Assembly (NCBI GenBank): GCA_008330645.1
Contig: VLTN01000059.1
Coordinates: forward strand, 1 to 64,000
Length of the DNA: 64,000 nt
Direction: 5' to 3'
Source of the DNA: Cafeteria roenbergensis
Lineage: Eukaryota > Sar > Bigyra > Bicosoecida > Cafeteriaceae
Part shown: positions 1 to 64,000 of the stretch, one piece after another
Numbering within the stretch: position 1 is the first letter of the stretch
Layout: each line of letters begins with the position of its first letter
Made by a program: the position numbers and the translations under genes
The notes under the pieces: generated by a model
What the model was told of the DNA's origin: nothing
What the model saw: the letters and a program-made list of their open reading frames with translations, nothing else
Database searches by the model: none

Positions 1-711
1 AGCAGCTTGCAGGGACGCTGGCTGGGTGGCTCGTCAGCGGTACGGAGGGAGCGGCTGAACCGGGGCATCAGCCAACACCGACAAGCGGAGGCCAGACGGT
101 CGGCGGAGGTGCGGCTGCCGCCAGCGCGGCGGGAGCGGCGACCGAGATGACGACGGGCGGCGGCGGCGCAGCGGCAGCTAGTGCGGCTGCGCTCCAAGCG
201 GCCAAGAGACATCTGATGCCGCACAGCCGAGAGCGGATGCGGCACAGGTCTACTCGGTCAGGCGAACGCCGGCGATCGGGTTGGCCAGGGACGGACCCGA
301 CGCGGACGCGGACGGCAACGACCCCAAACTGGAAGGGCATCTCGCTCAAAGAAACTCGTGATGCGGGCGCTGAAGCGCTCAGACCGCAGCGATGCGGACC
401 AAGGAGGTGGGCGACATCCTGCTGCGATGCGAGAGGTCGCCAAGGGAGCCTACCGGGACTACGAGCGGGACAGCAAGGAGTACAAGGACGCCTGCACCGA
501 GGCACGGTACTTCAGGCCGGACAAGGACTGCGTCGTGGGCAAGGAGGCCGACCTTCATGACGCCAGGGTGAAGAAGCGCTACCAGCTGGCGCACGTGTGG
601 AGGTCGGACATCGCGGGGGCTGTCGAGGGCCTGGAAGAGCTGCGAGCCGAGATCGAGGCGCTGGCGCTGGAGGCGATGATGGAGCTCGGATCTGGCGACG
701 AGCCGTCGGAT
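1..711 (+). other. Degenerate coding-like stretch upstream of RLE copy 1
   Basis: No complete gene is recognisable. From about 361 to 711 one frame encodes a highly charged, probably helical stretch rich in Lys, Arg, Glu and Asp (for example RDYERDSKEYKDACTEARYF) that runs without a stop into the retroelement homology at 712. The retroelement copy near 27 kb has unrelated sequence upstream of the same junction, so this stretch is either another part of the element or unrelated DNA joined to it. The first 360 bases hold Ala/Gly/Arg-rich frames with stops and no family I recognise. Confidence 0.35.
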
Positions 712-1824
712 GGGGCCTGCACAGCACGCTGCAGGGCCGAGGCGCTGGCCAAGGGCACGACGGAGAAGCGTGTCGCCAACATCGATGACCCGGCCATGTT
801 TCCGCGTCATGAGCGACCTGGTCGCGTTCCGAGAGGCATGCGTGCCGGGAACACACTACTGGCTCCGCAACACGATGTGGGGACCCCGCGGGCTCACGGA
901 CGAGGAGTTCGCGGTGGTCACCCGCTACCGCATCGGAGCCTCCGAGTGGCCGACACGTGGTGCCGGACGGCGTGTCGATCAACTGCGCGTGCGTGCAGGG
1001 GGACACCACGGCGAGAGGCACCGTCCACATCGGCGGGGTCTCGGGCGTGGCACATCACCTGGCGCGTTGCCGCTGCGGCAAGGGCTCCACCATCCGGGCG
1101 CACAACGACGTCCGCGACGTCCTGCACGCGGCGGTGCGCTCGGCGGGACTACAGTCGGTGGTGGAGCCCTCCAGCTGGCAGGACGGGCAGACGCGCTTCG
1201 GGTCCCAGCCGGGGTCCAGCGAGGCCGCGCGCAAGCGACCGGACCTGCGGGTGCACGTCGACTTCGAGACCACCTGTCTCGTCGACGTGCAGATCACCTC
1301 GGCGGTAAGCAAGTCCTACGTGACGCAGGGCCTGCAGAGCATGGACGCCTTTCTCGAGCGCCGTGAGAATGACAAGATGAGGGAGTACAAGAAGAGCTCA
1401 GCTACAAAGGACAACTTGAGCTCCATTGTGCCCTTCGTCATCACGACCACGGGACGCATGGGACCGGCGGCCTTCGCCTTCCTCAAGAAGGTGGCGGACA
1501 CGGCCTTCGGTGATCGGCCGAGGGAGCGTGCGCGCTGGGCCTTCCGCTGGCTGTCGAGGCTGAACGAGGTCATCGCCAAGGGACTGGCGACCCAGCTGAT
1601 CGGACAGACGCAGTACCTGCGACAGCAGGTGGAGCGTTTGCGGTGAGCAGGGACGGCTGAGTGGCGACTCGAGGCAGTGTGATGGGAGGGAGCTGGGATT
1701 TGAGACTTGGGATTGTGGGCTTCGCGCGGTTTGTGACTCATCGGTGATGGAGTTGCTGGATTGGTGATTGGTGAGTCTGTGAATCGAGTGTGTGGTATGG
1801 TTACGCGAGTTTTCGACCCCCCCC
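712..1824 (+). mobile_element. Non-LTR retroelement 3' end, RLE-type, copy 1
   Basis: This is the C-terminal coding part and 3' UTR of a non-LTR retrotransposon of the restriction-like-endonuclease class (R2/CRE/NeSL-like). Coding runs to a TGA at 1644-1646. Visible elements are a Cys/His cluster (CAC ... HHLARCRCGK ... AHNDV), an RPDLRVHV core followed by DVQITS as expected for the RLE nuclease, and a C-terminal PFVITTTGRMGP helix region. A roughly 175-bp 3' UTR follows and ends in a run of eight C (1817-1824) instead of poly-A. Compared with the copy near 27 kb the frame is broken in at least two places, so it is dead. It is about 98% identical by eye to the copies at 4.3 and 33 kb, implying recent activity. 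No reverse transcriptase domain is present. Class assignment is from motif recall, not a search. Confidence 0.75.
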
Positions 1825-1837
1825 AACGATGTTCATT

Positions 1838-3823
1838 TCATTTCAGGTCGGCGCTCCAGTCCAGCAGCAGCTCCACAGTATCCTTGTGGCCACGCTCTGC
1901 CGCCAGAATCAGCGCCGTCGAGCCGCCCTGCGATGCCACGTGTCCTCAGCGACCACGGCCCTCAAAGCACGCCACCATCGCCACTTGCAGCTTGCCCCTC
2001 TCAAGCCAGCCAACACCCCATGACATCGCCCCCATCGCCAACACGGTGCGTGGTCCGCCCGTGACGCCTGCACGCGGTCCGCGCCCGAAGGCAGCTGCCT
2101 CGCCTGACTCACCCCGGTCTTGGCCTCCAGGGCGGCGCCCCGGTCCAGCAGCAGCTCCACAGTGTCCTTGCAGCCACGCTCTGCCGCCCAGATCAGAGCC
2201 GTGCGGCCACCCTGCGATGCCGCATACCCCCAGCAACCACGGCCCTCAAGGCATGCCCCCATCGCCGACGCGGTCCACGGTCCGCCCGTGACGCCACGTG
2301 CAGTCCGCGCCCCAAGGCAGCAGCCTTTCCCGACTCACCCCAGTCTTGGCCTCCGGGTCGGCGCCCCTGTCTAGCAGCAGCTCCACAGTGTCCTTGTGGC
2401 CACGGCCAGCCGCCATGATCAGCGCCGTCGAGCCAAACTGCAACACCACGTGCCCTCAGCAGCCACAGGTGATCCGCAAAGCCACTGATGCCACCTTCGG
2501 CTAGACTCACAGCGGCAGCCAGCACACCATTTCATCGCCCCCATGGGCCACCGCGGTCCGCGGCCCGCCTGTGACGCCCGCGCGCGGTGCGCGCCCGAAG
2601 GCAGCAGCCTCGCCTGCCTCACCCCTGTCTTGGCCTTCAAGTTGGCGCCCCGGTCCAGCAGCAGCTCCACCGTGTCCTTGTGGCCACTCCATGCCGCCAG
2701 GACCAGCGCCGTCGAGCCATCCTGCGAGCCCACGTGTCGTCAGCGACCACAGCTCTCACGGCATGCCGTCAATGCCACCTCCCTCTTGCCACCCACGAGC
2801 AACCCAGCACCCCATGCATCGTCAACACGGTCCGCGGCCCGCCCGTGACGCCCACGCGCAGTCCGCCATCAAAACAGCAGCCTTGCCTGACTCACCCTGC
2901 CCTTGGCCTCCAGGCCAGCGCCCCTGTCCAGCAGCAGCTCCACAGTGTCCTCTTGGCCACGCTCCGCCGCCAGGATCAGCGCCATGCGACCATCCTGCGA
3001 GGCCACGTGTCCAAACCGACGTAAGCTCTCAAGGCATGCCACCAGCGCCATCTGCAGCTAATCCCCCACGAGCCACCCATGACACCGTTCCATCGCCACC
3101 GATGTCCGCGCGCCGCCCGTGACGGCCACGTGCAGTCCGCGCCCGAAGGCAGCAGCCTTGCCCGACACACCCCGGTCCTGGTCTCCAGGTCGGCACCCCG
3201 GTCCAGCAGCAGCTCCACCGTGTCCTTGTGGCCACGGCCAGCCGCCATGATCAGCGCCATGCGGCCACCCTGCGAGGCCACATGTCGTCAACATCCACGG
3301 TCCTCAAGGCATGCAACCAGCGACACCTGCAGCTTGACAGCCAGCAGCGCTCAGCACCCCATCATACCGCCCCCATCGTCAACGCGGTCAGTGGCCGGCC
3401 CGTGACGCCTGCACACGGTCCGCCCTCAAACCAGCTGACTCGTTTGACACACCCCGGCCCTGGCCCGAAGGTCGGCGCCCCGGTCCAGCAGCACCTCCAG
3501 CACGTCCTTGTGGCCACGCTCTGCCGCAATGACCAGCGCCGTCGAGCCATCCTGTGAGGCCACGTGTCCTAAACGACTTTTGCTCTCAAGGCAAGTCACC
3601 AATGCCACCTCTCGCTTGCCACCCAGCACCCCATGACACCGCCGCCATCGCCACCGCGGTCCGCGGCCCGCCTGTGACGCCCACGTGCAGTCCGCCATCA
3701 AAACAGGAGCCTTGCCTGACTCACCCTGTCCTTGGCCTCCATGTCGGCGCCCCTGTCCAGCAGCAGCTCCGCCATGTCCTTGCGGCCACGCCACGCCGCC
3801 ATGATCAGCGCCGTCCGACCGCG
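1838..3823 (-). repeat. Tandem exon-intron array, eight ankyrin units
   Basis: Eight direct repeats have 5' exon edges at 3823, 3551, 3269, 2994, 2721, 2437, 2211 and 1927, giving periods of 272, 282, 275, 273, 284, 226 and 284 bp. Each unit is one 99-bp exon (the last is 90 bp) plus one intron. The introns are also alike: all contain a GTGACGC/CCGCGGACC-like block and end in a GGCC(A/T)CGTGNC(A/C)TC(G/A)CAG-like acceptor. The array grew by duplication of whole exon-plus-intron units, not of coding sequence alone. Confidence 0.9.
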
Positions 3824-4212
3824 CTGCGAGGTCACATGCCCTCCACAACCACAACCCTCTCGGCATACGATTGGCGACACCTGCAGCTAGCTGCCCACCG
3901 GCACCCGTGACGCAATGCTGCTGACCCGATCACCGTCGCGCCCCGGACTGTCCCGCATGTTTCCCCGCGCGGTCCGTGGAGCAGAAGCCTAACTGGCAGT
4001 ACAAAGACAACTTGCTGGATGTATTGGACCTCATCCCCTCGTCAGCGAGCGGGGAGCATGCTAGAAGCCTCAGCGCTCACGGCTGCGACATTTTTGCAGT
4101 TCAACGGCGCGCCCGCATCGAGCAGCCTGCTGGCCTCGGCAGTGTTCCCGGCCATCGCCGCCTCCCAGAGCGCGCTTGCCATTGCATTTGCCTCCACAGC
4201 AGTTGTGGCCAT
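1838..4212 (-). CDS. Ankyrin-repeat protein, one exon per repeat (9 exons)
   Basis: This is a reconstructed 304-aa ankyrin-repeat protein. Exon 1 is 4212-4081 (ATG at 4212, MATTAVEANAM..., ending with the capping repeat ALWEAAMAGNTAEASRLLDA). It is followed by exons 3823-3725, 3551-3453, 3269-3171, 2994-2896, 2721-2623, 2437-2339, 2211-2113 and 1927-1838. Exons 2-8 are each exactly 99 bp, phase 0 at both ends, and encode one 33-residue repeat of the form GGSTALILAAERGHKDTVEL + LLDRGADLEAKTG. Donors are GTGAG, or GTGTG in two introns; acceptors end in CAG. Introns are 127-257 bp. The last exon loses similarity just after ADLK and stops (TGA 1840-1838), 14 bp from the C-tract of retroelement copy 1, so the 3' end may have been cut by that insertion. 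The role is probably protein-protein binding; no partner can be inferred. Frame and splice continuity make expression plausible but unproven. Confidence 0.75.
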
Positions 4213-4342
4213 GCTGTCCGAAGTGCGCGGTGGCGGGCGACCGCTGGTTGGGAGCTGTGGACCAGACCAGCAATGCTGCAGAGCCCGACAGCCTCATTTT
4301 TGTTCACTCAACTCAGGGCCCAGAGTTCAAAGAGGCGCAATC

Positions 4343-5061
4343 TCCGCGATGTCCTGCACGCGGCGGTGCGCTCGGCGGGGCTGCAGTCGGTGGTGGAGCC
4401 CTCCAGCTGGCAGGACGGGCAGACGCGCTTCGGGTCCCAGCCGGGGTCCAGCGAGGCCGCGCGCAAGCGACCGGACCTGCGGGTGCACGTCGACTTCGAG
4501 ACCACCTGTCTCGTCGACGTGCAGATCACCTCGGCGGTGAGCAAGTCCTACGTGACGCAGGGCCTGCAGAGCATGGACGCCTTTCTCGAGCGCCGTGAGA
4601 ATGACAAGATGAGGGAGTACAAGAAGAGCTCAGCTACAAAGGACAACATGAGCTCCATTGTGCCCTTCGTCATCACGACCACGGGACGCATGGGACCAGA
4701 GGCCTTCGCCTTCCTCAAGAAGGTGGCGGACACGGCCTTCGGTGACCGGCCGAGGGAGCGTGCGCGCTGGGCCTTTCGCTGGCTGTCGAGGCTGAACGAG
4801 GTCATCGCCAAGGGACTGGCGACCCAGCTGATCGGGCAGACGCAGTACCTGCGACAGCAGGTGGAGCGTATGCGGTGAGCAGGGGCGGCTGAGTGGCGAC
4901 TCGTGGCAGCGTGATTGCAGGGATCTGGGACTTGGGACTTGGGATTGCGAGTTTCGCGCGGTTTGTGATTCATCGGTGATGGAGTTGCAGGATTGGTGTT
5001 CGATGAGTCTGTGACTCGAGTGTGTGGTATGGTGACGCGAGTTTTCGCTCCCCCCCCCCCC
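4343..5061 (+). mobile_element. Non-LTR retroelement 3' end, RLE-type, copy 2 (5'-truncated)
   Basis: Same family as copy 1. It starts abruptly at about 4343 inside the RLE region (DVLHAAVRSAG...), stays open to a TGA at 4876-4878, and carries the same roughly 175-bp 3' UTR ending in a C-tract (5050-5061, 12 C interrupted only just upstream). A variable 5' end with a constant 3' end is what target-primed reverse transcription leaves. It lies just upstream of ankyrin exon 1, in opposite orientation. No target-site duplication is obvious. Differences from copy 1 are scattered single bases, so both are young. Confidence 0.8.
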
Positions 5062-5194
5062 GATGATGCTGATATCCCCTCAAGAGGAGTGGCCGCCGCC
5101 CAAGGGCTCCAACGCACCGGTGCGAGTCCATGTGGGACTCACCAGCCAGAGCCCGCACCTGCCTCACGCACGCGCCCCTGGTTGGTTGTCTACG

Positions 5195-5321
5195 AATTCG
5201 ACTCGGCACGATCGGCGCCCCCACATCAGGCATCCTCCTTGGCTTGGGCGGTGTTTCCCTTTTGCGGCGCCTCCCAAAGTGCCGCAACAGTGGCCTTTGC
5301 GTCTGCTGCAAGAGTGGCCAT
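5195..5321 (-). pseudogene. Decayed second copy of the ankyrin first exon
   Basis: Reading down the minus strand from an ATG at 5321 gives MATLAADAKATVAALWEAPQ followed by KGNTAQAK, aligned with the first exon of the ankyrin gene (ALWEAAMAGNTAEASRLL). The frame then shifts, and MPDVGAPIV continues the match to LLDAGAPLN in another frame. No tandem 99-bp exons follow before retroelement copy 2. It is best read as the relic of a second ankyrin gene of this family, or as a duplicated first exon. Confidence 0.5.
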
Positions 5322-5532
5322 GTCCTTGGCGATGCGGGGCGGCAGCGTTGCAGGCGCTGTGCCGATTCGGCAACGTGGCAGTGCTCGCTGCTGTGGATTC
5401 GATCAAGCGCCAGGGGGCAGGCAAAGCGCAATCCCCGTTTCCCGGTGCCCGTTGCGGGACAGGGCTCGACGGTCTTGCGAGTCTCGGAGGCAAGAGCCGC
5501 CACGCATGCTTTGCGAGCATACTTGGGCGCCT

Positions 5533-7479
5533 TCAGTCGGCCTTGGGTCTGGCAGAGTACGGCGGCACAAGCTGGGACGTGACCGAGCGCAAAGCGCGCA
5601 GAAAGTCCCGCTCAAACTTGACGTCGGCAAAGCGCATCGCCGCCGCTCTTCCGCCCACCTGCATTGCGCAAAAGTCAAGTTCTTCGGGACGGGGAATCGA
5701 ACCGGAGCCTGGTTCGGTGGCTCCCAGTCGAAGCAACGGCGAGGGGCCTTCAGCGCCGTCCTCCTCCAACGGCAAGTACGCAGCGGTTCCTTCTTGTGAC
5801 GCGCACAGAACTGCGGCCAGGGCCTGGCCAAAGCCTGCGGGTGACCGTGCCCGGCACCCAGTGCGCCGCCCGTCTGCAGTTGGCACTACAATGTCAAGCC
5901 TGGGACCGCCAGAATCGTGCGCCACTGGAACGCAGCCGGCGGCCTGGCTCTCCACCACGGCGATTCCAAAGTGCTCGTTCCACATGCAGTGCAACCCAGC
6001 AGCGCCGAGCTCCAGCGCCTCGCAGAGCGAGCCAGGGCCCTCGAAAGGCGCGTTGATGCGCCACTGGACGCGGTCCGCGATGCCCAGGGCTTTCGCCTCC
6101 GCCTTGAGAGCGTCAACCCGCCGCTGGTCCTGTGCGTTGCGGGCGCCACCCACCAGGACAAGCCTCATCTCGCCAGCCCACGGCTTGCAGGCCAGCCCCC
6201 GTGCTGCTTCAGCAAACGCCCTGAGCTGGAGCGAATGGTCCTTCTCTGGCCGGAACTGGCCCACGCTCACGACCCATGGCAGCCTTTGGGCCTTGGCCGG
6301 AAGAGCCCGGCGGGCTGGTCGGAGCGGGAGCATCGCCATTGCCTCTGAGTTGCACGGCGGGAAGACAACCTGGATGTCCGCACTGGCGAGGTCATCGGTC
6401 CCGAAGAGCGCGTCCCACGCGCTAGCTAGGCCAGTCAAGGGCAAACGCGCAGCGCCGGCGGCCGCACCCCCCTCCGCACCGCTGTCGTCGCTTCTGCGAA
6501 TGGCCCCGCCCCAGAGCTCGCTGAGGTGGCCCGCGGTCCAGGACGAGTTGGCCATGACCACGTCGCAGAAGGCGCCGCAGCGGGCGTAGGCAGCCGCAAA
6601 GACTCGATAGTACGCAAGCTTCAGCCAGGTCCTGACGGGAGACGCGGCCGCGTGCCTGTTGTTGTGCGCAGCTCGGCCCTCGGCAACCACTCGCGTCATC
6701 TCCGGGGTGATCACGGGGTAGTGAGTGTAGCAGGCCACAGTTGCACCACTCAGCAGCGCCGCGACGGGGTATCCAAATGGCGCTCCCATGGTGTCGACGA
6801 AGACCGTGGGGGGGCAGCGCACCACGCACTCGGCCGTGCAGAGCATCCCGCCCAGGCTCTGACCCAGCATCGTCAGCGCCGGATAAAGGCCTGGGTCGAG
6901 CAGCCAACGAGTGGAAAAGAAGACCATTTCCACGCTGCTGCCCGACAGGTCGATGCCGAAGCGAGACTTGGCCTTTGCAAGCAGTGCGTCCTGTCCCACG
7001 TCGGAGTCGCCGCTGTAGATGACGACTCGCGCGGGGGATCTGCGCCGTCGCAAGTCATCGTCGACGGCCTTGACCGCGAGCCACAGGACTCGCTCCCCGC
7101 CTCCCCCTCCGTTGCTGCGGGTCGGACGATCGGCGGCAAAGCCAGGAAGCAGCAACCGTGGGTGGGGAGGAACGGTTGGGGGGGGGGGGGGCCATGGTCG
7201 GCCGAGCAGTTCAGCGCGGACCAAGGAGCAGCAAACACGCGTCACATGGGATGCGCGTGCAGCAAAACAGCTGTGCCGGCCACCTCACCTGTTCGGGTGG
7301 AAAAAGGCAACGACTGGGCGGCCGCTGCAAGCCTTGAGCGTGCGAATCGCGAGGGCCGCCAACGTGGCGGTGCTCAGAACTGCCATCACGCCGAGGCAGG
7401 TTGCCCAGCCCGACCAAAACAAGGTCCACCACCAGAAGGGCAGGTCGGCATCCGGCCCCTGGGATCCGTTGCCTCCCAT
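5533..7479 (-). CDS. ALG11: ALG11-like GDP-Man:Man3GlcNAc2-PP-dolichol alpha-1,2-mannosyltransferase
   Basis: ALG11 adds the fourth and fifth mannoses to the lipid-linked N-glycan precursor on the cytosolic face of the ER (GT4 family). Two exons: 7479-7289 and 7114-5533, 590 aa. Exon 1 encodes one membrane anchor (FWWWTLFWSGWATCLGVMAV) and ends VVAFFHPN; splicing across a 174-bp intron (GTGAGG...CGCAG) gives FFHPNSNGGGGGERVLW, the family signature. Later come VFVDTMGAPFGYP, NSSWT, SVGQFRPEKDH and the GT4 E-x7-E motif in NEHFGIAVVE at about residue 444. I chose the ATG at 7479 (MGGNGSQG) just before the anchor; an in-frame codon at 7665 would add a long Arg/Ala-rich leader. The protein is longer than the human enzyme (492 aa) because of inserts such as the Gly/Ala stretch after the LW motif. 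It faces the PP2C gene head to head. Confidence 0.9.
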
Positions 7480-7723
7480 TGCAGGCGCCCTCGCCCGCTG
7501 CAACGGTGGCTTCCACCAGGACTGGCGGCGCCGCGCTTCTCCGTTGCTGCTCGCCGCTTTGCCAGCTCTGCCGCTCACCGCGGTGCCGCGCCCACGGCAG
7601 CCAGCTCTTGCGGAGGGCGCCTTCGGCGGAGCAGTCCACCCCAGCTGCACCAACCCTGCCTCCACGCCGGGCCCCGCCTGCTAGTTGCGGCGCAGCAGCG
7701 TTGCGCCCTTCTTGCGGCACGCA
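7480..7723. promoter_or_regulatory. Bidirectional spacer between ALG11 and PP2C genes
   Basis: A 244-bp spacer lies between the two divergent start codons. No TATA box or repeated element stands out. A shared promoter is inferred from the spacing only. Confidence 0.4.
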
Positions 7724-10633
7724 ATGGAGCGCAACTGTCCGCAATTGCCAAAATCGTGGCAAGTGTCGCGCCCCGAGGCCGTGGTCCCGCCGTCGGTGCG
7801 CGATGTGAAGTCCTCCTTGCGCGGAGTGTTTCGAAGCCGAGCTGGGTCATCGCCAGCCCGGGCTGCCCGCGACAGAGGCAGCTCGAGGCTTCGAGTCGCG
7901 ACGGACAGCGAGGTTGGCCTGAAGCCGCTTGCCGGTGGCGGCCGTGCGCGGCGAGCGTTGGGCCCGGTGGCCCCCGCCCCGCCTGTGACGCCCATACGCG
8001 GTGCCACGACCGCAGCTAGAGCTCGCGCGACCGCAGCCAGGGGGCAGCCGGCGGGGAGGCAGGCACCCGTTGGGCAGGCGGCTGCCGAGGGTCACAAGCC
8101 AGCGCCAGGTGCCCCGCCCACCGGCAAGCGGAGGCGCCGTCGACGTGGGGCGTCTCGAGGCCCGGTCCGGAAGCCTGTGTTTGCTGCTCGCACCGCTTCG
8201 TCTTCGGCCGCGGTGTCCGCCGCAGCCACGGCGGCGCGTCCCCCCCGAGTGTACTTCGGATACTGCAGCGTGCCCGGAGAGAGCCGCGAGGCGCGGCGGC
8301 GCAGCGGGGACTGCGCGACGGACAGAGTCGTTGTGGTGGACAACTTCTGTGGGCAGCGGTTCCAGACCCTGGCGCTGCTTGTGGACGGGCACGGCTTCCA
8401 AGGCGCGGCCGCGGCCGACGCCGTGGCGGCGGCACTGCCTGAGCTGCTCTCGGAGACTTCGACCCGGGTGCCCCGCCGGGCCCGGGCTCGTCGCTCTACG
8501 CGTCCCATGGGTCATGCGTCCGTGTCGGCGGGCGCAGCGGGGTCGGCGGGGGCCGGCGGCGGCCTGAGCGCCAGCGTCGGGGGCAAGTCTGGCTCGTCGA
8601 GCCCAGCACTGGCGGGCACGATGGCGATGCGGTCGCTCAGCAGCGGATTCGACTCCGCGGGGTCGCTACAGGGACCACCTGGGAGGCGTGGCCTGGGCGC
8701 TGCGGGCGGAAACGGCTCGCTTGGGACGCTGGCTCGTGGGGCGCGTCCGAGCCCGTCAGCTCTGCTTCTGGCGGCCAGCGCCCCCGTGTTGCCCTCGGCT
8801 GAGTGGCCCGACTCGCTGCCTCTCTCGCCATCCCCTGGCGCCGCGCTGGGGAGCCTTCACAGGGCCGGGTGGGACAGGCCCGCTGAGCGGTCCGCGCTAG
8901 GAGGGACGCAGGGCTCGCCGGGCGGCCGGGGAGGGACCGAGCGGTCCCGACTGGCAGCGTCGCTTCAGTGGGCCGGCCGCGCCTCCGGGCTTCAGCTGGC
9001 GCCGCTCGCGTCCCTCGGCGACCGTGCCGCCGGGCTCGAGCGGCGGGCCGCTGCCACCATGCGCCTGGCCTTCGAGCAGGCCCACGCCTCGCTGGCGCGG
9101 GCGGACAGGGAGGGCGAATCTGACTGCAGCTTCAGCGGCGTGTCTGCGCTGGCGGTCATCGTGCGCGGCGGCCTGCTCATCGCCGCCCACACCGGGCTCT
9201 GCAGGGCCGTGGTGGGCCACGCGCTTCCGGCCGCGCTGGCCAGTCGCACGGCGCAGCTCGCGCTGTCCCGCTCGGACGTGAGGACGGCCGCCGCGGGGGG
9301 CGCGGGGGCCGCTGGGCCGGCGTCACAGTCGCTGCTGCCCGGGGAGGTCCAGGTTATGCCAGACGGCGACGCGCAGCTGTGGGAGCGGCAGGGCTCGAGG
9401 GACTTGGCTCCGTTCGACGGCTTCCCGCGGCTGCCTTCCGAGCTCCGGCGTGTGGTTCGAGAGACGGACCTGCGCGACTGGGATGCCGCCGCCCTCGCAG
9501 CGGCGGGGGGGGCAGCGGCGGCGGCGGGCGGCAGCCCGGAGCTCGCCCGCGGCCCGGCGACACCCCTGGCTGCGGCTTCGCGCAGCGGCACACAAGGCGG
9601 GGGTGGGACTGTGCCCCTCCTGCCCCCCTCGGCCGGATCGTCTCACCGCGACGGGGAGTCTGGCGCGGGCGCGCGCTCCAGCGGCAGGCCGGCCACGTCC
9701 GCGTCGGCGAGCGGCGCGGCCGCCCGAGAACGGGCCGCTGCGGCGTCCGGCGGCTCGCTCGAGGCGGGCACTCGCCTTGCGGCGGCGCCCCTCACGCTGG
9801 ACCACCGACCGGACCGGCCCGACGAGATGGTTCGGGTGCAGGCGCTGGGAGCGCGTGTGGAGTACTTCCGGTACGCAGACGGGACGCTCGGCCAGCTTCC
9901 GCGGCTCTTCGCCGACCAGGCGGAGGGCCCAGGCCTGCCGCTCAGTCGCGGCATCGGCTTCTGCGACCCGCTGGCGGCCAAGGCCGGGGTGGTCCCGGAG
10001 CCCGAGGTGAGCATGCGGCGGCTCACGAGGGCGGACCGCTTCGTGGTCCTGGGGTCCGACGGCCTGTGGGCGTCCCTCAGCGCGGCCGAAGCCGTTGCGG
10101 TGGTCGAACAAGTCGCCGGGTCAGTCATGTGGGGCGGGTCGGTCGGCGCCGACGAGGAGGAGGGCGGCGCAGAGGCCCGGGAAGCCGCCGAGCGTGCCGC
10201 TGCGGCCTCCGGCCCGGGCGGCCGCCCGCGGCTGCCTCCGTTGTCGGACGCTGCCTCCGCCGTCCATGTGTCTCCGGCGCCCATCGGGGGCGAGTCTGTT
10301 GCATGGGCCGCAGCCGACGGGGGGCCCGTCACAGGCATGGGCGGCGGCGCCTCGGCTGGCGCAGTCCCGGCACGAGGCTGCAGCGAGGCCAAGCAGGGCG
10401 AGCCCGGCACGGGCACCTGGCTTGCCGCCGACTGGGACCTGGCGGAACTGCTCTTGCCCGAGCCGGTGCGCCTGGCGAGGCAGCTGCGCCTCCGCCGGCT
10501 TGCCGCCGCTGCGGCCGAGGCCCTCTGCGCCGCCTCGCTCGAGAACGACCGCATGCGCCGCGACCGGCGGGGCAGGCGGGACGACGTCACAGCCATTGTG
10601 CTGTGGCTCGACCACCCGCCCAAAGCACCGTGA
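7724..10633 (+). CDS. PP2C-family (PPM) protein phosphatase with long low-complexity inserts
   Basis: A metal-dependent Ser/Thr phosphatase, 969 aa, single exon, ATG at 7724 (MERNCPQLPK). PPM motifs appear in order: VDGHGFQG at about residue 220 (metal-binding Asp-Gly), SGVSALAVIVRGGLLIAAHT (the family's GSTA/NVGDS region), LPLSRGIGFCDP (LAVSRAFGD equivalent), FVVLGSDGLW at about 775 (second metal Asp) and RRDDVTAIVLWL near the end. Between them lie long Ala/Gly/Ser-rich inserts (for example residues ~260-440 and ~580-690), so the protein is two to three times the usual catalytic length. The N-terminal 150 residues are Arg-rich and disordered, without a clear targeting peptide. Substrate is unknown. 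Confidence 0.8.
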   Translation: MERNCPQLPKSWQVSRPEAVVPPSVRDVKSSLRGVFRSRAGSSPARAARDRGSSRLRVATDSEVGLKPLAGGGRARRALGPVAPAPPVTPIRGATTAARARATAARGQPAGRQAPVGQAAAEGHKPAPGAPPTGKRRRRRRGASRGPVRKPVFAARTASSSAAVSAAATAARPPRVYFGYCSVPGESREARRRSGDCATDRVVVVDNFCGQRFQTLALLVDGHGFQGAAAADAVAAALPELLSETSTRVPRRARARRSTRPMGHASVSAGAAGSAGAGGGLSASVGGKSGSSSPALAGTMAMRSLSSGFDSAGSLQGPPGRRGLGAAGGNGSLGTLARGARPSPSALLLAASAPVLPSAEWPDSLPLSPSPGAALGSLHRAGWDRPAERSALGGTQGSPGGRGGTERSRLAASLQWAGRASGLQLAPLASLGDRAAGLERRAAATMRLAFEQAHASLARADREGESDCSFSGVSALAVIVRGGLLIAAHTGLCRAVVGHALPAALASRTAQLALSRSDVRTAAAGGAGAAGPASQSLLPGEVQVMPDGDAQLWERQGSRDLAPFDGFPRLPSELRRVVRETDLRDWDAAALAAAGGAAAAAGGSPELARGPATPLAAASRSGTQGGGGTVPLLPPSAGSSHRDGESGAGARSSGRPATSASASGAAARERAAAASGGSLEAGTRLAAAPLTLDHRPDRPDEMVRVQALGARVEYFRYADGTLGQLPRLFADQAEGPGLPLSRGIGFCDPLAAKAGVVPEPEVSMRRLTRADRFVVLGSDGLWASLSAAEAVAVVEQVAGSVMWGGSVGADEEEGGAEAREAAERAAAASGPGGRPRLPPLSDAASAVHVSPAPIGGESVAWAAADGGPVTGMGGGASAGAVPARGCSEAKQGEPGTGTWLAADWDLAELLLPEPVRLARQLRLRRLAAAAAEALCAASLENDRMRRDRRGRRDDVTAIVLWLDHPPKAP

Positions 10634-11025
10634 CCCCGCATCTCCCGGCCGACGCGTCGCAAGAGAGTTTGCAGCGCGATTGCGTGTCGTGCGGCGCGTG
10701 GTGCAAAAAGACGGACGATTCCCCTCGGCACCTCCTCACCGTGGCTGGCCCCACCCGGCGACGTACAGCGATGCGCTAGCCACCGCTCACAGAAGCAGCG
10801 GGCAAGCCACGCCGGGCCGCCGGCACTCCGTCCACACACAAACACGCGCGCGCACAGAAAACACGAACACACGCAAAAGAGGCGCTTGAAGGCACGAACG
10901 CACACAGTCTCGAAGGCGGAACAGGAGCCTGCCCGCAGCTGGTCGTCATTGCAACTCGGCAAGCACGTGACGCGGCCCAGATGCTGTGGTCAAGGGGACG
11001 CAGCGCCGAGCAACGCACGCCCCGG
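10634..11025. other. Convergent intergenic region with CA/CG-rich tract
   Basis: Lies between the 3' ends of the PP2C gene and the Cys-rich secreted gene. It holds an alternating CA/CG tract (about 10835-10875) and no coding signal I can support. Confidence 0.4.
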
Positions 11026-12233
11026 CTACATCATCGAGTACGTGGGGAAGGGGCAGTCGGCCACTGCGGTGGCCAGCTTGTTCGCCTTGCTCTCTGGCGG
11101 GTCGGAGCAGCACCCCGCACACCGGCAGAGCCGCTCCTGCTGCCACGTCTTGACATCGCTGCTTGCCAGCGCGCCGATGAGGTCGGGAGCGGCCGACTGG
11201 CAACGGTCAAAGGCGGAGAACTGAGCCCCCGAATCCTTGTCCTGGGTGAAGGGCACGCCGTCGCCCGCTGCCGGCGAGAGCGCGGAGCACCGCGTGGCTT
11301 CAGGCAGCGCCTGCACTGACAGCTGGAGCCTGCCCTGGCACGTCTTGCACAGCAGGTCGGCCGTCGTGCGGTCGGCAGGGTCGTGCTCGCAGCGCTGCAG
11401 TGGCAGAGCGGACACGGGAAGCATCAGCGAGCCCACGTCCACGCCGCCGCCGATGCGCGGCTCACGCCACACACCCGACTCGAGCGACGCTGACTCTTGC
11501 GCAACCACCCACTCTCGCAGTGGATCGATCGCGCCGTCCTCCCCGGCCTCCCCGGCATCCGCGGCCGCCTCCTTCGGCTTCTCCGCAGTCTTGCAGCAGC
11601 CCATCGAGGCGCACGCCAGCCCCTTGGTCTGGGCGCACAACGCGCGCTGTTCCGCATCGGACAGAGGGCCGTTCGTCCGGGCGTCCTTGTCGTCGCTCTT
11701 GTCCTGCCAACTCGCGCTGCACCGCCAAATTGCGTCGGAGAGGCACAGCTCGGAACAAAAGCTGTTCTTGCAGGTTTCTGAGAAGGACTTGCAAGCCTCG
11801 CCGCCAGGAAAGCCCTTGGCCTCCGCCCCGCCGCAGTCCATGCACATCTTGTCCGCGTGCCCGAAGCAGGCGCCGCCTTCAGGGACGAGCGACGGCTGCG
11901 GCAGGCGCACCCAACAAAAACAAAGCAAAAAAGCAGCAACGCGGCAAGCTGGGGGGTGGGGGAAACTGGGGAGCAAGTGTTGCGGCCATCTCCGTGCTCC
12001 CCTCTCGCGCGAGGCAGAACGGTGTGCGCCCGCGCGCCGCTTAGAACGCATCGGGCCAGACGAGTGCCAGCCCTCCAGCCGTTGCTCACGGCTGCAGCCG
12101 CGACAGCCCGGGAACCGGCGTGCAAAAACCTCTGGTCCGCCCCTGCGCGCAAGCCTGGCCGGGCGCCCAACGCGGGCACGGCCAAAAAGGCGCAGGCCGC
12201 GGCTGCCAACACAGCAGCCGGGTGCAAGCCCAT
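11026..12233 (-). CDS. Secreted cysteine-rich protein
   Basis: Two exons, 12233-12090 and 11895-11026, encode 337 aa. Exon 1 starts MGLHPAAVLAAAACAFLAVP, a clear signal peptide with likely cleavage after ALG-A, and ends in frame (phase 0) at a GTGAGC donor; the acceptor is GCCGCAG. The mature part has many paired cysteines (MCMDCGG, CKSFSETCKNSFCSELC, CASMGCCK, LCKTCQG, LCRCAGCC), consistent with a disulfide-stabilised extracellular or vacuolar protein. No family is recognised. An in-frame ATG at 12251 would add six residues. It shares a 281-bp spacer with the divergent EGF-domain gene, also secreted, suggesting co-expression. Confidence 0.7.
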
Positions 12234-12514
12234 GCCGCAAGGCCGCCGCATCGCGCGGTGCGCGCCTTGGGCTGGGCGTCGACACTCTGCGGCTTGTTGC
12301 CGTTCTGCCCGGCTCTGCACGGGTTGTTGAGCAGCGTCGATGCCCTCTGTCAACCCGGCAAACACAGGACCGGCGAGGCGACGTTTGCCCCTGCCTGGAG
12401 CGTGCCGAAGCGGGGCACACGGAGCAAGGCCCTGGCAGCCCTCGACTGTGCAGCGCGGAGCCCCAACGGAGGGCGCACGGCGTCTCGGGGCCGCCGTGGG
12501 CGAGCGCCAAGCGC
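12234..12514. promoter_or_regulatory. Shared spacer between two divergent secreted-protein genes
   Basis: 281 bp separate the ATG of the Cys-rich protein and the ATG of the EGF-domain protein. No defined motif was found; joint control is inferred from the arrangement. Confidence 0.4.
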
Positions 12515-15500
12515 ATGCGATGCGCGTTTCGGCAGAGGGCGGCGCAACCGCGCCGCCCGGCACCCTGGGCTTGCCACCGCCCTGGAAGCATCGCCGCCGT
12601 CCTCGTCGCTGCGCTACTTGTCGACTCTGCTCGCGCTGTCTGCCCGCTGGGCTGCAGCGGACACGGGCTGTGCAAAACACAGGACGTTTGCGAGTGCTTT
12701 GAGGGCTACGTTGGCTTCGCCTGCTCCCAGAGTGAGGCGCTGCACGCCCCTGTACTTCCAAAGCTTGCCCTGTGCGGAGCACGGGGGAGGGGGCGGATGG
12801 TGGCGAAGGCAGAGAGCAGGGTCGCCAGAGCGCGTCGGCCTGAATTCTGCAAGCCGTGGAGCCCCTCGGAGGGCGCGCTCGGTGTGGAAAGGGGCTTGCG
12901 AGCCGCGTGGCTGCTTCGCGTGCAAGCTGCTGCTAGCAACCAAGTTTTCTGCTGCTGCTGCTTTCTGCTGTTGTTTGGGGCTCTCGCAGGAACTTGCCCC
13001 GTTGGCACGGCTTGGGTCGGCAAAGCTCGCAGCGTCGGAGGCCTGGGGCTGGACGCCCACGGCCAGGCGGAATGCTCCAATGCCGGCGCGTGTGACAGGC
13101 AGTCGGGAAGCTGTGTGTGCGCACCGGGGCGGACAGGTGCGGCGTGCGAGCGGGTCGGCTGCCCGCAGAGCGTCCTTTCGGGCGCCCCGTGCTCCGGACT
13201 TGGCAAATGCCTGCCCCTCTCAGACCTAGGCAGACTCTTTGGCATCGACGGCGACCCCTCGGTTCGAGGGGACGGAGCCGGACCGACGTATGCGGTGTCG
13301 CCCAGCGGGGTGTGGGACGCGGAAACCCTCAACGCTTGCCTCTGCGACGGCGGCTTTGGGGCTGCCGACTGCTCTGTCGCCCTGTGCCCCAAAGGCCCCA
13401 ACCCGTACACAACAGGAAAGCAGCGAAGGGCATTTCGCTTCGCCATTGACCTGAACGGGGCGACCCCGGTCCCGGACACTTTCCAAACTGCGACGCTCCG
13501 CTTTTTGGGCAGCGAAACCCACGGGCTCGACCTCGGTCTCCTCGGGGCGCTCACAGACGCCGAGTGCGCTGCGTGGGCAGCGACTCACCCCTTTGTTGGC
13601 GAGGCTGCCTGCGCCGTGTCTGTGTCCAACGTGGACGAGTACCAGCTTGACCTCCGGCTGGGTTGGGAAACTTCCAGAAAGCCTCACAACAACTTTTTCG
13701 ACCACGATGGAAACCCGCCGCTTGCATGGTTCAGCTGCAACGCGCGACACGTCAGCGACGCGGCCGTTGCATGCTCAGTTGCCGATTTGGATGTCACTTC
13801 CGCCATGGTCTATGCCGCGAACGGGGACACCGGCTTTTCGATCGTGTTCGAGGTGGTGGATGACACGTCGAACCCAAACACCTACAAGGTCACTGTGGCC
13901 ACCACCACATACGGCCCCTTCCCGATGAGCACCGCGCCTGCTGCGATCGGCACCATGCCCAGCGCCACCGTGGCTTGGACTGTGCTGTGGGGCCACAAGG
14001 CGGGCGCGCAGTGGCACGTCTCCAGCACGAACGAAGTGACGCCCCCAGGGCTCGAAGAGCACCGCGCATGCGGCGGTGTTGGCCGATGCGACGTCTTTTC
14101 CGGAGTGTGCACTTGCCCCTACGGTGCCGAAGGCCCGTCGTGCGGAAAACTCTTCACGACCGACGAGACGATCAACGACGCGCTTCCGGTGTCAGTCCTC
14201 ACTGCTGACTCGCTGCAGTATGCTGGAGATATTCTGCAGATGCGGGCGAAGCGATCGCGGTCATCAGACTTCAACTTCATCTCCGTCTCGGAAGCTGCCA
14301 ACGCGCCGCTGATGGTGCTCTCGGGCGACGGCCACTTACGCTCCCGGTCCATTCAGGGCGACATGGGAGCCACTGTGCTGTCCGGGGGGCTGTTCGTCGG
14401 GGGAGGGGGAGGCACCATTCTCTCGGGCGGGCTGAACGTGGTCGAGGGCCACGTGTCGGCAGCGCACACCACCTTCAACGAGGATGTATTGTCCGCGCAC
14501 AGCCACGAGGCCACCTTCCAGAACGCGCTGCTCAAGCTTTCGGCAGACAGGGCTGCCTCGGACGCGTTCAGAATCATCGACGTCGTCGTGGACCGCAGCG
14601 GCGCCGCAACGCGGCTCATGCAGCTGCTTGGAAACGGCCAGCTGGAGGTGGTGTCGGGGCCGCTGGTGGCGTCTTCGGCTGAGGGGGCCTGGGTCACCGG
14701 CACTGGTGGGCTGCATGTCACAGCGGGGGGAGCAACTCTGCAGGCTGGAACCACCATTGAGTCCACAGACGCGACCGCGTCGGCACTCTCCGTCGGAATG
14801 GCGCATCCGACGTTCACTGGCACCGGAATCAACGTAGTGGCAACGCAAGCTGCCCAGGCCACGTTCAAGTTTGCCGAAGTGACGGCCTCAGGCACCGCTC
14901 AGGCCGTCTTAACTCATCACGGAGACGGGCGCTTGCAGGTCCACCGGGGCGGGATCGAGACCACAGGTGGGCTCACGGTCACGACGGGCGGAATCGCCGT
15001 GGCGGCAGGACTGTCCGAGTTCGACTCCGGGATCGATGTCACTGGCGGTGGCATGACCGTGTCGTCAGGCGGGTTGGCAGTGTCGACAGGAGGCACTGTG
15101 CTTGCGAATGCTGACCTTGCCAACGCACACGTCCTTCGATCGTCTGCCACCGCGCTCACTGCCGGGCATCGCGTTGTGTCGGTCGAAAGCGACACCAAGG
15201 CAACGACGTCTGCTGACCATGCGCTCTTGTGGGCAGGCTCGCAAGATGGGGCGGGCGTGATGACCGAGCGACTCAAGCTCACCGCTGCTGGAGTCCTCTC
15301 AGTCACGGGGCACATTCACCTGTCGGCTAAGCGTCCTTCGGTGGTAGCCACTTCCGACGTGTCGCTGACGGGCGCGCAATGTGGCGCCGTCGTGGCCGCT
15401 GGCTCCGCCGCCGCAGGTGCAGCGCCAATCGTCGTCACCCTTCCTCAGCAGCTTGGAACTGAGGCCGCAGGCTGCTTCGTCACAGTGGTCGTGGCGGAGA

Positions 15501-15775
15501 CGGCGCGCGAGGTGCAAATTCGCAACGGCCAGACCATCGGGGCGCTCTACGGCAAGTGGCCGTACTTCGAAGGCGGCACCTACAAGCAGGGCTCGATCCA
15601 AACGACCGGCTTCCTGACCTCGGGCGGGGGAACCGGCATTGCACTCGGAATTCCGACTGGTGCCGACTCGTTCCTCGCAACCGTCACGCTTTCGGCCATT
15701 ACGGGCTTGCCACTTGGCAGCAACGTGTGGTACGTGACCGAGGGGCACGGTCCCTGGGCGAGCACGGCGTTTTGA
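12515..15775 (+). CDS. Secreted EGF-domain protein with beta-rich repeat region
   Basis: Two exons, 12515-12731 and 12990-15775, encode exactly 1000 aa. The N-terminus carries a signal segment (SIAAVLVAALLVDSARA) followed by tenascin-type EGF modules: CPLGCSGHGLC...CECFEGYVGFAC, then across the phase-1 intron (GTGAGG...TCGCAG) TCPVGTAW...CSNAGACD...CVCAPGRTGAAC. A further EGF-like module is CGGVGRCDVFSGVCTCPYG near residue 440. The C-terminal half (from about 490) is Gly/Thr/Val-rich with repeating patterns such as GGLHVTAGGATLQ and GGIAVAAG, suggesting a beta-helix or trimeric-fibre fold like some surface adhesins; this is inference. The coding frame is open far upstream of 12515, but the signal peptide and the divergent neighbour argue for this start. 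No C-terminal membrane anchor is seen. Probable roles are cell surface, extracellular matrix or adhesion. Confidence 0.8.
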   Translation: MRCAFRQRAAQPRRPAPWACHRPGSIAAVLVAALLVDSARAVCPLGCSGHGLCKTQDVCECFEGYVGFACSQSEALHAPVLPKLALCGARGRGRMVAKAESRVARARRPEFCKPWSPSEGALGVERGLRAAWLLRVQAAASNQVFCCCCFLLLFGALAGTCPVGTAWVGKARSVGGLGLDAHGQAECSNAGACDRQSGSCVCAPGRTGAACERVGCPQSVLSGAPCSGLGKCLPLSDLGRLFGIDGDPSVRGDGAGPTYAVSPSGVWDAETLNACLCDGGFGAADCSVALCPKGPNPYTTGKQRRAFRFAIDLNGATPVPDTFQTATLRFLGSETHGLDLGLLGALTDAECAAWAATHPFVGEAACAVSVSNVDEYQLDLRLGWETSRKPHNNFFDHDGNPPLAWFSCNARHVSDAAVACSVADLDVTSAMVYAANGDTGFSIVFEVVDDTSNPNTYKVTVATTTYGPFPMSTAPAAIGTMPSATVAWTVLWGHKAGAQWHVSSTNEVTPPGLEEHRACGGVGRCDVFSGVCTCPYGAEGPSCGKLFTTDETINDALPVSVLTADSLQYAGDILQMRAKRSRSSDFNFISVSEAANAPLMVLSGDGHLRSRSIQGDMGATVLSGGLFVGGGGGTILSGGLNVVEGHVSAAHTTFNEDVLSAHSHEATFQNALLKLSADRAASDAFRIIDVVVDRSGAATRLMQLLGNGQLEVVSGPLVASSAEGAWVTGTGGLHVTAGGATLQAGTTIESTDATASALSVGMAHPTFTGTGINVVATQAAQATFKFAEVTASGTAQAVLTHHGDGRLQVHRGGIETTGGLTVTTGGIAVAAGLSEFDSGIDVTGGGMTVSSGGLAVSTGGTVLANADLANAHVLRSSATALTAGHRVVSVESDTKATTSADHALLWAGSQDGAGVMTERLKLTAAGVLSVTGHIHLSAKRPSVVATSDVSLTGAQCGAVVAAGSAAAGAAPIVVTLPQQLGTEAAGCFVTVVVAETAREVQIRNGQTIGALYGKWPYFEGGTYKQGSIQTTGFLTSGGGTGIALGIPTGADSFLATVTLSAITGLPLGSNVWYVTEGHGPWASTAF

Positions 15776-16041
15776 GTTGGCGCGAGCGGGGCGGCCGGCG
15801 CAAGTTCGCCGCCAGCGCGGGCGCAGTGCTGCACACAACCCAACGCACGGCCACTCGCTGAAGCACACACCGCTGCTGAAGCGCCTGACACAAGCGAGCG
15901 GGCCCGGTCGGAGCCGTCCGGCCGGCAGAGCCGTGCTCGACATTCCGCCAGCGCGTCTCACCACAGCCAGGAATCGCGAAGCTTGCCTCTGCTGCAGTCT
16001 TTGCCCCGGGGCGCGGGCCGATACCGCGCGGCAGTGCGGCA

Positions 16042-19000
16042 ATGGATGCCGAGGTGTGGGTGGAGGCGGCCGCTCAGTTCGCAAGCGGAGCCGAGTGGAG
16101 TCGCATGGTTGAGGAATTCCTGGACAGCAAGTGCGCCGCGTTCGCGGGAGCCGATGCTGCTCTCAGTTCTGGCTCCGGCGCGGACCACAGCTTGTACGAG
16201 AGCTACTCGGCGTTTTGCAACCTGCGCGAGACTCTCGTCGCCACGATGGCGGCAGAAGTCGGAGCTGACCCGGCGAGACTCGGGACGCAGCTGCAAGCGC
16301 ACCTGAGGACGGCGAGCGGCGCCGGCAGTGCGCTCCCCCGGGACCAGCTCGCAACCCTGTTTCAGTACGACACGGCGGCTCACGCGGGGGAGACGGATTT
16401 TCATGCATTTTGCCGCTCGATGGCCGCGCGGGCTGCGGCGCTCTCCGGCGCCGCGCCGCAGGCCCCCGCGTCTCCCCAGACCGGCACCGCCCGTGCTCCC
16501 GGCACCCCGGCTCCCCCTTTGCCAGCACCTTCCGCTGGCGGGGAGCCCGCGACTGATCACCTCGTGGCCCTCGCGCTCAGCACTGCAGACCCGGACGCGG
16601 TTGCCGCCGTGGCGGCCCAGGCGCTGAGCGACACGGCCGCATCCCCGGAGCTTCGCCGCTGGGCAGCGGCTGCTGTGCGTCACGCCAACGCTGGCGACCG
16701 CGTGGCCGCGGCCTGGGGCGAGCAGGACGAGGCGTTGCTCCGGGCCCTTGCGACTGACGAGGCGGAGAGTCGGCGCGAGGTGAAGGAGGCCCGCGATGCG
16801 CTGGAGCTGGCCAGCGCATGGGCCGCCAACGCCGCAGCACGCGCGCCCTCTGCAGCGACGCCGGCTCGGGAGCACGGCCGACCCGTCCCTGGGGCGGCCG
16901 TGGCGCAGCAGGACCAGGAGCACCTAACGCCGCTCCGTCGAGCCCCACCGCAGGCAGGTCCCGGAGGCGGGGATGGCGGGTTCGCTTGGTGGTCGGGCGT
17001 TTGGCAAGATGACGACGGCACGAGCCCTGCGTCGCGGGCTGCAGCGCTCGCAGCCGAGCTCGTGTGGACGACACACGCGGCCATGGTGACCGCGGACACT
17101 GTAGCAGCGTGCCGCGGCCGCAGCCTTGCAAGGGCCAGCGCATTGGAGGCAGCATCCTACGCCCAAGCGGGCGCGGGCTTGGGTCGCGTCGCGGGGGTGC
17201 CGACGCGCGACTCAGTCGTGTCTGCCAACTCCGCGATTCTAGTTGCCATGAGCGACGCGATGCACAAGGCGCGAGCCAGCGAGGGGGCGATGCCTCGCGA
17301 CGGGGCGGGGGAGCTGGAGGAGTCAGACTCTGCTGCGCAAGCGGCAATGGAGACTGGCGGAAGCCTCGCGGCAGCCCTGGACTCGCTTGGGCCTGACGCC
17401 TTCACCCCCTCTGGCCGCGGGCAGCCCTCGCTTGCGGACGACATTCTGGACTGGGCACTTGCCGAGCGGGATTCGGCACTGCTGCAGCGTCGCGTAGCCG
17501 TGCTCCTCGATGCTATGGAGTCGCTCAATCAAGTCCTTCGCGCGTCCGGAGACGTTCCAGGAGGCGCGGTCCTGGTGTTGGACCCGGAGCTGCTTCGAGA
17601 CAGCGCGACTGGCGACTCTGATTGTGATGGCGCGCTCGCCGGACCCGCTGCCCTTCCAGAGGCGCAACGTCCTGTGGCCAGCGGGACACCTTCGCCCCGG
17701 CGCCTGCCGCCCCTCTCGAGACCGCCGGCGGCTGGCAATCTTCGCGGTGGGGACAGGCTTGCTGACCAGGAGCAGCGCCTCCCGGCCGTTGAGGAGGGGG
17801 CAGAGCCACCCACGACGCTGCTGCCGCTGGCCTCCGGCCCGCAGTGGCCAGGCGCGCGCGCAGGGCGGCTGGCCGACCTTGCGTCCAGGCCGCCCGCGGA
17901 GCCCGCCGCTGGGCCTGTGAGTAGCAGCCCCGCCTTGGGGCCGGTCCGGTTGCCCGGTCTCGCTCTCCCACCCAGCCGTGACGGAGAGCAGGGTGCGGCA
18001 AGCACAGCCCTGCCCACTGAGAGGGAAGTGAGTGGTGCTGAGGCACAGCCTGCTTCAGGAGGCCTGCAATCTGACCGGCAGCGTTCCGGAGGCGAGGCTG
18101 GCCACGCCCCGCAGGCGGGCAGGGGCCAGGCGCACGCAGGTGGCGGGCCGGGGGTTCGGCAGGTCCCGCCGGAGCCTTCTCGCTCGGCTGAAGTCAGCAC
18201 GTCGGTTAGTGGATCCCCAGCAGGTCGACGGGACTCGCCGGCCAATGACTCGATGGGCAAGCCCCGAACCGGTCCGGTAGCAAGCGCTTCGATGAGCCCA
18301 ACTGCCGTGCCCGCCAAGCGCGCCGGCTCGCGGCCCGTGCTTTCAGCGGAGCCCGCTCTCAGCCCGCCGGGGCAGGGCACTACCGAGCCGCAGGTAGGCT
18401 CTGGCGATTGCTCGGAAGGTTTGGCACCCGACGGGGAGTGCGAAAACGACGGCACTCTGGCGAGTTTCGCTGGGCCAATCCATGATGCGGCGTCGCCTGC
18501 GCTGAGCGGCGCCCCCCCAGTCGAGCACGGAGAGGCCGCACCGCAAGCAGAGTGGCTGAGCAACGAGCCCGAACCTACCGCCGACGAACCAAAGCATCGA
18601 CCGTCGGCCGGGCTGGATTCGGCCGTGGCCCTCGCGAAGTGTGCGCGCGAGAGCGAGCAAACCGGCCCGAGCAGCGGGCTAGTCGCTTCAGCAGGCCGGC
18701 AACGCACTTGGGACGCGGGCATCGCATCTTCAGTGAGCGTGCAGGCTGGTGAAGCGCATCCCTCTCCGCCACCCGGTCACGGTGCGCGCGCGACGATGTT
18801 GAATGAGGGCAGCTCTCCCGTCCTCCAGAGCTTGCCGCCGCTGACCAAGGCGCGGGCCAAGCCCAAGGCTGGAACCGCCGAGGACCAGCTGCACGCGCTG
18901 CTGCAGGCTCACAGGAGCAACTTGGCCGCCGAGCGGGGTGCGCGGCAAGAGGTCCGCGCGCACCAGCAGGGGCGCTCGCATGCGACCGTCCGCCGCAACG

Positions 19001-19605
19001 CTGCCCGCCGAAACCACCTTGGGGCCACTCGTCGGGCGACTGGAGGCGCGATGCCACACGAGTCGTCGCCGCCGGAATCGCCATCCCTGCAGCCCGTGGC
19101 CGGCCCTCTGGAGTCGCCAGCCTCTGCCGAGCAGCCTGGAGGTCGTGCAGCCGAGTGTCTCGCGTCGTCCTCAGCGACTCGCCGGGCGCCGAAAGAGGCG
19201 GCTTCCTGGTCGGCGCGGCCGCAACCGCAGGCAGCCGCAGCAGAGGCAGCGCCCAGTCACGCACAGGTCGGCCGTTTGGAGTTGGATCGCACACACTATT
19301 CACCCCCCGCAGCGACGGGCGCATGGGGGCTCGCAGAGCCTGAATTCCCCTCCAGCAGCAGACTTCCCGCAAGCTCCGACTCGCGGGCCGAGGTGGAGGA
19401 GCTCGTGGAGGCCCACCAGGTGGCGGACGAGCGGCGCAGGCTTGGGGTGGCCATGGCGCGGGCTCGGCAGCGGCGCGCAGGAAGGCTCAGGCTGCTGGCC
19501 CGCCAGCAGCGGCTCGCTCAGCGGCTTGCGGGACAGCAGCGGCCGGCCTCTGCGGGAGCGGCTCGTGGCTCGCCAGCAGCCGCCCCGTCCACTGCGTGGG
19601 CGTAG
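16042..19605 (+). CDS. BART-domain (CFAP36/ARL2BP-like) protein with long disordered tail
   Basis: Single exon, 1187 aa, ATG at 16042 (MDAEVWVEAAAQF). Residues 1-130 match the BART fold that binds ARL2/ARL3 GTPases and occurs in CFAP36: AEWSRMVEEFLDSKCAAF, an acidic/Ser stretch, HSLYESYSAFCNLRETLVAT, then LFQYDTAAHAGETDFHAFCR. The middle 900 residues are Pro/Ser/Ala/Gly-rich and look disordered, with short helices (for example EQDEALLRALATDEAESRR). The C-terminus has basic helical segments (EDQLHALLQAHRSNLAAERG; EELVEAHQVADERRRLG; ARQRRAGRLRLLARQQRLAQ) that may be coiled coil. BART proteins of this type act at cilia or with small GTPases, which would fit a flagellated cell. The domain call rests on pattern recall. 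Confidence 0.6.
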   Translation: MDAEVWVEAAAQFASGAEWSRMVEEFLDSKCAAFAGADAALSSGSGADHSLYESYSAFCNLRETLVATMAAEVGADPARLGTQLQAHLRTASGAGSALPRDQLATLFQYDTAAHAGETDFHAFCRSMAARAAALSGAAPQAPASPQTGTARAPGTPAPPLPAPSAGGEPATDHLVALALSTADPDAVAAVAAQALSDTAASPELRRWAAAAVRHANAGDRVAAAWGEQDEALLRALATDEAESRREVKEARDALELASAWAANAAARAPSAATPAREHGRPVPGAAVAQQDQEHLTPLRRAPPQAGPGGGDGGFAWWSGVWQDDDGTSPASRAAALAAELVWTTHAAMVTADTVAACRGRSLARASALEAASYAQAGAGLGRVAGVPTRDSVVSANSAILVAMSDAMHKARASEGAMPRDGAGELEESDSAAQAAMETGGSLAAALDSLGPDAFTPSGRGQPSLADDILDWALAERDSALLQRRVAVLLDAMESLNQVLRASGDVPGGAVLVLDPELLRDSATGDSDCDGALAGPAALPEAQRPVASGTPSPRRLPPLSRPPAAGNLRGGDRLADQEQRLPAVEEGAEPPTTLLPLASGPQWPGARAGRLADLASRPPAEPAAGPVSSSPALGPVRLPGLALPPSRDGEQGAASTALPTEREVSGAEAQPASGGLQSDRQRSGGEAGHAPQAGRGQAHAGGGPGVRQVPPEPSRSAEVSTSVSGSPAGRRDSPANDSMGKPRTGPVASASMSPTAVPAKRAGSRPVLSAEPALSPPGQGTTEPQVGSGDCSEGLAPDGECENDGTLASFAGPIHDAASPALSGAPPVEHGEAAPQAEWLSNEPEPTADEPKHRPSAGLDSAVALAKCARESEQTGPSSGLVASAGRQRTWDAGIASSVSVQAGEAHPSPPPGHGARATMLNEGSSPVLQSLPPLTKARAKPKAGTAEDQLHALLQAHRSNLAAERGARQEVRAHQQGRSHATVRRNAARRNHLGATRRATGGAMPHESSPPESPSLQPVAGPLESPASAEQPGGRAAECLASSSATRRAPKEAASWSARPQPQAAAAEAAPSHAQVGRLELDRTHYSPPAATGAWGLAEPEFPSSSRLPASSDSRAEVEELVEAHQVADERRRLGVAMARARQRRAGRLRLLARQQRLAQRLAGQQRPASAGAARGSPAAAPSTAWA

Positions 19606-19880
19606 ATCGCTCCGTTGCGGCCAGGGCGTGAGCGATGCGTGAGCAGCGAGGCGGCGCGCGTCCTGAGTGGCAGCTTTGGCCACAAAGCTGCGAGTGCCGG
19701 AGCTTCCGGCCTGCATGGATGCGGAGCCGTGCACGCGCCACCCCGCCCCCTGCCAGTCTCAGTGGCGGCGAGCGCATGCACCGCACGGCAGCGCAGGGGC
19801 AAAGCCTGATTGAAAGATGCCACACAAAAACAAACAAAACGCGAACTCCCCGTCCCTCGCACGTGGCCCCCGCTCCGGCC

Positions 19881-21586
19881 CTACTGGCGGGCAGGCCCCC
19901 CTTCAGGCAAGGCGTCAGGCTCATCGCCGTCGTCGTCCTGGCCGCCAATGACCACGCCGGTCCTGGGCACGCCGCGCTCCACAGCGGACAGGGCCCGCAG
20001 CCCCTCGGGGTTGACGAGCGACCGGTCAATCTTGCCCTCGTCCGCCAGCTGCTGCAGGTGCGACGCAAGCGCGAAGCAGCGACGAGAGGTGAGGCCCTCC
20101 AACGGCACGTCGTCGGCGGGGCGAATCTCGCGAGTGGCCGTGTGCCAAAACGTGAGGCGGCCGTCGACCTGCACCTCCTCCCGCCACTCGCCCTCGAAGA
20201 GGCGGCGTTGCCTCTGCAGCCTGTCCTCGTACGTCTCACCCAGCGCCGGGCTCCACGTGATCCAGCCCCTGTAGACGTCCTCGGCCGGCTGTGTTGCGAT
20301 GGAGAGCAGCTCGTTGCGGGTCCAGTCGGCGAGCGCGATAACGTCCTCCACCGACGCAGACTCGTCGCCCTGGAACACGCCCTTGAACAGCGCGGCCGCC
20401 AGCTCCATGTTGTCGTCGTCCTGCCTGATGGCCGCGTCGTACTCGAGCATGTCCACGAAGGTGGCCTTTTGCACGTTCTCCAGCTGCTTGTTGACGGACA
20501 GCTCCGCGACACCCACGTTGCGGATGCGGTGGAGGGTGTCGTCCCAGAACACCTGGAAGAGCTCCTTGTCGGCCGTGCGGCCGTTGAACAGCCCCGGGTT
20601 GTGGAAGTCCACCATGAAGCGCTTGTGCAGCAGCCACACGTGCAGGGCGAGCAGGCTGTGCTCTGTGATGAAGGTGCGCTCGAGGTTCAGTGCTGCGTAC
20701 AAGGAGTGGCGGCGGTGGAGGCAGGGGACGGGGCAAGAGGGTTGAATGGAGCGCGGGCACGGATGGCGGGTCGGTTTGGCGGGGTCGGCCGGTGCGGCCG
20801 GCGGAGGCAGCGGCACGACCGAGTGGGCGGCGAGGCGGGCCGCCCCGCATCAGCGGCCAAACGTGGCTGGCGTCGGAGCGCTCGGCGGCCCACCCGCCCG
20901 AACGCTTGCCCGGCCTTCCGTGCGTCAGGCCGTTCTCACCTTCAAACCATGAGTTCTGCGTGGCTTGCTCCTCGATGGAGCGCCACGTTGACTCGGCGTT
21001 GACGATTTGCTGACTCCACTTGGAGTTCGTCAGCGTCAGCGTCATCCAAGGCATGAACGCCTTGTCCGTGAAAGTCAGAGGCCTGGGCTGGAAGAGGCTC
21101 TCACGAAGCACCGGCATGTTCTTCGAGAGCAACTGGCGCTCGACCTGGTGCATCGGTGCGAGTTGCTTCGCAGACACGGGCTGCGTCGCTGTGCTGAGCG
21201 AGTCGGCAGGCGCGGCTCCTTTGGCTGCCGCCGGCGCCACGGCCTCCTCGCTGGACCGGTCAGAACACAAGTGCGAGCTGGAAAAGTGCCTTGCGCCCGG
21301 CGCAAGCGGAGCCTGGCCGAGCGTCAGAAATGCCGAGCTGCTCGCGCCGCCCAAGTTCCTGCAATCGCTCGCACGCGCGCGGGCGGGGAGGATCAGGCGA
21401 CAGTCGAAGGCGCACGCACCGCACGCAAACCAGCCCTCGACGCTCGCAAAGGCACCGAGCCTGACAGCACATTGGGCAGCAGCAGCTGCGCGGCAACGAG
21501 CGAAATGCCCCGAGCGCCGCAGAATCAGCTCACAGCCGGGCGCTGAGGCCTGCAGCGCGGCCCAGGCGCTTCGACGCGCTGAGCAT
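19881..21586 (-). CDS. UQCC1: Ubiquinol-cytochrome c chaperone (UQCC1/CBP3-like)
   Basis: An assembly factor for mitochondrial complex III that helps cytochrome b synthesis and insertion. Three exons (21586-21534, 21358-20940, 20692-19881) encode 427 aa. The first exon is only 53 bp and encodes a textbook presequence, MLSASKRLGRAAGLSARL; splicing (phase 2) continues NLGGASSSAF, with a likely processing site at ARHFSS. The chaperone core follows: FITEHSLLALHVWLLHKRFM, LFQVFWDDTLHRIRNVGVAE, VNKQLENVQ and DMLEYDAAIRQ. After about residue 290 there is an extension with a WW-like WREEVQVDGRLTFWHTATRE segment not typical of CBP3. Introns of 175 and 247 bp use GTGAG/GCAG. The micro-exon is easily missed by gene finders. 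Confidence 0.85.
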
Positions 21587-21881
21587 GGCAGGCAAGCACC
21601 GGCTCGCCCCCTGGGCTGACGGCTGCTTGGCGGTGGCCGGTCCGGCCGCAGCGGCGAGGCGCGTTCGGCGGTGCTGGCAGAGCCGCGCCGAAGCTGCCCC
21701 GGACGAACGTGAGTGCGTGGGCGTTTGTTGTTGTTGTGCGCGTGCGCGCGCGAAGAGCATTTGTATGTTCAACCCCCCCCCACACACACAAAAAAAAGCG
21801 CCCCTCGGCGAATCGTGACCCACTGCGCCCAAAGTGGCGCTCTCAGCACGCTTGAGTTGCCGTCTTGGGAACGGGGACAAA
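21587..21881. other. Intergenic region with C/CA/A-rich low-complexity tract
   Basis: Lies between the hydrolase stop and the UQCC1 start, both on the minus strand. Positions 21773-21799 hold a C-run, then a CA repeat, then an A-run. No coding signal is seen. Confidence 0.4.
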
Positions 21882-24800
21882 TCAGCACCGCATGACTGCC
21901 GAAGCCGCCGCGTCCAGCGACGAAGAGTCGCCCGTTTGCTCCCAAACACCAGCTGCGAGGAAGGCGGCATCGCCCTCCGCGAGCAGTCGCGGGCCGGCGA
22001 GCAGCAAGCCCGGCACAGCGTTCGTCCACGGCGCCCGGGTCATGGGCGGCACCGTCGGCGCCGCGAGCACGGCGTGGAGCGACCATGCTAGCGACCCGCG
22101 CGCCGCGTCCACCGCACCGACTGAGTCCAGAACGAGCAGCGGTGAGCGCGTCGCGCCGGCGTCGACAAAGCCGACGGACAGAACTGCCCCCTGCGACCCG
22201 CTGCCGCCCGTGGCGGCGAGCGACTCTGAGCAGCGGCGAGCCAGCCCGCAGAGGCCGGCGGGGATCACGGCGCTCGCGTTTGCGCCCGCGTGCGGTCCAG
22301 CGGCCCGCCTCAGCCACAGGTTGCTCCCTGCGCCCCCGACGGCAATGACTGCGTCGCCGCGCCGGACCTGCGACTCCGCCAGCCCGGGCACGGCGTCCGC
22401 CACGATGCTAACGTGCGCGTCCGCGGCTAGCGCCCCGTGGGAGGCGATGAAGGCTGCCAGCGCGTTCCTCTGCGTCATCTCGTCCTCGTGGCAAGCCTGC
22501 TCCGTGCCGTTGCGCAGCAGGCAGCGGGACCCGACCACGATGGTCACTGGCCGCCTCCACACGTCCCGGGCGAAGGAGGCCGGCCAAGGGCGCCGCGGGG
22601 CGGCCGCGGCGGGCCGCACGCCTCCCTTGGGCTGCACCTCGGCGGACTCGGCGTCGAGGCCAGCGCCAGCGAAGGGCCCCCCCGCCCGCCCCCGATCGCG
22701 CGCCGCGGGGGGAAACTGCACGCTCACCCGCACAGCGCGCAGCGGTCTGTCGGGGTCGCGAGAGCAAACGCCCGACTGCTCCGCGGACCACAGCTCGCGG
22801 CCGGACGCGTCGCGCACGACTGAGGGCGGGGCAAACTCCGCCCATGGCTCTGCCAGCTCCGCAGCCGGCACGCCGGCCAGGCCGAGCTCGCCGGCAAGCC
22901 GCGACACTGCTGCAGAGAGCAGGCCCGCCTGACTGGGTCCGGGCGTCACGCGCTGCCACGCGCTGGACGAGTTGGGGAGCAGGCGCGCTCGCTGGACAAG
23001 CGCCGCGGGGCGCCCGGCAGCGCAGAGGACGGTCGTGTCGAGGCGGAGCGCAGCCACATTGCCGTGGGAGAGAAGGGTCCACACAACCGGCCCGCGCTCC
23101 GCGGAGTCGCCAGCACCGCCGCAGGCTGACACGGACACGCCCACGGTCGCGACCGCCACCCCGCCTGCGGTACCGCGACGAGCAATGGCGAGGCCCCGCC
23201 GACCCTCGGCCTCCTGGTCGTCGCCCACGCTCACTGAAAACACGCCGGCCACCCAAGCCTCGTCCAGGACGCGCCGCTCGCCGGCCTGCGGCGGGGCGCA
23301 CGTGGCCGAGGAGGCGGGCCTGGCCGTTGCGGGGTTGCCCTGCGCGCTCAGCGCACCGTCCGCCGCTGCCTGCCAGGCGCGGACCCCTGCCGCGTCGGAC
23401 GGGCGAGAGGCGCAGGCGGCCATGAAGGCCCTCGAGGCGCAGTCTGCCAGCACGCCTCCGTCGTTGGGCGAGCGCGTGTCCCAGAACCAGTGGCCCTTTC
23501 CGGGAATCTGCTCCAGGCGCAGCCAGGCCGAGGAGACGGCCGGCGGCGCGACAGCCGCCGCCCCTGCCCGGACCAGCGCCGCGAGTGAGGCCGCCCTGCG
23601 CGCCTGCGCGGCCCCCACCGCCCTCGCCCCGCGCCTGGAGAAGAGTGGCGGCACCGTCGCGTCGTCCGCCCCAGTGCGAACCACGGTGGGGACGCCCGCC
23701 GCCACGTCTGCGGCGTTGGCTTCGGCGTCGTTCCCCACCACGCACGAGTGGAGCACACCCCTGAGCCCGCCGTCCGACCGGCCCCAGTGCGCCGCGGCCG
23801 CGTCCACGGGGCCGAGCAGCAGGTTGGCGTCCGAGTACGCCTCCTTGCTCAGCCAGCCAGCCCCCGGCCACGCGCACACGGCTCTGCCAGCGCCCCGCGA
23901 CAGGGCCACCCACGCCCCGTGGCCGCCCATCGAGTGACCCGCCCACAGCACTCGCTGCCCGTCGGGCGTCGGCTGGCACGGCCACCAGCGGCCCACCGCC
24001 GCCAGCGCCCCCCGGTCGCGGCAGACGCCCTCCCAGTCGAGGGCTCCAGCCCCGGCCGACGCCCCCGCCAGCCCTGACGTGGACTGGGCGGCGGCCCCAG
24101 CGCCGACAAGCCGCCTTGCAGCCTCCGCAAGCCGCCCCAGCAGCAGCGGCACGGCCGCCACCGCCGCAGACACGGTGCCCTGCCCGTGGGGACCCTCCCA
24201 GTTGTGGGCGCCGCGCCGCTCCGGGGCCACCACCACCCAGGCGGGCACGCCAAACTCGAACCCGCCAGCGTCGGCCACGCTGGGCGCGGGGACCCCGCCG
24301 AGGCGCTCGCTCAGCGCCGCCGCAGCGCGCGTTGAGCCCGGCCGCCTGCCCGCCTTGAAGGCGTCGGCCTGGGAGGCGGCGCTCACGCCGGTCCCGTGCA
24401 GTGACACCAGCAGCGGCGGGCCGGCCGCGAAGGGGGATTCAACGGCCAGGTCTGCAGTGTCGCGGCCCGTGCCGGCCGCGGCAGCAGCTGCCCACGCCGG
24501 CACGCCCCCGGCAGAGCCGGCACCGCACTGCCCACCCCGGCGATCGGGCGCAGCTGGGGGAAGCGGCAGCACAACGGTTGCAGTGAGGGCCGCGCCGCCC
24601 GCGGCGGTGGCGAGACGGAAGCTGGTGGTGGCCGCCTCGCCCGCCGTTCGGCAGCGCACCACCGCCGCCAGCTCTGCCACCAGGACAGGCTCCGCTGGCT
24701 CTGCCGCTCCGAGAGACGGCGCCAGCACGCCCAGCAGCGACACCTGCAGCCGGGCAGCCGGGGCGCCGGGCGGGCACACGCCCTCTGGCAGGGCGATGAC

Positions 24801-26735
24801 CGCGGCCGCGCCGGGCTCTCGCGCCGCCTCCGCCTCCGCCGCTGCTGTGCTGGCGTGCCCCCCGCCCGCGCCCTCCCAGGGGCCTGGCGTCGCGGCCAGC
24901 GCCCCGCTGGCTTCCTCGGACAGCGGAACAGGCAGCACGGCGGCCTGCCCTGCACCGAGGTGGACAGCCCCCGCAGCGCAGACATGCCCCCGGCCGCCGC
25001 GCCCCTGGCTGGTCTTGACCGCGACCACGCCTGGTGCGCACCCGGGGCCGGCCGGCGCGTCGAGCGGGGCAGCGGCGCCCCACACCACCCTGCCGGAGGA
25101 CCACTGGCCGAGGCCCCCCGCCCCGGCCCCGTCCGCCGTGACCCTTGCCTCAGACGCGACCAGCGCGACGGGGCGCGCCCCCACCGCGAGCCTGGCGCCC
25201 ACCCACGCGCCCGCAAGCACGGCGCTGCTGCTCGCCTCGGGGCCCCACTCCGGGTCGACGCGCACCGCGTCCGGCGCAGACACGAGACCCGACCGCTCCG
25301 CCGCCAGGGCCGGCGCGTCAGCCTGGCGGCGGAACGCCCTCACAGAGCACGCCAGCGAGGCGCGCGCGCGCCCGCGCAGCCGGGACACCAGCTCGTACGG
25401 CCCCGCAGGCAGCCGGCCCGACCAGGACGCCCATCCCCCGCCGTACACGTCGGCGGCCAGCGGCAGAGCCCTGTCCCACCCGCCGCCCCCAGCCTCCGCG
25501 GCGGGGCGCACCAGCCACACGGCCGTGGGCCCCGAGCACGCGACAACGAGCGTGGCCGCCTCCGGCAGGCTGAGCGAGGACACGGCCCAGCCCTGCACCT
25601 CCAGCACGGCGGCCGTCCCCACACCCTGCACCAGCGCGTTCCAGGCCGCCCCCTCTGCCCCCGCCTCGGCTGCCAGCGCGCGCGCAACAGGCGCGGCCTC
25701 CAGACCGCCGGCGCCGTCGGCGAACGCGAGGCTGTCGGCTGGACGCTGCGCGCTCGGGGCAGATGCGGCCACGCTCCACTTAGCGCCGCCCTCTACCACC
25801 TCAGACGGGGACGCGTACAGAGCGTCCCCGCGGGCGAAGCCTGGGCCGAGGATGCCGGCGCCGGGCGCCGACCCGCCAAACAGGCCGTCCCCGCCCGAGT
25901 CGCCCACCGGGTCGGCCTCCACCTCCAGCTTGCCCGCCGACCACGGGCCCAGCCACAGCCAGCCGTCCAGCACGCCGCAGGCGTCCGCCCCCGTTGAGCC
26001 GCCCCCCCTGTGAGCCCGACCGGCTCTGCCGCCTCCCAGCTCCACGCGGCAGCGCGAGCGGGCCAACATCCGCAGCGCCTGCATGTCCGCTCCGCTGACC
26101 CCCAGGACCTGCCCCACGGTGGCGGGCGGGGCCTCGTCGCCGGTGCCAAGCACCCTGTCTGCCGCCGTTGCGGGCTGTCTTGGCGCCTCGCGAAGCATCG
26201 CACGGGCGACGCGCTCGAACCCAGTCGGCGCCGGAGACGCCAGTGACGAGGCCAGGCGCCCAAGCCAGTACGGGCCGCGCCGCCGGTCGGCCAGCCACCG
26301 CGGGGGGGCGCCCAACGGGTCGGCGGAGGCTCCGCGGTCCAGGTGGTGCGCTGTCGCCGACGCAGCGCAAAGCACCGAGCCAGGCGAGAGCCATGCCGGG
26401 AGGATCGAGGCATTCGCCGACCACGACGCACCCGGGATCTCCTGGCTATCGCCAGGGATACCGCCCCAGCCGCTGGCAGCCTGTGGGACGATCCAGTGCG
26501 CGGACGGCGGCAAGCGCAACCTCTGCGCGCACAGCTCGGAGACTCCAACGCCGCGAGAGCTCGCCGCCGCATCCACAAACGCACCCAGTCGTGCCGCTGC
26601 CGCCTTGGCATGCGCCTGAGCCACGCTCAGTGACTTGCGGGCGGAGCGCTGCCCCGGGGTCGCCGCGCGCGTTGGCACCATGGCGCCTGCCAACGCCAGC
26701 AAAGGCAAGGCGCGCCACGCGACAGTCCACCGCAT
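21882..26735 (-). CDS. Giant secreted alpha/beta-hydrolase (1617 aa)
   Basis: Single 4.85-kb exon, ATG at 26735, with a signal peptide (WRALPLLALAGAMVPTRA). A serine-hydrolase core lies at about residues 785-1110: PLLVSLHGTGVSAAS (oxyanion region), PERRGAHNWEGPHG, LWAGHSMGGHGAW (nucleophile Ser at about 934 in GHSMGG), VVRTGADDATVPP (likely catalytic Asp at about 1023) and IPGKGHWFWD (likely catalytic His at about 1079). This complete triad resembles S9-like or PHB-depolymerase-like esterases. The N-terminal 780 residues form Ala/Gly-rich beta-type regions (for example LEVQGWAVSSLSLPEAATLV). A C-terminal module (PVTIVVGSRCL...RNALAAFIASHGA...HVSIVADAVPG) has a G-S...D...N pattern often seen in large secreted algal/fungal hydrolases. 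Substrate is unknown. Extracellular or lysosomal digestion is likely. Confidence 0.75.
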   Translation of the reverse strand: MRWTVAWRALPLLALAGAMVPTRAATPGQRSARKSLSVAQAHAKAAAARLGAFVDAAASSRGVGVSELCAQRLRLPPSAHWIVPQAASGWGGIPGDSQEIPGASWSANASILPAWLSPGSVLCAASATAHHLDRGASADPLGAPPRWLADRRRGPYWLGRLASSLASPAPTGFERVARAMLREAPRQPATAADRVLGTGDEAPPATVGQVLGVSGADMQALRMLARSRCRVELGGGRAGRAHRGGGSTGADACGVLDGWLWLGPWSAGKLEVEADPVGDSGGDGLFGGSAPGAGILGPGFARGDALYASPSEVVEGGAKWSVAASAPSAQRPADSLAFADGAGGLEAAPVARALAAEAGAEGAAWNALVQGVGTAAVLEVQGWAVSSLSLPEAATLVVACSGPTAVWLVRPAAEAGGGGWDRALPLAADVYGGGWASWSGRLPAGPYELVSRLRGRARASLACSVRAFRRQADAPALAAERSGLVSAPDAVRVDPEWGPEASSSAVLAGAWVGARLAVGARPVALVASEARVTADGAGAGGLGQWSSGRVVWGAAAPLDAPAGPGCAPGVVAVKTSQGRGGRGHVCAAGAVHLGAGQAAVLPVPLSEEASGALAATPGPWEGAGGGHASTAAAEAEAAREPGAAAVIALPEGVCPPGAPAARLQVSLLGVLAPSLGAAEPAEPVLVAELAAVVRCRTAGEAATTSFRLATAAGGAALTATVVLPLPPAAPDRRGGQCGAGSAGGVPAWAAAAAAGTGRDTADLAVESPFAAGPPLLVSLHGTGVSAASQADAFKAGRRPGSTRAAAALSERLGGVPAPSVADAGGFEFGVPAWVVVAPERRGAHNWEGPHGQGTVSAAVAAVPLLLGRLAEAARRLVGAGAAAQSTSGLAGASAGAGALDWEGVCRDRGALAAVGRWWPCQPTPDGQRVLWAGHSMGGHGAWVALSRGAGRAVCAWPGAGWLSKEAYSDANLLLGPVDAAAAHWGRSDGGLRGVLHSCVVGNDAEANAADVAAGVPTVVRTGADDATVPPLFSRRGARAVGAAQARRAASLAALVRAGAAAVAPPAVSSAWLRLEQIPGKGHWFWDTRSPNDGGVLADCASRAFMAACASRPSDAAGVRAWQAAADGALSAQGNPATARPASSATCAPPQAGERRVLDEAWVAGVFSVSVGDDQEAEGRRGLAIARRGTAGGVAVATVGVSVSACGGAGDSAERGPVVWTLLSHGNVAALRLDTTVLCAAGRPAALVQRARLLPNSSSAWQRVTPGPSQAGLLSAAVSRLAGELGLAGVPAAELAEPWAEFAPPSVVRDASGRELWSAEQSGVCSRDPDRPLRAVRVSVQFPPAARDRGRAGGPFAGAGLDAESAEVQPKGGVRPAAAAPRRPWPASFARDVWRRPVTIVVGSRCLLRNGTEQACHEDEMTQRNALAAFIASHGALAADAHVSIVADAVPGLAESQVRRGDAVIAVGGAGSNLWLRRAAGPHAGANASAVIPAGLCGLARRCSESLAATGGSGSQGAVLSVGFVDAGATRSPLLVLDSVGAVDAARGSLAWSLHAVLAAPTVPPMTRAPWTNAVPGLLLAGPRLLAEGDAAFLAAGVWEQTGDSSSLDAAASAVMRC

Positions 26736-26884
26736 TGCGGCGGGCGGCGTGGCGCCAAGGCCCTGGGCAAGGTTCGCGTCCAGCCAGCGGGATCGCCGGC
26801 ACCGGAGTGATCACGCTGAACCGCTTCGCAGCAGAGGCAAATGTGCTCTGATTCCGCGCATTATTTCATTCGACTTACAGCCTT

Positions 26885-28032
26885 GTCAAAACCAATCCAG
26901 CAATCCATCCCCGACCCGCCGATTCCATGCGTCCCGTGGTCGTGACGACGAAGGGCACAATGGAGCTCAAGTTGTCCTTTGTAGCTGAGCTCTTCTTGTA
27001 CTCCCCCATCTTGTCCTTCTCACGGCGCTCGAGAAAGGCGTCCATGCTGTGCAGGCCCTGCGTCACGTAGGACTTGCTCACCGCCGAGGTGATCTGCACG
27101 TCGACGAGACAGGTGGTCTCGAAGTCGACGTGCACCCGCAGGTCCGGTCGCTTGCGCGCGGCCTCGCTGGACCCCGGCTGGGATCCGAAGCGCGCCTGCC
27201 CGTCCTGCCAGCTGGAGGGCTCCACCACCGACTGTAGTCCCGCCGAGCGCACCGCCGCGTGCAGGACGTCGCGGACGTCGTTGTGCGCCCGGATGGTGGA
27301 GCCCTTGCCGCAGCGGCAGCGCGCCAGGTGATGTGCCACACCGGAGACCCCGCCGATGTGGACGGTGCCTCTCGCGGTGGTGTCCCGCTCCATGCACGCG
27401 CAGTTGATCGACACGCCTTCCGGCACCACGTGGTCGGCCTCGGAGGCTCCGATGCGGTACCGGCCGACCACCGCGAACTCTTCGTCCGTGAGCCCGCGGG
27501 GTCCCATCATCGTGTTGCGGAGCCAGTAGTGCGTTCCCGGCACGCACGCCTCTCGGAACGCGACCAGGTCGCTCATGACGCGCAGCATGGCCGGGTCGTC
27601 GATGTCGGCGACGCGCTTCTCCGGCGTGCCCTTGGCCAGCGCCTCGGCCCTGCAGCGTGCTGTGCAGGCCGTGCGCGCCTTGGCCAGACGGCGCAGGAAG
27701 ACACACTCGTGCTTGATGCGCAGCATGTCGTCGTGGTGCAGCATCATCTTGCGCTGCCAGGGCGCCTCGGCCTGCTCGTTCGCCCGCGCCGTCACCCCGT
27801 CGCCGTACAGGCACTCGCGGAGCTTGGCCCGCAGCCGCTCCGGCAGCTCACGCTTGGCCGGGGGCGCGGGTGATCGTGCTCCGCGAGGTCTCGCATTGCA
27901 TGCCAATCCCGGGACGTGGTGGACCTCGTCTCTTCTTCCCGGCCCGTTGACGCCTCCGGAAGAACTGGATGCTTGCCTGCCCGCGAACTGAATCGCCCTG
28001 CCGGGCAGGCCCGAATGCGCGCCCGTCGCCAA
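26885..28032 (-). mobile_element. Non-LTR retroelement, RLE-type, copy 3 (internally deleted)
   Basis: This is the longest coding copy of the family here. Homology to copy 1 runs from 27670 down to about 26920, and the frame is open upstream to about 28032. Uninterrupted here are LTDEEFAVVGRYRIGASEAD, the Cys/His cluster (CACMERDTTARGTVHI ... HHLARCRCGK), and RPDLRVHV...DVQITS. After TTTGRM the coding sequence jumps straight into a piece of the 3' UTR (GGATGGATTGCTGGATTGGT near 26890), so roughly 270 bp including the end of the ORF are missing and the UTR stops early, without a C-tract. Upstream, LPERLRAKLRECLYGDG and KMMLHHDDMLRIKHECVFLR are helical; no reverse transcriptase motifs occur. 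It lies 1 kb upstream of the NTPase-nuclease gene, in opposite orientation. Confidence 0.75.
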
Positions 28033-29072
28033 GGCCGAAGCACGACATGTTCTAGTTTAACATATTCATAGAGCTCATGACTGAGTGGGTAACTTTCCCC
28101 AATCGCAACGGCACGCCGCGCGCAATTCCCACTCCGTGCCTCGGGGAAGCTCGTGCCCCCGCGGCCCCTGTGCGCAAGGCCAAGTCCCTTCCGCTCTCTG
28201 TCCATTGCAGGACGCGTGGGTCCTGGCAGTACGCCGAGTCGTCGCCTCCAGCCAACTGAATCCATGAGCCTCCACCAGCCAATCCCATTGCTCGGTGCCT
28301 TCGTCCAGACGTTTATTTTCCACATTCCTCGGGATCAACTGCGGCTGGGGTGAGCCCTGAAGCAACGCCAGAGAGACGCAGCATCTCCCGCTCGTTGCCT
28401 TCTCGTCTGCTCCGCGGGGCGGTGTGCGAGCACCGCAAGCAAAGTGCTGGGTATATACTGCACATGTTCACGCCAATGCGCTGATTGCCCACCCCAAACT
28501 CCTGGCCGCGACTCCCATGCGCAGGGGGGAGGCTTGCGAAACTCGGCGCCGACGGCAAGGCCGGCTCCCCAGCCAGTGCGGCTTCAAGGCCCTAGCCCGC
28601 GGCATCTGCTTTGGGAGACACATGTGTCTCAGATGAGGGGGTGGACGCTGGCGGGTGTGGGGCTGGAGCGGTCCTGGGGCGGTTCAGGAGCCTGCGCGAC
28701 AGCTGCGACAAGCAGCGCCTGTGCTTCGCAACGCCCGCCGAGCGCGCAAGCCACACTTGAGCGCGACCCCACCTCGCGACACACTCGGAAACAAGCATGG
28801 CCGGAGCTGCGGGTCAGTTGGGCTATGGCCGGGCTGCAGGCGCGGCCCTGTTCGGCCGGCCGCGCGTTGGTGGTTTGCTCGCGGTTCTGCTGGCATAGTT
28901 GGCTCTGCTCTCGGCTGCATCGGGCAGAGCTGCAGGCCAGCATTCGAACGCGACAACGGCGAATTTGCCGAGCACACTCGCCTTTGTCGCGCCCGCGGAC
29001 TCCCAGGAGGCCGCCCGCGACGCTGACAAGCCCCACAACGAGCAACCTTCCTCGCGTTTTGCCGAGCTTGCC
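28033..29072. other. Upstream region of the NTPase-nuclease gene
   Basis: About 1 kb of lower-GC DNA. A TATATA-containing stretch (GGGTATATACTGCACATG at about 28450) is the only core-promoter-like element, but it is 620 bp from the chosen ATG. The NTPase frame is open back to about 28899 without an upstream ATG. No RNA gene or second protein is recognised. Confidence 0.35.
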
Positions 29073-32000
29073 ATGCTGAGCCAAGTCTCACGGGGCGCAG
29101 GGCGGGCGTGGCGGGCTGTGCTGTCCGCATGCGCGCGGACGGCGGTTTCGGCGAGACTGCCTTCGAACCAGCCAGTCGCGGTCCTGAGCGGCGCAGGCAA
29201 GCCCCTGTGCCGCACCCTCTGGAGCGCAGGTTCCTTGGTGCTTCACGACAGCACGGGCGGCGCGCGGCCCGTCCTGGTGCGCCTTCTGAGCTCCGCGGCG
29301 TCGGAGACTGACACCCACCCGTTTGCGACTGACGCCGAGCAGTGGCTTGCCGACCACCTGACCCAGGAGGAAGCCGGAACCGACGCCATCGATTTAGCCC
29401 TCGGGGTACTCTCGTTGTCCTCCGTCTCGCCGGAAGTCGCCCGCGCCCGGGTGGAGCTTGTGCAGGCCTTTTTCACGTTCAACACGAGACTGCTCGCCGT
29501 CAAGGGGCTCCGCTCTGCCGGCAACGAGGACATCGTCAAGCTGCTTGGAAGGCTCGGCACCGCCAGCATGGAGCTCGCCCACTGCACCGACATCGACGCC
29601 GTGCTTCAGCATGCCGGAGTGACTCTGACCATGCCCGGCGGCAACGCGCAGCTGGCCAAGTGGCACCGGCTGGGCCACCTGCAGTCCGTGGCCGGAGGCT
29701 TCGCGGAGGTCATGGCCAAGCCATCCACCATCGCCACGGTAAAGGAGAATGCCAAGGAGCTGCTTTTGGAGGCCGAGGAGCAGGCGGCGACGCGAGAGTC
29801 CCGCCGAAAGGTGCTGGATAAGCTGGACGAAGCCGTTGGCTTTGTGCACAAGGACTTGCTGGAAGCAACGGCGGCCGAGCTTCCTGAACGAGGTGACCAA
29901 TCGGTCGAGGACTTCGTGTTCGCACAGATGCAGCAGCCTGGCGGCCTCTCTGCTGCCGCCCGTATGGCTGCCAGCTCGCCAGCGGCTCGCTCTGTGGTGT
30001 CGCAAGCCGTGGATCAGCCCTGGTGGTTGCTTTGGCCAGGCTCCGAGGCTCGAAAGGGGTTGGCGAGCAGGATGGCTAGGGATATCGCTGCGTTGACCCA
30101 TCCGACCAATGGACTTGGAGAGACGAATGGGCGCGCTGTGTTCGGCCCGCGTGGAGTTGGCAAGACGTCCATGCTTGCAGCCGGTGCTGTCGCTGCCGGC
30201 GTCTTCTCTAGAATCTCATCCCTCCCGGAAGGGAGCAGAAGGATCGTGCCAATGTATCTTCACATGGGACGCGCGGCATACCTCTACGAGCGCCACGAGT
30301 CAGCGGCGAAGCACGGTGGTGCCTGGCTTAGCTGTGCGTCGCCACTCATGATGCTCATGGACAGGGCCGTTCAGCTTGCAGGGTTCAAGCCGAGAATCGA
30401 CGTCGACCCAGACGCGCGGAAGTGGGACGGCAGCTCCTGGTGGTCGGTGCCATCGAGGGCAGGCAAGTTTCTGCAGGAGCACAACCTGTCCATGTTCCTG
30501 GTCATCGACGAAGCGGACGAGCCGTACAAGAAAGGTGGCCAGTTTGCGGAGGAGCTTCGAGACTTTATCGACCAGAAGTGGAACATGTGCTACTACGTTT
30601 CGGGAAGTGCAGCCCGGATGAGGGACCTCCTTTATCACCCGCGGCAGCTCGAAGGCAGCGGGATGTACCACTGGGAGGACTTCAAGCACTGTGACATGCA
30701 CTCCGATAAGCTAGCGGCTCAACCTGCGTTGCCGCCAATTCAACACTTGGACGAGTTCGCTGAGGCCATCAAGTGCATCGGAGACGAGTTTGCCGCGCCA
30801 AAGCTGTTTCGTGCGGCTTGCGAGTGGCGCTCCGAGGAGACGGCGAGGCTTCGATTTGCAGAATTGGTTCTGCAGCATGGTGGAGTCTTGCGTTCGCTGG
30901 TGGCCGACAAAAAGCGCACGGACACTGAGCTTCCCCTCTTCAAAATGCGCAGCGACATCAGCGCGGATGCCGGGCGGCTCGCTATCGCACTGACCTTCTA
31001 CGATCGCTTGATTCGCAAATGGCCAGGGCTGAAGTCAGAGTCAGTGGTTGGCATGCTTGCGTCTGGCAGTCTGGGTTCTGTGACAGACGTGGGGATTGAC
31101 TTCGCGGAGCTTGTGGCGACCTTCAATGAGCGCGTGGCTTCCAGCCATGGGCAACAGCACGTAAAGCTAGCAGCCACAGACGTTGAGAGCACACTCTCAT
31201 CCCTGTCCGACGCGGGTGTGCTGACCTTGAGCGGAAGCCGCTGGGTGCCTGCGAGCTGGACCAGTTTGCTAGCCATCCTCTTGTCTGTGGAGGGCAACGT
31301 GGAGCTGCCGTACGAGCAGCGCGTGCACCTGCGGTATCCGACCATCGGAAGCACCACCACGGAGCCTGCAATGGCAGACGCGTTCGTCAAGCGCGGGCAA
31401 CAGTCCACGGTGTTCGTCGACGAAGCCGGACACCAGCCGAGCGCCGAGCTCCAGGCGAGCCTGTGGAAGTCTATGCGCGCCCTTGGCCGCACCGACTCGC
31501 ACGGGCTGCCCGCCATTGAGCAGGTCAAGTGGCCCAAGAAAGGGGAAGGGAACTTTGCCGACTGGAAGTTGGACAGCTTCCTGGGCCCCACGCCCGATAG
31601 TGGCGTCGACGTCGTGATTCTGACCACGGCAGACCGCGAGCGCTCCCCGCCCGTGCAGCATCTGGTGCTATTGCAAGTCAAGACCAGCGCGGCTCGTGAA
31701 GACAAGACTATCCCGAATATTGAGCAAGTGGGAAACATTGTGGACGGCTTCACCAGGCAGCTAAAGAGCTGCCCAGGCCTCGTTAGAGGAATCAAGGGCA
31801 GATTCTCTGACGATGCTGCCTTGGTCGTTTGGACGATCATTGTCACAAACCGAACAGTGACGCCAGCGACCATCCAAACGCTTCGAAAGGAGACGCGTTC
31901 AAGGCGTGCCAGTCTCGTTGAGGCCCTGAACCAAGGAGCTCCGGAGCCAGCCACCGGAGCAGCGAGCGAAGAATCTCGCATGCCAGCATTCCATGGGCCT

Positions 32001-32108
32001 TTTGTTGGCGTCTCGAGCGGAGATCAGCTCCTGAAAGGGCTGAATTCCGCGATCAAGCACTGGGCAAGGAAATCGGACATGATGGCATGGGGAGGACAGC
32101 TTGAGTGA
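29073..32108 (+). CDS. P-loop NTPase with winged-helix and C-terminal PD-(D/E)XK-like nuclease (Crinkler/RHS-like)
   Basis: Single exon, 1011 aa from the ATG at 29073. Residues 1-75 look like a mitochondrial leader (MLSQVSRGAGRAWRAVLSAC; later VRLLSSAAS, a plausible cleavage site). Residues ~80-330 are helical. The NTPase domain has Walker A FGPRGVGKTSML (~355) and Walker B SMFLVIDEADEPY (~474), followed by MCYYVSGSAARMRDLLY as a sensor-like strand, as in Arch_ATPase/STAND proteins. A winged-helix-like segment follows (VESTLSSLSDAGVLTLSGSR + W). The C-terminal domain reads SGVDVVILT...QHLVLLQVKTSAA (~843-872), fitting the D...(E/Q)xK core of restriction-type nucleases with Q for E. NTPase plus REase is the layout described for Crinkler/RHS-type proteins and for some antiviral NTPases. 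Base composition is lower than its neighbours. It is bracketed by RLE retroelement copies. Function could be element-derived, genome-conflict or defence; none is proven. Confidence 0.65.
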   Translation: MLSQVSRGAGRAWRAVLSACARTAVSARLPSNQPVAVLSGAGKPLCRTLWSAGSLVLHDSTGGARPVLVRLLSSAASETDTHPFATDAEQWLADHLTQEEAGTDAIDLALGVLSLSSVSPEVARARVELVQAFFTFNTRLLAVKGLRSAGNEDIVKLLGRLGTASMELAHCTDIDAVLQHAGVTLTMPGGNAQLAKWHRLGHLQSVAGGFAEVMAKPSTIATVKENAKELLLEAEEQAATRESRRKVLDKLDEAVGFVHKDLLEATAAELPERGDQSVEDFVFAQMQQPGGLSAAARMAASSPAARSVVSQAVDQPWWLLWPGSEARKGLASRMARDIAALTHPTNGLGETNGRAVFGPRGVGKTSMLAAGAVAAGVFSRISSLPEGSRRIVPMYLHMGRAAYLYERHESAAKHGGAWLSCASPLMMLMDRAVQLAGFKPRIDVDPDARKWDGSSWWSVPSRAGKFLQEHNLSMFLVIDEADEPYKKGGQFAEELRDFIDQKWNMCYYVSGSAARMRDLLYHPRQLEGSGMYHWEDFKHCDMHSDKLAAQPALPPIQHLDEFAEAIKCIGDEFAAPKLFRAACEWRSEETARLRFAELVLQHGGVLRSLVADKKRTDTELPLFKMRSDISADAGRLAIALTFYDRLIRKWPGLKSESVVGMLASGSLGSVTDVGIDFAELVATFNERVASSHGQQHVKLAATDVESTLSSLSDAGVLTLSGSRWVPASWTSLLAILLSVEGNVELPYEQRVHLRYPTIGSTTTEPAMADAFVKRGQQSTVFVDEAGHQPSAELQASLWKSMRALGRTDSHGLPAIEQVKWPKKGEGNFADWKLDSFLGPTPDSGVDVVILTTADRERSPPVQHLVLLQVKTSAAREDKTIPNIEQVGNIVDGFTRQLKSCPGLVRGIKGRFSDDAALVVWTIIVTNRTVTPATIQTLRKETRSRRASLVEALNQGAPEPATGAASEESRMPAFHGPFVGVSSGDQLLKGLNSAIKHWARKSDMMAWGGQLE

Positions 32109-32735
32109 ACGTCTCGTCCACCTTGCCGCAAGCGCTGACGTATGACTGCTGTTCGGTAACCGGTTGGGTTCATTTTGTCCGCAGACGTAGATTCTACCCT
32201 GACCCATCTGGCATCGTCATGACACTCTCTTGGGCTACGCGGCTTCCCCACAGCGTGCTGGGGGTGCCCCCGGCGTGACTCAGAGGGTCCCGAGCTCTGG
32301 TCTACCCGCCTGCGTCGGCGGCCAAGACAAGCAGCTCGCCGGCAAGGCGCGCAGCGTGTGCCTCGCTTTGCCCGCCGTGCCGTGCGAACGTTCGCACAGC
32401 ACTCCAGGGCCCGTTGCGATCGGCTTTGAGGTTGTGTGAGAGCAAAACCGCATTCGTGACCCGCCCGCCCATCCCGCGGCAGGCTGAGAGGTGGCTTGCG
32501 AGGTTTCAGTGCCTCTGTGGGTGCAGTCACCGAGCAAGGCACTGCCACTCCTAGCCTGCTGGCGCCGGACACCGAACAGGTGCCCATTTGGCCACTGCTG
32601 GATGCGTGATCACCATTCCCTACGATCACACGCATCAGCACGAATCGGAGGCCTTGCCGGACAGTCTTGTGTCTCGTTGGCAGAGTGAAGGCGAGGACCG
32701 CCGATGCTGACTTGGTGGCTGAATGTAAACCGTTG
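32109..32735. other. 3' region of the NTPase-nuclease gene
   Basis: 627 bp between the NTPase stop and the tail of retroelement copy 4. Only short frames with no family resemblance are present; I see nothing functional beyond a presumed 3' UTR. Confidence 0.35.
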
Positions 32736-33430
32736 AGGGGGGCCGAAAACTCGCGTAACCATACCACACACTCGATTCACAGACTCTTCAAGAACCAATC
32801 CTGCAACTCCATCACCGATGAATCACAAACCGCGCCAAACCCACAATCCCAAGTCCCAAGCCCCAGATCACTCCCATCACACTGCCACGAGTCGCCAATC
32901 AGCCGCCCCTGCTCACCGCATACGCTCCACCTGCTGTCGCAGGTACTGCGTCTGCCCGATCAGCTGGGTCGCCAGTCCCTTGGCGATGACCTCGTTCAGC
33001 CTCGACAGCCAGCGGAAGGCCCAGCGCGCACGCTCCCTCGGCCGGTCGCCGAAGGCCGTGTCCGCCACCTTCTTGAGGAAGGCGAAGGCCGCCGGTCCCA
33101 TGCGTCCCGTGGTCGTGACGACGAAGGGCACAATGGAGCTCAAGTTGTCCTTTGTAGCTGAGCTCTTCTTGTACTCCCTCATCTTGTCATTCTCACGGCG
33201 CTCGAGAAAGGCGTCCATGCTCTGCAGGCCCTGCGTCACGTAGGACTTGCTCACCGCCGAGGTGATCTGCACGTCGACGAGACAGGTGGTCTCGAAGTCG
33301 ACGTGCACCCGCAGGTCCGGTCGCTTGCGCGCGGCCTCGCTGGACCCCGGCTGGGACCCGAAGCGCGTCTGCCCGTCCTGCCAGCTGGAGGGCTCCACCA
33401 CCGACTGCAGCCCCGCCGAGCGCACCGCCG
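32736..33430 (-). mobile_element. Non-LTR retroelement 3' end, RLE-type, copy 4 (5'-truncated)
   Basis: Same family as copies 1 and 2. On the minus strand it starts at about 33430 (AVRSAGLQSVVEPSSWQDGQ), runs through RPDLRVHV...DVQITS and PFVVTTTGRMGP to the TGA at 32915-32913, then the shared 3' UTR, ending in a short C-tract (G-run 32737-32742 on the plus strand). Its 5' truncation point differs from copy 2, as expected for independent insertions. It sits directly against a reading-frame fragment on the other strand. Confidence 0.8.
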
Positions 33431-33675
33431 ATTCTCTCAGCAGAGCAGCGCATGACGTTGGCGCAACAGGTCTCAGTGCGGAGGAGGCCCGAAAGCTGGC
33501 TGCAGACTTGCTCCCATTCAAGTCCGAAGCGAGCGGCGTTCCTTTTTACATTGTCCAGATTGTCGCCGACCATGAAGTGATGCTGGACGTGTGGCCAGCG
33601 CGCGTGAAGCGGTTGGCGGCAGCAGCGGGCATCCACAACTACAGCGAGCCCAGCCCGTCAAGTCCTGATAAGTAG
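33431..33675 (+). pseudogene. Orphan C-terminal reading-frame fragment cut by retroelement copy 4
   Basis: An 81-codon open frame on the plus strand begins at the exact edge of retroelement copy 4 and ends at a TAG (33673-33675). It reads LSAEEARKLAADLLPFKSEA then GVPFYIVQIVADHEVMLDVW and RVKRLAAAAGIHNY. Composition is protein-like and lower in GC than the surrounding housekeeping genes, like the NTPase gene on the same strand. I recognise no family. It is probably the 3' remnant of a gene whose upstream part was displaced or lost at the insertion. Confidence 0.4.
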
Positions 33676-33995
33676 ACGTGGGAGGCCGGCGCTTAATGGT
33701 CTCGAGTACGCTGGTACGCTGCAAATGAGTGACCGTGCGTTGTTGAACAACTTACTCTGGTTCTCTGCGTGGTTGCGGAAGGGCGTTCAGCATCATCGGC
33801 CCGGGGGGGGGGGCAAACTTGTGAGGGCCGCCCTTGGGCAGCGGGCCGCTTTGCAAAGCAAACGCAGGCGTTCAGTGAGGGGTTGCGCATCGCACGCAAA
33901 CGGAAACAGGTCAACGCCAGTGCAAGAAGCGAGCCGCTGGCTGCGCCGCCGGCGACGCAGCGGCGCCTCGCTCGCCCACGGCAGAGCCAGTCTCC
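33676..33995. other. Intergenic region 3' of S1P lyase
   Basis: 320 bp with a run of ten G at 33808-33817 and no coding or RNA signal that I can support. Confidence 0.35.
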
Positions 33996-36115
33996 TCAGG
34001 CCTCATGGGAGCCTGCCGCCGCCGCCGCAGCAGCAGCTGTGGCGGAAGAGGCGGGCGCCGCGACTGGCACTACGTCGAGCGCCAGCGCCTGGTACCCCTT
34101 GAGGGTGCCGAAGGCCGCCGAGGGCGGCAGGTTCTCGACCACGGCGTACGCCCCGGCCATGCCGGTCGCCTTGGTGTCCGGGTGCTCGCGCAGGTACGCT
34201 GCCTCCGCGCTGAGGTCCGTTAGCATGGTCGCCAGCGAGCGCTCGTGGGCCTGCATTAGGCAGAGCTGCGCTGCCTTTGGCTTCTGGAGCGTGACGAAGG
34301 CCCAGCCGCGGCGGTGTTCCATGCGCTCCACCAGGGCGTAGATGCAGAACACGTCCGATGTGAAGGCGACGCAGCTGCAGTCCGGCCGCACGAGCAGGCG
34401 CAGGCCGTCGATGGCCTCCACGCCGGCGGCGAAGCGGCGCACCATGCTGTCCACGCTGCGCGCAAGGCGGGTGTAGCCGTCCCGGCCCATGTACACCATC
34501 GTGGCCCACGCCTGTGCCATCAGGGCGCCCGACCTGGAGCCCTGCATGGTGGGGGTCACGTAGAAGCCCCCCGGGAAGTCTGCGACGGGCACGAATGCGT
34601 GTGCGCGCAGCTCCCGGAAGGAGAAGAGCGCAGTGGAGGCGCCCTTGGAGGCCAGGCCGTACTTGTGCAGGTCCACGCTCATGCTGGTGACGCCAGGCAC
34701 GGCGAAGTCGAACTCGGGGACGGCGATGCCGGCGTCGCGCATGCCGCTCATGAGGACCCCGCCGAGGCAGTTGTCCACGTGGAGCCCCACGCCGCGCCGC
34801 TGGCAGAGCTTGCCCAGCTCCGCGATGGGGTCAACCATTCCGTGGGGGAAGGTGGGCGCACTGGCGTAGACGAAGGCAGTGCGCGGGCCGATTGCGGCCG
34901 CCACGTCCGCAGGCCGCATCCTGAAGCCCGTGGACTCGTTCACGGGCACGGTGACCAGGCGCATCCCGAAGCACTTGACGGCCTTGTCCAGAGCGGGGTG
35001 CCGGGTGGCGCCGGCCACCACCTCCACGGGCCCGCAGGCTCCCATCAGGCGGCCCAGCACCGTGATGCTGGAGCGGAAGCTGTCGCGGTACGCCTTGGTC
35101 GCCAGGAGCACGGATTCTGTGCCTCCCGAGGTGAGAAGGCCGCAGTGCGAGCCCTCGGCGGGGGCCGAGCACATGCTGAGCGTCATGCGGATCAGCTCCG
35201 CCTCGATCTTGCGCACCGACGGGTAGATGCCCGGGTAGAGCGCGTTCGACGCGGAGTAGAGGCGCCACACGTCAGCCTGCAGCTCCTTCATCGTCTTGGT
35301 ATCGGCGGAAAAGGGGTCGGAGTAAATGCCGCCGGTGGCCGTGCCGTCCCGCATGCGCGTCTCGTGCTCCCGCATGGTCTTGAGGGTCTCCAGCACATCC
35401 TTGGCATTGAGGCCCTCCCTGGGCATCTCCAAAAGCGCGGCTGCGAGGAGGCGGCGGTCGGGGCAGGAGGAGGCCACGCAGGCAACTAACTGACTGACGC
35501 AATTCGCAAGGCCGCGCGCGGCGGACACGAGAGCGGGTGCGCGAGCTATGCCGCACAGGGCACGCGGCGGGGAATGCGCCGCAGTCGCAACCGCCAGCAA
35601 GCACGCCCCCGGGGCGGCAGGGGTGGCCTCGTTCCATGGGCCTGGGCGCCAGCGCAGCGCGGCAGAGACAGCCTCCGGGACGCCCCCTCCCCCCCTTCTC
35701 CCCCGCGAGGCCCTGCTCGCCGGGCGGGCCGGCGCCGGCACTGCCCAGGCTGCCCGGCAGCGATGCACGGCGGCCGCTCCTCTGCGTTCCGGCGCCGGGC
35801 GGCAGCAAGCCGGCGCTCACTCGGATCGCCGTCGCCGTGCAGGCTTCGCTTGATGCCCGCCAGAGACTTGTCTTCCTCGGCCTGGATCATCGCCTTGACG
35901 GCGGGAAGGCATTTTGCGGCTTCGATCGCGGACTCGATGGCGCTGTTCTTGAACTCCGTCGGATTGGACGCAGCCCACAGGAGCGCCGCGAGGGCGCGGT
36001 ACGAAACATAGCCGGCCGCCGCAAGCGCAAGGTAGTGTTCCAGCTTGCGGGCCTGCCCCTCCTCGGGAGGCGCTAGGAGGGATTCCAGGGAGCTGCGGAG
36101 CTTGTCGAGGTCCAT
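33996..36115 (-). CDS. SGPL1: Sphingosine-1-phosphate lyase
   Basis: A PLP-dependent ER enzyme that cleaves sphingosine-1-phosphate to hexadecenal and phosphoethanolamine, ending sphingolipid breakdown. Two exons, 36115-35821 and 35440-33996 (phase-1 intron of 380 bp, GTGAGC...TCGCAG), encode 579 aa, the usual size. Exon 1 begins MDLDKLRSSLESLL and supplies the N-terminal membrane anchor (YLALAAAGYVSYRALAALLW) and the linker KCLPAVKAMIQAEEDKSLAG. Exon 2 opens ALLEMPREGLNAKDVLETLK. Core motifs are GGIYS, SNALYPGIYPSVRKIEAE, LTSGGTESVLLATKAYRD, VDNCLGGVL and SVDLHKYGLASKG, with the PLP lysine in HKYG at about residue 356. The C-terminus ends in an Ala-rich tail. It is divergent from the disordered protein at 36482. 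Confidence 0.92.
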
Positions 36116-36481
36116 GGCTCTGTGGGCGCCCTCGGAGTGGCCGGGACACGTCGCGGGGGCCGCGGAAACAATGCTGGCCGACTGACTTCCGTCAGTCTCC
36201 CTTCCGCGAATCAGGGCCGAAAGTCCCTTCAACTCTGCGCGCGGCGGCGCTCTGCCCGGGGCTGTTGCAGAGGCGCGCGGCCTCAACGCAACCATTCGTG
36301 TCATCAGCCGCCGCCACGCCTGCTGCCTGGCCGTTTTCGGCCCTTCCGCCGCCCCCACCCCTACGGGAGCCAGTGAGGCCGCGGCTGCAGGTCGCGGCAG
36401 CGGCTGCCGGGCGGCCAGCGGTTGCGGGGTCTGGCGCAGCTGCGACTGACCCCGGTGTTTCTGGTCAGCGACGCCGGCGCT
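36116..36481. promoter_or_regulatory. Divergent spacer between S1P lyase and a disordered-protein gene
   Basis: 366 bp between the two start codons. No distinctive element is seen. A shared promoter is inferred from geometry. Confidence 0.35.
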
Positions 36482-39214
36482 ATGGCAGCAGCGAGTGCGC
36501 AGGCTTCCGCCAGGCTCCCCAGCAGCGCGGGCGAAGGGAGCGTGTTGCTGCCCGGGGCAGCGGGCAGCTTGGGTTCGCATTCGCCGCGTCTGCCGTCGAC
36601 CGCGCGAGCGCTGGAGATGCCAGCGCCGCGGACTCGCTCTCGCGCCGAGGCGGCTTCAGCCGGCAGGCCCGGCGGCGGCGCCCCGTCTGCGTCGCCCCCG
36701 CTTCACGGCGACATGCCGCGGGCCGTTGCCAAGGCCAAGCGCTCCCGGCGGCGCTCGGTGTCGGCGCGGGGCATTCGTGACCTGCGAGTGCCCGCCGCGG
36801 CGAGAGTGCGCCTCACGCCCCAAGCCGAGGGGGGGCTGGCCGAGCCGCAGCAGGTCGTGGCAGCGGGCGACGTGTTCGGGGCTGTGATGTTTGCCGTCCG
36901 GTCCATGGGAGCCGCCTTTGCCCCGGAGAACGGCAGCGTGGACTTGGTGCAGTCTGAGCGGGCCGGGTCGCGCCTCGGGCAAGCCAAGCCGCAAATTTCG
37001 AGCACGGCCGGGTCCGGCTCGCCAGTGACCGTCGTCCACGGCGACATGAGCGGCCTGCGCGCGGGCGAGCGCCTGACCTGGACGCGCGCGGCGGCGCGGC
37101 TGCGACAGGCGGACAGGATGGGCGGCGGATCCCCCATGGTTCCTGTGCGGGCGAGCCACCGGGCGACGGCCTCTGGCGGCGCCGTTGGGTCATTTTCTGC
37201 GCAGCGGCGGTCCTCGCAAGGGGCGCAGCGGCCGAGGCTGTCCGGGGCGTCTCAGCGTGAGGCAGGGCAGCCAGAGGCCGCGTCCGCCGCCGCCGCCGCC
37301 GCCGCTGCCGCTGCCGCCGCCCCCACAGACGGGGTGAGGGGCCTTCCCCGAACAGGTACCTTCAGGCGGGTGTCGGTGGGCGTTGACGGCGCCGACGGGG
37401 CGCTGCCAGTGCTCTCCAACGCTGGAATGATGGCTGCCGAGGTGGCGGCGGCGGCGGCCCACGCCGCCCACGCGGCCCACGCGGCTCCTCGTCGGCTCTC
37501 CGCTGAGGATGCCGCGGCCGCAGCCGCAGTGGGGGCGGGGCGGCAGCGGGCCACAACTGGGGCGCGGAGCATGCCGGCGAAGCCTGGACTGTCAGCTGAC
37601 GAAGCCGTGGCCGCAGCCATGGCGGGGGCCGCGTCGGACGATGGCTCTGCCGGCCGCGACGGCGAACGCGCCGCCTCCACGTTCCGGCGGCAGAGCAGCG
37701 AGCGGACGGCGGGGGCGGACAGCGCGGCTCTGACCGGGCGCGGCGCGCCGGCCACTGCGGCGACGGCGCATCGGGAAGCGGCGGGGGGAGGCCGGCTGGC
37801 CATGATCAGCGTTCGCTCGGCCCGGCGCGGCGGGGGCGCGCGCAGCCACCACAGGGGCGAGTCGGCGCCCGACCACAGTCGCGGCAAGCCTGCCGTTGGC
37901 GGCGGCGGCGGCGGCGGCGGCGGCGGGGGGGGAGGAGGGCAATGCGGGGGCGGCTCAGGCGAGGCCGGCGGGTCGCCCTCAGTGCACAGGCCCCGGCCTA
38001 CGCGGCGCAGCGAGGGCACTTGCCCAAGGGCGACCCACATGGGGTCGCTGGCGGCGCGCGGGGGCGGTGGGGTGGGGCTGGCGGCGCTGGCGCCGGCGGG
38101 TTCGATGTCGGCCTCAGTGCGCCACGCGGCGCTCGTGCCGTCCAAGTCGGCGCGCTTCCGGGCGGAGCTGGTGGCCTCGGCGTCCGCCACGGTGGGAGAG
38201 GACCTCCCCGCGCTGGCCACGGGCGAGGGCGCGGTTGCGGCGTGGACAGCCTCGGTGACGGCGGGCGGGGGCCTAGACGAGGGCACGCTGGCGGTGCACG
38301 GTGCCGGGCGGCGGGGGCGCCCGCAGCTGGGCGGCGCTGCGGGGAGGAGCGCCTTCGGGGCCAGCGCCTCGCCCCGGGGGCGCAAGTCCGCGGCGGGGAT
38401 GCAGGCGCGGCCGAGCAACATGCGGGCGCCGCGGCGCGGCGAGCGGCGGAAGAGCCGCGTGGGGGAGGCGCTCGCGCAGGTGGGGCGGGCGTTCCTGGAG
38501 GGGGAGTTTCGGTCTACGGCCACGCTGGGGGGCGCGGACCGCACCGCCACTGCGGGGCACGTGCCCACGCTCTCGGGAAGTGAGTCCATCGGCGACGGCG
38601 CGGTGGGGAGGGGGGTCAGCGGCAGGGGGCGGGCGCGCGGGGGCAGCTTGCAGGTCGAGGGGGGCACGACCTCGCCGCGGCACGGGCGCGGTAGTGTGGG
38701 TGGGGGAGGCGGTGGTGGAGGCGGCGACGACAGCGGCGGCGGCGGCGACGTCACTGCGACGGGGGCACATTGGAACAGCGCCGACGATGTGCGTCAGGCC
38801 TCGGACCCCCAGCAGCAGCCGCAGCCCGAGCAGCAGGGGCAGGGGCCCTCTCCGGCTCGGCGGCGCGGGGGGCTGCGGCGGGGGCCTCCCAGGGAGTTTT
38901 CTGGCGGGATCAGTCCCGGCCAGGCCGGGCTGTCGGAGGCGTACACGCGAATGGCCGAGTCCGGGTGGTGGGCCGACGGCGAGGACGCCAACGAGATCGA
39001 CTGGGGCGTGCTGCTGTGCCCCTGCTGCCCGTCGCGCTGGGGCGCCGCGGCGCGACGCCGGTGGGAGCTGCACACGCAGCAGGCCGAGGCGCACGCTGCA
39101 ATGCTGCGCGAGGACTCGGGGCTCCGGGTCGCGACCCAGTCGCAGGCAAGGGTCGCCCCTGCGCCGTCCGCGGCGGCCAAGAGCCAGGCGACGCCAGAGG
39201 CTGACAGCTTCTGA
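36482..39214 (+). CDS. Large disordered Ala/Gly/Ser-rich protein with conserved-looking C-terminus
   Basis: Open frame of 910 aa from the ATG at 36482 (MAAASAQASARLPSS). Nearly all of it is low complexity (Ala, Gly, Ser, Arg) with poly-Ala and poly-Gly tracts and basic patches (AKAKRSRRRSVSARG; APRRGERRKSRVGEALAQVG). Two parts look folded: AAGDVFGAVMFAVRSMGAAF near residue 140, and a C-terminal segment AESGWWADGEDANEIDWGVL followed by LCPCCPSRWGAAARRRWELH with paired cysteines. A frame of 500 aa is also open on the opposite strand, so the coding assignment rests on length, an ATG start and the ordered C-terminus. No function can be proposed. Confidence 0.5.
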   Translation: MAAASAQASARLPSSAGEGSVLLPGAAGSLGSHSPRLPSTARALEMPAPRTRSRAEAASAGRPGGGAPSASPPLHGDMPRAVAKAKRSRRRSVSARGIRDLRVPAAARVRLTPQAEGGLAEPQQVVAAGDVFGAVMFAVRSMGAAFAPENGSVDLVQSERAGSRLGQAKPQISSTAGSGSPVTVVHGDMSGLRAGERLTWTRAAARLRQADRMGGGSPMVPVRASHRATASGGAVGSFSAQRRSSQGAQRPRLSGASQREAGQPEAASAAAAAAAAAAAAPTDGVRGLPRTGTFRRVSVGVDGADGALPVLSNAGMMAAEVAAAAAHAAHAAHAAPRRLSAEDAAAAAAVGAGRQRATTGARSMPAKPGLSADEAVAAAMAGAASDDGSAGRDGERAASTFRRQSSERTAGADSAALTGRGAPATAATAHREAAGGGRLAMISVRSARRGGGARSHHRGESAPDHSRGKPAVGGGGGGGGGGGGGGQCGGGSGEAGGSPSVHRPRPTRRSEGTCPRATHMGSLAARGGGGVGLAALAPAGSMSASVRHAALVPSKSARFRAELVASASATVGEDLPALATGEGAVAAWTASVTAGGGLDEGTLAVHGAGRRGRPQLGGAAGRSAFGASASPRGRKSAAGMQARPSNMRAPRRGERRKSRVGEALAQVGRAFLEGEFRSTATLGGADRTATAGHVPTLSGSESIGDGAVGRGVSGRGRARGGSLQVEGGTTSPRHGRGSVGGGGGGGGGDDSGGGGDVTATGAHWNSADDVRQASDPQQQPQPEQQGQGPSPARRRGGLRRGPPREFSGGISPGQAGLSEAYTRMAESGWWADGEDANEIDWGVLLCPCCPSRWGAAARRRWELHTQQAEAHAAMLREDSGLRVATQSQARVAPAPSAAAKSQATPEADSF
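37896..37940 (+). repeat. GGC/G-rich simple repeat (poly-Gly tract)
   Basis: A run of GGC triplets followed by G-rich sequence encodes about 15 consecutive glycines in the 910-aa frame. It is a likely site of length polymorphism. Confidence 0.8.
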
Positions 39215-39467
39215 AGCGGCCGCTGGCGGCTTGTGTTGAGAGGAGGCGCGCGCTGGCGCTGGGCAGCGCGGGCTGCCAGGGCGCCTTTAGCGCACCAAGG
39301 CTGCTGCACAGCAGCCGCCCTCCACTCGGCGCATGGAGGCGCTCGAGTCCTGAGCGTGGCGCGCGAAATCTGCTTGCCAAACATGAAATCGGTTATTTGC
39401 GACAAGCCATATAGTCACTCGCAGCCCGCCAGCCGCGCTCGGAAACCGCACGCGTGGGCCCAAGCGG

Positions 39468-39836
39468 ATGGCTGATGCGCGCCCAACTGGCGAGGGAGGA
39501 GGCGGAGGGGGCGGAGGCCCTGGTGCGGGCGGGGGTGGGGGCGGCGACAAGCTGCCTCCCGCCACCGGCGGCAGTTCTGCGCCTCAAGTCGAGTTGTTCA
39601 GTGAGCCTTGAGCGGTCCGCCGGGCGCGGAGGCGCCACCTTCAGTCGCGGGAACAAGCCGGGGTGGGTGCCTCGCGAGTGCTTGCAACGCGCACCGCCCC
39701 GCGCGAGCCCGCTTCCCCTGTGGTTCCCTGCGCGGATGTCGCAGAGGACAAGACGCTTCTCATGGTTGTGGGAATTTTGCTGCTTCTGCAGGCTCTCATG
39801 CAGGCCTTCAGGCCGCCGTCGTCATGCACGTGTTGA
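39468..39836 (+). CDS. Small tail-anchored membrane protein (74 aa, two exons)
   Basis: A candidate small gene assembled from two exons, 39468-39600 and 39745-39836 (phase-1 intron of 144 bp, GTGAGC...GTCGCAG, matching the splice code of the other genes). Exon 1 gives MADARPTGEGGG, a poly-Gly stretch, then DKLPPATGGSSAPQVELF. Exon 2 continues KDKTLLMVVGILLLLQALMQ and AFRPPSSCTC-stop, a single hydrophobic helix close to the C-terminus, as in tail-anchored or small inner-membrane proteins. Support is the canonical splice pair, frame continuity and the clean transmembrane helix. There is no recognised family, so expression evidence is needed. Confidence 0.45.
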
Positions 39837-40160
39837 TCCGTGCGCTGTTGTGCATGCTCTGCGTCCTGTGCGTCGCACGGCGCGCGTGGCCCGCGCTGTG
39901 GGCGTTTCCCTGGCATCGAATCTGCGACTTTGGCGCCGGCGGAAGCGGTCGATTCCGTTCGTGGCAGTCTCTCTCTCAAGCACATGCACACACGCACACA
40001 CACGCTTGCGAGCGTCGGCTGCTGGCTGCAATCGGACAAGACATGGAACCCGGCGCCGCGACTTTGAAGGCACCCCGGCAACGAGCGCGAGCGATGAAAG
40101 GCGTTCGGGTCCACGGGCGGCGGCAGGCTGCCGGGACGGGAGGCTGCAGCGCGGGCACGC
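39837..40160. other. Intergenic region with CA dinucleotide repeat
   Basis: 324 bp between the small membrane-protein gene and the kinase stop. A CA-rich microsatellite occupies about 39981-40004. Nothing else is seen. Confidence 0.4.
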
Positions 40161-41870
40161 TCACGCGTGCGACGCAGATGGCTTTTGGCTGGCGTTGAGC
40201 CGGCGGCGGGAAGAGGCCACGACAGCGGCAATGTCCTTGGTCGAGGGAGTGACGGCTGGTTTGCCGCTGAGCTGCTGCTCCGACCACTGGCGCTGGGACG
40301 ACGCCACCGATCCGGAGACGGTGGTGAGGAAGTCAGGGGCCATGGAGTAGGCTGCCACGGTGCTCTCGCCCTGGCCGGTGGAGGCGAAGGGCCTGATCAC
40401 CTGCAGCTCCGAGGCCTCCGCGGAGTGGGTCATGCCGATCTGCGCCCCCGCGGGCCAGTGCGGCTCTGCCTGCGACGTGATCACGGGGGAGGACCCGGTC
40501 GCGACACGCTGGACCTCCCCGCGGTGGGTGATGAGCATGCCTGTGCTGGGGCGGCGCTGCGCGGCGGACGCGGCGCGACTGCGGCCTCCCTCGGGGGCTC
40601 GCGACGCGCTGCCGGACGCGGACGAGGAGAGACGGTGGTGCATCGACGGCGTGCTGTGCGAGTGGCCGATGGTGCCCACCGAGCTGGCCCGAATCTCGGA
40701 GCAGAGGGGAAAGTTCTTCACGGAAGCGTAGCTGCGCTCCACCATGGACAGCGGCTCTGCCCCACGCCCGCGAAACCGCGCCGGCTTCCCGGTTCCGGGA
40801 AAGTAGCGAGTGTCACCGCGGAAGCGAAGCTCCGGGACGAAGGGGGCCCTGTACGTGCGGGCCCGGACGCGGCTCCAGTCGACTCCAGCCATCCACCGGT
40901 GCGAGCGGATGCCGTCGAAGGATAGCCTGCGCTCTGGCTGCTGCCGCAGCAGGGCGGTCAAGAAGTCGGCACCCTCCTCGCTGAGCGTCCGCGGCAGCGG
41001 GCCCCTGCTTCCCGACCGCACGTTGGCGCCCACGTCGCACTGCGCGCCCACGCCGACCGCGCAGCGGAACGGCGGGCTGCCCGTGAGCAGCTCGAACATG
41101 ACGGCCCCCAGCGAGAACCAGTCGACGGCGGGGGTGTAGGGGTCCCGGGAGACAAGCTCGGGGGCCGCGAAGTCTGGGGTGATCCACTGCGTGCCGTCAG
41201 GCGGCAGCTTGGCAAACTCGCCCGAAACCCGCTGCAGCACGCGCCTGGCGGAGCCGAAGTCGACCAGCTTCACGTGGCCCCCCGCGTCCAGGCAGATGTT
41301 CCTGGGCTTGATGTCGCCGTGCAGGAAGCCTGACTCGTGCAGAATGCCCAGCGCTTGCGCGAGCTCCGCGACGTAGAACTTGGCCGCGTCCTCGCTCAGC
41401 CGCCCGCCGCAGCGCTTGACCACGTCGCGGAGGGTGCCGCCAGGGGCAAGCTCCATCACCAGCATCAGCGAGGTGTCGTCTTCCGTCACGTTGAACAGCC
41501 TGGTGGCGAACCTGTCCAATCCGTTGAGGTACGACTGCACCACGACCTCGCGCCTCACGGAGGGCCCCAGCTTGTGGCTGAACAACACGCCCTTGTCGAT
41601 GGCCTTGACAGCAAAGACGCGGTCCACGCCCTTGTGCAGGCTCGCCTTGAGCACAGCAGTCCCGCCGTACGCAAGGACGCGATTCCACGTGAAGCTGTCC
41701 CGCGTCAGCAGCGAGGCCGAACCGAGCGCCCGCTCGGCGATCCAACGAGGCTGCTCCATGCTGAAGAACGCGGCCAGGGCCGTGCTTCGGGGCGGGAAGG
41801 AGTAGGCGTCGAGCTGCGGGGACACCGCCGCGCTGCTGTGCAACCACGGCACCGAGCAGGCGCTGCCCAT
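40161..41870 (-). CDS. AGC-like Ser/Thr protein kinase, non-RD, probably N-myristoylated
   Basis: Single exon, 569 aa, ATG at 41870. The N-terminus MGSACS fits the N-myristoylation rule (Gly2, Ser6) with Cys5 as a possible palmitoylation site, suggesting membrane attachment. Kinase motifs are FAVKAID (ATP lysine at about residue 88), MELAPGGTLRDVV hinge region, HGDIKPRN at about 183 in place of HRDLKPEN, VDFGSAR at about 201, FAAPE and DWFSLGAVMFELLTGSPPF. The HGD change makes it a non-RD kinase. The insert in the activation segment (QWITPDFAAPE) and the C-terminal tail RAPFVPELRFRGDTRYF resemble AGC kinases such as PKA/PDK1. After about residue 380 a disordered Ser/Ala-rich tail follows. Substrate is unknown. 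Confidence 0.85.
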   Translation of the reverse strand: MGSACSVPWLHSSAAVSPQLDAYSFPPRSTALAAFFSMEQPRWIAERALGSASLLTRDSFTWNRVLAYGGTAVLKASLHKGVDRVFAVKAIDKGVLFSHKLGPSVRREVVVQSYLNGLDRFATRLFNVTEDDTSLMLVMELAPGGTLRDVVKRCGGRLSEDAAKFYVAELAQALGILHESGFLHGDIKPRNICLDAGGHVKLVDFGSARRVLQRVSGEFAKLPPDGTQWITPDFAAPELVSRDPYTPAVDWFSLGAVMFELLTGSPPFRCAVGVGAQCDVGANVRSGSRGPLPRTLSEEGADFLTALLRQQPERRLSFDGIRSHRWMAGVDWSRVRARTYRAPFVPELRFRGDTRYFPGTGKPARFRGRGAEPLSMVERSYASVKNFPLCSEIRASSVGTIGHSHSTPSMHHRLSSSASGSASRAPEGGRSRAASAAQRRPSTGMLITHRGEVQRVATGSSPVITSQAEPHWPAGAQIGMTHSAEASELQVIRPFASTGQGESTVAAYSMAPDFLTTVSGSVASSQRQWSEQQLSGKPAVTPSTKDIAAVVASSRRRLNASQKPSASHA

Positions 41871-42565
41871 CTGCCGCTGACACGCCGACGCGAGGGCGCG
41901 CCCAAAACCTGCGGAGACCGGATCGCGGGCGCGGAACGGCAGCGGCGGCCAGGGTCGAGCGCACAGCGTTCAATGAGGGTGTGCCAAAAGTGGGCCTCCG
42001 GGGCCGCGCGCGCTTGCCTGCCAGTGGAAGGTTTGCCACAGCGATGGCAGCGGCCCCGCGTGTCAGCGCGGCCGCACGATTCCGCACCCGGGCATGTGCG
42101 CGACAGCCCGTGGGTGCAGGCGCGACAGCCATGGGAGCACAGCAAGCGGGCTCCCGTCTCACGTCACACTCGCTGACCTTCCCCCCCCCTCCAGCGCAAA
42201 TCTGCGCAACCAGCACGCGTCACTGGGCCGAACAAATTGGGCGCGGTCGGTGCCCGCCTCTGTGCGACGGCCCGCTCCGGTCGCCGATGGGCTGGACCGC
42301 ACAGGGTCCCTGGCTTGAGGGGGCCTAGTCCAAGTGGAGGACCGCGCGCTGGGCACAGGAGCACCCGGCGGACGGGCGACTGGGGTGGGACTGCGAACCG
42401 ACGCGAAATGGCAATCACCGCGCGCGCCTGGCCAACTGCTGGCCACCGGCGCCGGAGGAGCTCGATCGTCGGCCAAGAGGCTGGCTCCGCCCCGGCGCCG
42501 CCGGCCTCCCCGCGGACTGCCCCTGCGCCGCCCACTCCGCCCGCTCCGGCCGCCTGCCCGCCGAA
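41871..42565. other. Divergent intergenic region, kinase / small mitochondrial-type protein
   Basis: 695 bp with Arg/Ala-rich short frames and no supported gene. It contains the 5' regions of both neighbours; a C-rich stretch lies at about 42180-42194. Confidence 0.35.
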
Positions 42566-42982
42566 ATGATGTCGGTCGCAAGAGGAGCCCGGTCCGCAGC
42601 CTCGGCCGCTGGGGCAGCCCGGCGCGGCATGTCCAACGCCGTGGCCAAGGTCGAGTCCGAGGCCGCCAAGGGCTCGGCCGTGACCGCCCCCAAGGAGGCG
42701 TCGTCCAAGATCGCGGCGTCCACGTACTCTCCGCGCGCGGCTGAGCCGGCGAAGCCCTCCGCCTTTTTCGGCGGCCGGATTTTTGCCTTTCTGGCTGGCT
42801 TCGGCGTGGGAACGCTGTGCTTTGCGATGCCCAGCTTCGCCGGCACCAAACTGCTTCACACCCAGGTGACCAAGAACGTGAAGAACATCGGCGCGGACAT
42901 TGAGGCCAGCAACACGGAGCTCCGCCAGCGTGTGGCTAGGCTGGAGCAGCACCTGAGTGCGATCGAGGCTCGCCGCGCGTGA
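42566..42982 (+). CDS. Small membrane protein, probably mitochondrial (138 aa)
   Basis: Single exon starting ATG-ATG at 42566. The N-terminus MMSVARGARSAASAAGAARR is a basic amphipathic leader typical of mitochondrial import. One transmembrane helix follows (GRIFAFLAGFGVGTLCFAMP), then a coiled-coil C-terminus (NIGADIEASNTELRQRVARL then EQHLSAIEARRA). The layout (leader, single span, coiled coil) resembles inner-membrane assembly or MICOS-associated proteins, but I cannot name a family. Confidence 0.7.
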   Translation: MMSVARGARSAASAAGAARRGMSNAVAKVESEAAKGSAVTAPKEASSKIAASTYSPRAAEPAKPSAFFGGRIFAFLAGFGVGTLCFAMPSFAGTKLLHTQVTKNVKNIGADIEASNTELRQRVARLEQHLSAIEARRA

Positions 42983-43136
42983 GCCTCCTCGCGCCAGGCC
43001 TGGCGCGAGGAAGGAGAGGGTGTTGCGTGTTTTCCCGCGGGTGGATGCTGTGGGGCATTTGCTTTGGCACGGTGTGCGTGCGCTGCTATTTCGCCCCGAA
43101 GTCAGCGTTTGTGCGCGACAGGCGCCAGTGCCGAGG

Positions 43137-43506
43137 CTACAAGCGGCCTCCGTCGCGGTGCCCCACACCCGGGGCTGCGTCGTTCCGCACATAGAAGAGC
43201 AAGTATGGGGAGGCCCCGCCAGTGGGCCGCCTGCTGGTGGACACCCGGCTGTCGTTGAAGCAAAACCACTGCCCGGTGTCGGCGTTGCGACAATCGGCCG
43301 TGTAGTGCCCTCCGTGCAGCGAGCCGGAGTGGTTGACCACGCCCCAGAGCGAGTAGTCCGTACGGCCACGCAGGGCGGGCGCTGCGGCGGGGCGGGCGGG
43401 TCGGGGGGGGGGCACGCAAGGGCGGGGGCTTGACACGGGGGCAGGGCTAGCGCCGGGGCACGGAGAGGGGCCGCAAACTGCCGGGAGCACCAGCAAGACC
43501 ACAACA

Positions 43507-43550
<44 letters not shown>

Positions 43551-46204
43551 CAACAGTAACTACAACAGCGAGCCCTGCGGCGGCGCGCCGAGCGTCTCTC
43601 ACCTCCCTTGGCACAGAAGGGGCGGAGGTCGAGCGCCTGGGGCAGCTCGACGGACACGCTGATTTTGGCCCTGCGGAAGGCTGAGTACGCGAATCGCTTG
43701 ACCACGACGACCAGCACCGCGGGCCCGCGCCACACCTGCGTGGTCTTCACGCACGCCTCCGCCTTGCACCCGGGGCAGCGGTAGCCTTGCTTGGCCAGGT
43801 CCTCCGGCGCCGTGAAGGCGGCCACGCACTCGTCCAGGGAGCAGGCCCCGCCCACCGCGGCTGCCGACGCGAAGGGCCCCGCCCGCCTCGCCCGGACCTG
43901 GGCGGCCTTGGGGATGGGCACCCCCAGCTCCCAGCAGGTGTCGAAGGCGCGGCTGACGTGCCCGCACCTGGAGCAGGCCACGGCGGAGCGCAACTGCCCC
44001 GCAAAGATGTCCCGGATCGGGCTGTCGCTGCGCTCGGCGTCGTACGCCCACCAGTCCGCGGCCACCCTCGCGTCGGGGGCGCTGGCGGGGTGGTCCAGCT
44101 CGCGGTAGGGCAGCTTGCCCCGCACCCGGCAGGAGTCCTCATGCAGAGCGTCCAGGAAAAATCTGAGAAATTCCTGGGCATCCTGCTGGTCGTAGCCGAG
44201 GAACCGCGAAGCGACTCGGCCAACCACGGACTTGACGTCCGAGGGCCGCTCCGCGCCCCCGGCACCGGGCCGGCCCCACATGCGGCTGGCCAGAGCGGCA
44301 GCGGCCGCCGCCATCCGGCCGCGGGTGGCGGACCGCGGGTTGGCTGGCGCGGTCGACGCCGCGGCCAGGAGCCAGGCTGTGAGGGGAGGCGTGTTGAGGC
44401 AGCACTGGAGCGCGCTGTTCATGAAGCAGGTGTTGCCCTGGTTCTGCAGGCCCACCAGGCCGCGGGGGCGCGACGGGTCGCCGGGGCCGAGCAGGAATAC
44501 CGGGGCCAGATCCCCCGCCGAGTCGTCGGCCGCGGCCGCTGCCGCGGCGGCAGCGGCGTCCGGCGCTGACGAGGGCTCGGTGGGCCTGCCGCGGCCGGAA
44601 CGGGGCCCGCGGCCTGCCTGCCTGCCGGCGGAACTTAACCCCGAAGCCTGCCCGGACCGGACCGTCCCGGAGGACGAGTGCCCTGCGGCGGCCCGCCCGG
44701 CGTTTGGCTCGTCCCAGGGGTCGAAGCCGTCGTCGTGGCCACGCCCCCCGCTGGAACCAGCGCCGGCGCCACTGGCAGCCGCGTCGGGCGCCGCGCCCAC
44801 GCCTCTCGCGCCAGCCCCGCCACCAACGCCTTCGGTAGCGCCAGCGCCAGTGCCAGCGCCAGCGCCAGCACCAGCGCGCGTGTCTGCGGATGGCTTGGAC
44901 GACAGCCTGCCAATAGTCGCGCGTCGCAGCGAAGCCAGCAGGCCGCCGCCGCCGCCGCCGCCGCCTCCCGAAGTGTCGCCATCACCGCCACCTCTCGCCG
45001 CTCTGCCGCGGCTCGCCGCTGCGTCAGCCCGTGGCAGCCCCCCGGCGGGCGAGTGGGCCAGCCGCGAGGGCTGCAGCTGGCTTGAGGCGGAGTCGCCGGC
45101 GTCGGCCGCGGCCGTTGACGGGGCCGAGGCCTCGGCGCCAACAGCCTCAGCTCTGCCACTTCCGGCTCTGCCGCGGGACGACGCGGATCCGCTGCGGCTG
45201 CCGACGTCCGAGACCCCGTCAGGGAGCCGCACTCCACTGCGCCTTCCGGCCAGAGCGGGGGCGGGGGCGGCGGCCGGGGCAGGGTCGACGCCTCCCGAGA
45301 AGGATGCGACGCGACGCGCTGACCTGGCCGAGACTGCCGCGAGATGGCCTCCCGACGGCGTCCCGATGGCCGCAGCGGCCGAGGTTGCAGGGCCGAGCGA
45401 GGGGCGCCGGCGGGAGAGGGGGGAGGAGAGAGCGCCCCGCCCGCCCGCAGGCCTGCGGGGCGGATGGTCGGGGGAAAGCGCGGCCGCAGCCTCGGCCTCC
45501 CGCGCGGCCTCGCGCACGCGGGCCGCAGTGCCGCCGCTGGGGGCGGACGGCCGGTCCGGGCGCCACAGTGCGGCTGAGCGGGAGCTGGCGGGCGGGTCGT
45601 CCCAGCGCGAGGGCGCGCCGAACCCTGCGGGAGCAGTTGCCCCGGGCTCGCCGGGCGGCCGCCGCCGCTGCCAGTCGCCGCCGCTCTCTCGCGGGTCTCG
45701 CACTGCGTGCCTGGCCATGGAGGCCTCCCCTGCGCGGCGGACTGCCCGCGGGAGGCGGGGCGCGCTGTAGACGGCCGGACCTGCCGCGAGCCTGGAATTT
45801 ACCTCCGCAGTGGTGAGCGGCCGCGTCCCGGGCGACGTTTCGCTGCCGTACGACCCGTACACTGAGGTCCGCCTCCCCGATTGCTCCCCCGCATGCCCCT
45901 CAAAGTCGGCGGCTCGGCCCCGCGACCCCGAGCCCCTGCTCCTGTCCCCGTCGGACCGTGCGCGTCGGATGGCGGCGACACCGTCCCCGCCCCGATCCCT
46001 CCGGCCCACACTGTCGCCGCGCTGCGACGCCCCACCGGCCCAGTCCAGGAGGTCGGACTCGCTTGACAGCAGAGGGGGCGCGCGGCTTCCTGCGCTGCGG
46101 CGGCCGGATCGCGGTGCATGCGTCCACTCGGGCACTGCGGCTCGCGGCCTCCTCCGCCCGGAGGCGGCGCGGCGGCCGTGCTGCGCCGGGTCAGCGGCGC
46201 TCAT
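43137..46204 (-). CDS. Ubiquitin-specific protease (USP, peptidase C19) with long disordered N-terminus
   Basis: A deubiquitinase of 948 aa from two exons, 46204-43603 and 43381-43137 (phase-1 intron of 221 bp, GTGAGAG...CGCAG). The catalytic domain starts [20 protein letters not shown] (nucleophile Cys at about residue 590), then [20 protein letters not shown], a zinc-binding CSRCGH...CPGC pair, [14 protein letters not shown], and in the second exon [16 protein letters not shown] (catalytic His at about 893) and FNDSRVS...YLLFYVRND. The first 580 residues are Arg/Ser/Ala/Gly-rich and disordered. The frame is open upstream into the TyrRS gene, so the start is uncertain: I chose the ATG at 46204 (MSAADPAQ), which leaves a 253-bp divergent spacer; the ATG at 45718 (MARHAVRD) is an alternative. 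The last exon is easy to miss. Confidence 0.88.
43508..43549 (-). repeat. Triplet repeat (CTG)14 in the USP intron
   Basis: Fourteen perfect GCA units on the plus strand, read as CTG/TGC in the USP transcript, sit inside its only intron. Confidence 0.95.
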
Positions 46205-46457
46205 CTGCACGCGCGGGCCCCGCAGGGGGCTCCTGTCGCACCGGGAGGCTCCCCGGGACCCGCCGGTGCCCGGCGCGCCGTGCCAACGGGAGCCTGGCCG
46301 CGAATGCCTGGATGCCACCCCAACTACGGGGCGTAGTCGTGCATGCACTCTGCACCTGCAGAGCAAGTTGTCGACACCACCGGAAAGCAGCGGCAGGGAA
46401 TGCGAGGCGAGCGCAAGTCCGCACCCAAGGCCTGAGGCCGCGCCGGGGCGGGACGCC

Positions 46458-48043
46458 ATGTCCAGGGCAGTGACGACCTTGCTGCGCAAGCGAGGGCTGC
46501 TCGCGGCCGCGACCTCGCCAGAGGTAGACGCCGTCGCGCGTGACTGGGGCGCTGGCCCGCTTGCTGCTTCGCACCCGCGGCCGGGGGCGTACATTGGCTT
46601 CGACCCGACCGCCTCCTCGCTGCACCTCGGCAGCATGGTCCAGCTCGTGGCGCTGTGGCACCTGCGCCGCGCGGGCTTCAAGCCGATCGCTTTGGTGAGT
46701 GTTGTGCAAGCGGGGAGCTTCAGCAGCGAGTGCGCGCGTGGGCCCGCGGCTCCTGGCCACTGGCCGCGACCGAGCTTCGTGGCTAGCACGCGCGCCTGGC
46801 TTGCGCGGCCGCCTCGCAGGTAGGCACTGCAACGGGCCAGATCGGCGACCCGAGCGGCAAGAGCGAGGACCGGGCGCTGTTGCAGCACGATGAGCTGGCG
46901 TCCAACGCCGCCGGCGTCCGCTCCTGCATTGAGCAGGTCCTCGCCCACATCGAGGCGCGGGCGCTCGCCGTGCACGCCGAGCACGCTGCGACGTACGACG
47001 ACCTGGCCGAGGGCGGGCCGCTGCTGCCGCCCGACATGTGCCCCGCACCCGAAAACGCGAGCAGCGGCGGCGCCTCCACGGCGGTGGAGGTGGCCGAGAA
47101 CGCGCCCTTTTACGAGGGCATGTCAGCGCTGGGCCTTCTGCGGGACGTGGGCCAGCACTTCCGCCTGGGCACCATGCTGGGGCGGGAGAGCGTGCGGGCG
47201 CGGCTGCAGTCGCCGGCGGGCCTGTCCTTCACGGAGTTTTCGTACCAGCTCCTGCAAGCCTGGGACTTCAGGGAGCTCCGGCGGTCGCGCGGCTGCGTGC
47301 TGCAGATGGGCGGGTCGGACCAGTGGGGCAACATCACCGCCGGCGTGGACCTGGTGAGGCGCGTCGATGCCGCCGACGTGTTTGGCGTCACGGCGCCGCT
47401 GCTGACCACCGCGTCTGGGGCTAAGCTTGGCAAGACGGAGGGCAACGCCGTGTGGCTCACGGCGGACCGCACTTCACACTTCGCGCTCTACCAGTACTGC
47501 ATGCGGATGAGCGACGCGGACGCCGCGCCGCTGCTCCGGCGCCTCAGCCTGCTGCCGCTGAGCGCGTGCGAGGAGATTGAGCGCGCCCACGCCGCGCGCC
47601 CGGAGAGCGGCGCGCTGCAGCGGGCGCTGGCGACGGAGGTGGTGACGATGAGCCGGGGGCCCGCGGCGGCGGCCACGGCGCAGGCGGTGACCGCAGCGCT
47701 GTTCGGGGGGAAGGGCGGTGCCGCAGAGAGCCCTGCCGCGGACGTGGCCGCGGACATCTCGGCCGCCGCGCTGGCCGGCGAGGTGCCCTGCGCGGTCGTG
47801 GAGCCCGGGGCGCTGGCAGGCAGCCAGGCTCGGGACCTGGCAGTGGCCGCCGGCGTGGCCGAGAGCAAGGCGCAGGTCACGCGCCTGATCAAGGGGGGCG
47901 GCGTGGCCGCCGGCGCTCGCAGGCTGACGCCCGACAGGACGACGGTGGAGGCCGCGGACATGATGGCGCCGGGGCTGGCGGTGCTGCGCCTGGGCAAGAG
48001 CAAGCCGTTCGTGGCGCTGGAGCGCCCCTCAGACCGGAGCTAG
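46458..48043 (+). CDS. YARS2: Tyrosyl-tRNA synthetase, bacterial/organellar type
   Basis: Charges tRNA-Tyr, most likely in mitochondria. Two exons, 46458-46694 and 46820-48043 (phase-0 intron of 125 bp, GTGAGT...CGCAG), encode 486 aa. The class I signatures are GFDPTASSLHLGSM at about residue 46 (HIGH = LHLG) and KLGKTEGNAVWL at about 281 (KMSKS equivalent), with TATGQIGDPSGKSEDR at the exon junction and QMGGSDQWGNI (tyrosine site) between. The C-terminus has an S4-like RNA-binding segment (ESKAQVTRLIKGGGVAAGA). The N-terminus MSRAVTTLLRKRGLLAAATS is basic and can serve as a mitochondrial presequence. An acidic Ala/Gly insert follows the first half of the catalytic domain. It is divergent from the USP gene. 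Confidence 0.93.
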
Positions 48044-48241
48044 GCGCCGGCTGCCGGGCCGGCCGGGCGGTCGTGTGGGGCGCGCTGCGCGGGTCTCGCG
48101 TGAGTGTGTGGGGCGCGCTGCGCGAATGGGCGTCCAGGCATGGAGCCCGCTGAAGCGTTGTCCCCGTCATGCCGCTTCGACTTGCATCGCGACCGGCCAC
48201 ACACACAGGCACAGATCCCACCAGGGGGGGTGGGACGGATT

Positions 48242-50047
48242 TCACGCCGTCCACCCGTGGCTCTCAAGCGACTCCGACACCGACCATCGCGCCAGCGTGC
48301 CAGCCCCCGTCTCCACCCCAGCCTGCCACGTGGTGCCCAGCTCCGGCCGCGAGACGCCTGCCTTGCTAAGCTCCTCCCTCCCCGGCCGCACGCCCACGGC
48401 GCCCAGCTCTGCCAGGGACGGCCCCGCAGCCTCGATCTCCGTGCCGCCTGCGCAGACGAGTCTGCCCCCCGCCCCGCCGGGCACGTAGAGCGCCGCCACC
48501 TGCCCGGCCGACACGGCGCGGTGCGGCAGGTCCAGCCGCAGCCCCAGCCTGGTGCGGCCGTGGCTGCCCCTGCAGAGCCAGAGGGTGCCTGCCGCCGCCG
48601 GCATCCGGTTGTTCAGCTTGGCGAGGGCGCGCACCCCCCGCCCCGCCGCCAGCTCGGCAAAGCCGGGCCAGTCGCTGGGCAGCAGCCAGTTGAACCCGCG
48701 CCCGTCCCACGGGGCGGCCGATCCGGCGGGGTGGGCGCCGGCGCTGCGACTTGCCCTGGCCGCCTCGGCGCCCACGCGCGCCGGCAGCGGCTGCTCGGCC
48801 GCTGCCCCGCCTGCGCCCGCGCCAGCGGTGGCGCCAGCGCCAGTTGCTCGGGGCAGTATCCCACCGATTTGCTCGACGGGCATGAGGTCCGCGTCCGCAG
48901 CCATCGCGGCCGCCTCGGGCGGGAGGCCAGGCTCCCCGGCCAGCAGCAGCCCCGCCGCGAAGAGCGCTGGGTGGTCCCAGCTGCGCACCACCCACACGGT
49001 GCCGTCCGCCACGTCCCTTGAGAGGACGTAGAGGCGGCTGCTCGCGCCGCTGACCCTGGCCGACTGACCCACCGTGAAGAGCTCGGCGCCGGGGTGCCTT
49101 CCCACTTCGCGGCCCGTCTCAGCGTCGACGAAGGCGCCCGCCGTCGGCTGCAGGTACTGCGGGAGGAATGAGCGCATGGAGCGCTTGCCGATGAAGCATA
49201 TGCCCGTTGAGTCCCGGCGGGAGGCGGTGGGGAGGCCCCTGGACGCCGCCTCGGTCCGCACGGCGCCCTTGCACATTGCCCCCAGCGGCAGCGCCACGGT
49301 CTCCAGCACGGGGGCCCGCACCCCGCAGAGGAAGTAACTCTGGTCCTTGAGGGGGTCTGCCGCGTGCGTCAGGGCGCGGAAGCCGGGGCCCGGGGCGGGG
49401 GCGGGGCACAGCGAGACGGCGCGGCCCCCCGACGCGGCGACGGCGGCCTCCACACTCGCGGGGTCCTCCCACGCGCGCAGGGCCAGCGCGTCGCCGTCCG
49501 TGGGGGCGGCAGGGACGGAGGCGCCCCGGCCTGACGGGCCGTCGGCGCCTTGCGCCGACGGCCCCCCCTCCAGGCCCGCGTAGTGCCCTGTCGCCACCAT
49601 GTCGGCGCCCTGCCGCATGCACCAGTCGTGGAAGGCGCCGAACTTGACGTGCCTGTTGCAGGCCACGTCCGGGTTGGGCGTCCGGCCCTCGGCGTACGCC
49701 GACAAAAAGGGCTCGAAAACGGAGGCCCAGTACTCGGGCTCGAACCCGCGCTCCACCAGGGGGATGCCGAGGTGCTGGGCCACGGCCTGCGCCGACTCCA
49801 AGTCCGCGTCTTGCGGGCAGACGGCCTGCCCCGCCTCGTCCGCGCTGTCCCAGTTGCGCATAAACACGCCAACCACGTCGTGACCCTGGTCTTTCACGAC
49901 AGCCGCCGCCACGCTCGAGTCAACGCCGCCGGATATGCCGACGAACACCTTGAGGCCGCGCACGTGCGCCGAGCGGGCGGCGCCGAGCGCCGTCGTCACT
50001 CCGGCGCGAGGCGGAAAGCGGCACCGGGCCGCAAGTGCGGCGCGCAT
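48242..50047 (-). CDS. TRMU: Mitochondrial tRNA 2-thiouridylase (MnmA/TRMU)
   Basis: Forms 2-thiouridine at the wobble position of tRNAs for Lys, Glu and Gln. Single exon, 601 aa from the ATG at 50047 (MRAALAARCRFPPRAGVTTA, a basic leader fitting mitochondrial import). Motifs are the PP-loop VGISGGVDSS at about residue 37, RTPNPDVACNRHVKF (first catalytic Cys), GADMVATGHYA, DPLKDQSYFL, RRDSTGICFIGKRSMRSFL (second catalytic Cys) and GQSARVSG. Both catalytic cysteines are present. An insert follows ATGHYA and the C-terminal beta-barrel region carries Ala/Gly-rich expansions. An in-frame ATG at 50230 would overlap the divergent NAA20 start; I prefer 50047 for its leader. Confidence 0.92.
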   Translation of the reverse strand: MRAALAARCRFPPRAGVTTALGAARSAHVRGLKVFVGISGGVDSSVAAAVVKDQGHDVVGVFMRNWDSADEAGQAVCPQDADLESAQAVAQHLGIPLVERGFEPEYWASVFEPFLSAYAEGRTPNPDVACNRHVKFGAFHDWCMRQGADMVATGHYAGLEGGPSAQGADGPSGRGASVPAAPTDGDALALRAWEDPASVEAAVAASGGRAVSLCPAPAPGPGFRALTHAADPLKDQSYFLCGVRAPVLETVALPLGAMCKGAVRTEAASRGLPTASRRDSTGICFIGKRSMRSFLPQYLQPTAGAFVDAETGREVGRHPGAELFTVGQSARVSGASSRLYVLSRDVADGTVWVVRSWDHPALFAAGLLLAGEPGLPPEAAAMAADADLMPVEQIGGILPRATGAGATAGAGAGGAAAEQPLPARVGAEAARASRSAGAHPAGSAAPWDGRGFNWLLPSDWPGFAELAAGRGVRALAKLNNRMPAAAGTLWLCRGSHGRTRLGLRLDLPHRAVSAGQVAALYVPGGAGGRLVCAGGTEIEAAGPSLAELGAVGVRPGREELSKAGVSRPELGTTWQAGVETGAGTLARWSVSESLESHGWTA

Positions 50048-50228
50048 CGAGACGCGCCGGCCAGAACAACCCAAGCGCCGCACTCGAGCGCACAGCTGCG
50101 CGGCCCGTCGCGTCGAGGTGCCCCCGTGGGCGAGAGGCGGCGGGCGCTCGGTCCGCACAAAGCGACGGCAGAGCCAGCCCCGTCGGGCACCCTCGAAACG
50201 CACTCCGGCTGCTCGAGCGCAGGGCAGC
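50048..50228. promoter_or_regulatory. Bidirectional spacer TRMU / NAA20
   Basis: 181 bp between the preferred start codons. If TRMU used its upstream ATG (50230), the two start codons would overlap within a palindromic CATG. No core element was identified. Confidence 0.4.
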
Positions 50229-51232
50229 ATGGCCTCCTTGCGGCCGTTCCGCTGCTCGGACCTGCTGCAGATGGGCCTGACCAACATCAACCCGCTGACA
50301 GAAACGGTGAGGCTGCCTCCGCGCGTCGTCGCCAGCGCCCGCTCGCCGTCGCCTCGCTCTGCGCATGTGCCGCAGCCTCATCGCCCGCGCCCAAGCCCTT
50401 GCGCTTCGCGCCTTCCGCGCGCAGTACCACCCGGGATTTTACTACGAGTACATCTCTGTGTGGCCTGAGTACTGCAATGCTTTCGAGACCATGTCGGGCG
50501 CCATGAGCGCGTACAGTGAGTGGCAAATTTGAGCCGCCCATGCGCGGGAGCTCCCGCCGCCTGCCCCTGCGACACGCACGGCTTTCCTGCGCGGCGCTGA
50601 CCCTTTCTGGCGCAGTTTTGGGAAAGGTGGAGGGCAAGGGGAAGCTCTGGCATGGCCACGTGACTGCGGTGACCGTGGCCCCAGAGTTCCGCCGCCTCGG
50701 CATGGCGCGGGACCTCATGACATCGCTCGAGGACACGACGGACGAGTGAGCAGTGCTTGCTGTTGGCGTTGTGCTGCGCGCCTTCTCCGTGCGTCCGGCA
50801 CACGGTTGGGTGTCGCTGCGACGCGCTGTGCCAGCTCGCCCCCTCGCCGTGCGCTTGACGGACCTCCCGGCTGCAGGCACGGGGGCTACTTTGTGGACCT
50901 CTTCGTGCGTGAGCGGAACGCCCTCGCCATTGGAATGTACCGGAAGTTCGGCTACGAGGTGTACCGTCGGGTGCTGGGGTACTACGGCGACAACGGGGAG
51001 GACGCCTACGGTGAGCCCCAATCAACAATCAATGCGCCTCGCAAAGACTTGCACGCGCCCCGGCGACGGGCCGGCGCGCGCCCGCTGCGGAGCTCCACGC
51101 TATCGCCGTCGCACCGTGTGCGCCGCCTTCCCGAACGCAGACATGCGCCGAGCGGGTCGCCGCGACGTGCTATGCCAGTCGACGATTCCGATGGACCGGC
51201 CAGTTCGGCCCTCGGAGATTTCATTCGACTAG
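50229..51232 (+). CDS. NAA20: N-terminal acetyltransferase NatB catalytic subunit
   Basis: Acetylates nascent chains beginning Met-Asp/Glu/Asn/Gln on ribosomes, with NAA25 as partner. Five exons (50229-50306, 50425-50515, 50616-50745, 50877-51010, 51141-51232; phases 0, 1, 2, 1) encode 174 aa, close to human NAA20 (178). It starts MASLRPFRCSDLLQMGLTNI and continues NPLTET|YHPGFYYEYISVWPEY. The GNAT core is LWHGHVTAVTVAPEFRRLGM, with the acetyl-CoA loop RRLGMA, then GGYFVDLFVRERNALAIGMY and RKFGYEVYRRVLGYYGDNGE. The last exon reads DMRRAG and ends IPMDRPVRPSEISFD, matching the family's DMRKAL...PVRPEDIE end. Introns of 100-131 bp are all GTGAG...GCAG. It is the most intron-dense unique gene in the window. 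Confidence 0.93.
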
Positions 51233-51459
51233 CGGCTTCTTCCCCCTTTGCTCGCCCCTGCTACCGGTGCCTGTGTTGCTCCTGCTCTGGCCCCGCCTGT
51301 GCTGCCAGCATGCCGCATGCAGCGCCCCAGACTTCGTGTATGCGTGCCTGCCGCTTGAACCCGTCAGGCCGTGCTCGTGACCACGCAGCCTGTGCGGGGC
51401 GCCTCACCCGACCGCGCAATCTCTGCGGCGCTCAGTAGTTGCGTCGGCAGCGCGACCAC

Positions 51460-54400
51460 TCAGTCGGCCTTGTTGCCCGGCGCGCGCGCGGCCGGACCCG
51501 CCTTCAACGGCGCAGTGGCCCGCCTGAGAGCCACTGCCAGCCTGGACGAGGCCAGCTGCAACAGCTCCAGGCGCTCGGCCCGCCGGACCCTGGCCGCCCG
51601 CACAGCCGCGGGCGTCGAGCTGCTGCCCCTCCCCTTGTCGACCGCGTCGCCCCCAATATCTCTCCCGTCCAGCGCCGCCTCCAGCGTCGCTCGCACCAGG
51701 CCAGCGAGCCGCTTGCGGTCGAGGCAGCGAGGCATGAAGCCCGTGCCCCCGACGGCCGCTGCCGCCGCGCCCGCACCTGCCCCCAGAGCCTCCAACGCCG
51801 CCACGGCCCCCTCCACCGCAGCACGCCGCTCTGCCACCGCTCGCGACCGCAGCCACCTCGCGCGCTGAACGGCCTTGGCGGCGGCATCGTCCCCGTCGCC
51901 ATCCCCGGCAGCCAGCCCAGCCCCGCCACTCTCCCCGCCGTCGCAGTCCTCGCTCGAGGCTGCTGCGGCTGCAGAAGCCGCTGCCGCCCCGGCCGCAGTC
52001 CGGCGAAGCGTGGCCCCCGAGCCAGCCCCGGCAAGATCCATCGACACGCCAATGCCCCCCGCGCCTCCGGCCGCCACAGCCACGCGCTCTGCCACCGCAC
52101 GTTCGCGCCCATGCGCACCAGCACCAGCACCGCCAGGATAACCCTCCTCCTCCTCGTCCTCGTCCTCCTCGTCCTCGGCAAGGAACACCAGCTCGTCCAC
52201 CGCGGCTTGCCATCGGCCCCCCGCCGCCTCGCACAGTCGCACCAGCTCGCTGCACGCCGTCAAGCCCTGCTGCAGCAGAGCCGTGTCAACACGGTTGGGA
52301 CCCGCGGCGTCGTCCGCCGGGCCCGCGGGCGCAGCCTCCGAGGCCACTGCAGCGTCGTCCGCCGGGCCCGCGGGCGCAGCCTCCGAGGCCACTGCAGCGT
52401 CGTCCGCCGGGCCCGCGGGCGCAGCCTCCGAGGCCACTGCAGCGTCGTCCGCCGGGCCCGCGGGCGCAGCCTCCGAGGCCACTGCAGCGTCGTCCGCCGG
52501 GCCCGCGGGCGCAGCCTCCGAGGCCACTGCAGCGTCGTCCGCCGGGCCCGCGGGCGCAGCCTCCGAGGCCACTGCAGCGTCGTCCGCCGGGCCCGCGGGC
52601 GCAGCCTCCGAGGCCACTGCAGCGTCGTCCGCCCGTGCCTCGTCGCAGCTGTTGCCGTCCCGCGCCACCGTCAGCTCGACCGCGATCAAGGCTTGCTCTC
52701 GCGCCGCCAGCACGGCCAGGGCGCCGAGCAGCCGCGGTCGCGCCGCCAGCCAGAGCGGGGACCCGCCCGCTGCGCGAGCCAGCACACGTATCAGGGCGCC
52801 GCTCTCCGCTGGCGCCTCCGGCCCGAGCTGCACCACGCTGAAGACGGCCACCTCTGCCGCATCGCCGCAAGCTGCAACCGCGTCTGCCGACTCTGACGCA
52901 GCAAGCTCCGCCGCGCGCGCTGCCATGACAGGGAACCTCTCCAGCAGGCCGGACAGGAGCCCCGCCCTGGCCACGGCCGCGGCGCAGGCTGCGGACAGCG
53001 GGGCAGCTGCGGCGGAGCTGGCTGGCGCGACCCCTCGGGCAAGGAGGGCGAGCGCGGCGGCAGAGGCGGCCGACACCGCCGCAGCGTGGGCCGAGTCCGC
53101 TCGCTCCGCTGGGGCTCCGCCGCCCTCTGCTGCCGGTGCGGCTGGCGAGTCCTCCGCCGCCCTGCCGCACCCCTCTTCGGTCTCAGCCGGCTGCGGGGAT
53201 GCCCGGCCGGCCTGCCGCGGCGCCGCGCTCCGCCCGGCTGCGGCCGCAAGACTGCAGACTGACGCGAGCACGTGCGCATCGGCCAGTGCCCGCAACCAGG
53301 CGGGCGCCGTCGTGGCCGCTGCGCCGGCATCAGCGGGCGTCACGGCCGCGTCTGCCGCTGCGGCCAGTGCAGACAGCGCCGCCGTAGCGACCGCGATCGA
53401 AGCGCCGCCGGCGGGGTCGTCGCTGCCGCTCCCAGTGGCGGGCGCCGCCGGTCGGGCCGTGGGGGACTCTGGCGGGCTGTCGGCGCGTTGCTCGGCCACC
53501 CAAGCAGCGGCAGCAGCGCTGGCCGCCGCAGCCAGGTGCCGCGCACTGGCCATGGCGGCAGGGCTGCTCGCGGGCCGGCCTGGCGCTCGCGGGGCCGCCG
53601 CCGGTGAGGGTGCTGGCGGCGGGACTGGCGCCTTGGCGGGAGTTCCGCCTCCGGCAGCGCCCGACGCCACGACGGCCAGGGCAAGCCAGCAGGCTGCGGC
53701 GCCGTCCGCGAGCGCGCGATCCGATGCGACGCCCCGGCAAGACGCAGCCTGCATGGCCTCCGCTGCGCGCCGAAGGGTCCCCGCGGTAGAGCTGGACCAC
53801 TCCTCCGGTGGCAGGGTGCAGCAGAGACTCGCCGCAGCGACGGCCGCGCTGCGAGCCGACGAGGCGCCCGTCAAGTCCACGGGCGAGCCAGCCGGCCCGC
53901 TGAGGAACACCGTCGCCGCCAGGCGGGCGGCGGCGCGACTGTTGTCGGCGCCGGCCGTCTGCATCGCCCCTGCGGCGGTCTTCGGGCCCGCGTCCTCGTC
54001 CTCGCTGCCAGAGTCGGCCTCGGGGGCCAGGTCAGCGCTGGCAGTCGGGCCCAAGGCCAGGGCGCGTGCCGCCTCGGCCAAGGGGCTCGCAGGCAGCTGG
54101 GAGGCAAGGTGGCGGGAGCAGAGGCCGGTCAGCCCCGAGAGCACCGCCGGCGTGACGCGCTCCCACGCGGAGGGGGAGCCGCGTGGGCCCAGCTCGGCCA
54201 GCAGCGCAAGAAGGTCGTCTCCTCGGCCCTGCGACAGCAGCGGAGCACAGAGGTGGTCGCGGCCATTGCGCGCGGCCGGCCCAGCGGCTTGAGCACACCT
54301 GGCGCTCACGGCCGGGTCGCAGGGGCCCTTCCTGCTCGTGCCCACCCAAGCTGCCAAGTCGCATCCGCCCCTCATACTAGTACCACGTGCTCCACACGGC

Positions 54401-54556
54401 TTTGCTCGGTGCCGGCGCTCTCACCTCTGGCATGTCGGTCGCGAGGTCTTGGCATGCGCGCTCCCACGACGGCTTCCGGGCTGCCAGGCCGCCTGGCCGA
54501 ATCGACTGCGTCTTGAGCTCGGACACCATCGCGGCAACAAAGGCTGAGCGGTCCAT
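51460..54556 (-). CDS. Ala-rich helical-repeat (ARM/HEAT-like) protein of unknown function
   Basis: Two exons, 54556-54425 and 54228-51460 (phase 0, 196-bp intron, GTGAGA...TCGCAG), encode 966 aa. Exon 1 reads MDRSAFVAAMVSELKTQSIR then WERACQDLATDMPE; exon 2 continues GRGDDLLALLAELG. Most of the protein is Ala/Leu-rich helices of ARM/HEAT character (RVTPAVLSGLTGLCSRHLAS; ALIRVLARAAGG), with an acidic run (AEDEEDEDEEEEG) and a seven-fold 15-residue repeat in the middle. The C-terminus is helical and basic (AAVRAARVRRAERLELLQLA). The opposite strand also has a long open frame (52283-54292), a side effect of GC-rich codons. I prefer this strand because of the spliced first exon and the ordered helices. 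No family is named. Confidence 0.55.
52307..52621 (-). repeat. Coding minisatellite, 7 x 45 bp
   Basis: Seven tandem units of exactly 45 bp, essentially identical, with an eighth partial unit from 52622. In the minus-strand protein each unit encodes DDAAVASEAAPAGPA. Perfect identity means very recent expansion or ongoing homogenisation. Confidence 0.95.
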
Positions 54557-54968
54557 CGCCACCTCCTTGCCCTGCCGCGTGCGCTGCGCGGCGGAATCGG
54601 GCTGGTGGCATTCGGGCGGCTCTGCCAGGCAATGCAGACATCAAGGGAGGCGAGATTTGGGCCGCGGGCTGCACCTCAGTTCCCTCTGGCAGACACAGCT
54701 ACCTCTGAATCTCTCTCTCTTTCTGTTCACACACACGCGCAGTCAAGCACACGTGCGAACACAGCCGATGCCGGGCGGGCCGACCCGATCCCAGCGCGCG
54801 AAGCAGACGCACGGGCACGCGCACGCGCGCTTTGCTCGGCCGGCGGTCTCTCGCTAGAGCTTGGACGACGCGAGAGCGTCGCTGAGTCGCCACAGCAGGC
54901 ACAGGCCGCAGCGGCGGCGGCGGCGGCGGCTGCGCCGGTGCGGGCCACAGGCGGGGCACCTGGCGCGC
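54557..54968. other. Intergenic region with CT- and CA-rich tracts
   Basis: 412 bp between the ARM-like gene start and the carrier gene stop. A CT-rich then CA-rich tract lies at about 54708-54740 and a GGC run near 54911-54932. No gene is supported. Confidence 0.4.
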
Positions 54969-56851
54969 TCAGAAGGGCAGGACCGGCCTGATCGTCTCGT
55001 AGACGAGGAAGATCACCGCCGACGCGGGGAAGGCGCGGAGGCAGGTCGGCACGATGCCGCGGAGGAAGAAGCGAGGCCCGTCCACGCGCAGATGGTGCCG
55101 CGCCGCTCTCAGGGGCCCGAGCTGCTCGGCCGGCGTTGCTGGGGTCTGCTGCTGCACAACCGACTTAATGACGTCGATGGGGTGCAGGAGCAGCCAGGAC
55201 GCCGTGCCGGCCACCCCGCCCGCCAGGAGCTGCGCCAGAGCGCCCGGCTCCGCGCGCGCGCTGGCGCCAGACGCAGCGGCAGCCGCCGCGGTCGGTGCTC
55301 CCGCCGCCGCCGCGGCCGCCCGGAGCGGCCCCGCGGCCGCCGCTGCCCCGACCAGCATCGGAGCCTCGTCCGGCACGGCCGCCCCCTTCTTGGCCGGCGA
55401 GCTCCCGCCGGCATCGCCCCTGACGCTGACCCGCACGCGGCCGTGCTCGCCCCACACCGAGGGCCCAATGGGCAGCCGCACCTCTCGCTCCCCGCTCGCC
55501 AGAGGCCCCTCGTAGGGGCCCTGCCACCCGCCTCGCTCCCCCAGGAAGGCTGGCCGACTGCGCCGCCTGGAGTGCCGCCTCTGGGCGCTCGCGCCGGAAC
55601 TCGTGGGGCCGGCGCCTCGCGGCTGGCCGGCGGCCGCGGTGGCACCGGCGCTGGCGGCGGCCCCCAGGCCGGCAGCGGCGCCGCTGTCGGTGCGACTCTC
55701 TGTGCCGGACGCAGCTGCCGCTGCGGGTGCTGGCGCGGCGGGGAAGGTTCCGCTTTGGCCGTCATGCTCCGCGTCGTCCTCGTCGTCCTCGTCGTCCGCA
55801 GCCTGGAAGATGGGGTGCGCCTCCGCAAGCGCCTGCTTCATGACGTGGTAGGAGCCGAAGTATATGCCAAACGCGGGTACGTCGCGAGCCAGGGTTGCCG
55901 TGTAGCCTCTGAACAGGCCGGCGAGGCCCTCCGCGCGGAGAATTCCGCGCGCTGTCTCGAGCGGGCCGTGGCTGCCGCCAGAGTCCAGCTGACACTGAAG
56001 GCGGATCTTAACCAGCTCGGAGGACGAGGCCAGCGGGGTCTGCGACAGGCCGGACACCGCGCCGGCCACCGCGTGCGACGACGCGGCCTCCGGGTCCCAG
56101 CCGTCGCGGGCAAGGCGCTTCATCGTGGCGCCCTCCACCGCAAAGAGAAGGGCGTTGATCGGCGCATTGGCGACGATGGGGGACACCATGCCCTGCGCGT
56201 CAGGCAGGGACCGGGCGGCGAGGGCGCAGCGGCACGTTTGGACGGGCGGGCCGGTGACGGTGCCTGTCGCGAGGCGAATGTTCCGGATCCTCAACATGAC
56301 CGCGGCCCTCCGCACCCCGGGCAGCCCCGAGTTCAGAGGGAAGGCGAGAGCAGGCGCGCTCGGCCGGGTTGACGCGCGTACACTTTCCTGGGGGCGACAG
56401 ACCCGCGGCCGAGGCTGCGCGCGGGCAGGAGCGCTGCGACGATGACGCCGGCGCTCACCTTGAAAAAGCCGCGCACTCCCTCCTCCTTGAGGATGCGCCA
56501 CGCGCAGTGCAGGGGGCCCGAGTAGCGCAAGGCCTGCCCCGGAAGGGCACTGGGCTGCGTTTGCAGCCGCACCTTCACACTGCGGCAGGCCGGGCGCGAA
56601 AACAGCATCCGAAACGGGCCTGACAAAGGGAAGCAGTTGCCATGGGTCGGCGCGTGGCCAGTCACCTGAGCCCGACCAGCCCCCTGCCCCCGTCGGGAGG
56701 CAGCTGCCGCGCAGCCCGCATCCACCCCACAGCGAGCGAGTCCTTGCGCCCGGCGCTTGCCTCACGTGTCAAAGGGCTGCCCCGCCACGATGCCAGCAGC
56801 GCCAGCGACGGACGCGGCCACCACATCTCGGGCCGCCTCCATGAGGTCCAT
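54969..56851 (-). CDS. Mitochondrial carrier (SLC25 family) with long loop insert
   Basis: An inner-membrane metabolite carrier, 476 aa, three exons: 56851-56766, 56579-56459, 56192-54969 (introns of 186 and 266 bp, GTGAG...CGCAG). Exon 1 is MDLMEAARDVVAASVAGAAG + IVAGQPFDT; splicing gives the first carrier signature QPFDTVKVRLQTQ. The second is TPLASSSELVKIRLQ, carrying extra residues before the acidic position, and the third is HPIDVIKSVVQ. EG-x-GLFRGYTATLARDVPAFG and GPRFFLRGIVPTCLRAFPAS are the usual matrix-loop and even-helix features. It resembles the carnitine/acylcarnitine and SLC25A29/45 branch, but the substrate is uncertain. About 185 residues of acidic then Ala/Gly-rich low complexity separate the second and third repeats, where the normal loop is short. 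A transcript lacking exons 1-2 would lose the first repeat. Confidence 0.85.
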
Positions 56852-57894
56852 CGTGCCCGCGCGACGGGTGGGCCGTCAGAGTCGCGAGAAACCCGACCAG
56901 GGCCGACCGTCAAAGTCCCCGCGGCCGCGCGGCCTGTGACTTTGGTGCAGCGAGGCACCAGCCGCGAAGCGCGAAGGTGTTGGCGGGCTTTGCTGCCGGC
57001 CCGCGTCAGGCAGAGCTGGGGCCATCGCGTCATCCCCGCCCACAGCAGCTCGCCCCGCCGCCAGCCCCGCGCGCCAGCATCGGCCTGCGGCAGGCAGCAG
57101 CAGCGTCCTGTGCCCCCGTCGCGTGGAGTGGCCGGCGGGGGCTGGTCCCGGCGCGGGAACAGCCCGCGTGGCCCGCCAGCTCACACGCGCTGCCCGCCTC
57201 CTGCTGGTTGGGCCACTGTTCTGGCGCGCCGGCGTGAAGCGGCGGGCGGCCGAATCACGGGCTCGCGATGCGCTGCGACTTGGGGCCTGGGCCCCGCACC
57301 GCCCGCCTCCGCTCGGAGCTTGGCCACACTTGCCCAGCGCGCGTGCCGCGCAGCTCGGCTGGCGATTGGCTGGCGGGTCGCCACGCGAAACTCTGCGCTG
57401 CCCAGGGCCGATCCCGGCCCGCGCCGGCGGCCGCAACCGGGGCACGAGGGCTCCGAGGGGTGCTTGCCGTGCTCGCAAAACCAGCCCTGCCCGCTCCGGA
57501 GCCGCCCATGCAGCGCAGCCACGGGCTCCACAGCGCCGCCCACCCGAGTTGCAGACGCGTCCAAAGCAAAACGTGGCGCGTCGCCGTCTGACCCACGCGC
57601 CGAATCATCGGCGGGCTCGACCCTTCTGCGCGCCCAATCGCGCCTAAACCCGCGCCAGCGGCCGTCCGGCCGAGCATGCCTCACTCGCGGTCCCTCTGCG
57701 CGGGGCTTTGGGCCCCCGAAGGCAGCGGCACGAGGCTCCGAGCGCCGCGGCAGAGCTGCCCGCTGACTCCCAGCCGCGACTAGCGCTCGCCGAGGTGCAG
57801 TCCCGCGGACGACTTTCGAGCGCCTCTGCCGCGACAGGCCGGGCCGCCGCGTCGCGGCAGCACTCCGCCTCGAGAGTCCGAGCGACCAGGCCAA
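56852..57894. other. Long divergent spacer, carrier gene / purine fusion gene
   Basis: About 1 kb of Pro/Arg/Ala-coding-like GC-rich DNA with no frame resembling a protein family on either strand. It must contain the 5' regions of both neighbours; an unrecognised 5' non-coding exon is possible. Confidence 0.35.
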
Positions 57895-60800
57895 ATGGCA
57901 GCTGTGTGCGCCGGCGCGTTTGCCGCCACTGTCGCTGGCGGGGTGGCGTACGCCCTGGGACGGCGCTCGGAAATGCCCTCGCGAGACGTGCTCGTCGTGG
58001 GCGGCGGCGGACGGGAGCACGCGCTGGCCTGGAGGCTCGCGCAGTCGCCCCAGCTCGGCACCGGGGACACTGTGTACGTGGCCCCGGGCAACGGTGGCAC
58101 TGCGCTGTGCTCCTCGGCGCGCTGCGACGTGTCTAATGTCGCCATCTCGGCCACGGACATCCCGGCGCTGGTGCGCTTCGCCCGCGAGAAGCGCGTGCGG
58201 CTGGTCGTTGTCGGCCCCGAGCAGCCCCTCGTAGAAGGCCTGGCGGACGCCCTCGCCGCGGAGGGCATTCCGTGCTTCGGCCCGTCCAAGGCGGCCGCCG
58301 AGCTCGAGGGCTCCAAGGCCTACTGCAAGGACTTCATGGCCCGCCACGGCATCCCGACCGCCGAGTACGCCACGTTCAGCGACTCCAAGGCCGCCGAGGA
58401 GCACATCCTGGACGCGCGCAAGACGGCAGACCGTGTGGTCATCAAGACGTCGGGGCTCGCGGCCGGCAAGGGCGTGGTGCTGCCGGCCAACCGCGCCGCG
58501 GCGGCCAAGGAGGCCCGCGCCTTCCTGGACGGCGGCAAGTTCGGCGCCGCCGGCAAGACCATCGTCGTGGAGGAGCTGCTGGAGGGCGTGGAGGCAAGCG
58601 TGCTGGCCTTTTGCGACGGCGTGACGGCGTGGCCTCTGCCCGCGGCGCAGGACCACAAGCGCATCTGGGAGTTCGACCAGGGGCCCAATACGGGCGGCAT
58701 GGGCGCGTTTGCCCCCTCCCCGGCCGTGGACGAGGCCATGTCGGAGCACGTGCGCCGCACCGTGCTGCAGCCTGCGGTCGACGGCATGCGCGCCGAGGGC
58801 CGCCCCTTCGTCGGCGTCCTGTTCGCCGGCCTCATGATCTCGCCGGCCGGCCGCGCCCCCCGCTCCGCCAGCACGGCCCCCGACGGCCGCGGCGTGTCCG
58901 TCCTGGAGTTCAACGTCCGCCTTGGCGACCCCGAGACGCAGGTTGTGCTGCCGCTGCTTCACCCGGACGTGGACCTGCTCGCCCTCATGGCCGACTGCAC
59001 CAGAGGCGAGCTGCACCTCTGGCTGGCGCCGGGCCCCGACGGCCAGCGCCGCCTCCGCTTCCGCCCCGGCGCCGCGGCCACTGTGGTCGCTGCCTCGCAC
59101 GGCTACCCCGCCGCGTACGCCAAGGGGCGGCCCATCTCCATCGCCGGCAGCTCAACCCACGGCGGGTCCGGGGTGGCGGGCAGCTCCCGCGGCGCGTCCG
59201 GCGGCGTCCCGGGCGTGGCAGGCACCCTGCTGTTCCACGCGGGCACCCAGCTGGAGAGCGACTCTGCGTCAGCTGATCCCGCCCGGCCCTTCACGCTCCG
59301 CACCAGCGGGGGGCGCGTGCTCGCCGTGACCGGCATCGGCGCCACCATCGACGCGGCGCTGGAGCGGGCATACGCCGGGATGGCCGCGGTCTCCTTCCAG
59401 GGCAAGGCGTTCCGCCGCGACATCGGCCGTAGCTACCACCGGCCGCGCCCCCACGAGCCCCTCCGCGTGGGCGTGCTGGGCTCTACCAACGGCACGGACC
59501 TGGCAGCCGTGCTTGGGGCCATCGACGGGACCCTCCGCGTGCGCGACCTGCCCCCGCTGGACGCGTCGGTGGAGGTGGTCATCTCCAACCGCAGCGGTGC
59601 CGGGATCCTCGACAAGGCGCGCGCGCGCGGCATTCCCGCCCTGCACGTGCCGCGCGTGCGCGTGTCCCCGGGCGGGCCGTTCGAGAGCCGGGAGGAGTAC
59701 GGGCGCAAGCTGATCGACGCGCTCGACGGTCACGACGTGGACGTAGTCCTCCTCGTGGGCTTCATGCAGATCCTGGCCGGGAACGTCTGCGACCGGTACA
59801 AGTGGCGCATCCTCAACGTACACCCCTCCCTGCTCCCCGCGCACGCCGGCGGCATGGACACCGACGTGCACGCCGAGGTGCTGGCGGCCGGCGAGACTGA
59901 GAGCGGCTGCACCGTGCACTTCGCGGAGGAGACCGTCGACTCCGGCCCGTACCTGGTGCAGCGCCGCTGCCCCGTCTACCCCCGCAGGGACGACGCGGCG
60001 GCCCTCAAGGAGCGCGTGCAGGCGCTGGAGGGGGAGGCCTTCGTGGACGCGCTGCGGCTCTACCAGGACCGCCGCGGGTTCCTCACCGCCGTGCTGCGGA
60101 AGGGCTACGCCTCCTCCTCGGCCGCGGGCGTGCTGGCGGGGCTGGGGGCCCCGGGCATCGTGCCGCCCCTTGCCGACCCGGCTTCGTCGGCTGCTGGCGC
60201 TGCTGATGCCGCCGCGGGAGGCGGGGAGGAGGGCGAGGACGCCGGCGCCGGCCCGGACGGGGCGCTGACCTACGCTGGGGCCGGCGTTAGCATCGACACT
60301 GGCAACCGGCTCATCGACGCGATCAAGCCGCTGGCGGCTTCCACGCGCCGCCCGGGGGCCGATGCGCAGCTCGGCGGCTTTGGCGGCCTGTTCGACCTGG
60401 CGCGGTGCGGGTACTCGGACCCGGTCCTGGTGTCCGGCACCGACGGCGTGGGCACGAAGCTGCTCGTCGCGCGGCAGGCTGGCATCCACAGCACCGTCGG
60501 CGTGGACCTCGTTGCCATGTGCGTGAACGACATCGTGGTGCAGGGGGCAGAGCCGCTCTTCTTCCTCGACTACTTCGCCACGGGCAAGCTCAGCATCTCA
60601 GACGCCGCGGACGTGGTGTCCGGCATCGCGGAGGGCTGCAGGCAGGCGGGCTGCGCGCTGGTGGGCGGCGAGACGGCGGAGATGCCGGGCCTGTACGCCA
60701 AGGGAGACTACGACCTGGCTGGCTTCAGCGTGGGCGCCGTCGAGCGCTCCGCCATCATCCCTCGCATGGACGAGGTGTGCGCGGGCGACGTGATCCTCGG

Positions 60801-61437
60801 CCTTGCGTCATCGGGGGTGCACTCAAACGGCTTCTCGCTGGTGCGCAAGAGCGCCGAGCGGGCGGGCGTGGCCATGGACGACCCCTGCCCGTTCGGCCCG
60901 GCGGCGGAGGAGGCGGCGGCGGCGGCGGCGGGAGAGGGGGTGCCGTCCGCTCGACGCGTTCCCTCGCTCGGAGAGGTCCTCCTGACCCCCACGCGCATCT
61001 ACGTGCGCTCGCTGCTGCCTCTGCTTCGGTCGGAGGCTGCGCGCGCCGGGGCGGGCGCCATCAAGGCCCTTGCGCACATCACTGGCGGCGGCCTGCTCGA
61101 GAACCTGCCGCGCGTCATGCCCCGCGGCTCCGTTGCGCGCCTCGACGCGTCTGCCTGGACCGTGCCCGAGGTGTTCAAGTGGGTGCGCCGCGCCGGTGGC
61201 GGCATCGACCCGACTGAAATGGCCCGCACGTTCAACCTCGGCATCGGGATGGCCGTCGTGGTGTCCCCGGAGAACGCCGCCATGGTGGCCGACGACCTGC
61301 GCGGCCGAGGCGAGACCGTCTTCCGCATTGGCCGCATCTCTGCGGCGGACGCCGCCGCCTACGCCGGGCCCCACGGCACCGCTGCGGCCGAGCCACGCGT
61401 GGTCATCGAAGGACTCGCTGAGGCGCTGGACGCCTGA
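57895..61437 (+). CDS. Trifunctional purine synthesis enzyme, order GARS-GART-AIRS
   Basis: One 1180-aa single-exon polypeptide for steps 2, 3 and 5 of de novo purine synthesis. Residues ~31-500 are GAR synthetase (PurD): [39 protein letters not shown]-grasp [25 protein letters not shown]. Residues ~515-730 are GAR formyltransferase (PurN): [13 protein letters not shown] at about 641 (catalytic Asn and His) and [14 protein letters not shown] (catalytic Asp). Residues ~790-1180 are AIR synthetase (PurM): [43 protein letters not shown]. Animal GART has the order GARS-AIRS-GART, so the last two domains are swapped here. The N-terminus [20 protein letters not shown] is hydrophobic and absent from cytosolic enzymes; initiation at Met27 (57973, MPSRDVLVV) would remove it. 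Confidence 0.95.
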
Positions 61438-62379
61438 GCGCTTGCCTAGGGCTGCGCGGGCGAGGCGACCATGCGCGGCAACGGCGTGGGGGGGAGTATT
61501 CGGCTGCAGTCTGCGCCTGGCCCCGGTCTGCTATGCGTCGATGGCTGGACCCAGTGGCAGGAGGTTGAGAGAGTGCGTGTTTGAATTTGCGGCGGCTGCT
61601 GCTGTCCAACTCAGTGGCATAGCGCACCGCAGCCGACCCAGCATACACTGCGCGCGCAGGCTCCCACTGTTTCGGTCGGCGAGCTGGAGCTGCGCGGCGG
61701 TGCGGTTGCAGCAACCTGCCGGCTGGCACAAACCGACCCTCACACGCACGACGCCGCACGTGCTCGCAAGGGAGCTCTAACTCTCTGGAAACGGGTGTGC
61801 TGGGTCCAACCTCCAGCCTCGAAACCGTCCACGGCGTCGTTTCGCGGGCGGAGCTTTGCAGTGATGTCGCGTTGCAGCGCGACCGGTTCCTGCGGCGGCC
61901 TCGCGGCGCGCCAGGAGGGACAGCCCTTTGGTCAAGGCCGCCTCTCGGTGGTCGATTCGGTCGCCCTGCGCTGAGTTGTCCCGCTGCCACCCGCTGGACA
62001 GCACCCCGAGGTGGCCAAGGGGCCCGCCGGCTGCTGTCCCGCGCGACCCTCGTCGTGTGTTGCACCTGCAGAGTCGACGCGCCCCTCTGCAACGCATGCC
62101 CACGCCGCGAGGCAGTTGCCCTCCGTCACCAGCCGCGCGCGGCGGCAGCGCACGACTCGGGGCGCCACGCGCAGTGTAGTTGACCCGCTATACCTGCGCC
62201 GCGGGGCCTCGTGCGCTGCTTGGCAAGCAGCAGCCTGAGGCGCGCCGGCGCGCACTGGGCCACAGGCTGCCACCGCCGCGGCAGCGATGCGCGGCCACCT
62301 GGGAACGCAGCGGCGCGGCCGGGGCGGCCCTGGGGGTGCCGCGCCTTCCCTGGATGTCGAGCTTCGAGGAATCCCTGCG
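61438..62379. other. Intergenic region after the purine fusion gene
   Basis: About 940 bp with only Arg/Ala-rich short frames. I see no protein family, RNA gene or clear promoter element. Confidence 0.35.
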
Positions 62380-64000
62380 ATGGCGGGGCGAGGGGCGCTG
62401 AGAGGCGTGCTGCCTGGGCTGACTGATTCCGCGGGCTCCCTGGTCCAGCTCTCCGGGGACGACGTCGATGGCTGGTCCGGCCGCGGGGGGGATGTGGGCA
62501 GCGCGCATTTCGGCACGGGGAGCAAGGGCGTGGGGCGGCTGGGGCCGATGGGGTCCAGGGACGTGCTTCACGGCGCCTCCGCCAGCGGCGCGCCCAGCAA
62601 GGGGCTTCCCCCGCTTCGAATGGGGCTCGGGCCCATGGACATCCCGCGCTCGAGCTCCCGTGCCAGTTCGACAGTGCCGCCTATGCTTGTGTCGCCGGCG
62701 TCAAGCCTCGGCCTGAGCGAGGCACCGTCGGGCGGCTTTCCTGCCCGCACAAGCGACGCGGCCACCCGCGGCCGCCGCTCGCGCAAGCAGAAGCCCTCCC
62801 GGGGCAGCCGCGACCACAGGTCGACCGCCTCGTCGTCTCGCACGGGCAGTGTGAACCAGGGCCATGGGGCGCGCGGGCGCGCCGAGGTCGCCGACGAGCC
62901 GGTGTTTGGCTCCCAGCGGCCGCGGCAGCCCAAGCGGCTGGATCGCGCGTTGGAGGCCAAGGAGGACCCGCTGGACGTGGCTGCTCGCCACGCAAGAGGC
63001 ACCTCCCGCCCGCTTGCAGCGGCCGCCGCCGGGTCGCTGGGACTGGGTGCGCCACGCAAGGACCTGCCGTCCTTGGGACTGGGTGCGCCGCGCAAGGACC
63101 TGCCGTCCTTGGGCCTGGGACGTGCCCACGACAGGCAGCGGGCCATGGACAGCCAGGGTGGGCGCAGCGCCGTATCCAGCAGCCGCATGGGCTCTGGCCG
63201 AGCTGGGTTCGAGGCAGGCCCTTCCCCAGGGTCGGCGTGGGAGGCGGGTCTCGGGGCGCCAGCCCTGTCCCTGCCCGTGTCGGTCGACGCGGCTGCATTT
63301 GCGCGCGATGCCGAGCGCTGGGGCGCGCGGCAGAGGGCTGGAAGCCTGGCCACCCGGGCAGCGGCAGGGGGGCGCGAAGCCGGCGCCTCCCGAGGGCTGC
63401 ACGGTGGGCTCGAGCCTCGCAAGCAGGGCGGTCGGGGAGGCAGCGACGGTGGTCTGGCTCCCGTTTCACACAGGGGCCTGCCCTCCGCGGGGGCACATGC
63501 CCTGGAGGGGGGGGCAGCGCTTCGGCCGATTCGCGGAGCCTCCGCGGCCGGCGGTACGGGAGCTGCTGGCGGCGGCAGGCTGCGGGGGGCGGGCGCCTCC
63601 GCGCTGGCCTCCCTGCCCATGGCGGACCTGCTGGCGCCGGGGGGAGCGGGCATTGGTTCCCCCGCGGGCGGTCGGCTGCGAGGCAGCTTCCCGCTGGACG
63701 CGCAGCCGGCCGCCGGCTCGCTGGAAGGATCCCGAGCCAGGGCCAACAAGTCCACGCTGCTGCGGATGGGGTCCTTCCGGGAGGCGGCGCTCATGATCGC
63801 GGAGTCCCCTGCAGAGCCGGTCGGCGCCACGGCAGCAGCGGGCGGCAGCGGCAGAGCCGGCGGGGGCAAGACACTTCTCGCCCCGCTCAGGGACCGGCGA
63901 GCGGGCAGGGGGCAGCTGGGCAGCGCAGGGGCGGACTCCCTGTTCGAGGCAAAAGCGGACGCCTTCGCCGGGGAGGGAGGCGGGAAGCGATCCGGCCGGG
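62380..64000 (+). CDS. Partial disordered Ser/Gly/Arg-rich protein, open at window end
   Basis: A frame of at least 540 codons starts at the ATG at 62380 (MAGRGALRGVLPGLTDSAGS) and has no stop before the window ends. Composition is Gly/Ser/Ala/Arg with basic patches (TRGRRSRKQKPSRGSRDH) and a duplicated 12-residue unit. More ordered pieces are DPLDVAARHARG and TLLRMGSFREAALMIAESPA. The opposite strand is also open over 62568-63869, so the strand choice rests on length and these helices. Its style is like the 910-aa protein at 36482. No function is assignable. Confidence 0.45.
   Translation, partial: MAGRGALRGVLPGLTDSAGSLVQLSGDDVDGWSGRGGDVGSAHFGTGSKGVGRLGPMGSRDVLHGASASGAPSKGLPPLRMGLGPMDIPRSSSRASSTVPPMLVSPASSLGLSEAPSGGFPARTSDAATRGRRSRKQKPSRGSRDHRSTASSSRTGSVNQGHGARGRAEVADEPVFGSQRPRQPKRLDRALEAKEDPLDVAARHARGTSRPLAAAAAGSLGLGAPRKDLPSLGLGAPRKDLPSLGLGRAHDRQRAMDSQGGRSAVSSSRMGSGRAGFEAGPSPGSAWEAGLGAPALSLPVSVDAAAFARDAERWGARQRAGSLATRAAAGGREAGASRGLHGGLEPRKQGGRGGSDGGLAPVSHRGLPSAGAHALEGGAALRPIRGASAAGGTGAAGGGRLRGAGASALASLPMADLLAPGGAGIGSPAGGRLRGSFPLDAQPAAGSLEGSRARANKSTLLRMGSFREAALMIAESPAEPVGATAAAGGSGRAGGGKTLLAPLRDRRAGRGQLGSAGADSLFEAKADAFAGEGGGKRSGR
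63039..63110 (+). repeat. 36-bp direct repeat, two units
   Basis: Two adjacent 36-bp units differing at one base encode GLGAPRKDLPSL twice, followed by a third partial start (GLG). Confidence 0.85.

What the first reader, a model, noticed from the sequence alone, without database searches (positions are those of the whole stretch)
26885..33675. NTPase-nuclease gene bracketed by RLE retroelement relics: a possible Crinkler/RHS-type island
A 1011-aa single-exon protein combines a P-loop NTPase (FGPRGVGKTSML, FLVIDEADEPY), a winged-helix-like segment and a PD-(D/E)XK-like end (GVDVVIL...LLQVKTS). That domain order is known for Crinkler/RHS proteins and for some antiviral NTPase-nucleases. In trypanosomes RHS genes are retrotransposon hot spots, and here copies of one non-LTR family lie on both sides (26.9-28.0 and 32.7-33.4 kb) in the same orientation, with a gene fragment at the outer edge. 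It could be a host defence or conflict gene, or a mobile passenger.
Basis: partly seen in the sequence, partly recalled or inferred. Interest (0 to 1): 0.8.

Follow-up and report, generated by a model that had tools for sequence, protein, structure and literature searches.

The report
Shuffled nuclease genes amid retroelement relics
This gene belongs to a large, reshuffled family of ATP-driven, probably DNA-cutting proteins in a marine flagellate known as a giant-virus host; the copies are embedded in retrotransposon debris, resemble the Crinkler/RHS proteins of other eukaryotes, and may serve defence or genetic conflict.

Summary
The window starts a contig of a 36.3 Mb, ~70% GC genome matching Cafeteria burkhardae strain BVI. 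The 1011-aa ORF has a conserved P-loop and an invariant GxD...QxK signature of PD-(D/E)XK type. It belongs to a family of 53 hit clusters (18 fetched frames uninterrupted). The family is modular: a leader (mitochondrial-presequence-like or NLS-like), a shared header core, a coiled coil, then NTPase-nuclease module A, A', B or C. One 5' cassette (truncated RLE, ~1.1 kb spacer, header) is 82-99% identical in front of unrelated modules, and header and effector of the same gene pair can differ about tenfold in synonymous divergence, so modules have been swapped. The upstream RLE has one truncation point (nt 3802-3805) in all 14 upstream regions read that hold it: it travels with the gene. A second RLE end lies within ~100 bp of the gene end in 20 of 24 members read. 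The outer fragment is the end of a B-type paralog. Best reading: a Crinkler-RHS-like (CR) family with its own headers, spread together with an array-forming retroelement. Nuclease activity, compartment and antiviral role are inferred, not shown.

The parts
26870..27851 (-). RLE retroelement fragment (copy 1), truncated at RLE nt 3802 on its 5' side; decayed 3' end at about 26870
   Evidence: blastn to L050: 27851-26916 at 95.9%; last ~45 bp towards 26870 compared by eye with other RLE ends
27852..29072 (+). Spacer / presumed promoter region shared by paralogs with different effector modules
   Evidence: 82-85% nt identity to upstream regions of A, A', B and C members where ~1.4-1.5 kb align
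29073..32108 (+). A-type NTPase-nuclease gene, 1011 aa, single ORF
   Evidence: three paralogs 85-87% identical over aa 224-1011, 81-83% over full length
29073..29291 (+). Leader aa 1-73: Arg/Ser/Ala-rich, no acidic residue in the first 58, amphipathic, RLLSS motif (mitochondrial-presequence-like; inference)
29292..29810 (+). Header core aa 74-246, the most widely shared part of the family
30144..30170 (+). Walker A, GPRGVGKTS (aa 358-366)
   Evidence: aa 358-364 and 366 invariant in 9 sequences; coordinates
30492..30527 (+). Walker B-like, MFLVIDEADEPY (aa 474-485)
   Evidence: DEADEPYK invariant in 9 sequences; coordinates
31110..31290 (+). Winged-helix-like stretch (approximate, by eye: LSDAGVL...W.P.SW)
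   Evidence: conserved; no profile hit
31602..31682 (+). PD-(D/E)XK-like signature GVD(846)...LLQ(868)VK(870)
   Evidence: invariant in 9 sequences; aligned to the same signature in B by hhalign; coordinates
32720..33430 (-). RLE retroelement 3' part (copy 2) with a diverged 3' end
   Evidence: 33430-33025 at 98.3% to L050, 32720-33080 at 83-96% to flanks of other members; end by eye, not found by the motif search
33421..33675 (+). Decapitated B-type paralog: last 79 codons (33421-33657), short tail and stop
   Evidence: 65% identity, query 735-813 of 813; ORF end

Best explanation
The gene is an intact member of a mosaic Crinkler-RHS-like (CR) family. Shown: one 5' cassette (truncated RLE, spacer, header) is joined to unrelated or anciently diverged NTPase-nuclease modules, some swaps are recent, and units lie in retroelement arrays concentrated at contig ends. 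Inferred: the leader sends the protein to mitochondria (the other leader class to the nucleus); header core and coiled coil act as sensor or partner platform; the NTPase switches on a C-terminal PD-(D/E)XK nuclease against DNA inside the cell, in defence against invading DNA (giant virus, virophage, retroelement) or another intracellular conflict. Recombination among RLE-rich contig ends keeps generating new header-effector combinations.
For: Family size and modularity. Invariant catalytic-type residues. NTPase: AAA_16 above the Pfam cut-off in B-type L045 (35.7 against 32.6 bits); A and B effectors homologous by profile comparison (probability 96.9%, E 1.4e-10; nuclease parts 94.2%, E 1.1e-7), B and C effectors weakly (73.6%, E 2.9e-5). 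Cassette swapping: upstream 82-99% identity across types where ~1.4-1.5 kb align; C53 A' and C27 C headers 94-100% identical by segment, then unrelated effectors; B-type C55 against C14: header dS 0.14, effector 1.4-2.6; C14 against C46c the reverse, 0.42 against 0.13-0.18. dN/dS below 1 in every effector segment that could be estimated. Leader features. CR definition and the NTPase+HTH+REase architecture: passages of PMC5289972.
Against: No significant match of the window protein in Pfam, PDB, NCBIfam or PADLOC; the profile of nine matched only a prohibitin at E 0.68. B-type L045 hits TolA (E 2.7e-9, below its cut-off, coiled coil) and weak PADLOC ATPases (E 0.004 and above). Nuclease profiles of C against A and B: probability 10% and 1%. 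Single-sequence AlphaFold models were useless (mean pLDDT 36 and 44). Leader targeting has no genomic control (attempt failed) and 8 of 22 leaders are not more amphipathic than shuffles at p<0.05. No expression or activity data. Only about 20 of 53 clusters look intact. Header dN/dS of 0.5-0.9 in most pairs could mean relaxed constraint. Large dS values are near saturation.
Confidence: 0.55

Rival explanations
1. Retroelement cargo: the unit RLE 3' part - spacer - gene behaves as a non-autonomous RLE element that carries the gene antisense and is added at chromosome ends by RLE machinery; host benefit is secondary.
For: Same RLE truncation point in all 14 upstream regions read that hold the piece. 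RLE 3' terminus 4-102 bp after the gene end in 20 of 24 members read, at about a dozen different junctions by eye. RLE 3' terminus also on the proximal side of the unit in 5 of 6 read, one of them a diverged match. Short nested RLE 3'-end pieces at some gene-RLE and RLE-RLE junctions. On contigs of 60 kb or more and within 20 kb of an end, RLEs point inward in 82 of 83 and genes outward in 21 of 24. Tandem gene-RLE-gene order in C27.
Against: Segmental duplication or recombination between RLE copies plus later RLE additions gives much of the same pattern. No target-site duplication was demonstrated. C20 shows no proximal RLE terminus. Members on C59, C45, C11, C62, C20, C27, C29, C34 and C46 lie 29 kb or more from a contig end. 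In C53 only ~25 bp of the downstream RLE end remain before other sequence.
Confidence: 0.3
2. Nuclear housekeeping or chromatin factor, as reported for some trypanosome RHS proteins (transcription or mRNA export; recalled, not read), with repeats due to location only.
For: NLS-like leaders in one class; RHS-like architecture.
Against: Copy number, mosaicism, many broken copies and presequence-like leaders fit conflict better than housekeeping.
Confidence: 0.12
3. Secreted Crinkler-type effector used against other cells.
For: Same domain order as oomycete CRNs (PMC5289972, passages).
Against: No signal-peptide-like hydrophobic stretch by eye; leader looks mitochondrial or nuclear; bacterivorous protist (abstract of PMC6972860), not a known parasite.
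Confidence: 0.08
4. Decaying repeat family with little current function, homogenised passively by recombination at contig ends.
For: About 33 of 53 clusters broken, partial or not read to the end; header dN/dS 0.5-0.9 in most pairs.
Against: 18 long uninterrupted frames with invariant motifs where aligned and effector dN/dS 0 to 0.78.
Confidence: 0.12

Closest known systems
CR (Crinkler-RHS-type) proteins, NTPase+HTH+REase class (Zhang et al. 2016, seen only through passages of PMC5289972)
   Same: Variable N-terminal header, P-loop NTPase, HTH-like stretch, PD-(D/E)XK-like C-terminus; modular; reported also in free-living eukaryotes
   Different: No Ubl/LXLFLAK header matched; two leader classes with organelle- or nucleus-type features; leader, header and effector all recombine
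Trypanosome retrotransposon hot spot (RHS) family
   Same: Multigene NTPase family associated with retroelements
   Different: No RHS family in the Pfam scans; RLE lies beside the gene with an inherited upstream junction, not inserted in the coding start (RHS detail recalled)
Terminons and Penelope-mobilised host genes of bdelloid rotifers (passages of PMC5537684; abstract of PMC3846280)
   Same: Retroelements at telomeres that accumulate oriented host ORFs, or machinery that expands host gene families
   Different: The element here has a standard RT (PF00078) with RLE-type C-terminus, not a Penelope/Athena RT; mobilisation of the gene not proven
HeT-A/TART/TAHRE and Giardia GilM/GilT (passages of PMC5537684); FoTeR (abstract of PMC12857005)
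   Same: Non-LTR elements at chromosome ends, in one-way arrays and often 5'-truncated; FoTeRs co-localise with host helicase genes
   Different: Many contigs here stop inside the arrays and no canonical telomere repeat was found, so a telomeric position is inferred

Membership tests
CR (Crinkler-RHS-type) | Modular: N-terminal header joined to exchangeable C-terminal effector modules | tested here: met
CR (Crinkler-RHS-type) | P-loop NTPase domain | tested here: met
   motifs invariant; AAA_16 over cut-off in L045; A-B homology. The window protein itself stays below cut-off (AAA_14, E 0.024)
CR (Crinkler-RHS-type) | C-terminal REase (PD-(D/E)XK) fold | tested here: inconclusive
   GxD...QxK invariant but no Pfam, PDB or NCBIfam nuclease hit and no usable model
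CR (Crinkler-RHS-type) | HTH between NTPase and REase | tested here: inconclusive
   winged-helix-like stretch by eye only; no Pfam HTH hit
Oomycete CRN | Ubl/LXLFLAK N-terminal domain | tested here: not met
   no such Pfam match in seven representatives; leader differs
Trypanosome RHS (Pfam sense) | Significant match to an RHS profile | tested here: not met
   none listed for seven representatives
Trypanosome RHS | Retroelement insertion at a recurrent site inside the coding region (recalled) | tested here: not met
   RLE flanks intact genes: one inherited 5' junction, 3' ends after the gene. In truncated C12 and C13 an RLE lies next to the place where the gene is cut
Prokaryotic antiviral NTPase-nuclease | Convincing PADLOC match or detectable prokaryotic/viral relative | tested here: not met
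   only A- and B-type queries, type C was not searched outside the genome
Telomeric retroelement cargo (Terminon-like) | Gene lies inside a unit with element ends on both sides, same polarity as the arrays | tested here: met
   for part of the family: downstream end in 20 of 24, proximal end in 5 of 6 read; polarity
Telomeric retroelement cargo (Terminon-like) | Evidence of transposition of the unit (target-site duplication or spanning RNA) | not testable with these tools
   needs other strains or RNA data

The most novel reading that the evidence does not exclude
An array-forming, probably telomeric RLE non-LTR retrotransposon carries an immune-like nuclease gene antisense inside its transposition unit. 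It thereby both disperses the family and, by recombination and repeated end addition, reshuffles targeting leaders, headers and effector modules: a retroelement-driven diversity generator for intracellular nuclease effectors in a giant-virus host.
Probability: 0.25. Interest if true: 0.88.

Novelty: new variant of a known kind. Interest (0 to 1): 0.62.

Why it matters
How unicellular eukaryotes resist giant viruses is largely unknown. This is a large, variable, nuclease-like family in a cultured flagellate for which a giant virus (CroV) and a virophage (mavirus) are available and four strains are sequenced (abstracts of PMC8547959 and PMC6972860), so induction, localisation and activity can be tested directly. 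It would also show a concrete route (shared cassette, retroelement arrays) by which Crinkler/RHS-like repertoires diversify outside parasites.

Tried and rejected
Independent RLE insertions upstream (hot-spot reading): rejected for the units read, because the RLE truncation point is the same in all 14; C45 and C12 have an RLE upstream whose junction I did not read. Direct family labels from Pfam, NCBIfam, PADLOC and PDB: nothing significant for the window protein; PHROGs was not scanned. Phage, plasmid, viral and prokaryotic relatives: none found; the scans need conserved short peptides and a tblastn confirmation, so distant relatives can be missed. Structure prediction of nuclease part and header from single sequences: mean pLDDT 36 and 44, not used further. 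Mitochondrial control genes (Hsp60, ATP synthase family) for the leader: N-termini could not be delimited, control abandoned. Canonical telomere repeats: no 18-base TTAGGG run in the genome search (that tool says it skips simple repeats in DNA searches) and one degenerate stretch in the loci held.

Full report
Setting. The window is bases 1-64000 of contig C59 of a 36,303,456-base, 167-contig genome; GC in 2-kb steps is 60-79%. Published strain BVI of Cafeteria burkhardae (then C. roenbergensis) has 170 contigs, 36,327,047 bases, N50 460,467 and 70.1% GC (PMC6972860, passages). Contig C26 here is exactly 460,467 bases, so I take the genome to be BVI. The abstracts of PMC8547959 and PMC6972860 name this species as host of giant virus CroV and virophage mavirus.

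The gene. ORF 29073-32108 (+) encodes 1011 aa without stops. In an alignment with eight paralogs (38-86% identity to the window protein) the P-loop FGPRGVGK, DEADEPYK and a C-terminal GVD...LLQxK are invariant. B-type proteins carry their own GxD...QVK, invariant in the five aligned; C-type have GGVDVMVV...LLQSK (sequence). The window protein has no significant Pfam, PDB, NCBIfam or PADLOC match. B-type L045 passes the Pfam cut-off for AAA_16 (35.7 bits against 32.6). Profile-profile comparison links A and B effectors (probability 96.9%, E 1.4e-10) and their nuclease parts (94.2%, E 1.1e-7, catalytic-type residues aligned). B and C effectors match at 73.6% (E 2.9e-5), A and C at 1%; nuclease parts of C match A at 10% (over the motif only) and B at 1% (the profiles hold 3-9 sequences). 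The nuclease call is therefore motif-based, and the winged helix is by eye.

The family. Own-genome searches with the window protein, the header and two effector modules merge into 53 clusters. One B-type row was left out of that list by oversight (C55:233133-235571; its gene was counted by its header), and a broken gene may be split into two clusters. Eighteen fetched frames are uninterrupted (A 4, A' 5, B 6, C 3; L045 lacks its start in the piece fetched); two more are long open frames by the tables only (C70, second C76). The others are broken, partial or not read to the end, which could be decay or assembly error. N-termini fall into a presequence-like class (22 starts examined: 5-10 R/K and 0-2 D/E in the first 58 residues; R-x-L-S-S in 22 of 22; amphipathic moment beyond shuffles at p<0.05 in 14 of 22; related sequences, so not independent) and an NLS-like class (MAD...SSSS...KRSRRE...KKHK). 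NLS-like leaders occur with A' (C135, C82, C45), B (C46) and C (C52) effectors; presequence-like ones with A, A', B and C. A stretch of the header core exists in two forms, and both occur with A, A', B and C, in C the second form once (C52); mosaics of the two occur in C14 and C34.

Swapping. Upstream stretches of ~1.4-1.5 kb are 82-99% identical between members with unrelated effectors; C108, C112 and C122 align over ~870 bp (80-82%), C29 over ~400 bp (74%), C45 in two pieces. C53 (A') and C27 (C) are 94-100% identical by segment across the header and unrelated after it; C55 (B) and C76 (C) are 95-100% identical upstream and 77-96% in the header. Synonymous divergence: C55 against C14 (both B), header 0.14, effector segments 1.4-2.6 (near saturation); C14 against C46c, header 0.42, effector 0.13-0.18. 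dN/dS is 0 to 0.78 in the effector segments that could be estimated and 0.26-0.90 in headers.

Retroelement. The flanking repeats belong to an element with a reverse transcriptase (PF00078, E 3e-20) and an RLE-type C-terminus (by eye). 107 copies were scored out of 324 candidates, a lower bound. Within 20 kb of a contig end lie 97 of 107 copies and 34 of 53 family clusters, against 15% of the genome. On contigs of 60 kb or more and within 20 kb of an end, 82 of 83 RLE copies point inward with their 3' end and 21 of 24 family clusters read outward (101 of 167 contig lengths interpolated). No TTAGGG run was found, and many of the contig starts read lie inside RLE sequence (by eye), so 'telomeric' is an inference.

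Association. 24 of 53 clusters have an RLE within 5 kb, against a mean of 5.6 (maximum 11 in 400 simulations) for random loci matched for distance to contig end; 13 of 53 have an antisense RLE 0.9-1.3 kb upstream, against 0.1-0.2 (maximum 3); 6 of 53 have an antisense RLE ORF within 600 bp downstream, against 0.2-0.4 (maximum 2-3) (not gene-matched, same lower-bound RLE list). Of 21 upstream regions examined, 14 contain the RLE piece, and all 14 start at RLE nt 3802-3805: one ancestral junction. Of the other seven, C11 (A) was too short to tell, C45 has its RLE beyond the 1.5 kb read, C29 shows only a 41-base RLE match elsewhere, and the two C108, the C112 and the C122 members have other flanks. 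Downstream, a motif search finds the RLE 3' terminus 4-102 bp after the gene end in 20 of 24 members whose complete 3' end and flank I hold, broken ones included. For C135 a diverged end lies at about +39 by eye and for C46:187k RLE-like sequence begins about 90 bp after the end by blastn. The true exceptions are the window gene (RLE-like sequence from about +612) and C55:232k (+694). For C70 and C85 the distance is from the last matched residue. Several members share one junction; about a dozen are distinct by eye. Of two truncated members left out of the 24, C12 has an RLE terminus 50 bp after its shortened frame and C34 none in the 437 bp read; C13 is cut short next to an RLE. On the proximal side an RLE terminus was found in 5 of 6 units read (one diverged), not in C20. 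In the window the second RLE is followed by the last 79 codons of a B-type paralog. The whole block sits between two minus-strand ORFs, one starting at 26735 (no Pfam match) and a PLP-decarboxylase-family gene at 33999-35768.

Interpretation. Architecture and modularity match the CR class as summarised in PMC5289972 (passages), but header and profile tests are negative or inconclusive, so I say 'works like a CR protein' with more confidence than 'is an RHS or Crinkler'. In the held library two papers contain both 'Cafeteria' and 'Crinkler' (listing only); neither title nor abstract start concerns this family, and print outside that library was not searched. The most likely role, an NTPase-gated intracellular nuclease in conflict with invading DNA, is inference. 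The most novel reading, RLE units carrying the gene, explains the fixed upstream junction and the RLE ends next to the gene ends, but competes with segmental duplication plus end addition.

Noticed in passing
window 1-1534 and 4343-4766: RLE retroelement sequence (+) at the contig start, 97-98% identical to a copy on C1.
   Followed up: yes
window 2259-3853: Tandem array with ~284-bp period (5.8 copies) between RLE pieces at the contig start.
   Followed up: no
window 52307-52633: 45-bp unit repeated 7.3 times with 100% match; a multiple of three, so possibly coding.
   Followed up: no
window 21882-26735 (-): 1617-aa ORF without Pfam match at E 0.001, with a serine-hydrolase-like stretch (GHSMGGHGA, by eye).
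   Followed up: partly
G000 C76:132432-136187 and 141282-145037: Two C-type units 100% identical over the query, a recent tandem duplication or an assembly duplicate near a contig end.
   Followed up: partly
window 29355-29516 and paralogs: Two alternative forms of part of the header core (HLTQEEAGTDAIDL / HLPRESARRDAVGL) occur with each effector type, like a dimorphic locus.
   Followed up: partly
L102, L103, L108, L009, L038: Short pieces (roughly 90-490 bp) of the RLE 3' end stacked before the next RLE 3' end, reminiscent of tags in telomeric arrays.
   Followed up: partly
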